A stretch of 64,000 bases of DNA. Origin: Notolepis coatsorum. Lineage: Eukaryota; Chordata; Actinopteri; Aulopiformes; Paralepididae. The number at the start of each line of letters is the position of its first letter. The first letter of the stretch is position 1. The notes under the pieces were generated by a model. The model saw only the letters and a list, made by a program, of their open reading frames with translations. It was not told the origin of the DNA and did no database searches. Of this stretch, positions 1 through 64,000 are shown in pieces. Where the stretch lies: positions 1,019,805 through 1,083,804 of the forward strand of contig CAXASK010000014.1 in assembly GCA_963971535.1 (NCBI GenBank). Reading direction: 5' to 3'. Made by a program: the position numbers and the translations under genes.

Positions 1-197
1 CCTTTTCGGGCAAGACATGAATATAGACAATATATTATAATATAATATTAATTATATATGTTTTATTGGGACAGTTGGTGAATCCCAAAATCGTACCGAA
101 AAGGTCTCAAATGGCCCTAAGAGAAAGCCCTTTTTGTCGTAAGTCCTTGGTGAATGAGACGATGCAAGCAAAACAAAATGCATGATGTTCTCACTAT
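1..197. other. Unassigned AT-rich sequence
   Basis: AT-rich start (TATATTATAATATAA-type run) followed by about 130 bases without recognisable coding or repeat identity, leading into a LINE tail. Confidence 0.3.
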
Positions 198-475
198 GAA
201 TTGAAAATGGGGGACCCTGATGTAAACAAGACAAACGTCTTTCTCTGGTCTGCATCCCCTTAACAATTGTGTGTATTGAGCCGTACTGTATTGTACCCAT
301 TCTGCAATCTGTTAATAAGGTTTTCATTAATTCATTCGTTCATTCATTCATTCTTTCGTTGGTTCGTTTGTTCATTCATGCATTCATTCATTCATTCATT
401 CATTCATTCATTCATTCATTCATTCATTCATTCATTCATTCATTCATTCATTCATTCATTCATTCATTCATTCAC
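198..475 (+). repeat. LINE 3' tail ending in expanded (TTCA)n microsatellite
   Basis: First of eight copies of one 3' tail. It runs from GAATTGAAAATGGGGGACC through CTGGTCTGCATCCCCTTAAC to CATTCTGCAATCTGTTAATA. Here it passes directly into about 145 bases of TTCA repeat (331-474). Copies elsewhere end in CAAT repeats, so the tail itself is a short tandem motif, as in several non-LTR retrotransposon clades that lack poly(A). Confidence 0.7.
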
Positions 476-1015
476 TCTAGAGATAGAGATATTGTTTACA
501 ATGATTTGTATATATTGACTATGAATGGGTCTGACATCGAAAGAGTAACAGAATACATCTTGGCATCTGGCTTGAGGAGAAATTTAAATTAAATACCATA
601 CAGACAATCTTGCCAGTAAATTCGGCCCAAAGTGGCTTGTTGTACACAGGGACAGAACCATCTTCCCAATGATTAGTAGAAAGTGGGTCGTTGAAGCAGT
701 TTTTCCTATATCTGTCTTGGATCATAGCGATGTGATAAAAATAAAAAATAAAACATGCAGCTCCTTCCTGCACTCTGAAACCTCTAGAGACACTGTCTAT
801 CCTTCTACTCTCAGATGTATTACTAGTGATAGACATGGTACTCACCACTGCATCCTATATGATGAAGTGGGTTGGTGCTCTCTGGCAGAGAAGCAAAATA
901 AAATTACCATTTTATATCACAATGTTGCTATATTGTTACCACAGACCCACATGTTATGACTGGTTTGTCCCCAGAGTGCAGACTGATCTTGGAATGATCT
1001 TCAACCCTCGTTAAA
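476..1015. other. Unassigned upstream sequence
   Basis: No convincing exon or known repeat seen. Short open frames here have no family resemblance. It may include more of the truncated LINE that follows. Confidence 0.3.
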
Positions 1016-2076
1016 AATCAATACCACACCATCATATGGACAGTTTAAAAACATGATTACAAACCTCCCCGCTTCAGTCTGTGAGTGGGTGACAATATTG
1101 TCACAAGGAAAGATGAAATTACCTACCTGGGTTCCATCCTATAGAGGCAAATCTTTCCTGTGACAAAATGGCATCAAATGTAATAAAAAAAAGTCAGATT
1201 CTAGATTCTTGTACCGGATCTCCTCTCTGGTAAACAAGAATACCCTGAAGACTCTGGCAGGAGCACTCATTCAAGGGTACTACGACTATGCTTGCACCTC
1301 ATGGTACCAAAACAAACTGGTCAGACTACTGCTTGACCTTACTCCTAGAACCCACCTCACCCCTGCCCACTTTGACAACCTAGGATGGCTTAGATTAGAC
1401 GACAGAGTACAGCAACTTGCAATGGGCCTGGTCTACAAGATACACTACACGACCAAGGTACCCATGTACATGTCAAAATACTTCCCAAAGGTCAGTGAAT
1501 ACCACGATCACAACACCAGAGGGAGCTCCACAAATCATGTTAAACCCAGATTCGGCTCAAACAAGGGACTAAACACGTTTCGCAATTATGCCACATCAAT
1601 GTGGAACGCCCTACCCAAAGCTGTAAAGGAATGTGAATCACTTTTAAAACCACTCTCAAGGTGCACCTACGGGAGACTGCAATTCGAAACTGGCCCCTGT
1701 AAATGTCCAAACCCAACCCCCTCCAATGTACAGTTACCCCCCGCCTACCCCCCCCCCCCCCCACCTACCCAACCTCCTCCAATGTACAGTTTCTAACCCC
1801 CCTCAAATGTATATACTCTCTTTTTTAGAAATTTTTTGTACTCATAAACAGTACTGTATATTTGTAGATCTGGTATGTCATAAATGTCTAGATGTAACAG
1901 TACTGTCTATCTGTATGTCATGTATGTCATAAATGTCACTATGATGAATTGAAAATGGGGACCCTGATGTAAACAAGACGAAAGTCTTTCTCTGGTCTGC
2001 AACCCCTTAACAATTGTAGTGTATTGAGCCGTACTGTATTGTACCCATTCTGCAATCTGTTAATAACATTTTCAAT
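1016..2076 (+). mobile_element. 5'-truncated non-LTR retrotransposon (CR1/L2/Rex-like reverse transcriptase C-terminus)
   Basis: An open stretch from about 1209 to 1660 encodes ALIQGYYDYACTSWY, QNKLVRLLLDLTPRTHLTP, FDNLGWLRLDDRVQQLAMGL, HNTRGSS and MWNALPKAVKE. This is the typical C-terminal tail of jockey/CR1/L2-group LINE ORF2 proteins. TYLGS-type sequence just before it fits the end of the RT domain. A C-rich 3' UTR and the shared GAATTGAAAATGGGG tail follow (1944-2076). The frame is broken upstream, so this is a dead 5'-truncated copy. Exact clade uncertain. Confidence 0.75.
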
Positions 2077-2347
2077 TAGAGATGTCCGATATTATCGGCC
2101 GATATTGCCATTAAAATGTAATATCGGAAAATATCTGTCTCGGTTTTCAAAAAAAAATTATAAAAAAATCAAATTAACTTTTATTTAACCTTTATTTACC
2201 CAGGCAAGCAAGTAAGAACAAATTCTTATTTTACCGCAAACCCGCATATATATCGGTATCGGTTGATATCGCTATCGGAAATTAAGAGTTGGACAATATC
2301 GGTATATCGGATATTGGTAAAAAGAAAAAAAATATCGAACATCCCTA
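2077..2347. mobile_element. Non-autonomous DNA transposon (MITE), TATCGG-rich, hAT-like
   Basis: Ends are inverted: TAGAGATGTCCGATATT at the left and AATATCGAACATCCCTA at the right. Internal sequence is rich in ATCGG/CCGAT. A second copy at 58403-58677 has a perfect 8-bp target duplication, pointing to hAT. No clean duplication is visible for this copy, which sits at the end of a LINE tail. Confidence 0.7.
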
Positions 2348-2450
2348 TCAGTAATCAGTGAAGAGTTAGAAGATAGAAGATTTGTTTATTAAGGACAATG
2401 CAAATGAATGAACATCATTTACATGAGTGTATGCATAACATCACAGCATG

Positions 2451-2718
2451 GGGCGACAGTGGCCCAGGAGGTAGAGCAGTCGTCTGGCAATCCGGAGGTT
2501 CCCGGTTCGATTCCCGCTCCTCCCGGACAGCGTGTCGATGTGTCCTTGAGCAAGACACTTAACCCCTAATTGCTCCCGATGAGCAGGTTGGCACCTTGCA
2601 TGGTCGCCTCCGCTGTCGGTGTGTGAATGTGTGAGTGAATGGGTAAAAAAATTTGAGTAACAAATTGTAAAGCGCTTTGGATAAAAGCGCTATATAAAAA
2701 AGCAGCCATTTACCATTT
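2451..2718 (+). mobile_element. tRNA-derived SINE with L2-like tail
   Basis: Head with a box B (GGTTCGATTCC) and box A-like TGGCCCAGGAGG. The body has GTGTCCTTGAGCAAGACACT and the tail has AAAGCGCTTTGGATAAAAGC then GCTATATAAA, resembling L2-clade LINE 3' ends. Flanked by the duplication ACAGCATG (2443-2450 and 2719-2726). A dispersed SINE, not a tRNA gene. Confidence 0.8.
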
Positions 2719-2839
2719 ACAGCATGATAAAGACGTAAATATGCCGGGAATAGCACAGGGCTAATTTCCACCTGTAGTCCTAACATAAAACAAACACAAA
2801 ACGGACCATACAACATTCATTCATAAAAACTGACATCAC

Positions 2840-3361
2840 TGACATATATTCTCTCCCCACCTTATGTATATTTCTCTCCCACCCACCCACCCCCTCCTAT
2901 GTACAGTCTCCTCCCCACCGTATGTATATATTCTCTCCCCACCGTATGTATATTTTTCTCCCACCCACCCACCCCCTCCTAATGTACAGTCCCCTCCCCA
3001 TCATACTCTGTCAGGATCTATGGGTAACAGTACTATATATTTGCATATCGTATATGTCACAAATGTAACAGTACTATATACCTGTATGTCATGTATGTCC
3101 CTATGCCATAAATGTCATGATGTCATGTATGTTGTGTATGTCATAAATGTCTATATGAATTGAAAATGGGGGACCCTGATGTAAACAAGACAAATGTCTT
3201 TCTCTGGTCTGCATCCCCTTAACAATTGTGTGTAATGAGCCGTACTGTATTGTACCCATTCTGCAATCTGTTAATACATTCATTCATTCATTCATTCATT
3301 CATTCATTCATTCATTCATTCATTCATTCATTCATTCATTCATTCATTCATTCATTCATTC
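2840..3361 (+). repeat. LINE 3' UTR/tail with (ATTC)n microsatellite
   Basis: C-rich 3' UTR with duplicated CTCCCACCCACCCACCCCCT blocks, then the shared tail from 3157, ending in about 86 bases of ATTC repeat at 3276-3361. Same family as 1016-2076, truncated. It lies just upstream of the rabep1 promoter. Confidence 0.65.
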
Positions 3362-3384
3362 AGTAGCCTATTATTTTGTGGTGG

Positions 3385-3593
3385 AGACCTTTATTTTGAA
3401 ACGCGAATAGTGCGGAAGTGCCACTGATTCTGCTGTCAGAAGACCTTTATTTTGAAACGTGCAGCTCGGAAGTGCCACTGATTGTGCCGTCAGGGTGGAC
3501 TTGACTCCGGTCGTCATGTTTCTCACAGGACGCTCCTAGCTTCTTTATCCACCTCCGCACTGCTTACTGCCACCAAACACTGCCGACATCATC
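3385..3593 (+). promoter_or_regulatory. rabep1: rabep1 promoter/5' leader with duplicated ETS-site block
   Basis: About 200 bases of non-repetitive sequence separate the (ATTC)n microsatellite from the start codon. A block of about 55 bp beginning AGACCTTTATTTTGAAACG occurs twice in tandem (3385-3440 and 3441-3495). Each copy carries CGGAAGTG (3413-3420 and 3467-3474), the core of ETS/GABP sites common in TATA-less housekeeping promoters. No TATA box is obvious at a sensible distance. The transcription start cannot be placed from sequence alone; the CT-rich stretch 3510-3590 is the likeliest 5' UTR. Promoter function is inferred from position and motif. Confidence 0.6.
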
Positions 3594-3636
3594 ATGGCCG
3601 AGCAGGCCTCGGGATCTCCTCCCTCTCATGATGACG
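3594..3636 (+). CDS. rabep1: rabep1 exon 1 (coding part)
   Basis: ATG at 3594 opens MAEQASGSPPSHDD and the exon ends with one base of codon 15 before gtaaac. Mammalian rabaptin-5 likewise starts with a short MAQPGPASQPDVS-type leader before the first coiled coil, so this start fits the family. The upstream sequence is promoter-like and no earlier in-frame ATG is supported. Confidence 0.88.
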
Positions 3637-6600
3637 GTAAACAACATGTCTTCTCTTCCCTTCTTGTTGTGATGCGGAGCCGCTGTTCTGTTCTCAGCCA
3701 ACAGCGGCCTCATATAAGAAGCTAACCAGGCTAACCCCCTATAGCATCACCGTTAGCCGACGTGTCACTGGCTGCTTCATATTTTACACTTCTCTCTTAT
3801 TGCTACTAGATGAGTTTATTATTATTGTCCTTATTATTATAACGTGACTGTGTTGCAGTGTTGTTGTTAACGTCACAGGGGAATGTCGCACGACATGTTG
3901 TTATTGCAGAACAACAACAACAACAACCACCACATTAATGATGACATGTTATTATAATGCGCACTGTTCACGGTAGCTTGTTTTCCACTTGTTACTGGTG
4001 CTAGCTAGCTGATTGATTGATTGAACATTTTATTAACAGGTTGCAGAACGGGTACAATACAGTAGGGCTCAAAGTCAATACACACAATTGTTAAGGGGAT
4101 GCAGACCAGAGAAAGACTTTCGTCTTGTTTACATCAGGGTCTCCCATTTTCAATTCATCATAGTATGCAGATGATGATGATGATGATGATGCTAGGCTGA
4201 CAGGCCTTTATTAATCATAGTCCGGCTGTAATCCAGCTCATCATCATGTTGGACTTTAAGACTATCATCACACAATAGTCATCATAAATGTATAGATGTA
4301 GCAGTACTCCACCTAACCTCCTCCCATGTACAGTTTCTTCGTCAAATGTGTACTGTACAGTACTGTATTTGTAGATCTGGTATGTCATAAATGTATAGAT
4401 GTAGCAGTACTGTCTATCTGTATGTCATATATGTCCAGATGAATTGAAAATGGGGGACCCTGATGTAAACAAGACGAAAGTCTTTCTCTGGTCTGCATCC
4501 CCTTAACAATTGTTTATTGAGCCGTACTGTATTGTACCCATTCTGCAATCTGTTAAATAAAGTTTTCAATCAATCAATTCAATCAGGCCCGTGTCTCCCA
4601 ATATGTCATCACGAGATATTGGGAGACACAGGTCCGTCCTGTCTGTGTTGTGATAGTCCTCCTAGTCCAACATGATGATGAGTTTATAAATGAAGTGATC
4701 TAAGGCCTGCAGAGAGTCTAAGTGGTTGATCTAATCTCATGTCAACAACGTGCATACAGAAACGGGAAGACTATTATGTACTACTGACCGGGTTTTTTAT
4801 GACTGCTAATAAAAGGTTGTCATGACATGACATGTCATAAACTCGGATGAGGTGCAGCGATTCGGAAACCGCACGATTTAGATTTCGATTCTTGGGGGGT
4901 CACGATTTGATAAAAAAAATAAAAGATTCTCGATTCAATACCTGCATAGATTTGATTCTAGATTGCTATGTAAAGTAACTTTTCCCAGTTGACACTTTAA
5001 TAGATCTCAAAGAAAAAGAAAAACCACACTGAATCAAATGTAACCATTTACTCGATGTAAACCTTCTTGAGTAAGATTTATTTTTCAGTTTAGTCCACTC
5101 AATATGAAACATAATATGCAATCTGGCTGGTAGTCTTGTGCAATAACAAAGCAAGGCAAAAAAAGAATAATAGATCTTTGAAATGTGCTAATCGATTTTG
5201 AATTGGTAGTTCAGAGAGAAGAATGACAGACAGAGAATGGCAGACCCCCAATCATATGACCGTGAGCCGCAGCAGGGATGCTTCAGTTTGTATCGTTGGA
5301 GCTGGTACCACTACCTACTGTATCTCATACAGTATGCAGAATTGGCTCATTCCAACACAGATAGTGATTAGAGAGCAGCAATCTATAACTGTGAAGGCTG
5401 GAACGCCTCAGTCTCAATTATGCTTTCTGTGCATGTTTTCAAATGTTTTATATTGAAAACAAACAACAAGTAAGTTGGGCTTAAACTACCTTGGCAGACA
5501 ACGTGGGTCATGAGAGCCAGCACAGTTTATAGGCTATATATGTCTGACCACTGACCAGTGCTGCTGGAAGCGGATTTTAACAGTGGAGAGGGTATATTAT
5601 AGATCCTTTAATCACATGTGTGATCATGGGCCACAAGGTGGCATGCCACTTGAATATTGATTAATTCATTATAGACTCACTAGACCACACACCTTACCGT
5701 CACCCAGTATACCACACACCTGACGTTAGCCCCCACACCTGACGTTAGCCCCCACACCTGACGTTAGCCCCCACACCTGACGTTAGCCCCCACACCTGAC
5801 GTTAGCCCCCACACCTGACGTTAGCCCACACACCTGACATTAGCCCCCACACCTGACGTTAGCCCACACACCTGACGTTAACCCACACACCTGACGTTAA
5901 CCCCACACACCTGACGTTAACCCACACACCTGACGTTAACCCCACACACCTGACGTTAACCCACACACCTGACGTTAGCCCACACACCTGACGTTAGCCC
6001 ACACACCTGACGTTAGCCCACACACCTGACGTTAGCCCACACACCTGACGTTAGCCCACACACCTGACGTTAGCCCACACACCTGACGTTAGCCCACACA
6101 CCTGCCGTTAGCCCCCACACCTGACGTTAGCCCACACACCTGACGTTAGCCCACACACCTGACGTTAGCCCACACACCTGACGTTAGCCCACACACACCT
6201 GACGTTAGCCCACACACCTGACGTTAACCCACACACCTGACGTTAGCCCACACACCTGATGTTAGCCCACACACCTGACGTTAGCCCACACACCTGACGT
6301 TAGCCCACACACCTGCCGTTAGCCCCCACACCTGACGTTAGCCCACACACCTGACGTTAGCCCACACACCTGCCGTTAGCCCCCACACCTGACGTTAGCC
6401 CACACACCTGACGTTAGCCCACACACCTGACGTTAGCCCACATACCTGACGTTAACCCACACACCTGACTTTAACCCACACACCTGACGTTAGCCCACAC
6501 ACCTGACGTTAGCCCACACACCTGACCACACACCTGACGTTAGCCCACACACCTGACGTTAACCCACACACCTGACGTTAGCCCACACACCTGACGTTAG

Positions 6601-9600
6601 CCCCCACACCTGACGTTAGCCCACACACCTGACGTTAGCCCACACACCTGACGTTAGCCCACACACCTGACGTTAGCCCACACACCTGCCGTTAGCCCCC
6701 ACACCTGACGTTAGCCCACACACCTGACGTTAGCCCACACACCTGACGTTAGCCCACATACCTGACGTTAACCCACACACCTGACTTTAACCCACACACC
6801 TGACGTTAGCCCACACACCTGACGTTAGCCCACACACCTGACCACACACCTGACGTTAGCCCACACACCTGACGTTAACCCACACACCTGACGTTAGCCC
6901 ACACACCTGACGTTAACCCACACACCTGACGTTAGCCCACACACACCTGACGTTAACCCACACACCTGACGTTAGCCCACACACCTGACGTTAGCCCACA
7001 CACCTGACGTTAGCCCACACACACCTGACGTTAGCCCCCACACCTGACGTTAACCCACACACCTGACGTTAACCCACACACCTGACGTTAGCCCCCACAC
7101 CTGACGTTAACCCACACACCTGACGTTAGCCCACACACCTGACGTTAGCCCACACACACCTGACGTTAGCCCACACACACCTGACGTTAGCCCACACACA
7201 CCTGACGTTAGCCCACACACACCTGACGTTAGCCCACACACCTGACGTTAACCCCCACACCTGACGTTAACCCACACACCTGACGTTAGCCCACACACCT
7301 GATGTTAACCCACACACACCTGACGTTAGCCCCCACACCTGACGTTAGCCCCCACACCTGACGTTAGCCCCCACACCTGACGTTAGCCCACACACCTGAC
7401 GTTAGCCCACACACCTGACGTTAGCCCACACACCTGACGTTAACCCACACACCTGACGTTAGCCCACACACCTGACGTTAACCCCCACACCTGACGTTAA
7501 CCCACACACCTGACGTTAGCCCACACACCTGACGTTAGCCCACACACCTGACGTTAGCCCCCACACCTGACGTTAACCCACACACCTGACGTTAACCCCC
7601 ACACCTGACGTTAGCCCACACACCTGACGTTAGCCCACACACCTGACGTTAACCCACACACCTGACGTTAACCCACACACCTGACGTTAACCCACACACC
7701 TGACGTTAGCCCACATACCTGACGTTAACCCACACACCTGACCACACACCTGACGTTAGCCCACACACCTGACGTTAGCCCACATACCTGACGTTAACCC
7801 ACACACCTGACCACACACCTGACGTTAGCCCACACACCTGACGTTAGCCCACACACCTGACGTTAACCCCCACACCTGTTTGTTGTGAAACTGATATTAT
7901 TTAACAAAATGATAATCATGGGAAATGTAATAAAAGTGATTAGCCTATATAGTCAAACCCATATGGGAAAGATAAAGACTTGGTGGTCAGAGCAGGAGGT
8001 GCAGCTGGTTCTGGACGGTCCGGTTGGCTTCGGGGCTCTTCAGCGTCCGGCGTGTCTCTGACCTAGTGTTGTCACGATACTGGAATTTCGAACTTCGATA
8101 CGATACCTTGAAAAGTATCGATATTCTATATAGTGATGCACCGATGTGAAAATTGTGGCCGATACCGATAACCGATATTAATATTGCTGTTCTGGCCGAT
8201 ACCGATATTTACCGATGTCGATATCTCTGTATAGAAAACACTTTATGATAATCAAATAAAGAGCTATTTTCCAAAACGCATAATTTTTTTTACTTTTGTA
8301 ACTTATTTTCAGAAATTACTGATATTTTGAAACTATTTAAGGCCAAAACATGTAAAAAGAAGAAAAAAAAGATAAAAAAAAAAAAAAAGAATTAAAAAAA
8401 GTTTTTTTTTTTTTTTTTTTTTTTTTTAAATAAATATCGGCCCTATCTTGATATCGGACCGATACCGATGTGTAAAAAAACGGCCATATCGGCCGATATT
8501 ATATCGGTGGCCGATATATCGTGCATCACTAATTCTATACCATTTTCGATACCACTGGGAAAAAGGTTCAATCTTAAAATGTAAAAAAAAATATATATAT
8601 ATTTTTTTCTTTCCTTACATTTCTTTTTTATTTTGCTTTTGTTGCTGGTTGATTCTCCTCAGCTTCTCTCTGGTACTATAAGAGAAGATAAATATAACAC
8701 TTTTAAAACCCTTTGTTTATCTTTAGATCACACATTTAAAAATAACTGTTCATCTCACTTCAATAATTTTTATTGCAGAACATGGTATTTTCTCAAGCAG
8801 ACAGATGTAAACACTGTAATCTGTGTTGCATGTACCTGACAAACTGAACTGTTTGTATAACAGTCATATTCCAACTTAACTGAATGCACACGTGTGTGGA
8901 CTACTGTACTATTACAGGTATTGAAATGAACAATGCAACTTCCTTATACACTTTTTTATTTTTTTTATTAATAATTAAATATCGATATTTCGGGAAATGA
9001 GTATTGAAACCGTTTTAAATATTCAGAATCGATATGTATGTTTTTCGATATTTTTGACAACACTACTCTGACCTAATAGAATGTCCACCAGAGAGACATT
9101 GGGTGCATCATTAGTATATTCACTCCGACGCTCCGATTAAAATAAAGAACATTATTACACAACCATTGGAACAGCCAGAGGGATTCATGAACGGCTCGGG
9201 TAACAGACGTGACGGGGGAAGATGATGACACATGTCAATACAGTTGTCAGTTAGCTACACACCCGTTAAAGCTCCTAACTCCCCTCGCGCCGTCATGCTA
9301 ATAAAGAAACCGTGACATATGATCTGACAAAAACACATTATTTCGTCAGGTTTAGCCAGGTTGTTTGTTTTTCTTCTCGTATCTTTATATTCAGAGTTAA
9401 TTATATCGTTTACACTGTTTATTTTCCCTCATTCATTTTTTCAGATACAATTCTATTGCCTATATTTATTTATAGTGTTTCTACTATTACCCTGCCCATA
9501 CCTGTGCCCCCCCCCCCTGTAAGCCCAAATTTCAAAATAAAGGAATATTTATTTTATCTTATCTGCTTGATATAATTAACAAGCGTTGTAAAAGATTAGC

Positions 9601-12573
9601 GCACCGTGCTGCTGTTCCTACTGGCCTGGCCAGAGCTCTAAGCGCTCGAGAGAGAGAGAGGATGATGCTCTGAATTTTACAAGTGGGAAATCTGATAGAG
9701 GTCTGAATTCACCAACGGTCCAGTGTGTGTCAGAGAGTGCACTCAGGGTGCTGATATACAAACACACCCTTTGTTACTGACTGTCGTGATGTTTACCGTT
9801 AGGCACTCCTATGATCGGCTAAACGCTCAAAGCAACGCCATTCATCCCTCCCTCCTTCGACCGGCCTGCTTAGGATTTGGTGAGAATGTAGCAAATGGAA
9901 GTCAAGAGGTGCTGACTAGGTTTTGTGAATATGACATGAGTGAATCCATGTCGTGTTACTTGGAGAACATTTTTGTGATGGGCCACGCCCCCCCCCCCCC
10001 CCCCAACCCCCAAATTGCCAGTTCACTGGAATGAGGAACAACCAGACTCAGAATCATTGTTGCATGGCTGGTTAGTTGGTGGGTGGTCTGAACCAATAAC
10101 CCAGTAGTCTGTGTGTGTGCCGACATTCACAAAGGCGACAATAGACGACGGGTAAAAAAAACAACAAAAAAAACAATTCTCAGAAAAACAATCTGGCAGT
10201 CTTCCATGGAACCTGTGCTCATCGTAGCGCTAGCTCCGTCCTCACTTGTTGCACGAACGGATGCTTTTCACTTCTCTACGAGTCAGCCTTTTGGACACAG
10301 TGCCACGCTAGTAGTGATGCACCGATGTGAAAATTGTGGCCGATACCGATAACCGATATTAATATTGCTGTTCTGGCCGATACCGATATTTACCGATGTC
10401 GATATCTCTGTATATAAAACACTTTTTTATGATAATCAAATAAAGAGCTATTTTCCAAAACGCATAATTATTTTACTTTTGTAACTTATTTTCAGAAATG
10501 ACTGATATTTTTAAACTATTTAAGGCCAAAACATGTAAAAAAAAAAAAAAAAATAATATCTGCCCATATCTGCCCTATCTTGATATCGGACCGATACCGA
10601 TGTGTAAAAAAACGGCCATATCGGATTAGGGATGTCCCGATCACGTTTTTTTGCTCCCGATCATGTGATTTTGAGTATCTACCGATACCGATCTTTCCCG
10701 ATCCGATGAAAATATATATATATTTCTTTATTTTATTTATTTTTTGACTTTTTATTTTTTATTCAACAAACATGACCATGTTCACGTCTTAAACTCATAC
10801 TGAGGCCTTAGTTTTGGTTTTAAATTGCATATCATTCATTTATTTATTGTCACACAGAGCAGAAGAATTTTGCCAAAACAAACCAATAGTATCCAGCTGC
10901 AGAACGGCAGACAAGCCACACTCTCGGACCCAAACGCATTTCCTTTGATTTAATTATACATCAAATGATTTATGTCAAGGATTGCAATGCCTCGCTTGAA
11001 TGAAGTTAACTTTTCATTCAGGGTGAATGTAATGTGAGAAATTGGGATACAAAAAAAAATTCAATTATTTGGGTCTGAGAATTGGCTGGTCTGCCTTTCT
11101 GCAGCTGGATACTATTGGTTTGTTTTGGCAAAATTCTTCTGCTCTGTGTGACAATAAATAAATGAATGATGATATGCAATTTAAAACCAAAACTAAGGCC
11201 TCAGTATGAGTTTAAGACGTGAACATGGTCATGTTTGTTGAAAAAAACAGATGGGCGACATCTTCTAGAAAACGAGTGTTCATTGGAGCATCTGTACAAC
11301 GATGATGTTCATTGGTTATGGTCGGATTATTATGAGGCGCAAATGGGAGGAATCATAAGGGGGTAGTCAGAGTTCGGCTTGTGGCCAGTGAGCGAATAGG
11401 CAGATTGCTGAATAATTTTTTTGTTTTGATTTGTTTACTAGTACTCGCCAGACTGGCGAGTGCTCTTCATGAATCACTCGCCAAATGTAAAAAATACTCG
11501 CATTTGGCGAGTAAAGTGGCCTAATTTCCTCCCCTGTGCAGGTATATATAAGATTTTTTCTTCTTCCTGTCCCTTTCGGCCATGGAATTTGGTGAATTAT
11601 ATTAATATGTACTTCTGGCGGCTAAGTGGCGCAGTGGGCAAGGCGCTCGCCACTAACGCAGGAGATGCTGGGTTCGAGCCCAGCTCTCGGCGTTGCTTCC
11701 GGCTTGGCTGGTCGTTCATACTAATACATTTGGCAGTGGGAAAGCTGGTGGGTGGGGATCGGACGTTGTGGACAGCGACTCCTACAGGTCGGTTGGTGCG
11801 CCTGTACAGCAGAATCAGGAAGCAACGGGGGCAGCGTGAGCCTCCCACGCGTTACTCCTCGCCGCTGAGAGATCGCGCTGTACAGGTGAAAAGATGCGAC
11901 AGCTGCCTCCTTGTGTACCGGAGGGGACACGTGATGCAAGGCTTGGTCCTCACTGCAGCCGACCAGTGGGAGGCATGGTCTAGCAACGTTCGAGACAGGG
12001 CAGAGAAGAATTGGATAATATGAAATTGGGATGGGAGAAAAATAGAAAAATGGGGAGAAAAAGTAGATACAAAAAAAAATCGTTTTAGTCTGGACAAGGC
12101 CTCAGACTCTGTGATGTGGCGGGAGGGGGGGGGGGGGGGGGGCTTGCTGAGGGAGCTGTTGACAAGGCTGGTGTCCTGTGGGTACGGTAGAAACTGTTTG
12201 TCAGTCATGTAGGCCTGGGCCCTCATTTATCAATAATGCATAGAAAGTGTTCTATTTTCGTTCCTACACACAGAATTTAGAATGTCTCTACGCACAGAAA
12301 AATCAGGATTTATCAAATGTGTGTGCACAGGTCGTACCGACACGTACGCACACTCAGTGTTGATAAATACAGTAGGCAACGATTCAATGCATCATGAAAT
12401 CTCTTCATTTGACCACGATTCGATTAATTTGATAAATTTTCGATAATTTTTTTATTAATCTTTGAAAAAAATTCCATCAGTTAACTCCCCAAAACATTTT
12501 GAATACACAAATGTGGCTGGGGGAACTCATTCACTCACATGAATGGACTATAGGTCAATAAAAACAATACACA

Positions 12574-12616
<43 letters not shown>

Positions 12617-15600
12617 GATTATTTCGATTATAATCGATTCTAACATATGCATCGAATCGAATACATTAGAATCGATGCAATTCGATTAATCGATGCATCG
12701 TTACACCCCTAATAAATACCAATTGGTCTTACTGTCTATGCTCGTGCACGATTCTAAGTATTTGCATACAGAACCGCCCCTAATCAAACATATATGGTAA
12801 TTAAATACCCCCATGGGAACATGCCTGTTTGTGGAATGTGGAATATGGCTATAAGCGAACTATAAAGAGAAACTTCACTGAGAGCGAGATTGATCACGGA
12901 GGTCATCTAATGAACAAATTGAAGTTAGAAAGCATTTCGTTATGAACAATCTTATTTGGAAACATGACACAAAATATATTCAGCTTTTTTTATTAACAAT
13001 ATTTAATCGTATGATTTTAAATATTTTTTTGAGAATAAATAAATCCAATGAAGTTGTCTATTCCAGTGGACGGAGCGTCTAAGGGTGTTGACTGATGCAG
13101 TCCTATACAGAACCAGCACATTGACAGAAATAAAATGACAAGCTGACCCGACATTAAGCTGTAATGACTGAAATGAACAAGTCACGGAAGTAAATTGTGC
13201 AGCCCAGTGGAGAATACAAACTCGCAACCACTATTTTGCGCTTGCGTTTACTACTGCAAAATAAATGCAGTCTTGTGTGCGCGTGAGCCCATTATAATTG
13301 TGCTCTTGTTGGGTTGGTCAGTCATTAACTATGGCTTCAGTGGATAACCCAGATCACCTGCATTTAAGTGATATTTTAATTACAGATACCCCAGTCAGTG
13401 TTTCCCACAGGATTTTGTGAGACTCTGGTGGGTGAACCTTGGCCCCTCTAGGGGGGTCCGGGGCATGCCCCCCCGGAACTTTTTATAATTTTTTTTTAAG
13501 TTATATGCATCAATCTGGTGCAATTTGAGAGCAAAATAAAGAGGCTAGATCTATGATTAACTTTCTGCTCAAAACACTAAATTGACTAGACTAGAGCTTC
13601 CCAATCCTCTCCTCGAAGCACCCCAGCCGTTCAATGGATTTGTTAAATTCCACCACCAGCACACCTGATTCAACTTAACTAGCCCTTTATTAGTTGAATC
13701 AGGTGTGCTGGTGGTGGAATTTAACAAATACATTGAACGGCTGGGGTGCTTCGAGGAGAGGATTGGGAAGTCTAGTCGATTTTGTGTTTTGAGCACAAAG
13801 TTAATCATAGATCTAGCCTCTTTATTTTGCTCTCAAAGTGCATCAGATTGATCAATTAACTTTAAAATGTACACACAAAAAAAGTTCCGGTGGGGGCATG
13901 CCCCCGGACCCCCCGAGAGGGTCGGAGGTTCACCCCCCATAGTCTCTGAAAATCCTGTGGGAAACACTGAAATCTGGATTGCAGATTATCTGTACATTGA
14001 CAGAGTAGAATCTCTTTCTATTCACATAACTGAATTTGTTGATTGATGGAGCTTTGACAACTACATGGCGTACATTCTATTGCTCTGATGATGTTGGGAA
14101 ATGGAGCGATCTCCAATCTCACACTGAGAAGAATCCCAGGGTGGAGAGGACTTGAATGTGTGTGTAATTTGTGTCCCAGGTAGCGGACTCCACTTATATT
14201 AGTATATTATACTTAAATACCTGCTTCAGCTACAACATTTATTATTATTATTATTATTTTTTTTTATTATTTTTTTTAAATCTTATGTTGTGGGGCTTGT
14301 ACAGCACTTTGGTTTGGTCAACTTTGTTGTTTTTAAATGTGCTCTATAAATAGTGGATTGGATTGGATTAATTAATTAAATAATGAGTCGGGAGCTGCGC
14401 TGCCTGGGCGGCTGCTCTCCGTTACATAGCCAACAACATTACATAATCATGTTGCAACCTTCGTCTATAAAGCAAACGATTATATAAATATTTATATGTA
14501 GTTAATAGAGACAAAGGTAAAATTCTACTTAATTAAGCATGTTTTATGACATATTTTTATATGGGTCGGGACACTGCTGCTGACTGGGTGTCTTATCAAA
14601 CACCGGTAAAACTAAAAATACTATAGAGAATGGTCAGTGCTGTAAAGTTTAAACCTTTTAAAATCTTAGACAAACGAAACACTTTGCTTTTATGAAATAT
14701 TGTAAGCCGTCATTTGAGGCTTTATAAAAGCAGCACGTTGTATTCAACACGGAGAGGAGTTAATGAGGAATCTCCATGTGCTTGTTGTAGTTAACAAAGA
14801 GAGGTGGAGTTAAGGAGGTGTATGACGTCCGTTGCATTGGAGGCGCAAGATTTTGCAGGTGGGAGGGGGGAGGGAAAAAAAAGTATATTCGAATTTTATT
14901 TTCCCGTTCTAATCCCATGCCCATCGAACGAAGCTTCGAAGTATTTAAGACAGCCGTAGTACGCGGCATTGATAAATGAGGGCCCTGGATTTCAGACTCC
15001 TGTAGCGAAGCGTCTGTGCTGGGGGTGTGTGCTGTGTGCTCTCCTGGTGATCCGGGTAGATTATGTCCTGTAGGGAGGGGAAGGCTGCTCCTGAGATGTG
15101 TTGAGCAGTTTTTATCACTCACTGGAGTGCCTTCCTGTGGTGATAATGTGGTCTGACCCATGTATTTAGATCCATGTAATATTGCTGTGTGGTCTAACCC
15201 AAGTGTCTAGCTTCATGTAGTATATTATTATGTTGTGGTCTGATCCAGTCTCGCTTAGTAATGTTGTTGTGAGGACTCTAGGGCTGACCTTCGAATTTTC
15301 TTTTGGAATTCGAAGCTTCGGGGTCGAGATTCGATTTTAATTCGAAGCTTCGAGATAAAATAAAATAAATTATAAATATTTGTAAAAAAAATATTATTTA
15401 AATGTTTTTATGTTGTGGGACTTGTACAGCACTTTGTTCAACTTTGTCAGTGCTGTAAAGTTTAAACCTTTTTAAATCTTAGACAAACGAAACACTTTCA
15501 TGAAATATTGTAAGTCGTCATTTGAGGCTTTATAAAAGCAGCACAATGAACACAAATCTGTCAGTGCCGAGTTCGACCTCATCTTAAATAACAAACAGCA

Positions 15601-18600
15601 TTGCTTGTTGTAGTTAACAGAGACAGAGTTGATTTTGCACACAATTTTTTTTTTTTTTTTTTTATATATTCAAATTTTATTTTCATATTCGAATGCCATG
15701 CCCATCGAACGAAGCTTCGAAGTATTTAAGACAGCCCTAGAGGACTCTGACCCAGGTATTTAGCTTCATGCAGTATTATTGTTGTGTTTCCTGACCCAGG
15801 TGTGCTTCAGCAGCGAGTGGCGGCCTTGGAGCAGGAGAGGTCAGAGTTCATTAAACTCAAACAGCAGCTGGAGTCGGAGTTCAACCAGAAACGGGCCAAG
15901 CTCAAAGAGCTCTTTCTGTCCAAGGAATGTAAGTAGTCCATAGTATTAACCCTTTGATCGCCGGGGTTAAATTCATAATTTACCATCCCTCGCCAGCCCT
16001 ATTTAACATGGAGAAGTTCCCCTTCTTTGCAGGGCTATAACTTTTTAAATTGTATTGCTAAATTGACATTATTATGGCCCATTCAACATCCTATATCTAT
16101 TGTTCAGGGTGTAGCAATGTTATACTTTTTCATTCACATATTCATACTAAAATACGGTCTGTTTTTATCGTTTTCTGCAGCTTTCTCCAGAACTTGATTT
16201 ATAGCCCTAAATGCATTATATTGATGATCAAATACAGTTTGGTAGGAATCTGTGCGAGATAAAAAATGTCAACTGGATGTACTTCTAGAAGTTACTACGT
16301 ATGATCTGATGATGACCGGATGGGCGGGGGGTCGTTTATAATTCCGTGGGCAACGTTATATCATTCATCTAGTGTGGGTGATATGATCATCAGAGCAGTT
16401 TATATGGAACACGTTAAAAAAACCCGCTGAATCTTACCGTAGCTTCCTCATAGCGTTGGGCGATGAGCGTGGAGCAGAGATATTCCTATTATGGGATGTA
16501 GAAATACCCGATCCATTTCCAGGTTGTATAATAGTATATACGTCCAAATCATATTGTTTATAGAGTTATTTGCACCGATCGGTGTTCACTGTGTCAAGAT
16601 GGAGTCCCTCTAATGATAGCGAGTGCCCGGACAAAATATGGGTGAGCACCACTTCATCCACAGATGACTTCCTGTTGGGCGATCTGCCGAACCAGATGGC
16701 GTTCTTGAACCGTTAGAGAGTTGAGTGGGGCTCTACAGTATATCTCAGGTCTCCGGGGGAGAAATAGGATTTCGATCACACAGATTTTTTAAATATTGAT
16801 ATCAAAGACGTGTTACGGCGTCTTCGGCAGAATGAGCATGGCGGGGAATGACGAGTTTCGGCGTCTCCGGCGATTAAAGGGTTAATACCGGCTGCTTGTT
16901 TTCAACGTAGACCCAACAGGGCAACCACCTGTACCTGTATTTATCAAGTAGGAGTGCTGATCTGAGGCCAGTCATGGTGAGGTGTACAAGATCATCGTCT
17001 GATCTTAGGTCAGTACTCCTAATCTTTGAAGTTTGATCAAAAAAAAATACGGGCCAAAACATTTCCAGAGGTATGGATTTTTATACCATTGTCCATGATA
17101 TATATACATATTGTAAAAAATATACATACAAGTTAATCCAAAAATGGTTCCTTGCAACAGTATTACAAAAGTAAAAGAAAATAGGGGCGTCCCCGGGTGG
17201 CGCACCACGTGTATGTATATATACGCTCAGCGTAACCGCAGCGCCCTGGGTTCGACTCCGGCCCAGGACCTGTGCTGCATGTCCTCCCCATCTCTCTCTC
17301 TCTCTCCCAATCTCCAAAACTGTCCTATCCACAATAAAGCAGAAAAATGCCATAAAAAAATATCTTTAAAAAGAAAATGTCTAATGAAATAACACCATGA
17401 GAATTGAATGACTTAAGACAACAACCTACTTTTTTTTTAATCACATTGTAATTTGTTCTGGAAAACGAAATGACCAAATTACCATCAAAACTAAGAAAGA
17501 TATCATGATATATTTGGCCCTATTAGAACCGGTTCTCGGTGCCCAACCCTATATGTGACCAATAAAACAAAACTTGAACAGTTATTTCATCGTTAGAAAG
17601 ACTCATCAGGTTGGTCTGCTTCTCCGGACATATTCTGATCTTTACTCTTGTCCAATCTCCCCTCTCCTCTGGTCCTTGTTGTCCCCCCGGCCCTCCCCAG
17701 ATGAGCTGAAGAGGCAGGCGGCGTCTCTGGAAGAGTCCCAGACCGAGCTCAGCTTTGTCCAGGCCCAGCTAGCCCAGGCCCAGGCGGAGATGGAGAACAT
17801 CAAGGAGGTAGCCACGGTGACGGAGAGCACCAAGCAGGAGGCCATCGACCAGGTCCGCAACCAGTGGCAGGAGGAGGTGGCCTCGCTGCAGGCCATCATG
17901 AAAGGTACACCGGCTGAAGGCTGAAGGCCCCATCCCCGACTTTCAGGACCATAACAATGTGGGGTTCAGTTCAGTTATTTTTTATTTCGGGTTTTGGACA
18001 CATAACGACGGTCATTCCATAAATCGCCAAAGTTTTACCAGCTGCTATTGCAGCATTGTCCGAAAAGGGCTGAAGGGAGAAGCACTAGGCTTGTCGGGCC
18101 CTACCCCTGAAGACTTTTTTTTTGTTTTTGTTTTTTCATTTACATACATACATAGTACATACATATAGTACACATTACAGTACACACATTACAGTATAGT
18201 ATACCTGCAGTACATAATGGTGTATACAGCACATATATAATGTGATATGAGATATATAGTACATGATATATACAAGATAATATAGTACCATAATATAATA
18301 GTATATATTGCAAATATAGTTCAATATAATATACAAATTAATTATAATATGATTATATAATGTGGGGTGTATTCACATCTAAGAGATTAAACATCTATAA
18401 TAGCTCCTATCTTCACAGTAGACCCAAAGAGATTAAACATCTAGAGAGAGCAGCTCCTATCTTCACAGTAGACTCAAAGAGATTAAACATCTAGAGAGAG
18501 CAGCTCCTATCTTCACAGTAGAATCAAGAGATTAAACATCTAGAGAGAGCAGCTCCCATCTTCACTGTGTTTAACAGTCTGGTCTCACTCTTGTCTCAGA

Positions 18601-21600
18601 CACTGTGTTTAACAGTCTGGTCTCACTCTTGTCTCAGACACAGTGTTTAACAGTCTGGTCTCACTCTTGTCTCAGACACTGTGTTTAACAGTCTGGTCTC
18701 ACTCTTGTCTCAGACACAGTGTTTAACAGTCTGGTCTCACTCTTGTCTCAGACACTGTGTTTAACAGTCTGGTCTCACTCTTGTCTCAGACACAGTGTTT
18801 AACAGTCTCTGGTCTCTCTGATCTCAGACACAGTGTTTAACAGTCTGGTCTCACTCTTGTCTCAGACACAGTGTTTAACAGTCTGGTCTCACTCTTGTCT
18901 CAGACACAGTGTTTAACAGTCTGGTCTCACTCTTGTCTCAGACACTGTGTTTAACAGTCTGGTCTCACTCTTGTCTCAGACACAGTGTTTAACAGTCTGG
19001 TCTCACTCTTGTCTCAGACACAGTGTTTAACAGTCTGGTCTCACTCTTGTCTCAGACACAGTGTTTAACAGTCTCTGGTCTCTCTGATCTCAGACACAGT
19101 GTTTAACAGTCTGGTCTCACTCTTGTCTCAGACACAGTGTTTAACAGTCTGGTCTCACTCTTGTCTCAGACACTGTGTTTAACAGTCTGGTCTCACTCTT
19201 GTCTCAGACACAGTGTTTAACAGTCTGGTCTCACTCTTGTCTCAGACACAGTGTTTAACAGTCTCGTCTCACTCTTGTCTCAGACACAGTGTTTAACAGT
19301 CTGGTCTCACTCTTGTCTCAGACACAGTGTTTAACAGTCTCTGGTCTCTCTGATCTCAGACACGGTGTTTAATTTAATTTCAAACCTTTATTTACAGTTG
19401 CGTCGAGTGTACATACAGAATTAAGCAAAAAGAAAAAGGCATATGAAATCATAACAATAAGACAAGTAAGGAAAAAAATCAATTAAAACATTTACAACTT
19501 GATTGACAAAGGTTTACCTTCAACAGTCTCTGGTTCTCAGTGTTCAACAGTCTCTGGTTCTCAGTGTTCAACAGTCTCTGGTTCTCAGTGTTCAACAGTC
19601 TCTGGTTCTCAGTGTTCAACAGTCTCTGGTTCTCAGTGTTCAACAGTCTCTGGTTCTCAGTGTTCAACAGTCTCTGGTTCTCAGTGTTCAACAGTCTCTG
19701 GTTCTCAGTGTTCAACAGTCTCTGGTTCTCAGTGTTCAACAGTCTCTGGTTCTCAGTGTTCAACAGTCTCTGGTTCTCAGTGTTCAACAGTCTCTGGTTC
19801 TCAGTGTTCAACAGTCTCTGGTTCTCAGTGTTCAACAGTCTCTGGTCTCCCTGGTTCTCAGACACGGTGTGCGAGTACGAGATGCAGTTCCACCAGCGTC
19901 TGGAGCAGGAGCGCGCCCAGTGGAACCAGTACCGCGAGGCGGTGGAGAGGGAGATGGGTGAATTGAGGCGCCGTCTCACCAAGGGACAGGAAGAGGAGAA
20001 CCTGGAGGACGCCATGAAGAAGGTGAGTTGTCTCATTTTTAACCCTTGATATCTATCTGCACTGGGGGGAAAAAATCTGTAAATCTGGTATGGTATAGAT
20101 GTAGCAGTACCGTCTATCTGTATGTCATGTATGTTATGATGAATTGAAAATGGGGGACCCTGATGTAAACAAGACAAAAGTCTTTCTCTGGTCTGCATCC
20201 CCTTAACAATTATGTGTGTATTGAGCCGTACTGTGTTGTACCCATTCTGCAATCTGTTAATAACATTTTCAATCAATTCAATCAATCAAACATCTGTCCA
20301 ACATCGCTGTCTTGTCTTGTCTGTCGGAGGCTCTCATTATAGCGGTATTATTATATTAACCCAAATCGTGAGGAATCCGTATTATGACAACCAGGCAGGG
20401 TTCGAAATTAACGGGGGCTTGGGGCATAATGCCCTTGAAAATGGACAAAATGCCCTCGAAAATCAGTTAAGGGGGGCACTTAATGCCCCCGACAGTTTAC
20501 TAATTATATATATATTTATCCGGTAATGGAGCGTCTGTATCGTACGGTTCAGATGACGCGCAAATAAAAAAATTCATTTGGCGGAGCCGGTGTTCTGCAC
20601 TGGCTGCAGGCAGCAGCAGCAGCACTGTAGCCAGGTGCTAGTCAGTTTGTGTAAAAATGGCACGCACAATATAAATCAATCTTCATTACGACTTTAAAAA
20701 CATAGCCATTAACATTACATAGGCCTACACACATCTTGCCATAGCAGTTTGTAAACACAACGCACGTTTTAACTATGGTAGCCCGACGCAGCCCGCAAGC
20801 TAATACTGTACAGTCAATGAAATGTCACCGTAGCTACTGTAGCAGAGGAGGAAATGGGAGTCTGAGAGGCGGGGTGTTTAAAGACAATGATAGGCGTTTA
20901 TTCAACATCCAAGAAGGCTAACATACAACTGTGTTTTACTAACTCCAACCGGGACTATTGCCGCTTTCCCACTGCATGCCATCACCTCCGAGTCCTAACG
21001 TTACCGGAGCTGATAATAACATTGCCTGAGCTGTAGGTGCGTGACACTAAAATGTCCGTGGGGACCCGGCGCCAACCCATAGATAGTTCCAACTCACCGA
21101 ATTGCGTAATCCACCACAGTTGCACTCAATATTTAAATAATGTTAGTCTAAATAAATGTAGACAGAAACATAATAATTTCAAGCAGAAAACGAATCTTTC
21201 CATTAAGAACTGACAATCAGGGAATTTAAACATGGTTGACATTGTTTTTGTGTGTTTATATTAATTAAAGAAAGGAAAGTCTAGTGCTGGCTGAGCATAT
21301 TGTTTGTTTGCACTAAGTTAATACTTTGACAAATGTAGCCTATATTTTTCAGTCAGTTCGGTCTTTGTGTGCCAAACATTATTTAAGGCTGTAAACACTG
21401 TAAACCTTTTATTTTTAATAAATGAGAAGCATGTTTAGATTTGAGTGTTACATTTTTTTTAATAAAGATTAACGTATATCGAACTGAAAACCGTGACCCC
21501 AAAATCGTGATACGAACCAAACCGTCCATTTTGTGAACCGTCCCACCCCTACCGTTTATCATAAAAATTCAGTGCCCCCGAAATACAAAAAAAAGCCCCC

Positions 21601-24600
21601 GAAAATCAATTAAGGGGGGGCAAAAAAAGCCCTTGAAAAAGAATGTTAATTTCTAACCCTGCAACCAGGTCATGCTAGCTCACCGGGAAAGGGATTAAAT
21701 ATCATAAATATAACATCATGGTTAAAGATTATGTCGTCACACAAAGTGTTATTTATTTACTGTAACACTTACAGAGAGTAGACCACAAAGTGTTATTTAT
21801 TTACTGTAATACTTCAAAGATAAAAAAAAAATTGATTTCATAGGGCCCTAGTTAAGGTGAGCTAATAAAACACTAGTAGTTTTGGGGGGCCTACCAGTCC
21901 ACCCCCCGTGAAAGAAATCCTAGGGGAAACACTGACTAAGTCCTTGTGTGTTTTGTCTCTGTCCTGAAGGCTCACGAGGACTAAGTCCTTGTGTGTTTTG
22001 TCTCTGTCCTGAAGGCTCAGGAGGACTAAGTCCTTGTGTGTTTTGTCTCTGTCCTGAAGGCTCAGGAGGACTAAGTCCTTGTGTGTTTTGTCTCTGTCCT
22101 GAAGGCTCACGAGGACTAAGTCCTTGTGTGTTTTGTCTCTGTCCTGAAGGCTCAGGAGGACTAAGTCCTTGTGTGTTTTGTCTCTGTCCTGGAGGCTCAC
22201 GAGGACTAAGTCCTTGTGTGTTTTGTCTCTGTCCTGGAGGCTCACGAGGACTAAGTCCTTGTGTGTTTTGTCTCTGTCCTGAAGGCTCAGGAGGACTAAG
22301 TCCTTGTGTGTTTTGTCTCTGTCCTGGAGGCTCAGGAGGACTAAGTCCTTGTGTGTTTTGTCTCTGTCCTGAAGGCTCAGGAGGACTAAGTCCTTGTGTG
22401 TTTTGTCTCTGTCCTGAAGGCTCACGAGGACTAAGTCCTTGTGTGTTTTGTCTCTGTCCTGAAGGCTCAGGAGGACTAAGTCCTTGTGTGTTTTGTCTCT
22501 GTCCTGAAGGCTCAGGAGGACTAAGTCCTTGTGTGTTTTGTCTCTGTCCTGGAGGCTCATGAGGACTAAGTCCTTGTGTGTTTTGTCTCTGTCCTGGAGG
22601 CTCACGAGGACTAAGTCCTTGTGTGTTTTGTCTCTGTCCTGAAGGCTCAGGAGGACTAAGTCCTTGTGTGTTTTGTCTCTGTCCTGAAGGCTCAGGAGGA
22701 CTAAGTCCTTGTGTGTTTTGTCTCTGTCCTGAAGGCTCAGGAGGACTAAGTCCTTGTGTGTTTTGTCTCTGTCCTGGAGGCTCACGAGGACTAAGTCCTT
22801 GTGTGTTTTGTCTCTGTCCTGAAGGCTCACGAGGACTAAGTCCTTGTGTGTTTTGTCTCTGTCCTGAAGGCTCAGGAGGACTAAGTCCTTGTGTGTTTTG
22901 TCTCTGTCCTGAAGGCTCAGGAGGACTAAGTCCTTGTGTGTTTTGTCTCTGTCCTGAAGGCTCAGGAGGACTAAGTCCTTGTGTGTTTTGTCTCTGTCCT
23001 GAAGGCTCAGGAGGACTAAGTCCTTGTGTGTTTTGTCTCTGTCCTGAAGGCTCACGAGGACTAAGTCCTTGTGTGTTTTGTCTCTGTCCTGAAGGCTCAC
23101 GAGGACTAAGTCCTTGTGTGTTTTGTCTCTGTCCTGAAGGCTCAGGAGGACTAAGTCCTTGTGTGTTTTGTCTCTGTCCTGAAGGCTCACGAGGACTAAG
23201 TCCTTGTGTGTTTTGTCTCTGTCCTGAAGGCTCAGGAGGACTAAGTCCTTGTGTGTTTTGTCTCTGTCCTGGAGGCTCAGGAGGACTAAGTCCTTGTGTG
23301 TTTTGTCTCTGTCCTGAAGGCTCAGGAGGACTAAGTCCTTGTGTGTTTTGTCTCTGTCCTGAAGGCTCAGGAGGACTAAGTCCTTGTGTGTTTTGTCTCT
23401 GTCCTGAAGGCTCAGGAGGACTAAGTCCTTGTGTGTTTTGTCTCTGTCCTGAAGGCTCACGAGGACTAAGTCCTTGTGTGTTTTGTCTCTGTCCTGGAGG
23501 CTCAGGAGGACTAAGTCCTTGTGTGTTTTGTCTCTGTCCTGAAGGCTCAGGAGGACTAAGTCCTTGTGTGTTTTGTCTCTGTCCTGAAGGCTCAGGAGGA
23601 CTAAGTCCTTGTGTGTTTTGTCTCTGTCCTGAAGGCTCACGAGGACTAAGTCCTTGTGTGTTTTGTCTCTGTCCTGGAGGCTCAGGAGGACTAAGTCCTT
23701 GTGTGTTTTGTCTCTGTCCTGAAGGCTCAGGAGGACTAAGTCCTTGTGTGTTTTGTCTCTGTCCTGAAGGCTCAGGAGGACTAAGTCCTTGTGTGTTTTG
23801 TCTCTGTCGTGAAGGCTCACGAGGACTAAGTCCTTGTGTGTTTTGTCTCTGTCCTGGAGGCTCAGGAGGACTAAGTCCTTGTGTGTTTTGTCTCTGTCCT
23901 GAAGGCTCAGGAGGACTAAGTCCTTGTGTGTTTTGTCTCTGTCCTGGAGGCTCACGAGGACTAAGTCCTTGTGTGTTTTGTCTCTGTCCTGGAGGCTCAG
24001 GAGGACTAAGTCCTTGTGTGTTTTGTCTCTGTCCTGAAGGCTCAGGAGGACTAAGTCCTTGGGTGTTTTGTCTCTGTCCTGAAGGCTCAGGAGGACTAAG
24101 TCCTTGTGTGTTTTGTCTCTGTCCTGAAGGCTCATGAGGACTAAGTCCTTGTGTGTTTTGTCTCTGTCCTGAAGGCTCAGGAGGACTAAGTCCTTGTGTG
24201 TTTTGTCTCTGTCCTGAAGGCTCAGGAGGACTAAGTCCTTGTGTGTTTTGTCTCTGTCCTGGAGGCTCACGAGGACTAAGTCCTTGTGTGTTTTGTCTCT
24301 GTCCTGGAGGCTCACGAGGACTAAGTCCTTGTGTGTTTTGTCTCTGTCCTGAAGGCTCATGAGGACTAAGTCCTTGTGTGTTTTGTCTCTGTCCTGGAGG
24401 CTCAGGAGGACTAAGTCCTTGTGTGTTTTGTCTCTGTCCTGGAGGCTCACGAGGACTAAGTCCTTGTGTGTTTTGTCTCTGTCCTGAAGGCTCACGAGGA
24501 CTAAGTCCTTGTGTGTTTTGTCTCTGTCCTGGAGGCTCAGGAGGACTAAGTCCTTGTGTGTTTTGTCTCTGTCCTGAAGGCTCAGGAGGACTAAGTCCTT

Positions 24601-27600
24601 GTGTGTTTTGTCTCTGTCCTGAAGGCTCAGGAGGACTAAGTCCTTGTGTGTTTTGTCTCTGTCCTGAAGGCTCAGGAGGACTAAGTCCTTGTGTGTTTTG
24701 TCTCTGTCCTGAAGGCTCACGAGGACTAAGTCCTTGTGTGTTTTGTCTCTGTCCTGGAGGCTCAGGAGGACTAAGTCCTTGTGTGTTTTGTCTCTGTCCT
24801 GAAGGCTCAGGAGGACTAAGTCCTTGTGTGTTTTGTCTCTGTCCTGAAGGCTCAGGAGGACTAAGTCCTTGTGTGTTTTGTCTCTGTCCTGAAGGCTCAG
24901 GAGGACTAAGTCCTTGTGTGTTTTGTCTCTGTCCTGAAGGCTCAGGAGGACTAAGTCCTTGTGTGTTTTGTCTCTGTCCTGAAGGCTCAGGAGGACTAAG
25001 TCCTTGTGTGTTTTGTCTCTGTCCTGGAGGCTCAGGAGGACTAAGTCCTTGTGTGTTTTGTCTCTGTCCTGAAGGCTCAGGAGGACTAAGTCCTTGTGTG
25101 TTTTGTCTCTGTCCTGGAGGCTCAGGAGGACTAAGTCCTTGTGTGTTTTGTCTCTGTCCTGAAGGCTCACGAGGACTAAGTCCTTGTGTGTTTTGTCTCT
25201 GTCCTGAAGGCTCAGGAGGACTAAGTCCTTGTGTGTTTTGTCTCTGTCCTGAAGGCTCACGAGGACTAAGTCCTTGTGTGTTTTGTCTCTGTCCTGAAGG
25301 CTCAGGAGGACTAAGTCCTTGTGTGTTTTGTCTCTGTCCTGAAGGCTCAGGAGGACTAAGTCCTTGTGTGTTTTGTCTCTGTCCTGAAGGCTCAGGAGGA
25401 CTAAGTCCTTGTGTGTTTTGTCTCTGTCCTGGAGGCTCAGGAGGACTAAGTCCTTGTGTGTTTTGTCTCTGTCCTGAAGGCTCAGGAGGACTAAGTCCTT
25501 GTGTGTTTTGTCTCTGTCCTGGAGGCTCAGGAGGACTAAGTCCTTGTGTGTTTTGTCTCTGTCCTGAAGGCTCAGGAGGACTAAGTCCTTGTGTGTTTTG
25601 TCTCTGTCCTGGAGGCTCATGAGGACTAAGTCCTTGTGTGTTTTGTCTCTGTCCTGGAGGCTCACGAGGACTAAGTCCTTGTGTGTTTTGTCTCTGTCCT
25701 GAAGGCTCAGGAGGACTAAGTCCTTGTGTGTTTTGTCTCTGTCCTGAAGGCTCAGGAGGACTAAGTCCTTGTGTGTTTTGTCTCTGTCCTGGAGGCTCAG
25801 GAGGACTAAGTCCTTGTGTGTTTTGTCTCTGTCCTGAAGGCTCAGGAGGACTAAGTCCTTGTGTGTTTTGTCTCTGTCCTGGAGGCTCAGGAGGACTAAG
25901 TCCTTGTGTGTTTTGTCTCTGTCCTGAAGGCTCAGGAGGACTAAGTCCTTGTGTGTTTTGTCTCTGTCCTGAAGGCTCAGGAGGACTAAGTCCTTGTGTG
26001 TTTTGTCTCTGTCCTGAAGGCTCACGAGGACTAAGTCCTTGTGTGTTTTGTCTCTGTCCTGAAGGCTCACGAGGACTAAGTCCTTGTGTGTTTTGTCTCT
26101 GTCCTGAAGGCTCAGGAGGACTAAGTCCTTGTGTGTTTTGTCTCTGTCCTGAAGGCTCATGAGGACTAAGTCCTTGTGTGTTTTGTCTCTGTCCTGAAGG
26201 CTCACGAGGACTAAGTCCTTGTGTGTTTTGTCTCTGTCCTGAAGGCTCAGGAGGACTAAGTCCTTGTGTGTTTTGTCTCTGTCCTGAAGGCTCAGGAGGA
26301 CTAAGTCCTTGTGTGTTTTGTCTCTGTCGTGAAGGCTCAGGAGGACTAAGTCCTTGTGTGTTTTGTCTCTGTCCTGAAGGCTCACGAGGACTAAGTCCTT
26401 GTGTGTTTTGTCTCTGTCCTGGAGGCTCAGGAGGACTAAGTCCTTGTGTGTTTTGTCTCTGTCCTCAAGGCTCAGGAGGACTAAGTCCTTGTGTGTTTTG
26501 TCTCTGTCCTGGAGGCTCACGAGGACTAAGTCCTTGTGTGTTTTGTCTCTGTCCTGAAGGCTCAGGAGGACTAAGTCCTTGTGTGTTTTGTCTCTGTCCT
26601 GAAGGCTCAGGAGGACTAAGTCCTTGTGTGTTTTGTCTCTGTCCTGAAGGCTCACGAGGACTAAGTCCTTGTGTGTTTTGTCTCTGTCCTGAAGGCTCAG
26701 GAGGACTAAGTCCTTGTGTGTTTTGTCTCTGTCCTGAAGGCTCACGAGGACTAAGTCCTTGTGTGTTTTGTCTCTGTCCTGAAGGCTCAGGAGGACTAAG
26801 TCCTTGTGTGTTTTGTCTCTGTCCTGAAGGCTCACGAGGACTAAGTCCTTGTGTGTTTTGTCTCTGTCCTGAAGGCTCAGGAGGACTAAGTCCTTGTGTG
26901 TTTTGTCTCTGTCCTGGAGGCTCAGGAGGACTAAGTCCTTGTGTGTTTTGTCTCTGTCCTGAAGGCTCATGAGGACTAAGTCCTTGTGTGTTTTGTCTCT
27001 GTCCTGAAGGCTCAGGAGGACTAAGTCCTTGTGTGTTTTGTCTCTGTCCTGAAGGCTCAGGAGGACTAAGTCCTTGTGTGTTTTGTCTCTGTCCTGGAGG
27101 CTCACGAGGACTAAGTCCTTGTGTGTTTTGTCTCTGTCCTGGAGGCTCACGAGGACTAAGTCCTTGTGTGTTTTGTCTCTGTCCTGAAGGCTCATGAGGA
27201 CTAAGTCCTTGTGTGTTTTGTCTCTGTCCTGGAGGCTCAGGAGGACTAAGTCCTTGTGTGTTTTGTCTCTGTCCTGGAGGCTCACGAGGACTAAGTCCTT
27301 GTGTGTTTTGTCTCTGTCCTGAAGGCTCACGAGGACTAAGTCCTTGTGTGTTTTGTCTCTGTCCTGGAGGCTCAGGAGGACTAAGTCCTTGTGTGTTTTG
27401 TCTCTGTCCTGAAGGCTCAGGAGGACTAAGTCCTTGTGTGTTTTGTCTCTGTCCTGAAGGCTCAGGAGGACTAAGTCCTTGTGTGTTTTGTCTCTGTCCT
27501 GAAGGCTCACGAGGACTAAGTCCTTGTGTGTTTTGTCTCTGTCCTGAAGGCTCACGAGGACTAAGTCCTTGTGTGTTTTGTCTCTGTCCTGAAGGCTCAG

Positions 27601-30600
27601 GAGGACTAAGTCCTTGTGTGTTTTGTCTCTGTCCTGAAGGCTCACGAGGACTAAGTCCTTGTGTGTTTTTTGTCTCTGTCCTGAAGGCTCAGGAGGACTA
27701 AGTCCTTGTGTGTTTTGTCTCTGTCCTGGAGGCTCAGGAGGACTAAGTCCTTGTGTGTTTTGTCTCTGTCCTGAAGGCTCAGGAGGACTAAGTCCTTGTG
27801 TGTTTTGTCTCTGTCCTGAAGGCTCAGGAGGACTAAGTCCTTGTGTGTTTTGTCTCTGTCCTGAAGGCTCAGGAGGACTAAGTCCTTGTGTGTTTTGTCT
27901 CTGTCCTGAAGGCTCACGAGGACTAAGTCCTTGTGTGTTTTGTCTCTGTCCTGGAGGCTCAGGAGGACTAAGTCCTTGTGTGTTTTGTCTCTGTCCTGAA
28001 GGCTCAGGAGGACTAAGTCCTTGTGTGTTTTGTCTCTGTCCTGAAGGCTCAGGAGGACTAAGTCCTTGTGTGTTTTGTCTCTGTCCTGAAGGCTCACGAG
28101 GACTAAGTCCTTGTGTGTTTTGTCTCTGTCCTGGAGGCTCAGGAGGACTAAGTCCTTGTGTGTTTTGTCTCTGTCCTGAAGGCTCAGGAGGACTAAGTCC
28201 TTGTGTGTTTTGTCTCTGTCCTGAAGGCTCAGGAGGACTAAGTCCTTGTGTGTTTTGTCTCTGTCGTGAAGGCTCACGAGGACTAAGTCCTTGTGTGTTT
28301 TGTCTCTGTCCTGGAGGCTCAGGAGGACTAAGTCCTTGTGTGTTTTGTCTCTGTCCTGAAGGCTCAGGAGGACTAAGTCCTTGTGTGTTTTGTCTCTGTC
28401 CTGGAGGCTCACGAGGACTAAGTCCTTGTGTGTTTTGTCTCTGTCCTGGAGGCTCAGGAGGACTAAGTCCTTGTGTGTTTTGTCTCTGTCCTGAAGGCTC
28501 AGGAGGACTAAGTCCTTGTGTGTTTTGTCTCTGTCCTGGAGGCTCACGAGGACTAAGTCCTTGTGTGTTTTGTCTCTGTCCTGGAGGCTCACAAGGACTA
28601 AGTCCTTGTGTGTTTTGTCTCTGTCCTGAAGGCTCAGGAGGACTAAGTCCTTGTGTGTTTTGTCTCTGTCCTGAAGGCTCACGAGGACTAAGTCCTTGTG
28701 TGTTTTGTCTCTGTCCTGAAGGCTCAGGAGGACTAAGTCCTTGTGTGTTTTGTCTCTGTCCTGAAGGCTCACGAGGACTAAGTCCTTGTGTGTTTTGTCT
28801 CTGTCCTGAAGGCTCAGGAGGACTAAGTCCTTGTGTGTTTTGTCTCTGTCCTGGAGGCTCAGGAGGACTAAGTCCTTGTGTGTTTTGTCTCTGTCCTGAA
28901 GGCTCAGGAGGACTAAGTCCTTGTGTGTTTTGTCTCTGTCCTGAAGGCTCACGAGGACTAAGTCCTTGTGTGTTTTGTCTCTGTCCTGAAGGCTCAGGAG
29001 GACTAAGTCCTTGTGTGTTTTGTCTCTGTCCTGGAGGCTCAGGAGGACTAAGTCCTTGGGTGTTTTGTCTCTGTCCTGAAGGCTCAGGAGGACTAAGTCC
29101 TTGTGTGTTTTGTCTCTGTCCTGAAGGCTCATGAGGACTAAGTCCTTGTGTGTTTTGTCTCTGTCCTGAAGGCTCAGGAGGACTAAGTCCTTGTGTGTTT
29201 TGTCTCTGTCCTGAAGGCTCAGGAGGACTAAGTCCTTGTGTGTTTTGTCTCTGTCCTGGAGGCTCACGAGGACTAAGTCCTTGTGTGTTTTGTCTCTGTC
29301 CTGGAGGCTCACGAGGACTAAGTCCTTGTGTGTTTTGTCTCTGTCCTGAAGGCTCATGAGGACTAAGTCCTTGTGTGTTTTGTCTCTGTCCTGGAGGCTC
29401 AGGAGGACTAAGTCCTTGTGTGTTTTGTCTCTGTCCTGGAGGCTCACGAGGACTAAGTCCTTGTGTGTTTTGTCTCTGTCCTGAAGGCTCACGAGGACTA
29501 AGTCCTTGTGTGTTTTGTCTCTGTCCTGGAGGCTCAGGAGGACTAAGTCCTTGTGTGTTTTGTCTCTGTCCTGAAGGCTCAGGAGGACTAAGTCCTTGTG
29601 TGTTTTGTCTCTGTCCTGAAGGCTCAGGAGGACTAAGTCCTTGTGTGTTTTGTCTCTGTCCTGAAGGCTCAGGAGGACTAAGTCCTTGTGTGTTTTGTCT
29701 CTGTCCTGAAGGCTCACGAGGACTAAGTCCTTGTGTGTTTTGTCTCTGTCCTGGAGGCTCAGGAGGACTAAGTCCTTGTGTGTTTTGTCTCTGTCCTGAA
29801 GGCTCAGGAGGACTAAGTCCTTGTGTGTTTTGTCTCTGTCCTGAAGGCTCAGGAGGACTAAGTCCTTGTGTGTTTTGTCTCTGTCCTGAAGGCTCAGGAG
29901 GACTAAGTCCTTGTGTGTTTTGTCTCTGTCCTGAAGGCTCAGGAGGACTAAGTCCTTGTGTGTTTTGTCTCTGTCCTGAAGGCTCAGGAGGACTAAGTCC
30001 TTGTGTGTTTTGTCTCTGTCCTGGAGGCTCAGGAGGACTAAGTCCTTGTGTGTTTTGTCTCTGTCCTGAAGGCTCAGGAGGACTAAGTCCTTGTGTGTTT
30101 TGTCTCTGTCCTGGAGGCTCAGGAGGACTAAGTCCTTGTGTGTTTTGTCTCTGTCCTGAAGGCTCACGAGGACTAAGTCCTTGTGTGTTTTGTCTCTGTC
30201 CTGAAGGCTCAGGAGGACTAAGTCCTTGTGTGTTTTGTCTCTGTCCTGAAGGCTCACGAGGACTAAGTCCTTGTGTGTTTTGTCTCTGTCCTGAAGGCTC
30301 AGGAGGACTAAGTCCTTGTGTGTTTTGTCTCTGTCCTGAAGGCTCAGGAGGACTAAGTCCTTGTGTGTTTTGTCTCTGTCCTGAAGGCTCAGGAGGACTA
30401 AGTCCTTGTGTGTTTTGTCTCTGTCCTGGAGGCTCAGGAGGACTAAGTCCTTGTGTGTTTTGTCTCTGTCCTGAAGGCTCAGGAGGACTAAGTCCTTGTG
30501 TGTTTTGTCTCTGTCCTGGAGGCTCAGGAGGACTAAGTCCTTGTGTGTTTTGTCTCTGTCCTGAAGGCTCAGGAGGACTAAGTCCTTGTGTGTTTTGTCT

Positions 30601-33600
30601 CTGTCCTGGAGGCTCATGAGGACTAAGTCCTTGTGTGTTTTGTCTCTGTCCTGGAGGCTCACGAGGACTAAGTCCTTGTGTGTTTTGTCTCTGTCCTGAA
30701 GGCTCAGGAGGACTAAGTCCTTGTGTGTTTTGTCTCTGTCCTGAAGGCTCAGGAGGACTAAGTCCTTGTGTGTTTTGTCTCTGTCCTGGAGGCTCAGGAG
30801 GACTAAGTCCTTGTGTGTTTTGTCTCTGTCCTGAAGGCTCAGGAGGACTAAGTCCTTGTGTGTTTTGTCTCTGTCCTGGAGGCTCAGGAGGACTAAGTCC
30901 TTGTGTGTTTTGTCTCTGTCCTGAAGGCTCAGGAGGACTAAGTCCTTGTGTGTTTTGTCTCTGTCCTGAAGGCTCAGGAGGACTAAGTCCTTGTGTGTTT
31001 TGTCTCTGTCCTGAAGGCTCACGAGGACTAAGTCCTTGTGTGTTTTGTCTCTGTCCTGAAGGCTCACGAGGACTAAGTCCTTGTGTGTTTTGTCTCTGTC
31101 CTGAAGGCTCAGGAGGACTAAGTCCTTGTGTGTTTTGTCTCTGTCCTGAAGGCTCATGAGGACTAAGTCCTTGTGTGTTTTGTCTCTGTCCTGAAGGCTC
31201 ACGAGGACTAAGTCCTTGTGTGTTTTGTCTCTGTCCTGAAGGCTCAGGAGGACTAAGTCCTTGTGTGTTTTGTCTCTGTCCTGAAGGCTCAGGAGGACTA
31301 AGTCCTTGTGTGTTTTGTCTCTGTCGTGAAGGCTCAGGAGGACTAAGTCCTTGTGTGTTTTGTCTCTGTCCTGAAGGCTCACGAGGACTAAGTCCTTGTG
31401 TGTTTTGTCTCTGTCCTGGAGGCTCAGGAGGACTAAGTCCTTGTGTGTTTTGTCTCTGTCCTCAAGGCTCAGGAGGACTAAGTCCTTGTGTGTTTTGTCT
31501 CTGTCCTGGAGGCTCACGAGGACTAAGTCCTTGTGTGTTTTGTCTCTGTCCTGAAGGCTCAGGAGGACTAAGTCCTTGTGTGTTTTGTCTCTGTCCTGAA
31601 GGCTCAGGAGGACTAAGTCCTTGTGTGTTTTGTCTCTGTCCTGAAGGCTCACGAGGACTAAGTCCTTGTGTGTTTTGTCTCTGTCCTGAAGGCTCAGGAG
31701 GACTAAGTCCTTGTGTGTTTTGTCTCTGTCCTGAAGGCTCACGAGGACTAAGTCCTTGTGTGTTTTGTCTCTGTCCTGAAGGCTCAGGAGGACTAAGTCC
31801 TTGTGTGTTTTGTCTCTGTCCTGAAGGCTCACGAGGACTAAGTCCTTGTGTGTTTTGTCTCTGTCCTGAAGGCTCAGGAGGACTAAGTCCTTGTGTGTTT
31901 TGTCTCTGTCCTGGAGGCTCAGGAGGACTAAGTCCTTGTGTGTTTTGTCTCTGTCCTGAAGGCTCATGAGGACTAAGTCCTTGTGTGTTTTGTCTCTGTC
32001 CTGAAGGCTCAGGAGGACTAAGTCCTTGTGTGTTTTGTCTCTGTCCTGAAGGCTCAGGAGGACTAAGTCCTTGTGTGTTTTGTCTCTGTCCTGGAGGCTC
32101 ACGAGGACTAAGTCCTTGTGTGTTTTGTCTCTGTCCTGGAGGCTCACGAGGACTAAGTCCTTGTGTGTTTTGTCTCTGTCCTGAAGGCTCATGAGGACTA
32201 AGTCCTTGTGTGTTTTGTCTCTGTCCTGGAGGCTCAGGAGGACTAAGTCCTTGTGTGTTTTGTCTCTGTCCTGGAGGCTCACGAGGACTAAGTCCTTGTG
32301 TGTTTTGTCTCTGTCCTGAAGGCTCACGAGGACTAAGTCCTTGTGTGTTTTGTCTCTGTCCTGGAGGCTCAGGAGGACTAAGTCCTTGTGTGTTTTGTCT
32401 CTGTCCTGAAGGCTCAGGAGGACTAAGTCCTTGTGTGTTTTGTCTCTGTCCTGAAGGCTCAGGAGGACTAAGTCCTTGTGTGTTTTGTCTCTGTCCTGAA
32501 GGCTCAGGAGGACTAAGTCCTTGTGTGTTTTGTCTCTGTCCTGAAGGCTCACGAGGACTAAGTCCTTGTGTGTTTTGTCTCTGTCCTGGAGGCTCAGGAG
32601 GACTAAGTCCTTGTGTGTTTTGTCTCTGTCCTGAAGGCTCAGGAGGACTAAGTCCTTGTGTGTTTTGTCTCTGTCCTGAAGGCTCAGGAGGACTAAGTCC
32701 TTGTGTGTTTTGTCTCTGTCCTGAAGGCTCAGGAGGACTAAGTCCTTGTGTGTTTTGTCTCTGTCCTGAAGGCTCAGGAGGACTAAGTCCTTGTGTGTTT
32801 TGTCTCTGTCCTGAAGGCTCAGGAGGACTAAGTCCTTGTGTGTTTTGTCTCTGTCCTGGAGGCTCACGAGGACTAAGTCCTTGTGTGTTTTGTCTCTGTC
32901 CTGAAGGCTCAGGAGGACTAAGTCCTTGTGTGTTTTGTCTCTGTCCTGGAGGCTCAGGAGGACTAAGTCCTTGTGTGTTTTGTCTCTGTCCTGAAGGCTC
33001 AGGAGGACTAAGTCCTTGTGTGTTTTGTCTCTGTCCTGAAGGCTCAGGAGGACTAAGTCCTTGTGTGTTTTGTCTCTGTCCTGGAGGCTCAGGAGGACTA
33101 AGTCCTTGTGTGTTTTGTCTCTGTCCTGAAGGCTCACGAGGACTAAGTCCTTGTGTGTTTTGTCTCTGTCCTGAAGGCTCAGGAGGACTAAGTCCTTGTG
33201 TGTTTTGTCTCTGTCCTGAAGGCTCACGAGGACTAAGTCCTTGTGTGTTTTGTCTCTGTCCTGAAGGCTCAGGAGGACTAAGTCCTTGTGTGTTTTGTCT
33301 CTGTCCTGAAGGCTCAGGAGGACTAAGTCCTTGTGTGTTTTGTCTCTGTCCTGAAGGCTCAGGAGGACTAAGTCCTTGTGTGTTTTGTCTCTGTCCTGGA
33401 GGCTCAGGAGGACTAAGTCCTTGTGTGTTTTGTCTCTGTCCTGAAGGCTCAGGAGGACTAAGTCCTTGTGTGTTTTGTCTCTGTCCTGAAGGCTCAGGAG
33501 GACTAAGTCCTTGTGTGTTTTGTCTCTGTCCTGGAGGCTCATGAGGACTAAGTCCTTGTGTGTTTTGTCTCTGTCCTGGAGGCTCACGAGGACTAAGTCC

Positions 33601-36600
33601 TTGTGTGTTTTGTCTCTGTCCTGAAGGCTCAGGAGGACTAAGTCCTTGTGTGTTTTGTCTCTGTCCTGAAGGCTCAGGAGGACTAAGTCCTTGTGTGTTT
33701 TGTCTCTGTCCTGGAGGCTCAGGAGGACTAAGTCCTTGTGTGTTTTGTCTCTGTCCTGAAGGCTCAGGAGGACTAAGTCCTTGTGTGTTTTGTCTCTGTC
33801 CTGAAGGCTCAGGAGGACTAAGTCCTTGTGTGTTTTGTCTCTGTCCTGGAGGCTCACGAGGACTAAGTCCTTGTGTGTTTTGTCTCTGTCCTGAAGGCTC
33901 ACGAGGACTAAGTCCTTGTGTGTTTTGTCTCTGTCCTGAAGGCTCACGAGGACTAAGTCCTTGTGTGTTTTGTCTCTGTCCTGAAGGCTCAGGAGGACTA
34001 AGTCCTTGTGTGTTTTGTCTCTGTCCTGAAGGCTCACGAGGACTAAGTCCTTGTGTGTTTTGTCTCTGTCCTGAAGGCTCACGAGGACTAAGTCCTTGTG
34101 TGTTTTGTCTCTGTCCTGAAGGCTCACGAGGACTAAGTCCTTGTGTGTTTTGTCTCTGTCCTGAAGGCTCACGAGGACTAAGTCCTTGTGTGTTTTGTCT
34201 CTGTCCTGGAGGCTCAGGAGGACTAAGTCCTTGTGTGTTTTGTCTCTGTCCTGGAGGCTCAGGAGGACTAAGTCCTTGTGTGTTTTGTCTCTGTCCTGGA
34301 GGCTCAGGAGGACTAAGTCCTTGTGTGTTTTGTCTCTGTCCTGAAGGCTCACGAGGACTAAGTCCTTGTGTGTTTTGTCTCTGTCCTGGAGGCTCAGGAG
34401 GACTAAGTCCTTGTGTGTTTTGTCTCTGTCCTGAAGGCTCAGGAGGACTAAGTCCTTGTGTGTTTTGTCTCTGTCCTGAAGGCTCACGAGGACTAAGTCC
34501 TTGTGTGTTTTGTCTCTGTCCTGAAGGCTCAGGAGGACTAAGTCCTTGTGTGTTTTGTCTCTGTCCTGGAGGCTCACGAGGACTAAGTCCTTGTGTGTTT
34601 TGTCTCTGTCCTGAAGGCTCAGGAGGACTAAGTCCTTGTGTGTTTTGTCTCTGTCCTGGAGGCTCACGAGGACTAAGTCCTTGTGTGTTTTGTCTCTGTC
34701 CTGAAGGCTCAGGAGGACTAAGTCCTTGTGTGTTTTGTCTCTGTCCTGGAGGCTCAGGAGGACTAAGTCCTTGTGTGTTTTGTCTCTGTCCTGAAGGCTC
34801 AGGAGGACTAAGTCCTTGTGTGTTTTGTCTCTGTCCTGAAGGCTCACGAGGACTAAGTCCTTGTGTGTTTTGTCTCTGTCCTGAAGGCTCAGGAGGACTA
34901 AGTCCTTGTGTGTTTTGTCTCTGTCCTGGAGGCTCACGAGGACTAAGTCCTTGTGTGTTTTGTCTCTGTCCTGGAGGCTCACGAGGACTAAGTCCTTGTG
35001 TGTTTTGTCTCTGTCCTGAAGGCTCACGAGGACTAAGTCCTTGTGTGTTTTGTCTCTGTCCTGAAGGCTCAGGAGGACTAAGTCCTTGTGTGTTTTGTCT
35101 CTGTCCTGGAGGCTCAGGAGGACTAAGTCCTTGTGTGTTTTGTCTCTGTCCTGAAGGCTCAGGAGGACTAAGTCCTTGTGTGTTTTGTCTCTGTCCTGGA
35201 GGCTCAGGAGGACTAAGTCCTTGTGTGTTTTGTCTCTGTCCTGAAGGCTCAGGAGGACTAAGTCCTTGTGTGTTTTGTCTCTGTCCTGGAGGCTCAGGAG
35301 GACTAAGTCCTTGTGTGTTTTGTCTCTGTCCTGAAGGCTCAGGAGGACTAAGTCCTTGTGTGTTTTGTCTCTGTCCTGAAGGCTCAGGAGGACTAAGTCC
35401 TTGTGTGTTTTGTCTCTGTCCTGAAGGCTCAGGAGGACTAAGTCCTTGTGTGTTTTGTCTCTGTCCTGGAGGCTCAGGAGGACTAAGTCCTTGTGTGTTT
35501 TGTCTCTGTCCTGAAGGCTCATGAGGACTAAGTCCTTGTGTGTTTTGTCTCTGTCCTGAAGGCTCAGGAGGACTAAGTCCTTGTGTGTTTTGTCTCTGTC
35601 CTGGAGGCTCATGAGGACTAAGTCCTTGTGTGTTTTGTCTCTGTCCTGAAGGCTCAGGAGGACTAAGTCCTTGTGTGTTTTGTCTCTGTCCTGAAGGCTC
35701 AGGAGGACTAAGTCCTTGTGTGTTTTGTCTCTGTCCTGAAGGCTCAGGAGGACTAAGTCCTTGTGTGTTTTGTCTCTGTCCTGAAGGCTCAGGAGGACTA
35801 AGTCCTTGTGTGTTTTGTCTCTGTCCTGGAGGCTCAGGAGGACTAAGTCCTTGTGTGTTTTGTCTCTGTCCTGAAGGCTCACGAGGACTAAGTCCTTGTG
35901 TGTTTTGTCTCTGTCCTGGAGGCTCAGGAGGACTAAGTCCTTGTGTGTTTTGTCTCTGTCCTGAAGGCTCACGAGGACTAAGTCCTTGTGTGTTTTGTCT
36001 CTGTCCTGAAGGCTCAGGAGGACTAAGTCCTTGTGTGTTTTGTCTCTGTCCTGAAGGCTCAGGAGGACTAAGTCCTTGTGTGTTTTGTCTCTGTCCTGAA
36101 GGCTCAGGAGGACTAAGTCCTTGTGTGTTTTGTCTCTGTCCTGAAGGCTCACGAGGACTAAGTCCTTGTGTGTTTTGTCTCTGTCCTGAAGGCTCAGGAG
36201 GACTAAGTCCTTGTGTGTTTTGTCTCTGTCCTGAAGGCTCAGGAGGACTAAGTCCTTGTGTGTTTTGTCTCTGTCCTGAAGGCTCAGGAGGACTAAGTCC
36301 TTGTGTGTTTTGTCTCTGTCCTGAAGGCTCAGGAGGACTAAGTCCTTGTGTGTTTTGTCTCTGTCCTGGAGGCTCAGGAGGACTAAGTCCTTGTGTGTTT
36401 TGTCTCTGTCCTGAAGGCTCACGAGGACTAAGTCCTTGTGTGTTTTGTCTCTGTCCTGAAGGCTCACGAGGACTAAGTCCTTGTGTGTTTTGTCTCTGTC
36501 CTGGAGGCTCAGGAGGACTAAGTCCTTGTGTGTTTTGTCTCTGTCCTGGAGGCTCAGGAGGACTAAGTCCTTGTGTGTTTTGTCTCTGTCCTGAAGGCTC

Positions 36601-39600
36601 AGGAGGACTAAGTCCTTGTGTGTTTTGTCTCTGTCCTGAAGGCTCAGGAGGACTAAGTCCTTGTGTGTTTTGTCTCTGTCCTGGAGGCTCAGGAGGACTA
36701 AGTCCTTGTGTGTTTTGTCTCTGTCCTGAAGGCTCACGAGGACTAAGTCCTTGTGTGTTTTGTCTCTGTCCTGGAGGCTCAGGAGGACTAAGTCCTTGTG
36801 TGTTTTGTCTCTGTCCTGAAGGCTCACGAGGACTAAGTCCTTGTGTGTTTTGTCTCTGTCCTGAAGGCTCACGAGGACTAAGTCCTTGTGTGTTTTGTCT
36901 CTGTCCTGAAGGCTCAGGAGGACTAAGTCCTTGTGTGTTTTGTCTCTGTCCTGAAGGCTCAGGAGGACTAAGTCCTTGTGTGTTTTGTCTCTGTCCTCAA
37001 GGCTCAGGAGGACTAAGTCCTTGTGTGTTTTGTCTCTGTCCTGAAGGCTCACGAGGACTAAGTCCTTGTGTGTTTTGTCTCTGTCCTGAAGGCTCAGGAG
37101 GACTAAGTCCTTGTGTGTTTTGTCTCTGTCCTGGAGGCTCAGGAGGACTAAGTCCTTGTGTGTTTTGTCTCTGTCCTGAAGGCTCACGAGGACTAAGTCC
37201 TTGTGTGTTTTGTCTCTGTCCTGAAGGCTCACGAGGACTAAGTCCTTGGGTGTTTTGTCTCTGTCCTGGAGGCTCAGGAGGACTAAGTCCTTGTGTGTTT
37301 TGTCTCTGTCCTGGAGGCTCACGAGGACTAAGTCCTTGTGTGTTTTGTCTCTGTCCTGAAGGCTCAGGAGGACTAAGTCCTTGTGTGTTTTGTCTCTGTC
37401 CTGAAGGCTCACGAGGACTAAGTCCTTGTGTGTTTTGTCTCTGTCCTGAAGGCTCACGAGGACTAAGTCCTTGTGTGTTTTGTCTCTGTCCTGAAGGCTC
37501 AGGAGGACTAAGTCCTTGTGTGTTTTGTCTCTGTCGTGAAGGCTCAGGAGGACTAAGTCCTTGTGTGTTTTGTCTCTGTCCTGAAGGCTCAGGAGGACTA
37601 AGTCCTTGTGTGTTTTGTCTCTGTCCTGAAGGCTCAGGAGGACTAAGTCCTTGTGTGTTTTGTCTCTGTCCTGAAGGCTCATGAGGACGCCGAGAAGCTC
37701 CGGTCAGTAGTGATGCCCATGGAGCAGGAGATAGCGGCTCTGAAGGCCAAGCTCTCTTCAGCCGAGGACCGGGTGAAGGACCTGGAGGCCTCCGAGGTGA
37801 GCGCCTGTCCCTCAACGTCTGTCTTTAATCATGTTTCAACGAGGAGTATCTGTTCGTCGGACAGGGCCGGGGCGATGCTCCCGCCATGTTTGTGTCTGTG
37901 TTTCGACGGGGCAGAAAAGTTGCGAGAGGATGAACTTTTGGCCCCCGACGGATAAGATTACCACTGTTATTTAAACTGTACGATTACTTAGGTTTTCATT
38001 TCAAAACAAACCCAACAGACTGTAATACCTTCCATCTAATGTCTATCCGCTCCGTCTCGGATCAATATAGCTGGCCTTAAAGGAGCACGCCAACATTTTT
38101 GGGAAATTAGCTTAGTATACCATCTTCTCCAGAGAGAGAGACAAGAAGATAAGACACCAGTTTCCTCTCTGTGCGTTCAGTAGAAAGCTATCTGGCTGCA
38201 CGTTAGCCTAGCTTAGCACAATGAATGGAAGCGGACATGGCCGGTTAGCCTACAAGGCATTGTCCAACTAACACCTCTCCCGAAGGCTAACCGGCCATGT
38301 CCACTTCCATTCATTGTGCTAAGCTAGGCTAACATGCAGCCAGATGGCTTTCTACTGAACGCACAAATGTGTATTTTGCTTGATATACATGAGGCCCATT
38401 ATATCTACTTACATTAAACTGACATTGTTTTGCAGGTGAAGGAGCTGAACCATGTCCTGGAGGCTGAGAAGTCATGTCGTACCGACCTGGAGATGTACGT
38501 GGCTGTGCTCAACACCCAGAAGGCCGTTCTGCAGGAAGACGCGGAGAAGCTACGCAAAGAACTGCATGAAGGTAGGCCTCCTCCAAAATAAAAGTCCCCC
38601 TGTTTATCTTCAAACATCTCTGAGACACGGGGGAGGGGATGACGGGGGGGAAGTGAGGTACGTGTGGCTGCTCAAGTAGAATAATAACACATGGATAGGG
38701 TTCAGTGAGCCCAGTCTAATGATAATGATAACCACACTAGGCTAGAGTTTAGTGTGGCCAGTAGGGCTGCAACTAATGACTATTTTGGTAGTCGACTAAT
38801 CTGTCGATTTATTTTTTCGATTAGTCGACTAATCGAAAAACAATTATATTAAAAAAAATATATATATATATCTTTTTTTCTTTTTTTTTTTCATTACCTA
38901 TCTTTGTGAAAGTGGCTTCTCAGCTCTGGTCCAGCTGAAGACCGAGCAGAGGAACAGATTGGACATTGAGCATGACCTCAGAGTTGCTTTGAGACTCTTG
39001 TCAGGACCAAACAACATCCCCAGTTATCCCATTAGTTCCCCCAAACTTACTGTCGGTCTGTTATGTTAAGCTAAGAAGTCTTCAGCTGGCTGGACCAGAG
39101 CTGAGAAGCCACTTTCACAAAGATAGGTAGTGCAAAAAAAAATATATATATATATAATAATAATAATATTTTTTTTTAATGACTAATCGACGCAACAATA
39201 TCTCGTCGACGATTTTTCATAATCGACTAATCGTTGCAGCCCTAGTGGCCAGTAGAGTTTAGTGTGCCTTAGGGCCGTCTTAAATACTTCGAAGCTTCGT
39301 TCGATGGGCATGGGATTCGAATATGAAAATAAAATTCGATTAAAAAAAAAATATATATATATATATATGATTTAATTTATTTTTTATTTTTTTTAAATCA
39401 ACTCTGCCTCTCTTTGTTAACTACAACAAGCAATGCTGTTTGTTATTTAAGATGAGGTCGGACTCGGCACTGACAGATTTGTGTTCATTGTGCTGCTTTT
39501 ATAAAGCATTGTGCCGCTTCTCATCGGAGTTTGTTTTTGTTAGTGTCTACACACGTTGAAGTCCATGTACTGTGTCTGTCCATGTACTATAATTCAATGT

Positions 39601-40998
39601 CTGTTAAGTGCTTTGAGATACCTTATGTAAGGCGCTATATAAAATAAATGTATTATTATTACTATAGAGATTAGTGAGGCCAGTCTAATGATAACAACAC
39701 TAGAGATTAGTGAGGCCAGTCTAATGATAACAACACTAGAGATTAGTGAGGCCAGTCTAATGATAACAACACTAGAGATTAGTGAGGCCAGTCTAATGAT
39801 AAATGTATGCCATGACCTCATTGGTCATGACTGGGAAGGGTGGAGCTAACTGTGTCTACCCACATTAAAACAACGACAAAGATACATGACTATGTGTACA
39901 TGCATAATAAAACGGAATATAAAAGCAGTAGGGCTGACCTTCGAATTTTTTTTATCTTATGTTGTGGGACTTGTACAGCACTTTGGTAAACTTTGTTATT
40001 TTTAAATGTGCTCTATAAATAAAGTGGATTGGATTAATGAATTAAGTAGCCCCTTTCGTGACTGTGACGCAGCCAACACAGTGATTTAATTCAAGGTGGA
40101 TCGCTGTTGTCGTTTGAACAACTTCAGATTTCATGGGAACTACCAATCTCCCAAATCAAGAATGTTTAAGATGAATGAAGTAAGATTTTGATTATTGGAA
40201 ATATGGCCTGTGTAGACTAAACTATGCACAGAATTATGTCAGTCTACAAGGTCCGGATTCTACATGGTCCGGCAATGTAGACCTTGTAGACTCCACTACA
40301 GCCCAATTATCAGTGAATGTTCATGCATTTTTAAGAAGGGCTACTTCCACAAAAAAACAAAGAACTCACCAAAATATCTCAGTAGCACCTTATCTAAATG
40401 TTCTATTTCATATATGGAGATTCATATTTATTTATGTATTGCATGCATTTCTACATTTTATTTCCTATTTTGTTTATTCATCCCAGTATCTTTCTTTCTT
40501 ATGTGTGGAATTCTACAAGGCATTGACATTCACATTTACATTTAGTCATTTAGCTGACGCTTTTATCCAAAGCGACTTACAAGTTCTGTACGACAGGTCA
40601 TCAGGAAGGGTACAACTCTATCAGCTGAGTAACAATATTCATCAAAGTGTTGAGTGCTACAGTGTAGGTTAGTTTATTAGGACAAGTGCATGACAGTAAG
40701 GTTAGTTAGGGTTAGATTTTTTTTTATTTTTTTTTTTAAATTTTATTTCAGATAATGGTTGAAGAAGTGCGTCTTTAGTCGACGGCGAAAGATTGGATGG
40801 GATTCGGCTGTCCTAACTGGGGTGGGTAGTTCATTCCACCATTGTGGGGCAAGGACTGAGAATAGGCGTGTAGGTGGTGTATGTGTTTGAGGATGATATC
40901 CTTCAAACAGGTAATAGTGATGATGTAATTTGGGCAGTGCTGAGCTGGGTTACTTTCCTCTAGTGTATTTGTCCCCCGGCCCCACCCAATGGCCCCAT

Positions 40999-41067
<69 letters not shown>

Positions 41068-44000
41068 GAAGTCAAAATCATTTTTTTTATTTTTATTTTT
41101 TTTATTTTTTTATTTTTTTATTTTTTTAAACTTCGATTTTTTTTTTAATGTTCGAAGCTTGTGCCATCGAACGAAGCTTCGAAGTATTTAAGACAGCCCT
41201 AAAAAGCAGAGATTGTAACATGTTGGACTCGGGTCCTGCAGCCTGCTCCTGGTAGACTAGAGAGAGTCGGTATGCTGTACTAGTCATTAGAGAATGTAGA
41301 TCGCAACAAACTGGTTCCACCAGCCGGCCTGGCAGTAGAGAAAGCACACGCTGAGAGATTTGACCTCTTATGTTTTACAATAATACACATTGCAATGCCT
41401 ATTCACAGCATTACAATACACATTACATTGCAATGCATATTCACACATTACAATACACATTACATTGCAATGCATATTCACATCATTACAATACACATTA
41501 CATTGCAATGCATATTCACACATTACAATACACATTACATTGCAATGCATATTCACATCATTACAATACACATTACATTGCAATGCCTATTCACAGCATC
41601 ACATTACATCACCATCACCACAGACATTTTGACACAACAGGTGATTGTTATCAAATAACAAATAAATCAAATAAAATATCATAGCACTGAAACTGCCCTC
41701 ACCAAAATAATCAGTGACCTCAGGCTAAACTCTGACGAGAATAAGATCTCCATCCTTATCCTGCTAGGTCGCAGTGCAGCATTTGATACAATCGATCACG
41801 GTATTCTAATCGATCGTCTTGAAAACCTTGTCGGTTTCTCAGAACATGTGCTAAGCTGGTTTAAAACATACTTTACTCTATCTAATCTATTCTATTTTAT
41901 TATTTATATTACTGAAGAACTGTGATTTGCCTTACCTTGCTACCTCTCCATCTCTTTGTATTTAAATTCTTTGTTTTTTATGCTTGCTTATGCCTGTATT
42001 TTTTACTGTTGTGAAGCACTTTGAACTGCAACCTCTGTATGAAAAGTGCTATACAAATAAAGTTATTATTAACAGGTGATGATTTTTAAATAACAGTCGC
42101 CAGTGATTTTATGATTTTTATTTTATATTGATATAATCTCAGTATAATTTGGCTTCTTGGAGAATGCCACATATACAAGCCCCTAGATGGTTTTTAGGCA
42201 ATTCTCCTTCACATCTCTTTGTGGATTATATTGTATTATATTATGTAATTGTTTTTGTATGTGTAAATAAACAAAACAAACAAACACATAATTTGCTATT
42301 GGCAACGTGGGGGAAAATACAGAATAGGATGCAGAATAGTGATACAGAATACAGGGGAAAAATGTTGAGACGGAACAAGTTGGGGGACTAAAGGGGAATT
42401 CCACCCGTTTTAAGAGTTTCTGTGCCCCAGGGCAGTCCAGGCAGTATTCGCTCCGCTCTCACCTAAAGCTAGAAATCCGAGAGCCCTCCCAACTGGTGAT
42501 GTCACCACTGGGATGTAAATTCTGGGGCCGTTCCCTAGACAAAGAACCATTTTATGGCCTCGTAAAGTCCGAGCCCCGTGATCTGTCGTACGTGTCATCG
42601 CTTTTCTTTCAGGTCCTTTTTTTTTTTTTTTTTTGGTCCACTTTTTCTCCCATTTTTCTATATTTTTCTCCCATCCCAATTTTTCGTATCATCCAATTCA
42701 ACCCTCCCCTGTCACGAACGCTGTTTCTTGCCTCCCACAAGCCGGCTGCAATGTGGACTAAGTCATACATAGCACAAGTCCCCTCCGGTACTTGAGGTAA
42801 CAGCAGTCGCATCTTTTCACCTGCGCAGCTCGATCTCTCAGTGTCGAGGAGTAACGCGTGGGAGGCTCACGCTGCCCCCGACACTTCCTGATTCTACTGC
42901 GCAGGCGCACCAACCGACTTGTAGGAGTCGCTTGTTCACAACGTCCGATCCCCACCCTTCAGTTTCCCTCCCCGTAATACGGCCAATGTGTATTACTGCG
43001 GACGACCAGCTAAACTGAAAACAATGTGGAGAGCTGGATTCGAACACGCGAATCCTAGCGTCTCCACACTGGTGGCGAGTGCCTTGCCCACTACACCACC
43101 TAGCCGCCCTCTTTCAGGTCCTTTTTTTTTTTTTTTTTTAAGTCGCCGGTGAATTATTTACAACACACAGAACGGTTAGTTTGAGTTATATAGTCGGGCT
43201 TCCAGTGTTGTAGTCGAGTCACTGAATCTCGAGTCTTGAGTTGAGTCCCCACAGTGTTCGAGTCCGAGTCACCAAAGAAGAGTCCGAGTCGATTCCCCAT
43301 TACCCTAGTCCGAGTCCAAGTCATCAAGGGTTGAGTCTGAGCTGACATACAAAACAAAAAGGTCGACAATAAACATGAATGACACAGCGGTCACCGTTTC
43401 AAAAGGGAGTTTATTTACTTTGTGACACAATAGACAAACAAATGCACCAGCCATCGATATCTTATGCCAAATGATTAGGGCCTATTACAAAACAAACCTA
43501 AAAGAACAACTGTATTCATCAATGAACACGTCGTCCGAGTCCGCGTCTGCACCTTCCGAGTACAAATGCAGTCGGTGCTCGAGTCCAAGTCGAGTCACGA
43601 GACTCCTGAAAATCAGTCCAGGACTCGGACTCGAGAGTCACTACACCGCTGCTGGCTGCCGTGGCAACAACCACTCGCTGCATGATTCCCAATCTCTAGG
43701 CCGGAATCACTAATCACCGTTTTACAAATAGAATCTGTAAAGCCATCAAACCGTGACCTCGAGGCGAAGGAGTCCTGCTTGGTGTTGTGCTTTGGTCTGA
43801 TGTGTGGACTGGAGTTTAGTAACTTATTATTATACTGTGGATTTCACCAGACCTGAGCAGTGTTTCCCACAGGATTTTCCGAGACTATGGGGGGTGAACC
43901 TCCGACCCTCTAGGGGGGTCCGGGGGCATGCCCCCCCCCCCGTATATATATATATATTTTTTTTACATTTTAAAGTTAAATGCATCAATCTGGTACACTT

Positions 44001-44796
44001 AGAGAGCAAAATAAAGAGGCCAGATCTATGATGAACTTTGTGCTCAAAATCGACTAGACTAGTGCTTCCCAAACCTCTCGTCGAGACACACCAGCCGTTC
44101 AATGTATTTGTTAAATTCCACCACCAGCACACCTATTATTGTTTTTGTTATTTTCCTGTGAAGTTCTGTGTATTGTGATTAATGTGTTGTCTTGTTTCAT
44201 GTAAGTAATAATAAAAAAAAATTGATAAAAAAAAAACTAGCCCTTTATTAGTTTAATCAGGTGTGCTGGTAGTGGAATTTAACAAATACATGGAACAACG
44301 GCTGGGGTGCTTCAAGGAGAGGTTTGGGAACCACTGGACCAGAGCTGACATTTGAGCCGTCAAAGAAATGAAGCAAAAGTGGTTACCTGTGTTGAACTGG
44401 TTTATTTTTTAGAAAATAAAAAGAATATAGTGGATTACTATTACGACCACTACCACTGCCAATACTACTGATACATCCCTATTGGCAAACTTTATATTTA
44501 AAAATAATAGTAAAAAAAAAAAAAAATTAAAAAAAAAATTATATTTGTTTGTAAATATTTTTTTTGGTTCATTATACAACTGTGGCGGGACTAATTAGAC
44601 TTCTCCTCCTTCCCCCTCCCCTCCTCCTCGTCCTCGTCCTCCCCCCTCTCCTCCTCCTCCTCTTCCTCTTCCTCCTTCTCTTCCTCCGCCTTCTCCTCCT
44701 CCTCCTTCTCCTCTTCCTCCTTCTCCTTCTCCTCCTCGTCCTCCTTCTCCTTCTCCTCCTTCTCATTCTCCTCCTCCTCCTCGTCCTCCTTCTCCT

Positions 44797-44828
<32 letters not shown>

Positions 44829-47800
44829 TCCCCTCCTCCCCCAGTGTGTCACATGTTGGAGTTGGAGCGGCAGCAGCATAACCAGCTGAAACACACGTGG
44901 CAGCGAGCCAACGACCAGTTCCTGGAGTCTCAGCGGCTGCTGATGAGAGACATGCAGAGGATCGAGAACGTCCTGTCCTCCGAGCAGCTGCGCCAGGTGG
45001 AGGAGATGAAGAGGAAGGACCAGGTACTCAAACACTCGATTAGGTGTTCGGATGGTTCTGTCGGTTAGTTGAATGAATGATGAATGACTGTCTAGTCGTA
45101 GGACACAAAGCACTTCACAATGTGTGTGGAACTGGCCTCCACCACCACCTAGTGTGGAACCCAACCGTTGGCGAAGCAGGCACACAATAGCTGAAAGGCT
45201 TGGGGAGATGAGAATTGATATCAGCCAATTAACACATTAAGTGCCACGGAGTTTGCCCGTCTCATACCACTCTCTGCCACCACTCTAAGCCTATGGAGAT
45301 GTTCACCTTCTTTGCAGGGCTATAACTTTTTAAATTGTATTGCTAAATTGACATTACTATGGCCCATTCAACATCGATTATCTATCGTTCAGGATGTAGG
45401 AACGTTTTACTTTTTCATTCACACATTCATACGAAAATACCGTCTAGAGTATAAATATGTTTTAATCGTTTTCTGCAGTATTTCATAGAACGTGAGATAT
45501 AGGCATAAATGCATAATATTAGATTATCAAATGCAGTTTGATACCGATCCACGCTATATTAAAAATGTCAACTGTACATGGTCCTAAACGTTATGACTGA
45601 TCATGCGCGGGTGAACGGAGGGGGGGGTCGTTTATAATTCCGTGAGCGTCATTAAATGATTCATGATGGTATGGGTGATAATAGATCAGAGCAGTTTGTA
45701 TGGATAATAATAAGCAAAAACGCTGAAACTCACGTCAGTCTCCTCTTACCGTGGGGCGATGAGAGTGGAGCAAACAGATCCCAGTTATGTGGTGGGGATC
45801 GAGGCGGTCCATTTCCGGTTTGTATAATACTAATATACGCCCAAATCATGTAGATCATAGGTGTCAAACTCACGGCCCGCGGGCCAAATCCGGCCCGCCA
45901 CGTCATTTGATGTGGCCCCCCAAGAGCTCAGGTAAAAATTTTTTTTTTTTTTTTTTTACATTAATATTGGGTTAAAAAATAGCAGTGTTAAAATAATTGT
46001 GGGTTAATGCGTTAATAAAGCTTTAACTTTGACAGCCTTAGTTATTACACATTCTTACACATACATGTATGTTGAACATCTGAGGTAACAAAGGAAAAAA
46101 GCCAAAAGCACTTACTCCTCAGACATTCTTTGACAATTTTACAGCCCAAAATACAAGACACATAATAGCAATTTCATTACGAATTGAAAATGGGGGACCC
46201 TGATGTAAACAAGTCGAAAGTCTTTCTCTGGTCTGCATCCCCTTAACAATTGTGTGTATTGAGCTGTACTGTACTGTACCCATTCTGCAATCTGTTAATT
46301 AAAGTTAATTAAACTATCTTCCATTAGTTGGATGTATGGCCTCTGCAAGGTTGTGTGCAGCCATTTGTTTTTGTAACGTCTGCTACATCTGTCCCACGTG
46401 TTCTTTGCAGCTCACAGTTGTTAGTTCTGCCCCTCTTGACTGTGACAAAAAGGTTTTGAACAAACTTAATGTCATAGCTTGTATTTGATGATATTCTTCT
46501 TTGTTATTTACTTGAATGGTTTGATCATTAATTGGTGGAGTAATATGGGGTTCTGATAAACAAAAATTATTTGTTAAAATAACATAAGCTAACATATATT
46601 TTTACATTTATGCAAATGAATATGCAATATGTATAACTTGAATAAGTAATAAATACAGAAACACCATGTTTAACAATATGTAAATGTGTAGCTACATTTA
46701 TTTTACATTACATTAACATTTATACGGTCTTTGGCCCTTTGAGGGCAACCATAATGCTGATGTGGCCCTCTGTGAAAATGAGTTTGACACCCCTGATGTA
46801 GATTATTGAGTTATGGCAGCGATCCATATCCACGTGTGTGTCTTGAGTCCTGGGATGATATACGAGTGGCCGGACGGATTTAGGGGACGGACATTTTGAT
46901 GTAAACAAGACGAAAGTCTTTCTCTGGTCTGCATCCCCTTAACAATTGTGTGTATTGAGCTGTACTGTATTGTACCCATTCTGCAATCTGTTAATAAAGT
47001 TTTCAATCAATCAATCAATCAATCAAACAGGCATATCCGGTATGGCAACTCACCGATCAGCCACCAGGTGGCAGTATTGAAGCGTTGCAGAGTTGTGCTG
47101 AGTCCAACAGCATCTGACAAGGCTCCGTGAGTGAAATATGAATACCATGACGAAAATATGAAATATGATCAAAATAACGCAGTGATCTGGCACTATTCAC
47201 ATGAACTTGAAACCCGTTTTACAACGTGAATGGCACCCAATGTGTTAAGGACGGAGATAATTGGCTGGTGTTTCTTTGATTCTAGGAGGAGGAGGAGTAG
47301 AAGAAAGAGAATGAGGCCTTGTCCAGACGAAAATGATTTTGATCTTTTTCGTTTTCATTTAAAAAAAAAAGTTTCCGTAAAAACTAAAACGTCTCAAGAT
47401 AATAAGTGCGTGCCACAAATTTACAAAATAAATGTCTTACGCTGGGTTCGAGCCCAGCTCTCCACATTGCTATCAGCTTGGCTGGTCGTTCATACTAACA
47501 CAATTGGCAGTGTTAGGGGTGGGAAAGCTGATGGGTGGGTCCTGGTCATTGTAAACAGCGACTCCTACAGTTCGGTCGGGGCGCCTGCTCAGCGCGGATA
47601 GGATCTGAGGGGGGTAGTGTGATCCTTCCACACGTTACACCCTCTCAGTGAGAGTCCGCGCTGCCAGGTGAAAAGAAGCGGTTGATTGGCTAGACGTGTG
47701 TTGGAGGAAGCACGTGATAGCCTCCACTCTCCCAGACCGACTGGGGGGTAAGTGCGCAGCGACCAGGAAGGGGATTGGGAATTGGCATAACGACTAACAT

Positions 47801-50800
47801 TGGGATGGGAGAAAAACGGAGGAAAAAGGAGGGGGAAAAAGATCAATAACAAAATAAATGTCTTTCCTGTTTTAGACGTCGCTCTTTTATTTTGAAAACC
47901 CTGACCGGAAGTGTTGTCGTTGTTTTCGATAACTTGAGCTAACTTAACACTTTGGTCGCCAGGCTTATATTCTTAATATACCATCCTCCACCAGCTCTAT
48001 TTGTCTATGGGGATGTTTACCTTCTTTGCAGGGCTATAACTTTTTTAATTGTATTGCTAAATTGACATTACTATGGCCCATTCAACGTCAAGTATCTATT
48101 GTTCAGGGTGTAGCAACGTTATACTTTTTCATTCACATATTCATACTAAAATACGGTCTAAAGTATAAGTATGTTTTTATCGTTTTCTGCAGCTTTCTCC
48201 AGAACGTGATTTATAGCCCCAAATGCATTATATTGATGATCAAATACAGTTTGATAGGAATCTGCGCAAGATAAAAAATTTCAAATGGACGTGCTTCTAG
48301 AAGTTACTACTGATCATCTGATGTTGACCGGATGGGGGGGGGGTCGTTTATAATTCCGTGGCCAACGTTAGATGATTAATCTAGTGTGGGTGATATGATC
48401 ATTAGAGCAGTTAGTATCGAACACGTTAAAAAATAATGCTGAATCTTACCGTAGCTTCCTCATAGCGTTGGGCGATGAGCGTGGAACAGAAATATTCCTA
48501 TTATGGGATGTAGAAATATGCGATCCATTTCCAGGTTGTATAATAGTATATACGTCCAAATCATGATGTTTATCGAGTTATTGGTAACGGATTGCTATCC
48601 GTTGTGTCTAGCTCGAGTCCTGGGACTATTACCGAGTGATCGGACCGAATTGGAATGAGCACCAGCTTCCATTTCCTGTTTCCGCTCTGGGCGATCCGCC
48701 GATCGGCCACCAGATGGCGCTCTTGAACCGTTGGAGAGTTGAGAGGGGATCAACAGTAAATCTCAAGTCTCCGGGGGAGAAATATGATTTCGATCACAGA
48801 TTTTTGAAATATTGATATCAAAGACGTGGTACGGCGTCTTTGTCAGAATGAGCATGGCGGGGAAAGACGTGCTACGGCGTTTTTGGCGACCATAGTGTTA
48901 ACGTTAGTTTTCCAAAGGAGTGGACTGTGGAGAGAGAGAGAGAGAGACCGTGGCTCAAACTACCTGTGTTGTATTAAAGTAATTGATTGATGTTTAACTT
49001 GTCCATGTGTCATTTTGACTAGCAAAACGTTTGTTGTTTGTATTTAACGTTACCTCAGGATACCACTGTCTATTGAATTTAGTTGGTTAGCTATTTAGCT
49101 AATGATGATGGCATTCTGAATAGCATCAATGCTAGCTGGCTGGCTACAGCTTTATTTACTAAATTATGGAGGCTTTATAATCGTCAAGGTAAGAGAGGAT
49201 TTGTCATGATCAACTGAAGGCGTATGCTATGGAACAATATGTGCTTGGCTACTACTTGGGGTTTCAGAAAAAGGCTATGTGACGCTAGTATCGTGTATTG
49301 CATCACAGTAGCCTCCCGATCAAGCTCAATGGCTTCTGTAACACGAACGCAACTACTCTGATGCCATTGTTGTTTAATAATAACTCCCGGTGTTTAATAA
49401 ACACTTCTAGCCAGGACATATCTGGACATATAAGACATATGTATCATGTTTCTTTTTTTGTTGGCTGGGTTTGCATGCGGATTAAGGGAGATGTCAATCT
49501 GTTGTCGACGGTGGTAGTACAGGCGCAGTACTGTACTGTAAAAGCTGTAAAAGCCAGATCAAGCTCAATAGCTTCTGTAACACGAACACAACTACTCTGT
49601 ACATGCCATTGTTGTTGTGATGTTTTGGCTGAGTTTGCACATACGGGGTAAGGGAGAGGTGGGCTATCGCGTCATCGGTTCAGGAGAAGACGCGTATCGC
49701 TTGTGAAGATGGTGACGCAAGGGGGGCGTCTTCAGAATTGCGCACTCTGGAAGCCGGTCTCAGAAAGTAGCATCTTCAGGCTGCCAGAACGCAGTTCTGT
49801 GTGGATGAAAGGGGCATACGATCAAATTAGGGATGCCCCGATCACGTTTTTTGCCACCGATCGTCTGAGTCATATCGGCCGATACACTGCCGATACCGAT
49901 CGTTTTTGGTTTTCTTATAGCAGCTGGCAGTATTATAGTACTGTAGGTCTAACACAGGTATTCTCAAAGTCCGGTCTAAATGATCTAATCTAATCTTAGA
50001 AATTAAGTAAAGTGAATAGTACTGGGTGTTAAGCATAACAGTATCTAAGTTAATTTACTTCTGACCATTATAGTCAAAGTATTTTCCTATGAACTGAAAC
50101 TTATAAGATCACATAAGGCTAGCATAATTGGCCTTCAGTTACAGCTATGAAGCATGATAGCTAATTAGCCAACAGCTGCAAAAACAAATGTCAATGATGT
50201 TATAAGACATTGATATCAGGAGCTATCTGGAGCTACTGCTAGCCAGCTAGATAACGTTAGACAACGCCTCATGTATTAAACTAAAGTGAATAGTTTACTG
50301 GGTAATTTTGTTTAAACAGTAACGTTAGTTAGGTAGCTAACGTTACTAGCCCACGGAACAACGATAGCTAGTTAGCCAACGCTAGCCAACAACTGTGAAA
50401 ACGAATGCCAAAATGATGATATCAGACGTTGATATCAGGAGCTATCAGTAGCTAGCCAGCTAGATAACATTAGACAATGCCTCATGTATTAAACTAAAGT
50501 GAATAGTTTACTGGGCCATTTTGTTTAATGCTTCAGTTATGTTGAAAGAGGTGCTCATGCACTCGACTGTGGCCGGAGCGTTTGTTGACATGACGGGTCT
50601 GTGAGGGGGAGGGGCAAGGCGTGCAGCAGCAGTAGCAGCTGTGTGCAAGAGAAGACAGCGAGTGAGAACTCCGCTGAGAATTGGATCATGTTTTTCGCGC
50701 GTGTCATCGATTGGTTTTCGCGATCGGCGAAAATAAAGCATTATCGGAATTCACCAATCTCATATTTAGACGGAATATCGGCCGATACCGATCGCTGGCC

Positions 50801-53800
50801 GATCGATCGGGGCATCCCTAGATCAAATACTTTTTTTTTTTTTTTTTTTACTTTTTTTTTCTTCATTTTTTATTTACAAACATACAGGTACAAAATACAA
50901 AGACAGAATTTACAATACTATTAAACCGACAGAAACAATAAAGAAAAAATATTATATAATTATTATTATAAAAAAACTTAAATAAGTCAGGGTGTGACAT
51001 GGGTTCATTGGTCATTTCTATCTTTAAATTTTTTATTTACATTTCAATTTATTTTCTTGTTTCCTTTTCTTCCTATATTCCTCCCACTTTTCCCATTTTG
51101 ACAAAAATGTCTCCTCTTGCATATGCGTGATTCTCTCCATTTCCTGTATCCCCTATCTCTGTCCATTGTTCCTTCGTCGGTGCTTCTACCCTGTACCACA
51201 GCTTAGTCAGTGCTTTCCTGGCTGCTACTAATAGTATCTTAATCAAATAGTTGTCTTCTCCCTGAATGTCTTTCTGTGACAAGTTCCCTAGGTATAGTAG
51301 ATCAAATACTTTGACTGATACGACCGAAATCGGTTTAGTCTGGACAAGGCCTGAGATGAATAAGGACTAAATCCTGGTGTTTCTTTGACCCTAGGAGGAG
51401 GAGGAGGAGCAGGAGAGGCTGAACCAGACGGACGTACAGGAGGGAGACGCAGGGGACCAGACTGAACCACTGGATGACTTCTATTTGGGGCTGAGTGTTG
51501 AAGAGGTACAGTAGGGCTGGAGATGGAGATGGAGATGGATGCATAGATAGATAGATAGATAGATAGATATATGGATGTTTTCCTACCCTCCCACCACATT
51601 TACCATACAAAGACATATATTTATGTTTATTAACCCTTTCACTGCCAACCGTCGGTAGTGTGATAGTAAAGGGTTAACCTTCTGTCGTGTGGCAGTGAAA
51701 GGGTTGACCTGCTGTCGTGTGGCAGTGAAGGAGTTAACCTTCTGTGTATTGTCGCAGTGAAAGGGTTAACCGTTTGGTAGTGTGATAGTAAAGGGTTAAC
51801 CTTCTGTAGTGCGGCAGTGAAAGGGTTAACCTGATGTTGTGTGGCAGTGAAAGGGTTAACATTCTGTGTATTGTCGCAGTGAAAGGGTTAACTGTTTGGT
51901 AGTGTGATAGTAAAGGGTTAACCTGTAGCGTGACAGTGAAAGGGTTGACCTGCTGTCGTGTGGCAGTGAAGGAGTTAACCTGTGTATTGTCGCAGTGAAA
52001 GGGTTAACCGTTTGGTAGTGTGATAATAAAGGGTTAACCTTCTGTAGTGCGCCAGTGAAAGGGTTAACCTGCTGTTGTGTGGCAGTGAAAGGGTTAACAT
52101 TCTGTGTATTGTCGCAGTGAAAGGGTTAACTGTTTGGTAGTGTGATAGTAAAGGGTTAACCTGTAGCGTGGCAGTGAAAGGGTTGACCTGCTGTCGTGTG
52201 GCAGTGAAGGAGTTAACCTGTGTATTGTCGCAGTGAAAGGGTTAACCGTTTGGTAGTGTGATAATAAAGGGTTAACCTTCTGTCGTGTGGCAGTGAAAGG
52301 GTTGACCTGCTGTCGTGTGGCAGTGAAGGAGTTAACCTTCTGTGTATTGTCGCAGTGAAAGGGTTAACCGTTTGGTAGTGTGATAGTAAAGGGTTAACCT
52401 TCTGTAGTGCGGCAGTGAAAGGGTTAACCTGATGTTGTGTGGCAGTGAAAGGGTTAACATTCTGTGTATTGTCGCAGTGAAAGGGTTAACTGTTTGGTAG
52501 TGTGATAGTAAAGGGTTAACCTGTAGCGTGGCAGTGAAAGGGTTGACCTGCTGTCGTGTGGCAGTGAAGGAGTTAACCTGTGTATTGTCGCAGTGAAAGG
52601 GTTAACCGTTTGGTAGTGTGATAATAAAGGGTTAACCTTCTGTAGTGCGCCAGTGAAAGGGTTAACCTGCTGTTGTGTGGCAGTGAAAGGGTTAACATTC
52701 TGTGTATTGTCGCAGTGAAAGGGTTAATTGTTTGGTAGTGTGATAGTAAAGGGTTAACCTGTAGCGTGGCAGTGAAAGGGTTGACCTGCTGTCGTGTGGC
52801 AGTGAAGGAGTTAACCTGTGTATTGTCGCAGTGAAAGGGTTAACCGTTTGGTAGTGTGATAATAAAGGGTTAACCTTCTGTAGTGCGCCAGTGAAAGGGT
52901 TAACCTGCTGTTGTGTGGCAGTGAAAGGGTTAACATTCTGTGTATTGTCGCAGTGAAAGGGTTAACCGTTTGGTAGTGTGATAGCAAAGGGTTAACCTTC
53001 TGTCGTGTGGCAGTGAAAGGGTTGACCTGCTGCCGTGTGGCAGTGAAGGAGTTAAAGGATCCCCATTAGCATTCCAGAGTACTATTGACGTGAGTTTGAG
53101 AACATTTGATTTTGGTGCTGTTTTTGTTCTGATGTTACCAGAAGCGGCCCCTCTAGTGTTGTAACCGTGTTCAGAAGTCATTTCTAACATTTCTAAATAT
53201 TCTAAGTGCAATGTTAGTTCACTTTGTTTGAAAAGGTCATTCTTTGGATGTCAAGCATTTGTAAGTAATAATTGTTGAAGCCAGTTGTCTTCCCAACATG
53301 ACACAGTATAATGGCTTCAAACGAAGAGGAAACTGTGTAATGCTGCACACTAACACTATTCATTACGAGACCGTCGGCAGAGCATAGGTTCAAAACTCAA
53401 CCCTGAGTTACAGTAGACTTTTTGTGTTGCGAGCTACTGCACATTATTTGTATTATCATTTTATATTATAATGTCCTCTATTAAAATAAATAATTTAGCT
53501 TTTAACAAACAACTGTGAACTCTCTCTCGCTCTCTCTCCTCCCTCCCTCTCTCGCTCTCGTTCTCGTTCTCTCTTTCTCTGTCTCTTTCTCTGCTCACTC
53601 TCTTTCTTTCTTTCTCTGTCTCTCTTGCTCTCGCTCTCTCTTTCTCTCCTCGCTCTCGCTCTCTTTCTTTCTTTCTTTCTTTCTTTCTCTGTCTCTCTCT
53701 CTTGCTCTCGCTCTCTCTTTCTCTCCTCGCTCTCGCTCTTTCTTTCTCTGTCTCTCTCGTTCTCTCTCTCTTTCTCTCCTCGCTCTCGCTCTTTCTCTCT

Positions 53801-53937
53801 ATCTCTCCCCCCCCTTCCTCTCTCTCCCCCCCTCCCTCTCTCTCCCTCTCCCCCCTCCCCCCTCCCTCTCTCTCCCTCCCCCCTCCCCCCCTCTCTCTCT
53901 CTCCCCCCCCCCCCCCCCTCTCTCTCTCTCTCTCCCG

Positions 53938-53969
<32 letters not shown>

Positions 53970-53995
53970 ATCTCTCTATCTATCTCTCTATCTCT

Positions 53996-54035
<40 letters not shown>

Positions 54036-57000
54036 CCCCTCCCTCTCTCCCTCTCCCTCTCCCCCCCTCCCTCTCTCTCCCCCCCCCCTCCCTCCCTCCT
54101 AGCCCCACATTAACCACAGCAGCCATGGCTCCATGCACTCCCTGGACGCGGACGTGGTGCTGGGGGCCTCGGACCCCTACAGAGACAGCCTGCGGCGGGT
54201 CCAGTCGACGGACAGCCTGGGCTCCTCCCTGGGCGGCCAGCAGGGCCTCGGGGGCCACAGCTACAAGGCCAAGTCGGCCGGCCACCTGGACGAGTCCGAC
54301 TTCGGGCCCCTGGTGGGGGCGGACTGCGGCCTGTCGGAGGGCTTCGACACGGCCTCCGTCAGCTCCATCCAGCTGACCGCCGGCCACTTCCTGTTGACCA
54401 AGGACCAGGAGAAGGCCATCAAGGCCATGACGCCCGAGCAGGAGGAGACGGCCTCCCTGCTCTCCAGCATCTCCCACGCCCTCCCGGACTGCGCCCCCTT
54501 AGCGCCGCTGGGCTACCGACTGGTCAGCGACAGCGAGTGGAACCTGCTTCAGCAAGAGGTGGGGGGAGTTGGGGTCAGACTTATCAATAACAAAGTAATT
54601 TGAGTTGGGGTCAGATTAATCAATAACAAAGTCATTTGAGTTGGGGTCAGATGAATCAATAACAAAGTCATTTTTAACAGAGTTGGGGTCAGATGAATCA
54701 ATAACAAAGTCATTCTTAACAGAGTTGGGGTCAGATTAATCAATAACAAAGTCATTCTTAACAGAGTTGGGGTCAGATGAATCAATAACAAAGTCATTCT
54801 TAACAGAGTTGGGGTCAGATTAATCAATAACAAAGTCATTTTTAACAGAGTTGGGGTCAGATTAATCAATAACAAAGTCATTTTAACAGTCACATTAATC
54901 AATAACAAAGTCATTTTAACAGAGTTGGGGTCAGATTTTAGTATGTTTAACAGTTATGGTTAGATTAATCAATAGCAAAGTCATTTTAAGAGGGTTAGAT
55001 TAATCAATAACGAAGGTATTTTAGCAGGGTTAGTTTAATCAATAACGAAAGTATTTTAACACTTTAAGTGCCGAAAACGTGTTTAGGCGTCCTTCCCCGC
55101 CATGCTCAAGTTGCCGAAGACGCCGTAACTCGTCTTTGATATTAATATTTCAAAAATCTGTGATCGGATTCATATTTCCCATCCGCTGGCCTGAGACCCA
55201 CCAAAAAGCCCCACTGAACCCTCTAGCGGTTCAAGAGCGCCATCTGGTGGCCGATCGGCGCAATCGCCAAAGAGGAAGTTACTTGGACAATGTGCTATTC
55301 ACCCATATTACTTCCGGGCACTCGGTATATGTTCCGGCACTCTAGCTCATCACAATACATAGCGATCCGTTGCCAATAACTCGATAAACAACATGATTTG
55401 GACGTATATACTATTATACAAGCTGGAAATGGACCCGATATTTCTACATCCCATAATAGGAAAATGTCTGTTCCACGCTCATCGCCCAACGGCGCGAGGA
55501 AGATACGGTAAGATTCAGCGTTATTTTTCAATGTCTCCTATACTAACTGATCCGATGAACATATGACCCACACTAGATGAATGGTATAATGTTGCCCACA
55601 GAATTATAAATGCCCCCTCACCCATCCGGTCAACATCAGATCATACGTAGTAACTTCTAGAACCATGTCTAGTTGGAATTTTTTATATCGCGCCGATTGC
55701 CATCAAACTGTATTTCATCATCAATATAATGCATTTGGGGCTATAGATCACGTTCTGGAGAAAGCTGCAGAAAGAGATGAAAACATACTTATACATTAGA
55801 CCATACTTTAGTATGAATATGTGAATGAAAAAGTTTAACGTTGCTTCACCCTGAACAATACATATAGGACATTGAATGGGCCCTAATAATGGCAATTTAG
55901 CAATAGAATTAAAAAAGTTATAGCTCTGCAAAGAAGGGGAACTTCTCCATAGACAAATAGAGCTGGCAACCTATGGTATATCATGAATTTAGCCTTAGGC
56001 AATCAAAGTGTTAACAGGGTTAGATAAATCAATAACAAAGGTATTTTAACAGGGGTAGGGTTAGATTTATCAATCTAGGAAGTGTTCCTCAGATTTGTTT
56101 AGAGGAGAAGACTATTGGGAGATGAACCAAACGTCCACAGCTAAACACGCCTCAAGCTGTGTGCCACTCGGTCTGTGTGAGGTGCAGCTGGCCTGCTATA
56201 CAAGCTGTGTGCCACTCGGTCTGTGTGAGGTGCAGCTGGCCTGCTATACAAGCTGTGTGCCACTCGGTCTGTGTGAGGTGCAGCTGGCCTGCTATACAAG
56301 CTGTGTGCCACTCGGTCTGTGTGAGGTGCAGCTGGCCTGCTATACAAGCTGTGTGCCACTCGGTCTGTGTGAGGTGCAGCTGGCCTGCTATACAAGCTGT
56401 GTCCCACTCGGTCTGTGTGAGGTGCAGCTGGCCTGCTATACAAGCTGTGTGCCACTCGGTCTGTGTGAGGTGCAGCTGGCCTGCTATACAAGCTGTGTGC
56501 CACTCGGTCTGTGTGAGGTGCAGCTGGCCTGCTATACAAGCTGTGTGCCACTCGGTCTGTGTGAGGTGCAGCTGGCCTGCTATACAAGCTGTGTGCCACT
56601 CGGTCTGTGTGAGGTGCAGCTGGCCTGCTATACAAGCTGTGTGCCACTCGGTCTGTGTGAGGTGCAGCTGGCCTGCTATACAAGCTGTGTGCCACTCGGT
56701 CTGTGTGAGGTGCAGCTGGCCTGCTATACAAGCTGTGTGCCACTCGGTCTGTGTGAGGTGCAGCTGGCCTGCTATACAAGCTGTGTGCCACTCGGTCTGT
56801 GTGAGGTGCAGCTGGCCTGCTATACAAGCTGTGAGTATTGACTATGTGATGCTCATGCTCTTAACTAGGGGTGTAACGATGCGATCTCACAACGATTTGA
56901 TTCCATTGCGATTCTTTAGGCAACGATTCAATGCATCATGAAATCTCTTCATTTGACCACGATTCGATTAGATTCGATACATTTTCTATACATTTTCGAT

Positions 57001-57402
57001 AAATTTTCTGTTAATTCCCCAAAAAAAGTACACAAATGTGGCTGGGGCAACTGATTCACTCAGCATGAATAGGTCAATAAAAACAATACACGCATTAAAA
57101 AAATAAATAAAATCGTTTTAGTTTTACGTAGATTAATTTAGATTATAATCGATTCTAACATATTCAAATCGATGCATCGAATCGAACACATTAGAATCGA
57201 TGCATTTCTATTAATCGATGCATCGTTACACCCCTAGTCCTAACTAGTGTTTGGTGCTCCTAAGTGTTTGTTGGTGTTGTTGGCCTGTGTGTTGTAGGTG
57301 AAGAATGCCGGCAGGAAGCTGGGTCGGCGATGTGACATGTGCTCCAACTATGAGAAGCAACTCCAGGTCATCCAGGGTCAGGAGGCGGAGACACGAGATC
57401 AG
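3594..57402 (+). CDS. rabep1: Rabaptin-5 (Rab GTPase-binding effector protein 1), exons 1-10, 3' end outside window
   Basis: Ten exons join in frame through GT-AG introns: 3594-3636, 15800-15928, 17701-17904, 19862-20022, 37677-37796, 38436-38571, 44845-45023, 51395-51505, 54103-54558 and 57298-57402. They total 1644 nt, or 548 codons. The predicted protein matches mammalian rabaptin-5 in order, for example FNQKRAKLKELFLSKE, QAEMENIK, TKQEAIDQVRNQW, AEKLRSVVMPME, EKSCRTDLEMYVAVLNTQK, FLESQRLLMRDMQR, DESDFGPLVGAD, KAMTPEQEETASLLSS and GRRCDMCSNYEKQL. Known role: a coiled-coil effector that binds Rab4 near its N-terminus and Rab5 at its C-terminus, pairs with the Rab5 exchange factor Rabex-5, and supports early-endosome fusion and recycling. 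The Rab5-binding end is not in the window. The family is about 860 residues, so roughly 310 remain downstream. No disabling change was seen in the ten exons. Confidence 0.96.
4017..4162 (-). repeat. LINE 3' tail, reverse orientation
   Basis: Reverse complement of the shared tail, starting with GATTGATTGATTGAAC (the CAAT tail) and ending near CCCATTTTCAATTCATC. Followed by a short (GAT)n at about 4168-4190. Confidence 0.7.
4283..4586 (+). repeat. LINE 3' UTR/tail
   Basis: Forward copy, tail from 4441 to TTTTCAATCAATCAATTC. A hairpin follows directly (GTGTCTCCCAATAT/ATATTGGGAGACAC, about 4591-4631). Wider inverted sequence around it (AGTCCAACATGATGATGA at about 4663-4680 against the reverse at about 4220-4255) suggests the LINE tail inserted into an older inverted-repeat element. 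Confidence 0.6.
4850..5711. other. Intron 1: decayed hAT-like sequence then unassigned
   Basis: 4850-5215 resembles the GCAGCGATTCGG/CGATTTAGATTTCGATTC type of decayed hAT MITE. 5216-5711 holds nothing I recognise; an open frame at 5223-5456 has no family resemblance. Confidence 0.3.
5712..7878. repeat. Intron 1 minisatellite, ~20-bp unit CACACACCTGACGTTAGCC
   Basis: About 2.17 kb, on the order of 105-110 units of 19-22 bp. Variants are TTAGCC/TTAACC, CACACA/CACACACA and a few shortened units. Nearly every unit keeps TGACGTTA, whose TGACGT is the half-site of CRE/ATF elements. It lies 2.1 kb into the first intron. Confidence 0.95.
7879..8063. other. Intron 1 unique sequence
   Basis: About 185 bases without recognisable features between the minisatellite and a hAT-like insertion. 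Confidence 0.3.
8064..9065. mobile_element. hAT-like non-autonomous element (outer of a nested pair)
   Basis: Ends TAGTGTTGTCACGATAC and GATATTTTTGACAACACTA are inverted. The flanks are the perfect 8-bp duplication CTCTGACC (8056-8063 and 9066-9073), the hAT hallmark. It is interrupted by another element at 8131-8531. No transposase frame seen. Confidence 0.88.
8131..8531. mobile_element. hAT-like MITE nested in 8064-9065
   Basis: Ends TAGTGATGCACCGATGTG and CGATATATCGTGCATCACTA, flanked by ATTCTATA on both sides (8123-8130, 8532-8539). The centre is poly(A)/poly(T). It is younger than its host element. A truncated relative lies at 10312-10626. Confidence 0.88.
9074..10311. other. Intron 1 unassigned
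   Basis: No exon-like or known repeat structure recognised. Contains a short (GA)n near 9647-9660 and poly(C) runs near 9508 and 9988. Open frames here look random. Confidence 0.3.
10312..10626. mobile_element. Truncated copy of the 8131-type hAT MITE
   Basis: Begins TAGTGATGCACCGATGTG and matches the 8131-8531 element almost base for base up to CGGCCATATCGG. There another element abuts, so the right end is missing. Confidence 0.8.
10627..11243. mobile_element. hAT-like MITE with long internal palindrome, right end missing
   Basis: Starts TAGGGATGTCCCGATCACG. Two arms of about 190 bases, including CAACAAACATGACCATGTTC and its reverse complement, face each other across 10755-11242. The intact relative is 57510-58199. 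This copy lacks the right terminus. Confidence 0.8.
11244..11617. other. Intron 1, small inverted motifs
   Basis: Contains ACTCGCCAGACTGGCGAGT (11444-11462) and related ACTCGCCAAATG/CATTTGGCGAGT pairs to about 11515, probably a decayed MITE. The rest is unassigned. Confidence 0.35.
11618..12075 (+). mobile_element. SINE-like tRNA-headed repeat, ~450 bp
   Basis: tRNA-like head with box A TGGCGCAGTGGGC and box B GGGTTCGAGCC, followed by a conserved body and a tail of TGGGATGGGAGAAAAATAG type ending in A runs. Relatives lie at 42616-43109 (reverse, with target duplications) and 47440-47850. Box A/B spacing is tRNA-like, but the unit is dispersed and longer than a tRNA. Confidence 0.75.
12371..12711. 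mobile_element. hAT-like MITE (GATGCATCGTTACACCCCTA end), left end lost
   Basis: Right end ATGCATCGTTACACCCCTA and a flanking ATAAATAC duplication (12363-12370, 12712-12719). It matches 56866-57236, but its first 40-50 bases are absent. Contains a (TA)n run near 12577-12611. Confidence 0.82.
13396..13969. mobile_element. Palindromic MITE pair, CAGTGTTTCCCACAGG ends
   Basis: Ends CAGTGTTTCCCACAGGATTT and AATCCTGTGGGAAACACTG are inverted. Inside, a second inverted repeat (CCCAATCCTCTCCTCGAAGC against GCTTCGAGGAGAGGATTGGG, about 13593-13770) forms almost a full hairpin around a short loop. A second, interrupted copy lies at 43858-44341. Confidence 0.82.
14190..14370 (+). repeat. L2-like LINE 3' end
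   Basis: TTATTATTATT run, then TTGTACAGCACTTTGG and GTGCTCTATAAATAGTGG, the typical stem-like 3' end of L2-group LINEs. Similar ends occur near 15410, 39560-39660 and 39955-40030. Confidence 0.55.
15279..15739. mobile_element. hAT-like MITE, TTCGAAGCTTCG family
   Basis: Ends TAGGGCTGACCTTCGAATTT and TATTTAAGACAGCCCTA, with perfect flanking GAGGACTC (15271-15278, 15740-15747). Repeated GAAGCTTCG motifs inside. It ends 60 bases before exon 2. Related copies at 39262-39520 and 39929-41201. Confidence 0.88.
15800..15928 (+). CDS. rabep1: rabep1 exon 2
   Basis: 129 nt between gacccag and gtaagt, covering residues 15-58 (first and last codons shared with neighbours). It encodes VLQQRVAALEQERSEFIKLK then a QQLE-type heptad run ending LKELFLSKE, the first coiled coil of rabaptin-5. 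In the family this N-terminal region belongs to the Rab4-binding segment. It lies 12 kb from exon 1. Confidence 0.96.
15946..16885 (+). mobile_element. piggyBac-type MITE, copy A
   Basis: Starts TTAACCCTTTGATCGCCGG and ends CCGGCGATTAAAGGGTTAA. TTAA at both edges plus CCCTTT/AAAGGG termini is the piggyBac signature. About 940 bp with no transposase domain. Inserted 17 bases after the exon 2 donor. Copies B, C and D are at 45229-47248, 47944-48901 and 55056-56014 (reverse). Confidence 0.85.
16886..17182. other. Intron 2 unassigned
   Basis: About 300 bases, AT-rich towards the end, no recognisable feature apart from the left target duplication of the following SINE. Confidence 0.3.
17183..17368 (+). 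mobile_element. tRNA-derived SINE (short)
   Basis: Box A-like GGGTGGCGCACCACG and box B GGGTTCGACTCCGG, then a TCTCTCTCTC body and an A-rich end with CAATAAAGC. Flanked by AAAAGAAAAT (17173-17182, 17369-17378). Confidence 0.82.
17379..17700. other. End of intron 2
   Basis: Unique sequence leading to a normal C/T-rich acceptor; no repeat recognised. Confidence 0.4.
17701..17904 (+). CDS. rabep1: rabep1 exon 3
   Basis: 204 nt after a C/T-rich acceptor (ccctccccag), ending AAAG before gtacac. It encodes ELKRQAASLEESQTE through QAEMENIKEVATVTE to EEVASLQAIMK, matching the mammalian AEMENIKAIATVSENTKQEAIDEV region. It continues the N-terminal coiled coil. Acceptor and donor are ordinary, unlike those of the next two exons. 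Confidence 0.96.
18110..18380. repeat. AT-rich low-complexity DNA, TACATA/ATATAGTA motifs
   Basis: Irregular TACATACATA and ATAATATAGTA-like repeats in intron 3, no fixed period. Confidence 0.6.
18381..18564. repeat. ~52-bp tandem repeat, about 3.5 copies
   Basis: AGAGATTAAACATCTAGAG then CAGCTCCTATCTTCACAGTA repeats with small variations, running directly into the 38-bp array. Confidence 0.85.
18565..19371 (+). repeat. 38-bp minisatellite derived from the exon 4 splice acceptor (array A)
   Basis: About 21 units: GTTTAACAGTCTGGTCTCAC then TCTTGTCTCAG, followed by ACACAGT or ACACTGT. The real junction is CTGGTTCTCAG|ACACGGTGTG, so each unit holds a branch-like TTTAAC, a pyrimidine tract, CAG and about nine exon-like bases. 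The last unit (to 19371) has ACACGGTGTT, closest to the exon. Because 38 is not a multiple of 3, reading on from a unit in the exon 3 phase meets TAA (in GTTTAA) in the third unit. Confidence 0.9.
19372..19518. other. Spacer between acceptor arrays A and B
   Basis: 147 bases of AT-rich sequence of unknown origin, apparently inserted into or left between two acceptor-derived arrays. Confidence 0.4.
19519..19861 (+). repeat. 24-bp minisatellite of exon 4 acceptors (array B), in frame with exon 4
   Basis: A 22-base first unit, twelve identical 24-base units (TGTTCAACAGTCTCTGG then TTCTCAG) and a 33-base final unit that ends in the true acceptor. Decoy TCTCAGs end at 19540 and every 24 bases to 19828; the true one ends at 19861. 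With exon 3 ending in one codon base, each unit reads VFNSLWFS and the last VFNSLWSPWFS, without stops, into exon 4. Confidence 0.92.
19862..20022 (+). CDS. rabep1: rabep1 exon 4 (with a stop-free in-frame 5' extension possible)
   Basis: 161 nt from ttctcag to AAGAAG|gtgagt, encoding DTVCEYEMQFHQRLEQERAQ through EMGELRRRL to EEENLEDAMKK. It matches mammalian DYEHQFHLRLEQERTQW and EEENLENEMKK. The frame stays open upstream to 19540 across a 24-bp repeat whose units each end in TCTCAG. Any of 13 upstream CAGs would lengthen this exon by 33 + 24n nt (up to 321 nt) in frame, adding repeats of VFNSLWFS. The 161-nt form is chosen because it matches the conserved protein exactly. Confidence 0.94.
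20083..20288 (+). repeat. LINE 3' UTR/tail
   Basis: Shared family tail from 20133 to the TTTTCAATCAATTCAATCAA end, 60 bases into intron 4. Confidence 0.7.
20396..21661. mobile_element. hAT-like element with perfect target duplication
   Basis: Ends CAGGGTTCGAAATTAACG and GTTAATTTCTAACCCTG, flanked by CAACCAGG (20388-20395, 21662-21669). The right part carries CGTGACCCCAAAATCGTGA then GTGAACCGTCCCACCCCTA, the end of another hAT family, suggesting nesting. No intact transposase. Confidence 0.85.
21670..21934. other. Junction region before the giant array
   Basis: Contains a duplicated AAAGTGTTATTTATTTACTG motif (21739, 21787). At the end is the terminal fragment of the CAGTGTTTCCC MITE family (ATCCTAGGGGAAACACTG, to 21934), which abuts the first 45-bp unit directly. 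Confidence 0.55.
21935..37686 (+). repeat. Giant 45-bp minisatellite: 350 tandem copies of the exon 5 3' splice site
   Basis: Length 15,752 bases = 350 x 45 + 2; the two extra T are near 27665. The unit reads ACTAAGTCCTTGTGTG, TTTTGTCTCTG, TCCTGAAGGCTCAGGAGG. It contains a branch-like CTAAG about 30 bases before the AG, a T-rich tract, the acceptor AAG (or GAG) and GCTCAGGAGG copied from exon 5. The last unit is the functional exon 5 acceptor. Main variants are AAG/GAG and GCTCAG/GCTCAC/GCTCAT; rare ones are GTCGTGAAG, CCTCAAG and CCTTGGGTG. Blocks of variants recur at 63-unit and 111-unit spacing. Long open frames on both strands are by-products of a 45-bp period. Confidence 0.98.
37677..37796 (+). 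CDS. rabep1: rabep1 exon 5, begins inside the last unit of the 45-bp array
   Basis: 120 nt, 40 codons in phase 0: AHEDAEKLRSVVMPMEQE through KLSSAEDRVKDLEASE, donor gtgagc. The mammalian equivalent begins AQEDAEKLRSVVMPMEKEI. Its acceptor (TCCTGAAG) and first ten coding bases are part of unit 350 of the upstream satellite. The second codon is CAT (His) where mammals have Gln; array units carry CAG, CAC or CAT at that spot. The exon therefore shares its first three codons with a concerted-evolving satellite. Confidence 0.95.
38070..38375. mobile_element. Palindromic MITE in intron 5
   Basis: Arms with GTAGAAAGCTATCTGGCTGC / GCAGCCAGATGGCTTTCTAC and CACAATGAATGGAAG / CTTCCATTCATTGTG form an inverted repeat of about 90 bases per arm around a short loop (about 38250). 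It stands about 60 bases before exon 6. Confidence 0.7.
38436..38571 (+). CDS. rabep1: rabep1 exon 6
   Basis: 136 nt after a normal acceptor (ttgttttgcag), donor gtaggc. It encodes VKELNHVLEAEKSCRTDLEM, YVAVLNTQKAVLQEDAEKL and RKELHE, nearly identical to the mammalian protein. This is part of the central coiled coil. No tandem repeat abuts this exon. Confidence 0.96.
38762..39245 (+). mobile_element. hAT (Buster/ZBED5-like) deletion derivative
   Basis: Ends TAGGGCTGCAACTAATGAC and TAATCGTTGCAGCCCTA, flanked by GTGGCCAG (38754-38761, 39246-39253). From about 38909 it encodes CESGFSALVQLKTEQRNRLD then IEHDLRVALR, the C-terminal dimerisation segment of Buster-type hAT transposases (the ZBED5 family). 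An inverted copy of this segment (39080-39125) makes a hairpin. Confidence 0.88.
39262..39560. mobile_element. Partial TTCGAAGCTTCG-family hAT MITE
   Basis: Starts TAGGGCCGTCTTAAATACTT with GAAGCTTCGTTCGATGGGCA, and shares GATGAGGTCGGACTCGGCAC with the element at 15279-15739 in reverse order. The opposite terminus is not seen. Confidence 0.65.
39560..39660 (+). repeat. L2-like LINE 3' end
   Basis: TTAAGTGCTTTGAGATACC then GTAAGGCGCTATATAAAATA and a TTATTATTA end. Confidence 0.6.
39661..39802. repeat. 36-bp tandem repeat, 4 copies
   Basis: AGAGATTAGTGAGGCCAG then TCTAATGATAACAACACT repeated. A related single copy at 38699-38740 suggests origin from local intron 6 sequence. Confidence 0.9.
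39929..41201. mobile_element. hAT-like element of the TTCGAAG family with internal insertions
   Basis: Ends TAGGGCTGACCTTCGAATTT and GTATTTAAGACAGCCCTA, flanked by AAAAGCAG (39921-39928, 41202-41209). Inside are an L2-like tail (39955-40030), a common fish repeat motif CTGACGCTTTTATCCAAAGC (40553-40572) with following conserved repeat sequence, and a (CA)n run. Confidence 0.82.
40997..41066. repeat. (CA)n microsatellite, about 34 repeats
   Basis: Uninterrupted CA dinucleotides followed by T-rich DNA. Confidence 0.98.
41380..41600. repeat. ~36-38-bp tandem repeat, about 5-6 copies
   Basis: ACAATACACATTACATTGC then AATGCATATTCACA repeats with alternating CATC/CACA joints. It includes a palindromic TGCAATGCATATT core. 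Confidence 0.85.
41690..42068 (+). mobile_element. L2-like LINE fragment, internally deleted
   Basis: Encodes an RT segment (SAAFDTIDHGILIDRLENLV then GFSEHVLSWFKTY) and then jumps to a 3' UTR ending GTGCTATACAAATAAAG and TTATTATTA. The D in AAFDTIDH belongs to the first catalytic RT block. Heavily deleted and inactive. Confidence 0.82.
42069..42604. other. Intron 6 unassigned
   Basis: No exon or classified repeat recognised. 42414-42604 has a decayed-repeat look but no clear termini. Confidence 0.3.
42616..43109 (-). mobile_element. SINE-like tRNA-headed repeat, reverse copy
   Basis: Same family as 11618-12075. In the minus sense it reads GGGCGGCTAGGTGGTGTAG at the head (43109 side) and ends in A-rich sequence on the left. 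The flanks CTTTCAGGTCC plus T-run occur on both sides (about 42607 and 43111), a target duplication expected for retroposition. Confidence 0.82.
43207..43650. mobile_element. hAT-like MITE of GAGTCC repeats
   Basis: Left end CAGTGTTGTAGTCGAGTCAC is inverted relative to right end GAGAGTCACTACACCGCTG. The body is full of GAGTCCGAGTC motifs. No exact target duplication seen. Confidence 0.65.
43858..44341. mobile_element. Second CAGTGTTTCCC palindromic MITE, interrupted
   Basis: Same arms as 13396-13969 (CAGTGTTTCCCACAGGATTT at left; CACCAGCACACCT and its inverse in the middle). About 110 bases of A-rich sequence are inserted at the hairpin tip (44130-44238), and the right terminus is lost. Confidence 0.72.
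44600..44843 (+). repeat. Polypyrimidine tract before exon 7
   Basis: About 245 bases of almost pure TCCTCC/TTCTCC on the + strand, ending in CCCCCAG at the exon 7 acceptor. Ten to fifteen times longer than a usual splice tract; AT-rich DNA precedes it. Confidence 0.95.
44845..45023 (+). CDS. rabep1: rabep1 exon 7
   Basis: 179 nt, from cccccag at the end of a ~245-base pyrimidine tract to GACCAG|gtactc. It encodes VCHMLELERQQHNQLKHTWQ, RANDQFLESQRLLMRDMQR and IENVLSSEQLRQVEEMKRKD, matching mammalian HLLEQERQQHNQLKHTWQKANDQ and onward. It ends the N-terminal coiled-coil block. Confidence 0.96.
45856..46795. mobile_element. hAT non-autonomous element nested in piggyBac copy B
   Basis: Ends CATAGGTGTCAAACTCA and TGAGTTTGACACCCCTG, flanked by ATGTAGAT (45848-45855, 46796-46803). 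It contains GGCCCGCGGGCCAAATCCGG near the left end. A LINE tail (46181-46312) lies inside, giving a three-level nest. Confidence 0.9.
46181..46312 (+). repeat. LINE 3' tail nested in the hAT element
   Basis: Shared tail GAATTGAAAATGGGGGACC to GCAATCTGTTAATTAAAG. Confidence 0.75.
46899..47027 (+). repeat. LINE 3' tail, very short copy
   Basis: Starts mid-tail at GATGTAAACAAGACG and ends in CAATCAATCAATCAATC, inserted in piggyBac copy B. Confidence 0.75.
47263..47311 (+). pseudogene. rabep1: Partial duplicate of rabep1 exon 8 acceptor and first codons (decoy exon)
   Basis: CTGGTGTTTCTTTGATTCTAG followed by GAGGAGGAGGAGTAGAAG corresponds to the real site at 51374-51414 (CTGGTGTTTCTTTGACCCTAG then five GAG codons and CAGGAG). 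The copy keeps tract, TAG acceptor and four Glu codons, then has TAG where the real exon has CAG after its Glu run. In the exon 7 phase it would end translation after four codons. Similarity fades after about 40-50 bases and no donor is evident. Confidence 0.7.
47312..47440. other. GGCCTTGTCCAGAC repeat end
   Basis: Starts GGCCTTGTCCAGACGAAAAT. The inverse GTCTGGACAAGGCC occurs at 51340-51353 and 12089-12102, so this is a terminus of a dispersed DNA repeat. Whether 47312-51353 was once a single element holding later insertions is unclear. Confidence 0.45.
47440..47850 (+). mobile_element. SINE-like repeat, head-truncated
   Basis: Begins at box B (GCTGGGTTCGAGCCCAGCTC) and follows the 11618-12075 family to GATGGGAGAAAAACGGAGG. 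The tRNA-like 5' part is missing. Confidence 0.72.
47944..48901 (+). mobile_element. piggyBac-type MITE, copy C
   Basis: TTAACACTTTGGTCGCCAGG at the left and GGCGACCATAGTGTTAA at the right, TTAA on both sides, about 958 bp. The body matches copies A and D, including a preserved ~80-codon open frame at 48026-48274. Confidence 0.86.
48902..49819. other. Intron 7 unassigned with local duplication
   Basis: A block containing ATCAAGCTCAATGGCTTCTG and CACGAACGCAACTACTCTG (49318-49365) recurs at 49558-49605 with a few changes, about 240 bases apart. Otherwise nothing recognised. Confidence 0.4.
49828..50820. mobile_element. hAT-like MITE, TAGGGATGCCCCGATCACG family
   Basis: Ends TAGGGATGCCCCGATCACG and CGATCGATCGGGGCATCCCTA-type terminus, flanked by GATCAAAT (49820-49827, 50821-50828). 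Internal blocks around AGCTAGCCAGCTAGATAAC and AAACTAAAGTGAATAGTTTA occur twice (about 50225-50300 and 50445-50515). Confidence 0.85.
50829..51297 (-). mobile_element. 5'-truncated L1/Tx1-clade LINE 3' end
   Basis: On the minus strand it encodes YLIKILLVAARKALTKLWY then RVEAPTKEQWTEI, the C-terminal motif of L1/Tx1 ORF2 proteins, followed by a 3' UTR and poly(A) (poly(T) at about 50830-50870 on +). TAGATCAAATACTTT occurs on both sides (50819-50833, 51299-51313), a 15-bp target duplication that includes the hAT end, so it is younger than the hAT. Confidence 0.85.
51395..51505 (+). CDS. rabep1: rabep1 exon 8
   Basis: 111 nt, 37 codons in phase 0, acceptor gaccctag, donor gtacag. It starts with five Glu codons, then QERLNQTDVQEGDAGDQTEP and LDDFYLGLSVEE. 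It is the acidic, poorly conserved linker after the coiled coil, in the place of mammalian EDDEQQRLNKRK. Conservation is weak, so the call rests on phase, splice sites and position. A stop-bearing copy of its acceptor and first codons lies at 47263-47311. Confidence 0.88.
51547..51570. repeat. (GATA)n microsatellite
   Basis: Six GATA units 40 bases after exon 8, preceded by a short (GGAGAT)n. Confidence 0.95.
51630..53055. repeat. ~30-bp minisatellite of TTAACCCTTT/AAAGGGTTAA ends
   Basis: About 47 units of 30-32 bp: GGCAGTGAAAGGGTTAACC with joints such as TTCTGTCGTGT, GTTTGGTAGTGTGATAGTA and TGTGTATTGTCG. It starts with TTAACCCTTTCACTGCC facing the opposite way, so the first 50 bases form an inverted pair. 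Four- to six-unit blocks repeat as a higher-order pattern. Confidence 0.93.
53056..53514. other. Intron 8 unassigned
   Basis: No feature recognised in about 460 bases of AT-rich sequence. Confidence 0.3.
53515..54100 (+). repeat. CT-rich polypyrimidine tract before exon 9
   Basis: About 590 bases of CTCTCT, TTTCTTTC and CCCCCCTCCC with scattered G, running to the exon 9 acceptor (CTCCTAG). Very long for a splice tract, and potentially triplex/H-DNA-forming because it is nearly pure pyrimidine over long runs. Confidence 0.95.
54103..54558 (+). CDS. rabep1: rabep1 exon 9 (GGA-binding and caspase-site region)
   Basis: 456 nt, 152 codons in phase 0, acceptor ctcctag after a ~590-base pyrimidine tract, donor GAG|gtgggg. 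It includes HSLD (residues 373-376) and DESD (424-427), the two known caspase-3 cleavage motifs of mammalian rabaptin-5. FGPLV (428-432) is the known ligand of the GGA-adaptin GAE ear. SYKAKSAG, KAMTPEQEETASLLSS and GYRLVSDSEWNLLQ are also conserved. The exon is strongly GC-rich compared with its AT-rich introns. Motif functions are established for mammals and inferred here by identity. Confidence 0.97.
54568..56075. repeat. 33-42-bp minisatellite starting beside the exon 9 donor
   Basis: Units of GAGTTGGGGTCAGATTAATC then AATAACAAAGTCATT with optional TTTAACA. They begin ten bases after the exon 9 GT (donor context GAGGTGGGGGGAGTTGGGG). About 13 units lie before a piggyBac insertion at 55056 and one or two after it. 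Confidence 0.9.
55056..56014 (-). mobile_element. piggyBac-type MITE, copy D, inserted in the minisatellite
   Basis: TTAACACTTTAAGTGCCG at the left and GGCAATCAAAGTGTTAAC at the right, bounded by TTAA. Reverse orientation relative to copies A-C (CTTCTTTGCAGAGCTATAAC on the minus strand). The array's own unit supplies TTTTAACA, so a TTAA target was available in most units. Confidence 0.86.
56150..56831. repeat. 48-bp minisatellite, 14 nearly identical copies
   Basis: CAAGCTGTGTGCCACTCGG then TCTGTGTGAGGTGCAGCTGG and CCTGCTATA. Only one substitution (GTCCCACTC at 56401) is visible in 14 units, so the array is very young or strongly homogenised. Period divisible by 3 leaves spurious open frames on both strands. 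Confidence 0.95.
56866..57236. mobile_element. hAT-like MITE (TAGGGGTGTAACGATGC ends)
   Basis: Ends TAGGGGTGTAACGATGCG and GATGCATCGTTACACCCCTA, with imperfect flanks CTCTTAAC / GTCCTAAC. Full-length relative of 12371-12711. It lies 61 bases before exon 10. Confidence 0.83.
57298..57402 (+). CDS. rabep1: rabep1 exon 10, last exon in window
   Basis: 105 nt, 35 codons in phase 0, acceptor gtgttgtag, donor gtgacc. It encodes VKNAGRKLGRRCDMCSNYEK then QLQVIQGQEAETRDQ, matching mammalian NAGNKLGRRCDMCSNYEKQLQGI and EAETRDQ. The next mammalian exon (starting VKKLQLMLRQ) was looked for in 57403-64000 and not found, so intron 10 exceeds 6.5 kb. Confidence 0.96.
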
Positions 57403-57509
57403 GTGACCGCTCCCCTCCAGCCTGAGATGATCAGATTAGCCAGTGGGATATCATTGGTGTCTATTTGTAATATAGCCCTCATGGGTAAACCCCCCCCTTG
57501 CATCACAAC

Positions 57510-58199
57510 TAGGGATGTCCCGATCACGTTTTTTTGCTCCCGATCATGTGATTTTGAGTATCTACCGATACCGATATTTCCCGATCCGATCAAATTATTA
57601 TTATTATTTTTTTTTAACTTATTATTTTTTATTCAACAAACATGACCATGTTCACGTCTTAAACTCATACTGAGGCCTTAGTTTTGGTTTTAAATTGCAT
57701 ATCATCATTCATTTATTTATTGTCACACAGCAGAAGAATTTTGCCAAAACAAACCAATAGTAACCAACCAGCTGCAGAACGGCAGACCAGCCACACACTC
57801 AGACCTAAACGCATTTCCTTTGATTTAATTATACATCAAATGATTTATGAAGTTAAATGTTCACCTGGATAACATCAACATTCAGGGTGAATGTAATGTG
57901 AGAAATTGGGATTAAAAAAATAAAAATTTGGGTCTGAGATTGTGGCTGATCTGCTGTTCTGCAGCTGGATACTATTGGTTTGTTTTGGCAAAATTCTTCT
58001 GCTCTGTGTGACAATAAATAAATGAATGATTATATGCAATTTAAAACCAAAACTAAGGCCTCAGTATGAGTTTAAGACGTGAACATGGTCATGTTTGTTG
58101 AATAAAAAAATAAATAAAAAAAAATTGCTGATTTTCTTTCTTTCTTTTTTGCCAATCCCGATCTTCGGAAAATCACGTGATTGGATCGAGACATCCCTA
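57510..58199. mobile_element. hAT-like MITE with long palindrome
   Basis: Ends TAGGGATGTCCCGATCACG and GGATCGAGACATCCCTA, flanked by ATCACAAC (57502-57509, 58200-58207). Long arms (CAACAAACATGACCATG and inverse) occupy 57636-58100. Intact counterpart of 10627-11243. Confidence 0.88.
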
Positions 58200-58309
58200 A
58201 TCACAACACTTTTGGAATGGAATCTTGTAACCTATTCTACATATTCAAATGGCTGGTTGGTTCTAGGGTTCCTCCAGTTTGCTCTGAACTAGGAAAACCT
58301 GCTTTTTCC

Positions 58310-58760
58310 TTTTGATGCTTGAACACCTGGAATGCCCTCCGACTGACTCTGAAGCTGAAGGTTCGTCCTTCTCTTGCTGCTTTTAAAAGTATGATCTGCA
58401 ACTAGGGGTGTCCGATATTATCGGCCGATATTGGCATTCAAATGTAATATCGGAAATCTTTATTTACCCAGGCAAGCAAGTAAGAACAAATTCTTATTTA
58501 TTGTCAAAAGTATGCAAATGTTGTGTAAATTCCATGACAAGAGATATGTAATGTTAATTACCTGAAATTATTCCGTTTTTTTGGGGGGGGGGGCACATAT
58601 ATCGGTATCAGAAATTAAGAGTTGGACAATATCGGTATATCGGATATCGGTAAAAAAGCCAATATCGAACATCCCTATCTGCAACCACTGTGTCGACTCA
58701 ACTGGCTTAGCTGATTTTTTATAGTTTATTATTATATATTTTTTTATTATTATTGTGTTT
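58310..58760 (+). mobile_element. LINE ORF2 C-terminal fragment split by a hAT MITE
   Basis: NTWNALRLTLKLKVRPSLAA then FKSMIC is read at about 58322-58400, a typical WNALP..F-K tail of L2/CR1-type ORF2. It is interrupted by 58403-58677 and continues after it. Confidence 0.6.
58403..58677. mobile_element. hAT-like MITE, TATCGG-rich
   Basis: Ends TAGGGGTGTCCGATATTATC and CCAATATCGAACATCCCTA, flanked by TCTGCAAC (58395-58402, 58678-58685). Same family as 2077-2347. Confidence 0.9.
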
Positions 58761-58799
58761 TTGGTCGATTTTTATTGGTTTTTACTACCGGGCAGTATG

Positions 58800-58836
<37 letters not shown>

Positions 58837-61074
58837 GAATGGGAGACAGAGCGGGGGGAAGACACGAGTCCGGTTACGTGGTTCGCCACTTGGGCGCCCT
58901 TTATAGTTTATTAGTTCAAGTTTCTTTAATAGTTGTCATACAGAAGTACAGAATACTTTTATACAAAATGCTTCTTACTGTTACGCTCCAGAGACTGTGC
59001 TAGCCAAGATAAGTATGAAATAAAATAGTATAGCATGTAAAATATTATTTATTGTGCCTATATGTATGACATTTCATATAGCTAAACTGTGTCTTGTTTT
59101 GTAAGCTTGTCATCGCTGTAATTGAGGGTAACCTGAGTGTCTTACAAGTTTAAATAAAGGATTACAATTAAATTAAATATTGAGGGAACGAACCATTGTG
59201 GCGCCAAACCTGTTCCGCTTGCAAAATGTTGTTTCCGACCAGTGTGTATAGCAATGCATGTCCCCTTTAACACAATGGCGCCCAAGGACGTATATCTCCG
59301 TGTTTTGATTCCACCCGTTGTGGACAGAGGCACAAAAAATTATTGCTTTTATTCCATTTTATTAACCTATTCAAGGTCGCTGAGCGTCACTACAGATCTA
59401 CCCTACTCTATGAATTCGAAAACGTGCAATACCGGCCAGATCCTCTTAGGGGCGCTGTCGCGATAATGCAGTGTTCCCTGTGGCCGAACGGTGGACTATT
59501 TTTTTTAACTTTTTTTTTAGTTTCCAGTAGCAGGATTCTGGATGTGTAGCATAGTAGCTTGGATTACGTTTTGCATCGCAGATTTCACCATGCAATAAGG
59601 GGATTTATCATCAGCCAATGGACATATCGATCTACCAGATGGCGATCGATAACGGGGAAATGCTCGGGCGATCTCACCGGACCACGGTAAGATCTTTTTC
59701 ACGTAAAGTACATCCCGATCGGGCCTTGTTTTGATAGCCAACCAGGCGTTCGGCCTATGTGGCTAATGAGGCTAACACGGTTATTGGTAATCGATAATCA
59801 GAAACGACGTCCCCCGCCCCCCCCCCCCCCCCCCCCTTTCATGCATACATGCGTGAGGATCGTACCGATCATATGCAGTTTGAGTTTTAACTGGAGCATA
59901 TCTATAACCGAAATGCCATTGGATTTAACGTTATTAGCTATTAGCCCTGTATCTCGGCTTCCAGGAAATATACTAGACCAAATCCGGTATAATGCTTATA
60001 TTCACGGCGCTATAAAATGAGAACCTATTGATGACTTTTTTTTCTTTAAGCCATTTTGAAGGGACGGTTTATGGACTCAATTGACAATGAGAATGGACAG
60101 ATAGCAATACTATAAAGTATAGATTTAGCTCTACAAACAGCCCCACGTCTGTTTACATTCCCCGGTCCTCTTGAGATTAATTAGACTCATCCCAATGGCC
60201 CCGAATGTGTTTTTGAATGTATGACTTTTACCAGAGTACTCATTTATATGAGTATTTCTACTTTTACTTAAGTAAAGGAACTGTGTACTTCTTCCACCAC
60301 TGTTTCCGAGCTACTTCTGGGTTGAAACGGGATAAACTAACACTATATAAAGCTGTTATTTGCATTTAAAAACATCAATGTCAATCTGTCATCGTATGCA
60401 CAATGAGTTTCCACTGTATTTAGAAACACAAACAAGACTCTTGATAGAGAGGCCAATATTAGCTAACTGTTAGTTAGCTTACTAGCTAACTTTTAGCTAG
60501 CAAACGTTAGCCATCTTGGCTAGCTGGCCATACTAAGCTAAGCTATGCTAAGTCATATCAAGCTGACAAACTGAAATTAGATGCAATTGGTTGTATATGC
60601 CATGAAGTAATGGTACATATGACATTTGACATTGTTATTTTGAAATGTCGATATGAAAGTTTTTTTGTTTAATTTAATAAATGTTGTTAATTAGGAAGGT
60701 AAGTCCTAACACATTCTCCACACCATTTTCCTTTTCCACCTACTGGAACCATTATTTGCAAAGGGATCTTATTGGTCCACTCACTCACTCACTCACTCAC
60801 TCTGAACAGTGGACAGTGGAGAACAATGGGGGGGGGGGTGTGAATGTTAATAACTATTATTACATGGCGTTTTAACATTCGCCGAAATGCTTGATTGTGA
60901 TTGGTCAATAGCCCCTGACAGCGGTGAATTATTTTTCGATGAGGCGCCTCAGTATTCTAAACTCCGTGTCGGTCAATTATTTTGTGACAATGACCTCGTA
61001 GCCATACATTATCCCTTACTTAAATAGATTTCATAATTTATTTTTAGATTTTTATTACACCCGTCTGTCTCTGG
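58761..61074. other. Intron 10 mostly unassigned
   Basis: Contains a (GA)n at 58803-58832, a poly(C) run at 59815-59837 and a short ACTC repeat near 60781-60800. No exon matching rabaptin-5 and no clear transposon ends recognised. Confidence 0.35.
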
Positions 61075-64000
61075 TAGAAACAGCTTGACATAGAAACAGC
61101 CTGTCTACCTGTCTCACCTCCTCTCATAGAAACAGCCTGTCTCACCTCTCATAGAAACAGCCTGTCTCACCTCTCATAGAAACAGCCTGTCTACCTGTCT
61201 CACCTCCTCATAGAAACAGCCTGTCTACCTGTCTCACCTCTCATAGAAACAGCCTGTCTACCTGTCTCACCTCTCATAGAAACAGCCTGTCTACCTGTCT
61301 CACCTCTCATAGAAACAGCCTGTCTACCTGGCTCACCTCTCATAGAAACAGCATGTCTACCTGTCTCACCTCTCATAGAAACAGCCTGTCTACCTGTCTC
61401 ACCTCTCATAGAAACAGCCCGTCTACCTGTCTCACCTCTCATAGAAACAGCATGTCTACCTGTCTCACCTCTCATAGAAACAGCATGTCTACCTGTCTCA
61501 CCTCTCGTAGAAACAGCCTGTCTACCTGTCTCACCTCTCATAGAAACAGCCTGTCTACCTGTCTCACCTCTCATAGAAACAGCCTGTCTACCTGTCTCAC
61601 CTCTCATAGAAACAGCATGTCTACCTGTCTCACCTCTCGTAGAAACAGCCTGTCTACCTGTCTCACCTCCTCTTGTAGAAACAGCCTGTCTACCTGTCTC
61701 ACCTCTCATAGAAACAGCCTGTCTACCTGTCTCACCTCTCATAGAAACAGCCTGTCTACCTGTCTCACCTCTCGTAGAAACAGCCTGTCTACCTGTCTCA
61801 CCTCTCATAGAAACAGCCTGTCTACCTGTCTCACCTCCTCTCGTAGAAACAGCCTGTCTACCTGTCTCACCTCTCATAGAAACAGCCTGTCTACCTGTCT
61901 CACCTCTCATAGAAACAGCCTGTCTACCTGTCTCACCTCTCATAGAAACAGCATGTCTACCTGTCTCACCTCTCGTAGAAACAGCCTGTCTACCTGTCTC
62001 ACCTCTCATAGAAACAGCCTGTCTCACCTCTCATAGAAACAGCCTGTATACCTGTCTCACCTCTCATAGAAACAGCCAGTCTACCTGTCTCACCTCTCAT
62101 AGAAACAGCCTGTATACCTGTCTCACCTCTCGTAGAACCAGCCCGTCTACCTGTCTCACCTCTCATAGAACCAGCCTGTCTACCTGTCTCACCTCTCATA
62201 GAAACAGCCTGTCTACCTGTCTCACCTCCTCTCATAGAAACAGCCCGTCTACCTGTCTCACCTCTCGTAGAAACAGCCTGTCTACCTGTCTCACCTCTCG
62301 TAGAAACAGCCCGTCTACCTGTCTCACCTCTCATAGAAACAGCCTGTCTACCTGTCTCACCTCCTCTCATAGAAACAGCCTGTCTACCTGTCTCGCCTCT
62401 CATAGAAACAGCCTGTCTACCTGTCTCACCTCTCGTAGAAACAGCCTGTCTACCTGTCTCACCTCTCATAGAAACAGCCTGTCTACCTGTCTCACCTCTC
62501 ATAGAAACAGCCTGTCTACCTGTCTCACCTCTCATAGAAACAGCCTGTCTACCTGTCTCACCTCCTCTCGTAGAAACAGCCTGTCTACCTGTCTCACCTC
62601 TCATAGAAACAGCCTGTCTACCTGTCTCACCTCTCGTAGAAACAGCCTGTCTACCTGTCTCACCTCTCATAGAAACAGCCTGTCTACCTGTCTCACCTCT
62701 CGTAGAAACAGCCTGTCTACCTGTCTCACCTCTCGTAGAAACAGCCTGTCTACCTGTCTCACCTCCTCTCGTAGAAACAGCCTGTCTACCTGTCTCACCT
62801 CTCATAGAAACAGCCTGTCTACCTGTCTCACCTCTCATAGAAACAGCCTGTCTACCTGTCTCACCTCTCATAGAAACAGCCTGTCTACCTGTCTCACCTC
62901 TCATAGAAACAGCCTGTCTACCTGTCTCACCTCTCGTAGAAACAGCATGTCTACCTGTCTCACCTCTCATAGAAACAGCCTGTCTACCTGTCTCACCTCT
63001 CATAGAAACAGCCAGTCTACCTGTCTCACCTCTCATAGAAACAGCCTGTATACCTGTCTCACCTCTCGTAGAACCAGCCCGTCTACCTGTCTCACCTCTC
63101 ATAGAAACAGCCTGTCTACCTGTCTCACCTCTCATAGAAACAGCCTGTCTACCTGTCTCACCTCTCATTGAAACAGCCTGTATACCTGTCTCACCTCTCG
63201 TAGAACCAGCCCGTCTACCTGGCTCACCTCTCATAGAAACAGCCTGTCTACCTGTCTCACCTCTCATAGAAACAGCCTGTCTACCTGTCTCACCTCCTCT
63301 CATAGAACCAGCCTGTATACCTGTCTCACCTCTCATAGAAACAGCCTGTCTACCTGTCTCACCTCCTCTCATAGAAACAGCCCGTCTACCTGTCTCACCT
63401 CTCGATGAAACAGCCTGTCTACCGGTCTCACCTCTCGTAGAAACAGCCCGTCTACCTGTCTCACCTCTCATAGAAACAGCCTGTCTACCTGTCTCACCTC
63501 CTCTCATAGAAACAGCCTGTCTACCTGTCTCACCTCTCATAGAAACAGCCTGTCTACCTGTCTCACCTCCTCTCATAGAAACAGCCTGTCTACCTGTCTC
63601 ACCGCTCATAGAAACAGCCTGTCTACCTGTCTCACCTCCTCTCATAGAAACAGCCTGTCTACATGTCTCACCTCTCATAGAAACAGCCTGTCTACCTGTC
63701 TCACCTCTCATAGAAACAGCATGTCTACCTGTCTCACCTCTCATAGAAACAGCCTGTCTACCTGTCTCACCTCTCATAGAAACAGCCTGTCTACCTGTCT
63801 CACCTCTCGTAGAAACAGCCTGTATACCTGTCTCACCTCTCATAGCAACAGCCTGTCTACCTGTCTCACCTCTCATAGAAACAGCCCGTCTACCTGTCTC
63901 ACCTCTCGTAGAAACAGCCTGTCTACCTGTCTCACCTCTCGTAGAAACAGCCTGTCTACCTGTCTCACCTCCTCTCATAGAAACAGCATGTCTACCTGTC
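61075..64000. repeat. 33-bp minisatellite running off the window
   Basis: About 88 units of CCTGTCTACCTGTCTCACC then TCTCATAGAAACAG. Variants are CTCGTAG, CTCCTCTC (+3), CCCGTC and GCATGTC. The period is divisible by 3, so long spurious open frames appear on both strands. It continues past 64000. Confidence 0.97.

Follow-up and report, generated by a model that had tools for sequence, protein, structure and literature searches.

The closest described system in which a splice site is repeated in tandem beside its own exon is the VNTR in intron 18 of human ABCA7, whose 25-bp unit includes the exon 18 donor and whose alleles range from ~12 to 427 units (PMC5954066). Retention of one unit, which shifts the frame, is reported there at ~2%, and longer arrays are described as going with skipping of exon 19 and lower expression (PMC5954066). 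Tandem repeats at exon-intron boundaries have also been catalogued in human duplicated genes, with 27 intron modifications; these border minisatellites likewise alter gene structure (PMC2812944). Splice signals are also copied in tandem when introns are gained through duplication of AGGT-bearing segments, a route that needs both a donor and an acceptor within the segment (PMC4974935), while "decoy" or "poison" exons, such as that of OGT, present competing upstream acceptors that lead to a stop, in the form of conserved single exons with a donor of their own (PMC12017769). Among fish genomes unusually rich in minisatellites, that of Nothobranchius furzeri consists of tandem repeats to 21%, the abundant GC-rich repeats being centromeric families (PMC2688266).

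The array considered here lies in a window of 64,000 nucleotides of Notolepis coatsorum DNA, at the exon 5 acceptor in a rabaptin gene. Like the ABCA7 VNTR it is a minisatellite on the splice border of a coding gene, with the native splice site within the unit and a comparable number of units, in the range of tens to hundreds (349). The two differ in side: each reference unit of ABCA7 starts with the donor GT and, in the part described, holds no exon bases (PMC5954066), whereas here an acceptor is repeated and each unit carries 12 exon bases. As the arrays at exons 5 and 4 copy acceptors, with three donor arrays further on in the gene, the one at exon 5 belongs to the ABCA7 kind but sits on the other side. 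ABCA7 is, moreover, a single locus studied for disease (PMC5954066), whereas many such loci occur here within one genome. The human duplicated-gene repeats average ~30 bp by 4 units, lie in recent paralogues and formed new introns (PMC2812944), whereas the arrays here reach 350 units, lie in conserved genes and give no sign of a new intron. Judged by eye, GT contexts within the 45-bp unit look weak and none resembles a good donor, apparently unlike the segments required for intron gain; the 349 seemingly donor-less copies would differ from decoy exons in the same respect, and unlike the Nothobranchius furzeri families each array is built from the splice border at its own locus. A first-pass annotation of this window took the structure to be undescribed, a claim contradicted by the ABCA7 VNTR (PMC5954066) and the human border repeats (PMC2812944).

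TRF resolves the array into 350.1 copies of period 45 with 97% matches (Table 1). Parsed in exon register, it comprises 349 full units; 348 measure 45 bp and one 47 bp, and together with the real exon 5 site they give 350 acceptors, with junctions from 21969/21970 to 37676/37677; an intronic part-unit precedes them, and the native acceptor is the final one, followed by the real exon. Each unit is laid out as a CTAAG branch-like motif, an AG-free T-rich tract, AAG or GAG, and the first 12 nt of exon 5; it reads as a complete acceptor module, and its letters suggest that it may act as a functional acceptor. In this layout of the unit, as in placing the array where intron 4 of a conserved gene meets exon 5, with the true site last, the first-pass annotation was borne out. 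The AG is kept at 350/350 sites, and every junction consists of AAG or GAG followed by GCTCA; AG followed by GT, as at a recursive splicing site, is absent from all 350 junctions. The units fall into 12 distinct sequences, whose differences are confined almost wholly to exon +6 (G in 232 of the 349 decoys, C in 101, T in 16) and to acceptor -3 (A in 250, G in 99). GAG acceptors, found in those 99 decoys, are the weakest class.

The annotation had also described the last unit as identical to the commonest variants and without visible sequence advantage, of which the first is wrong and the second too strong. Although the 33 intronic bases of the final unit are found in 239/349 decoys, all 45 recur in only 11/349. 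Its exon part is GCTCATGAGGAC, beyond which, after exon +12, it departs from the repeat, so that its downstream sequence differs from that of the decoys (purine fraction 0.62 at +1 to +60 of the real exon versus 0.44 across the 45-nt unit), and it alone precedes an exon with a donor 120 nt away.

A genome-wide search for the unit pattern (at most 2 mismatches) gave 349 forward and 0 reverse matches, and 0 with a reversed-pattern control. The forward count equals the number of full units, and the matches listed (~100) are all in the array on contig C22, which at this tolerance indicates no copy of the unit elsewhere. A dispersed satellite family was rejected, as the array's own units already account for the 349 matches and the reverse count is 0; DNA matches of 70% on C1 and C30 proved to be unrelated arrays with 22-bp and 39-bp units. 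Chance is excluded as the source of the 45-bp array. As a run of 77 units recurs exactly, the array is not built of independent units, and the recurrence is a sign of either a large unequal exchange or an assembly duplication.

Table 1. Features of the rabaptin locus, in window positions (a slash within an acceptor sequence marks the junction)
Feature	Position	Strand	Basis
Rabaptin exon 3	17701..17904	+	tblastn; AG/GT borders; frame open into exon 4
38-bp array, 21 copies: exon 4 acceptor and first exon bases (CTCAG/ACACAGTG)	18563..19372	+	TRF, sequence
24-bp array, 13.7 copies, shortened acceptor form TTCTCAG/TG, directly before real exon 4 acceptor	19519..19846	+	TRF, sequence
Rabaptin exon 4	19862..20022	+	tblastn; borders, translation
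45-bp acceptor array	21934..37688	+	TRF, unit parsing, translation, genome-wide unit count
77-unit run; exact second copy 4,997 bp downstream at 29037-32501	24040..27504	+	unit comparison; ends computed as 77 x 45 bp
Sole unit of deviant length, 47 bp	27640..27686	+	unit parsing
Rabaptin exon 5 (120 nt; either end in phase 0)	37677..37796	+	tblastn; sequence; translation
Exon 5 donor GTGAGCGC	37797..37804	+	sequence
Rabaptin exon 6	38436..38571	+	borders; 95.6% identity over 45 residues to human sequence
Rabaptin exon 7	44845..45023	+	tblastn; borders
33-bp array, continuing beyond the window to 69643	61161..64000	+	TRF, sequence

The exons were located by tblastn with a human RABEP1 sequence as the query. 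Exons 3-7 join into an open frame of 266 codons with AG/GT borders, and the joined product gives a full-length match to Pfam PF03528 (Rabaptin) at E 2.7e-152; ~48 codons (human residues 322 to 369) were not recovered with this query. An extra rabaptin copy was rejected, the genome search giving 3 matches that all correspond to exons 5-7 of the window itself. Splicing to any one of the 349 upstream acceptors would lead to a stop after four codons (349/349, by translation), the premature stop on inclusion by which poison exons are recognized. Since AG is present at all 350 sites and a stop lies behind all 349 decoys, a working gene needs either the final site or skipping of exon 5, which phase 0 at either end makes possible in frame.

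Four further borders of the gene are arrayed, namely the exon 4 acceptor and three donors past the window end. Every decoy of the 38-bp array at exon 4 is followed by a stop if used (21/21, by translation), but those of the 24-bp array keep the frame without a stop in 13/13 tested, so that poison is not general to border arrays. The 33-bp array ends ~60 bases ahead of the acceptor at which the next rabaptin exon begins, so close to that border but not across it; a 42-bp array at 54566 was rejected as a border array because it begins 8 nt past the donor, and the count likewise leaves out pyrimidine tracts that precede two exons, at 44845 and at 54103. The exon 4 acceptor arrays, and the recurrence of the pattern across the genome, do not figure in the first-pass annotation.

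How the spliceosome picks the last of these sites, as that annotation asked, is a real question. The reading that we consider probable is that the array is a splice-border minisatellite, one of many in this genome, tolerated as exon definition picks the exon-proximal copy. A small tandem duplication across the exon 5 acceptor would have founded it, joining 12 exonic nt to the 33 intronic nt that carry the branch-like motif, the pyrimidine tract and the AG; growth to 350 acceptors was probably by way of unequal exchange. Tolerance would follow because the introns on both sides are long (17.65 kb for intron 4, 639 nt for intron 5), so that exon 5 would be recognized through exon definition. U1 on the exon 5 donor would then favor the acceptor giving the shortest exon, that of the final unit, every further upstream unit lengthening the exon by 45 nt. 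As the unit shows no good donor by eye, distant decoys would be without an exon partner and the real rivals would be the last few units, and decoy-spliced transcripts should be removed by NMD. Under exon definition, sites closest across the exon are indeed favored (PMC9225289), and with 12-427 donors ABCA7 nevertheless shows so little one-unit retention (PMC5954066). Several observations point the other way: upstream alternative acceptors are preferred overall, a preference reduced but not reversed in the long-intron class (PMC9225289); decoys near the exon are not weakened, AAG standing at every one of the last eight acceptors; and early decoys, presumably transcribed minutes ahead of the real site, may have a kinetic advantage. 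That longer ABCA7 arrays do disturb splicing (PMC5954066) speaks against this reading too, as do the in-frame, stop-free decoys of the 24-bp array at exon 4.

An alternative that we regard as unlikely is that the array serves as a brake on its gene, with hundreds of decoys diverting U2AF and U2 so that a large share of the RNA would be retained, lost after splicing to decoys, or made without exon 5, and array length would set rabaptin output. The intact decoys with their stops and the 120-nt, phase 0 exon suit this alternative, as does the tracking of exon 19 skipping and lower expression by ABCA7 array length (PMC5954066). Housekeeping genes of unrelated function also bear border arrays, however, which argues against a gene-specific device.

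These other genes were surveyed in a sample of 109 exon matches (218 borders) from CCT, adaptin and proteasome genes, and border-spanning arrays exceed chance in it. The CCT part holds 55/56 matches (one on C502 was omitted as a suspected contaminant), the adaptin part 34/53 (1 intronless match and 18 others omitted) and the proteasome part 20/25; matches with stops, or perhaps not true exons, were retained, and myosin matches, many of which look like recent paralogues, were left out. Among the first 81 exon matches most were flanked by ~400 bases per side, a few by less where windows abut; the remaining 28 had flanks of 100-130 bases. With a threshold of 2.9 copies, 28 minisatellites were counted, 14 of them border-spanning as judged by eye from printed sequence, against 2.75 expected (P ~3e-8); the 14 are 13 flagged by script and the L115 donor, whose profile match stopped 19 nt short and which was therefore included by eye. 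In all 14 the exon-adjacent copy retains its GT or AG, by eye. Collapsed to one border array per gene, 8/22 span a border against 2.0 expected (P ~3e-4), with genes (CCT2, CCT3, CCT8, AP2 alpha etc.) labeled by reading peptides without a tool; the label of L049 is uncertain, which leaves the count of 8 unaffected. Arrays at L067 and L078 begin a few nt past the donor and were rejected, L110, an ambiguous case, was left uncounted, and L121, a pyrimidine repeat before an exon, was counted as an array only. L117 (acceptor, 2.5 copies, AG missing in both decoys) and L106 (donor, 2.3 copies) have the look of border arrays but, being under the threshold, are uncounted.

That minisatellites are simply ubiquitous in this genome, with border cases as a chance yield, seems to us somewhat less likely still than a brake. 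TRF arrays cover 78,965 bp of a 263.8-kb region, at 0.25 arrays per kb; the border calls were made by eye; border arrays of at least 2.9 copies were found at 0/40 borders of the proteasome sample; and arrays cluster by gene, so that counts are not independent. Against this, the excess holds both per array and per gene, and array density itself predicts just 2.2 border-spanning arrays. Whether minisatellites are born in this genome preferentially at exon-intron borders, at donors as well as acceptors, making these hot spots with a rate ~5 times what nearby sequence would predict, and with many conserved genes so arrayed and relying on exon definition to ignore the copies, we regard as an evenly balanced proposition.

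A decaying pseudogene, in which the arrays would be irrelevant to any product, is very improbable, for although several borders of the gene are arrayed and ~48 codons were missed, the exons are open with proper borders, match Rabaptin strongly and have no other copy in the genome search. Equally improbable is an assembly artefact in the array or its length, for although the 77-unit run is duplicated exactly, C22, at just 2.4 Mb, is unplaced in size class, and N runs occur in the region (none within the window), unit variants are differently ordered along most of the array and border arrays of differing sequence occur at many separate loci.

With 350 copies of its own splice site, the rabaptin gene is a natural experiment on splice-site choice. 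As exons here have from 3 to 350 near-identical sites, with sequence near constant and position alone varying, the exon-definition rule and its range could be readable from ordinary RNA-seq, and the acceptor and donor arrays of several genes offer an experiment hard to build artificially. The larger finding is genomic. If the excess at borders extends to the whole genome, some mutation process concentrates on splice borders, annotation in this species will misplace exon ends among hundreds of equal sites, and the disease-associated ABCA7 VNTR becomes an instance of a recurrent structure, no longer a single case. Hot spots of this kind, if real, would link local DNA duplication to splicing, or else to border chromatin or sequence.

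The array in intron 4 belongs to a rabaptin gene, for which a tblastn search with human rabaptin-5 recovers a collinear exon series that crosses the window and extends to about 109 kb in the window's numbering. Exons 3-7 are bordered by AG/GT and combine into a single open frame of 266 codons, matched end to end by the Pfam family Rabaptin (PF03528, E 2.7e-152). No second rabaptin copy was found in the genome, all 3 matches being the window's own exons. Intron 4 measures 17.65 kb and intron 5 639 nt.

Parsed in the register of exon 5, the array holds 349 full units, all 45 bp long except one of 47 bp. The copy number of this large array, taken from one assembly, is to be regarded as approximate. 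Twelve distinct unit sequences occur, the consensus accounting for 161 units, and 39 of 45 positions are invariant across the 348 equal-length units. Variation among the 349 decoys, that is, the acceptors upstream of the real one at 37676/37677, falls mainly at two positions, exon +6 (G 232, C 101, T 16) and acceptor -3 (A 250, G 99). A run of 77 units starting at 24040 recurs exactly at an offset of 4,997 bp downstream. A search of the 3.4-Gb genome for the unit pattern, allowing up to 2 mismatches, gave 349 plus-strand matches and none on the minus strand; the matches listed all lie within this array, and the reversed-pattern control gave 0.

Repeat arrays and associated features of the rabaptin gene (positions beyond 64000 carry the window's numbering past its end)
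Feature	Position	Strand or place	Unit or length	Copies or sites	Basis or remark
Array of exon 4 acceptor and first bases of exon 4	18563-19372	intron 3	38 bp		Tandem Repeats Finder and sequence
Array of shortened exon 4 acceptor, adjoining the real site	19519-19846	intron 3	24 bp		Tandem Repeats Finder and sequence
Exon 5 acceptor array	21934-37688	+	45 bp	350.1	Tandem Repeats Finder, single array
Rabaptin exon 5	37677-37796		120 nt		phase 0 at both ends
Array whose units each include a pyrimidine tract and TAG	61161-69643	window part 61161-64000	33 bp	~253	
Donor array	~71013	beyond window	58 bp	12 incl. real site	
Donor array	~91000	beyond window	57 and 83 bp	10 incl. real site	
Donor array	~108133	beyond window		5 incl. 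real site	

The decoys resemble the real site closely: 239 of 349 are identical to it over 33 intronic bases and 11 over all 45. Nor are the exon-proximal ones weaker, as AAG stands at all of the last eight acceptors. What sets the real site apart is sequence beyond +12, namely the exon itself and, 120 nt on, a GTGAGC donor. GT contexts within the unit were judged by eye to be weak only, and the purine fraction is 0.62 over 60 nt of the real exon versus 0.44 in the unit. If exon 4 were spliced to a decoy, translation would meet a stop after four codons in each of the 349 cases, since the branch-like motif supplies a TAA in the frame of the exon. The 21 decoys of the 38-bp exon 4 array likewise bring a stop on use. 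All 13 of the 24-bp exon 4 decoys tested are open and in frame, however, so that poison is not a general property of decoys.

The 33-bp array stops about 60 bases ahead of a rabaptin exon's acceptor and does not span the border. Two long pyrimidine tracts extend as far as an acceptor, one (44603-44839, ~240 bp) ahead of the exon at 44845 and the other (53520-54079, ~560 bp) ahead of the exon at 54103. An intronic 48-bp array (56153-56833, 14 copies, 99%) has donor-like CTGTGAGTATT at its end, and no exon was identified there. Beyond the window, at 90944-91346, coiled-coil coding sequence and a donor form a 57-bp in-frame repeat of about 7 copies that admits two readings, repeats in the protein or seven donors. 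In the 264-kb region around the window, 78,965 bp, or some 30%, lie in arrays of period 15-130.

Chance was assessed on exon matches from three gene families in one assembly, chosen irrespective of repeat content (CCT/TCP1 55 of 56, adaptin 34 of 53, proteasome 20 of 25), giving 109 matches with 218 borders in 98 windows, exon ends being taken from profile matches. With thresholds fixed at a period of 15-130 and 2.9 or more copies, and with two-letter repeats excluded, 28 arrays were found, and in 14 of them, 8 acceptors and 6 donors, the unit contains a splice border, as called by eye (13 flagged by script, plus the donor of window L115). Uniform birth over flank and border predicts 2.75 (P ~3e-8), and the density of arrays across the 264-kb region, 0.25 per kb, predicts 2.2; the 23 arrays of the wide windows alone include 11, against 1.75 expected (P ~2e-7). 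The arrays cluster by gene, with four in one CCT gene and three in one AP2 alpha gene, and border arrays were therefore recounted at one per gene, which leaves 8 of 22 versus 2.0 expected (P ~3e-4). By family they occupy 8 of 110 CCT borders, 6 of 68 adaptin borders and, at 2.9 copies or more, 0 of 40 proteasome borders.

The splice dinucleotide is mostly kept in the copied sites, the real one counted (9/9 in window L038, 12/13 in L087, 10/14 in L040), with only 2/5 in L049; the L115 acceptor is misaligned in this tally at a C run, and in L117, outside the count, both decoys have lost AG. Single exons can carry arrays on both acceptor and donor borders, as in L050 (1-429, 555-961; a CCT gene) and L115 (1-140, 336-431; an AP2 alpha gene), the gene names being read from peptides rather than tool-assigned. 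In the pairs L082/L083 and L114/L117 (L117 not reaching the threshold in copies), paralogous exons on different chromosomes have the same acceptor border arrayed with different units, a hint of either local predisposition or great age. Pyrimidine-tract slippage could underlie a border preference of acceptor arrays; 6 of the 14 cases are donors, however.

The first-pass annotation regarded the exon 5 array as an undescribed kind of structure, a claim refuted by human examples. According to PMC5954066, a 25-bp VNTR in ABCA7 takes in the donor of exon 18; its alleles comprise ~12-427 units, longer arrays are associated with more exon 19 skipping, and one-unit retention is ~2%. Tandem repeats at borders in human duplicated genes are catalogued in PMC2812944. 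The open-licence literature searched yielded no description of an acceptor array this large, nor of a genome in which many splice borders are arrayed.

Such arrays probably originate in a small tandem duplication that straddles the border and retains a complete splice signal, which would be tolerable because the exon-adjacent copy still works. Growth would then proceed by unequal exchange, which is consistent with the low diversity of the units and the exact duplication of 77 units in the assembled sequence. In long-intron genes the unit of recognition is the exon, and data in PMC9225289 show that sites nearest across the exon are preferred; the paper also reports an upstream bias among alternative acceptors that is weaker in the long-intron class but keeps its direction. 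As the unit seems to lack a good donor, the only exon open to a decoy lying k units upstream would be one of 120 + 45k nt, so that the realistic rivals of the real exon 5 acceptor would be the last few units.
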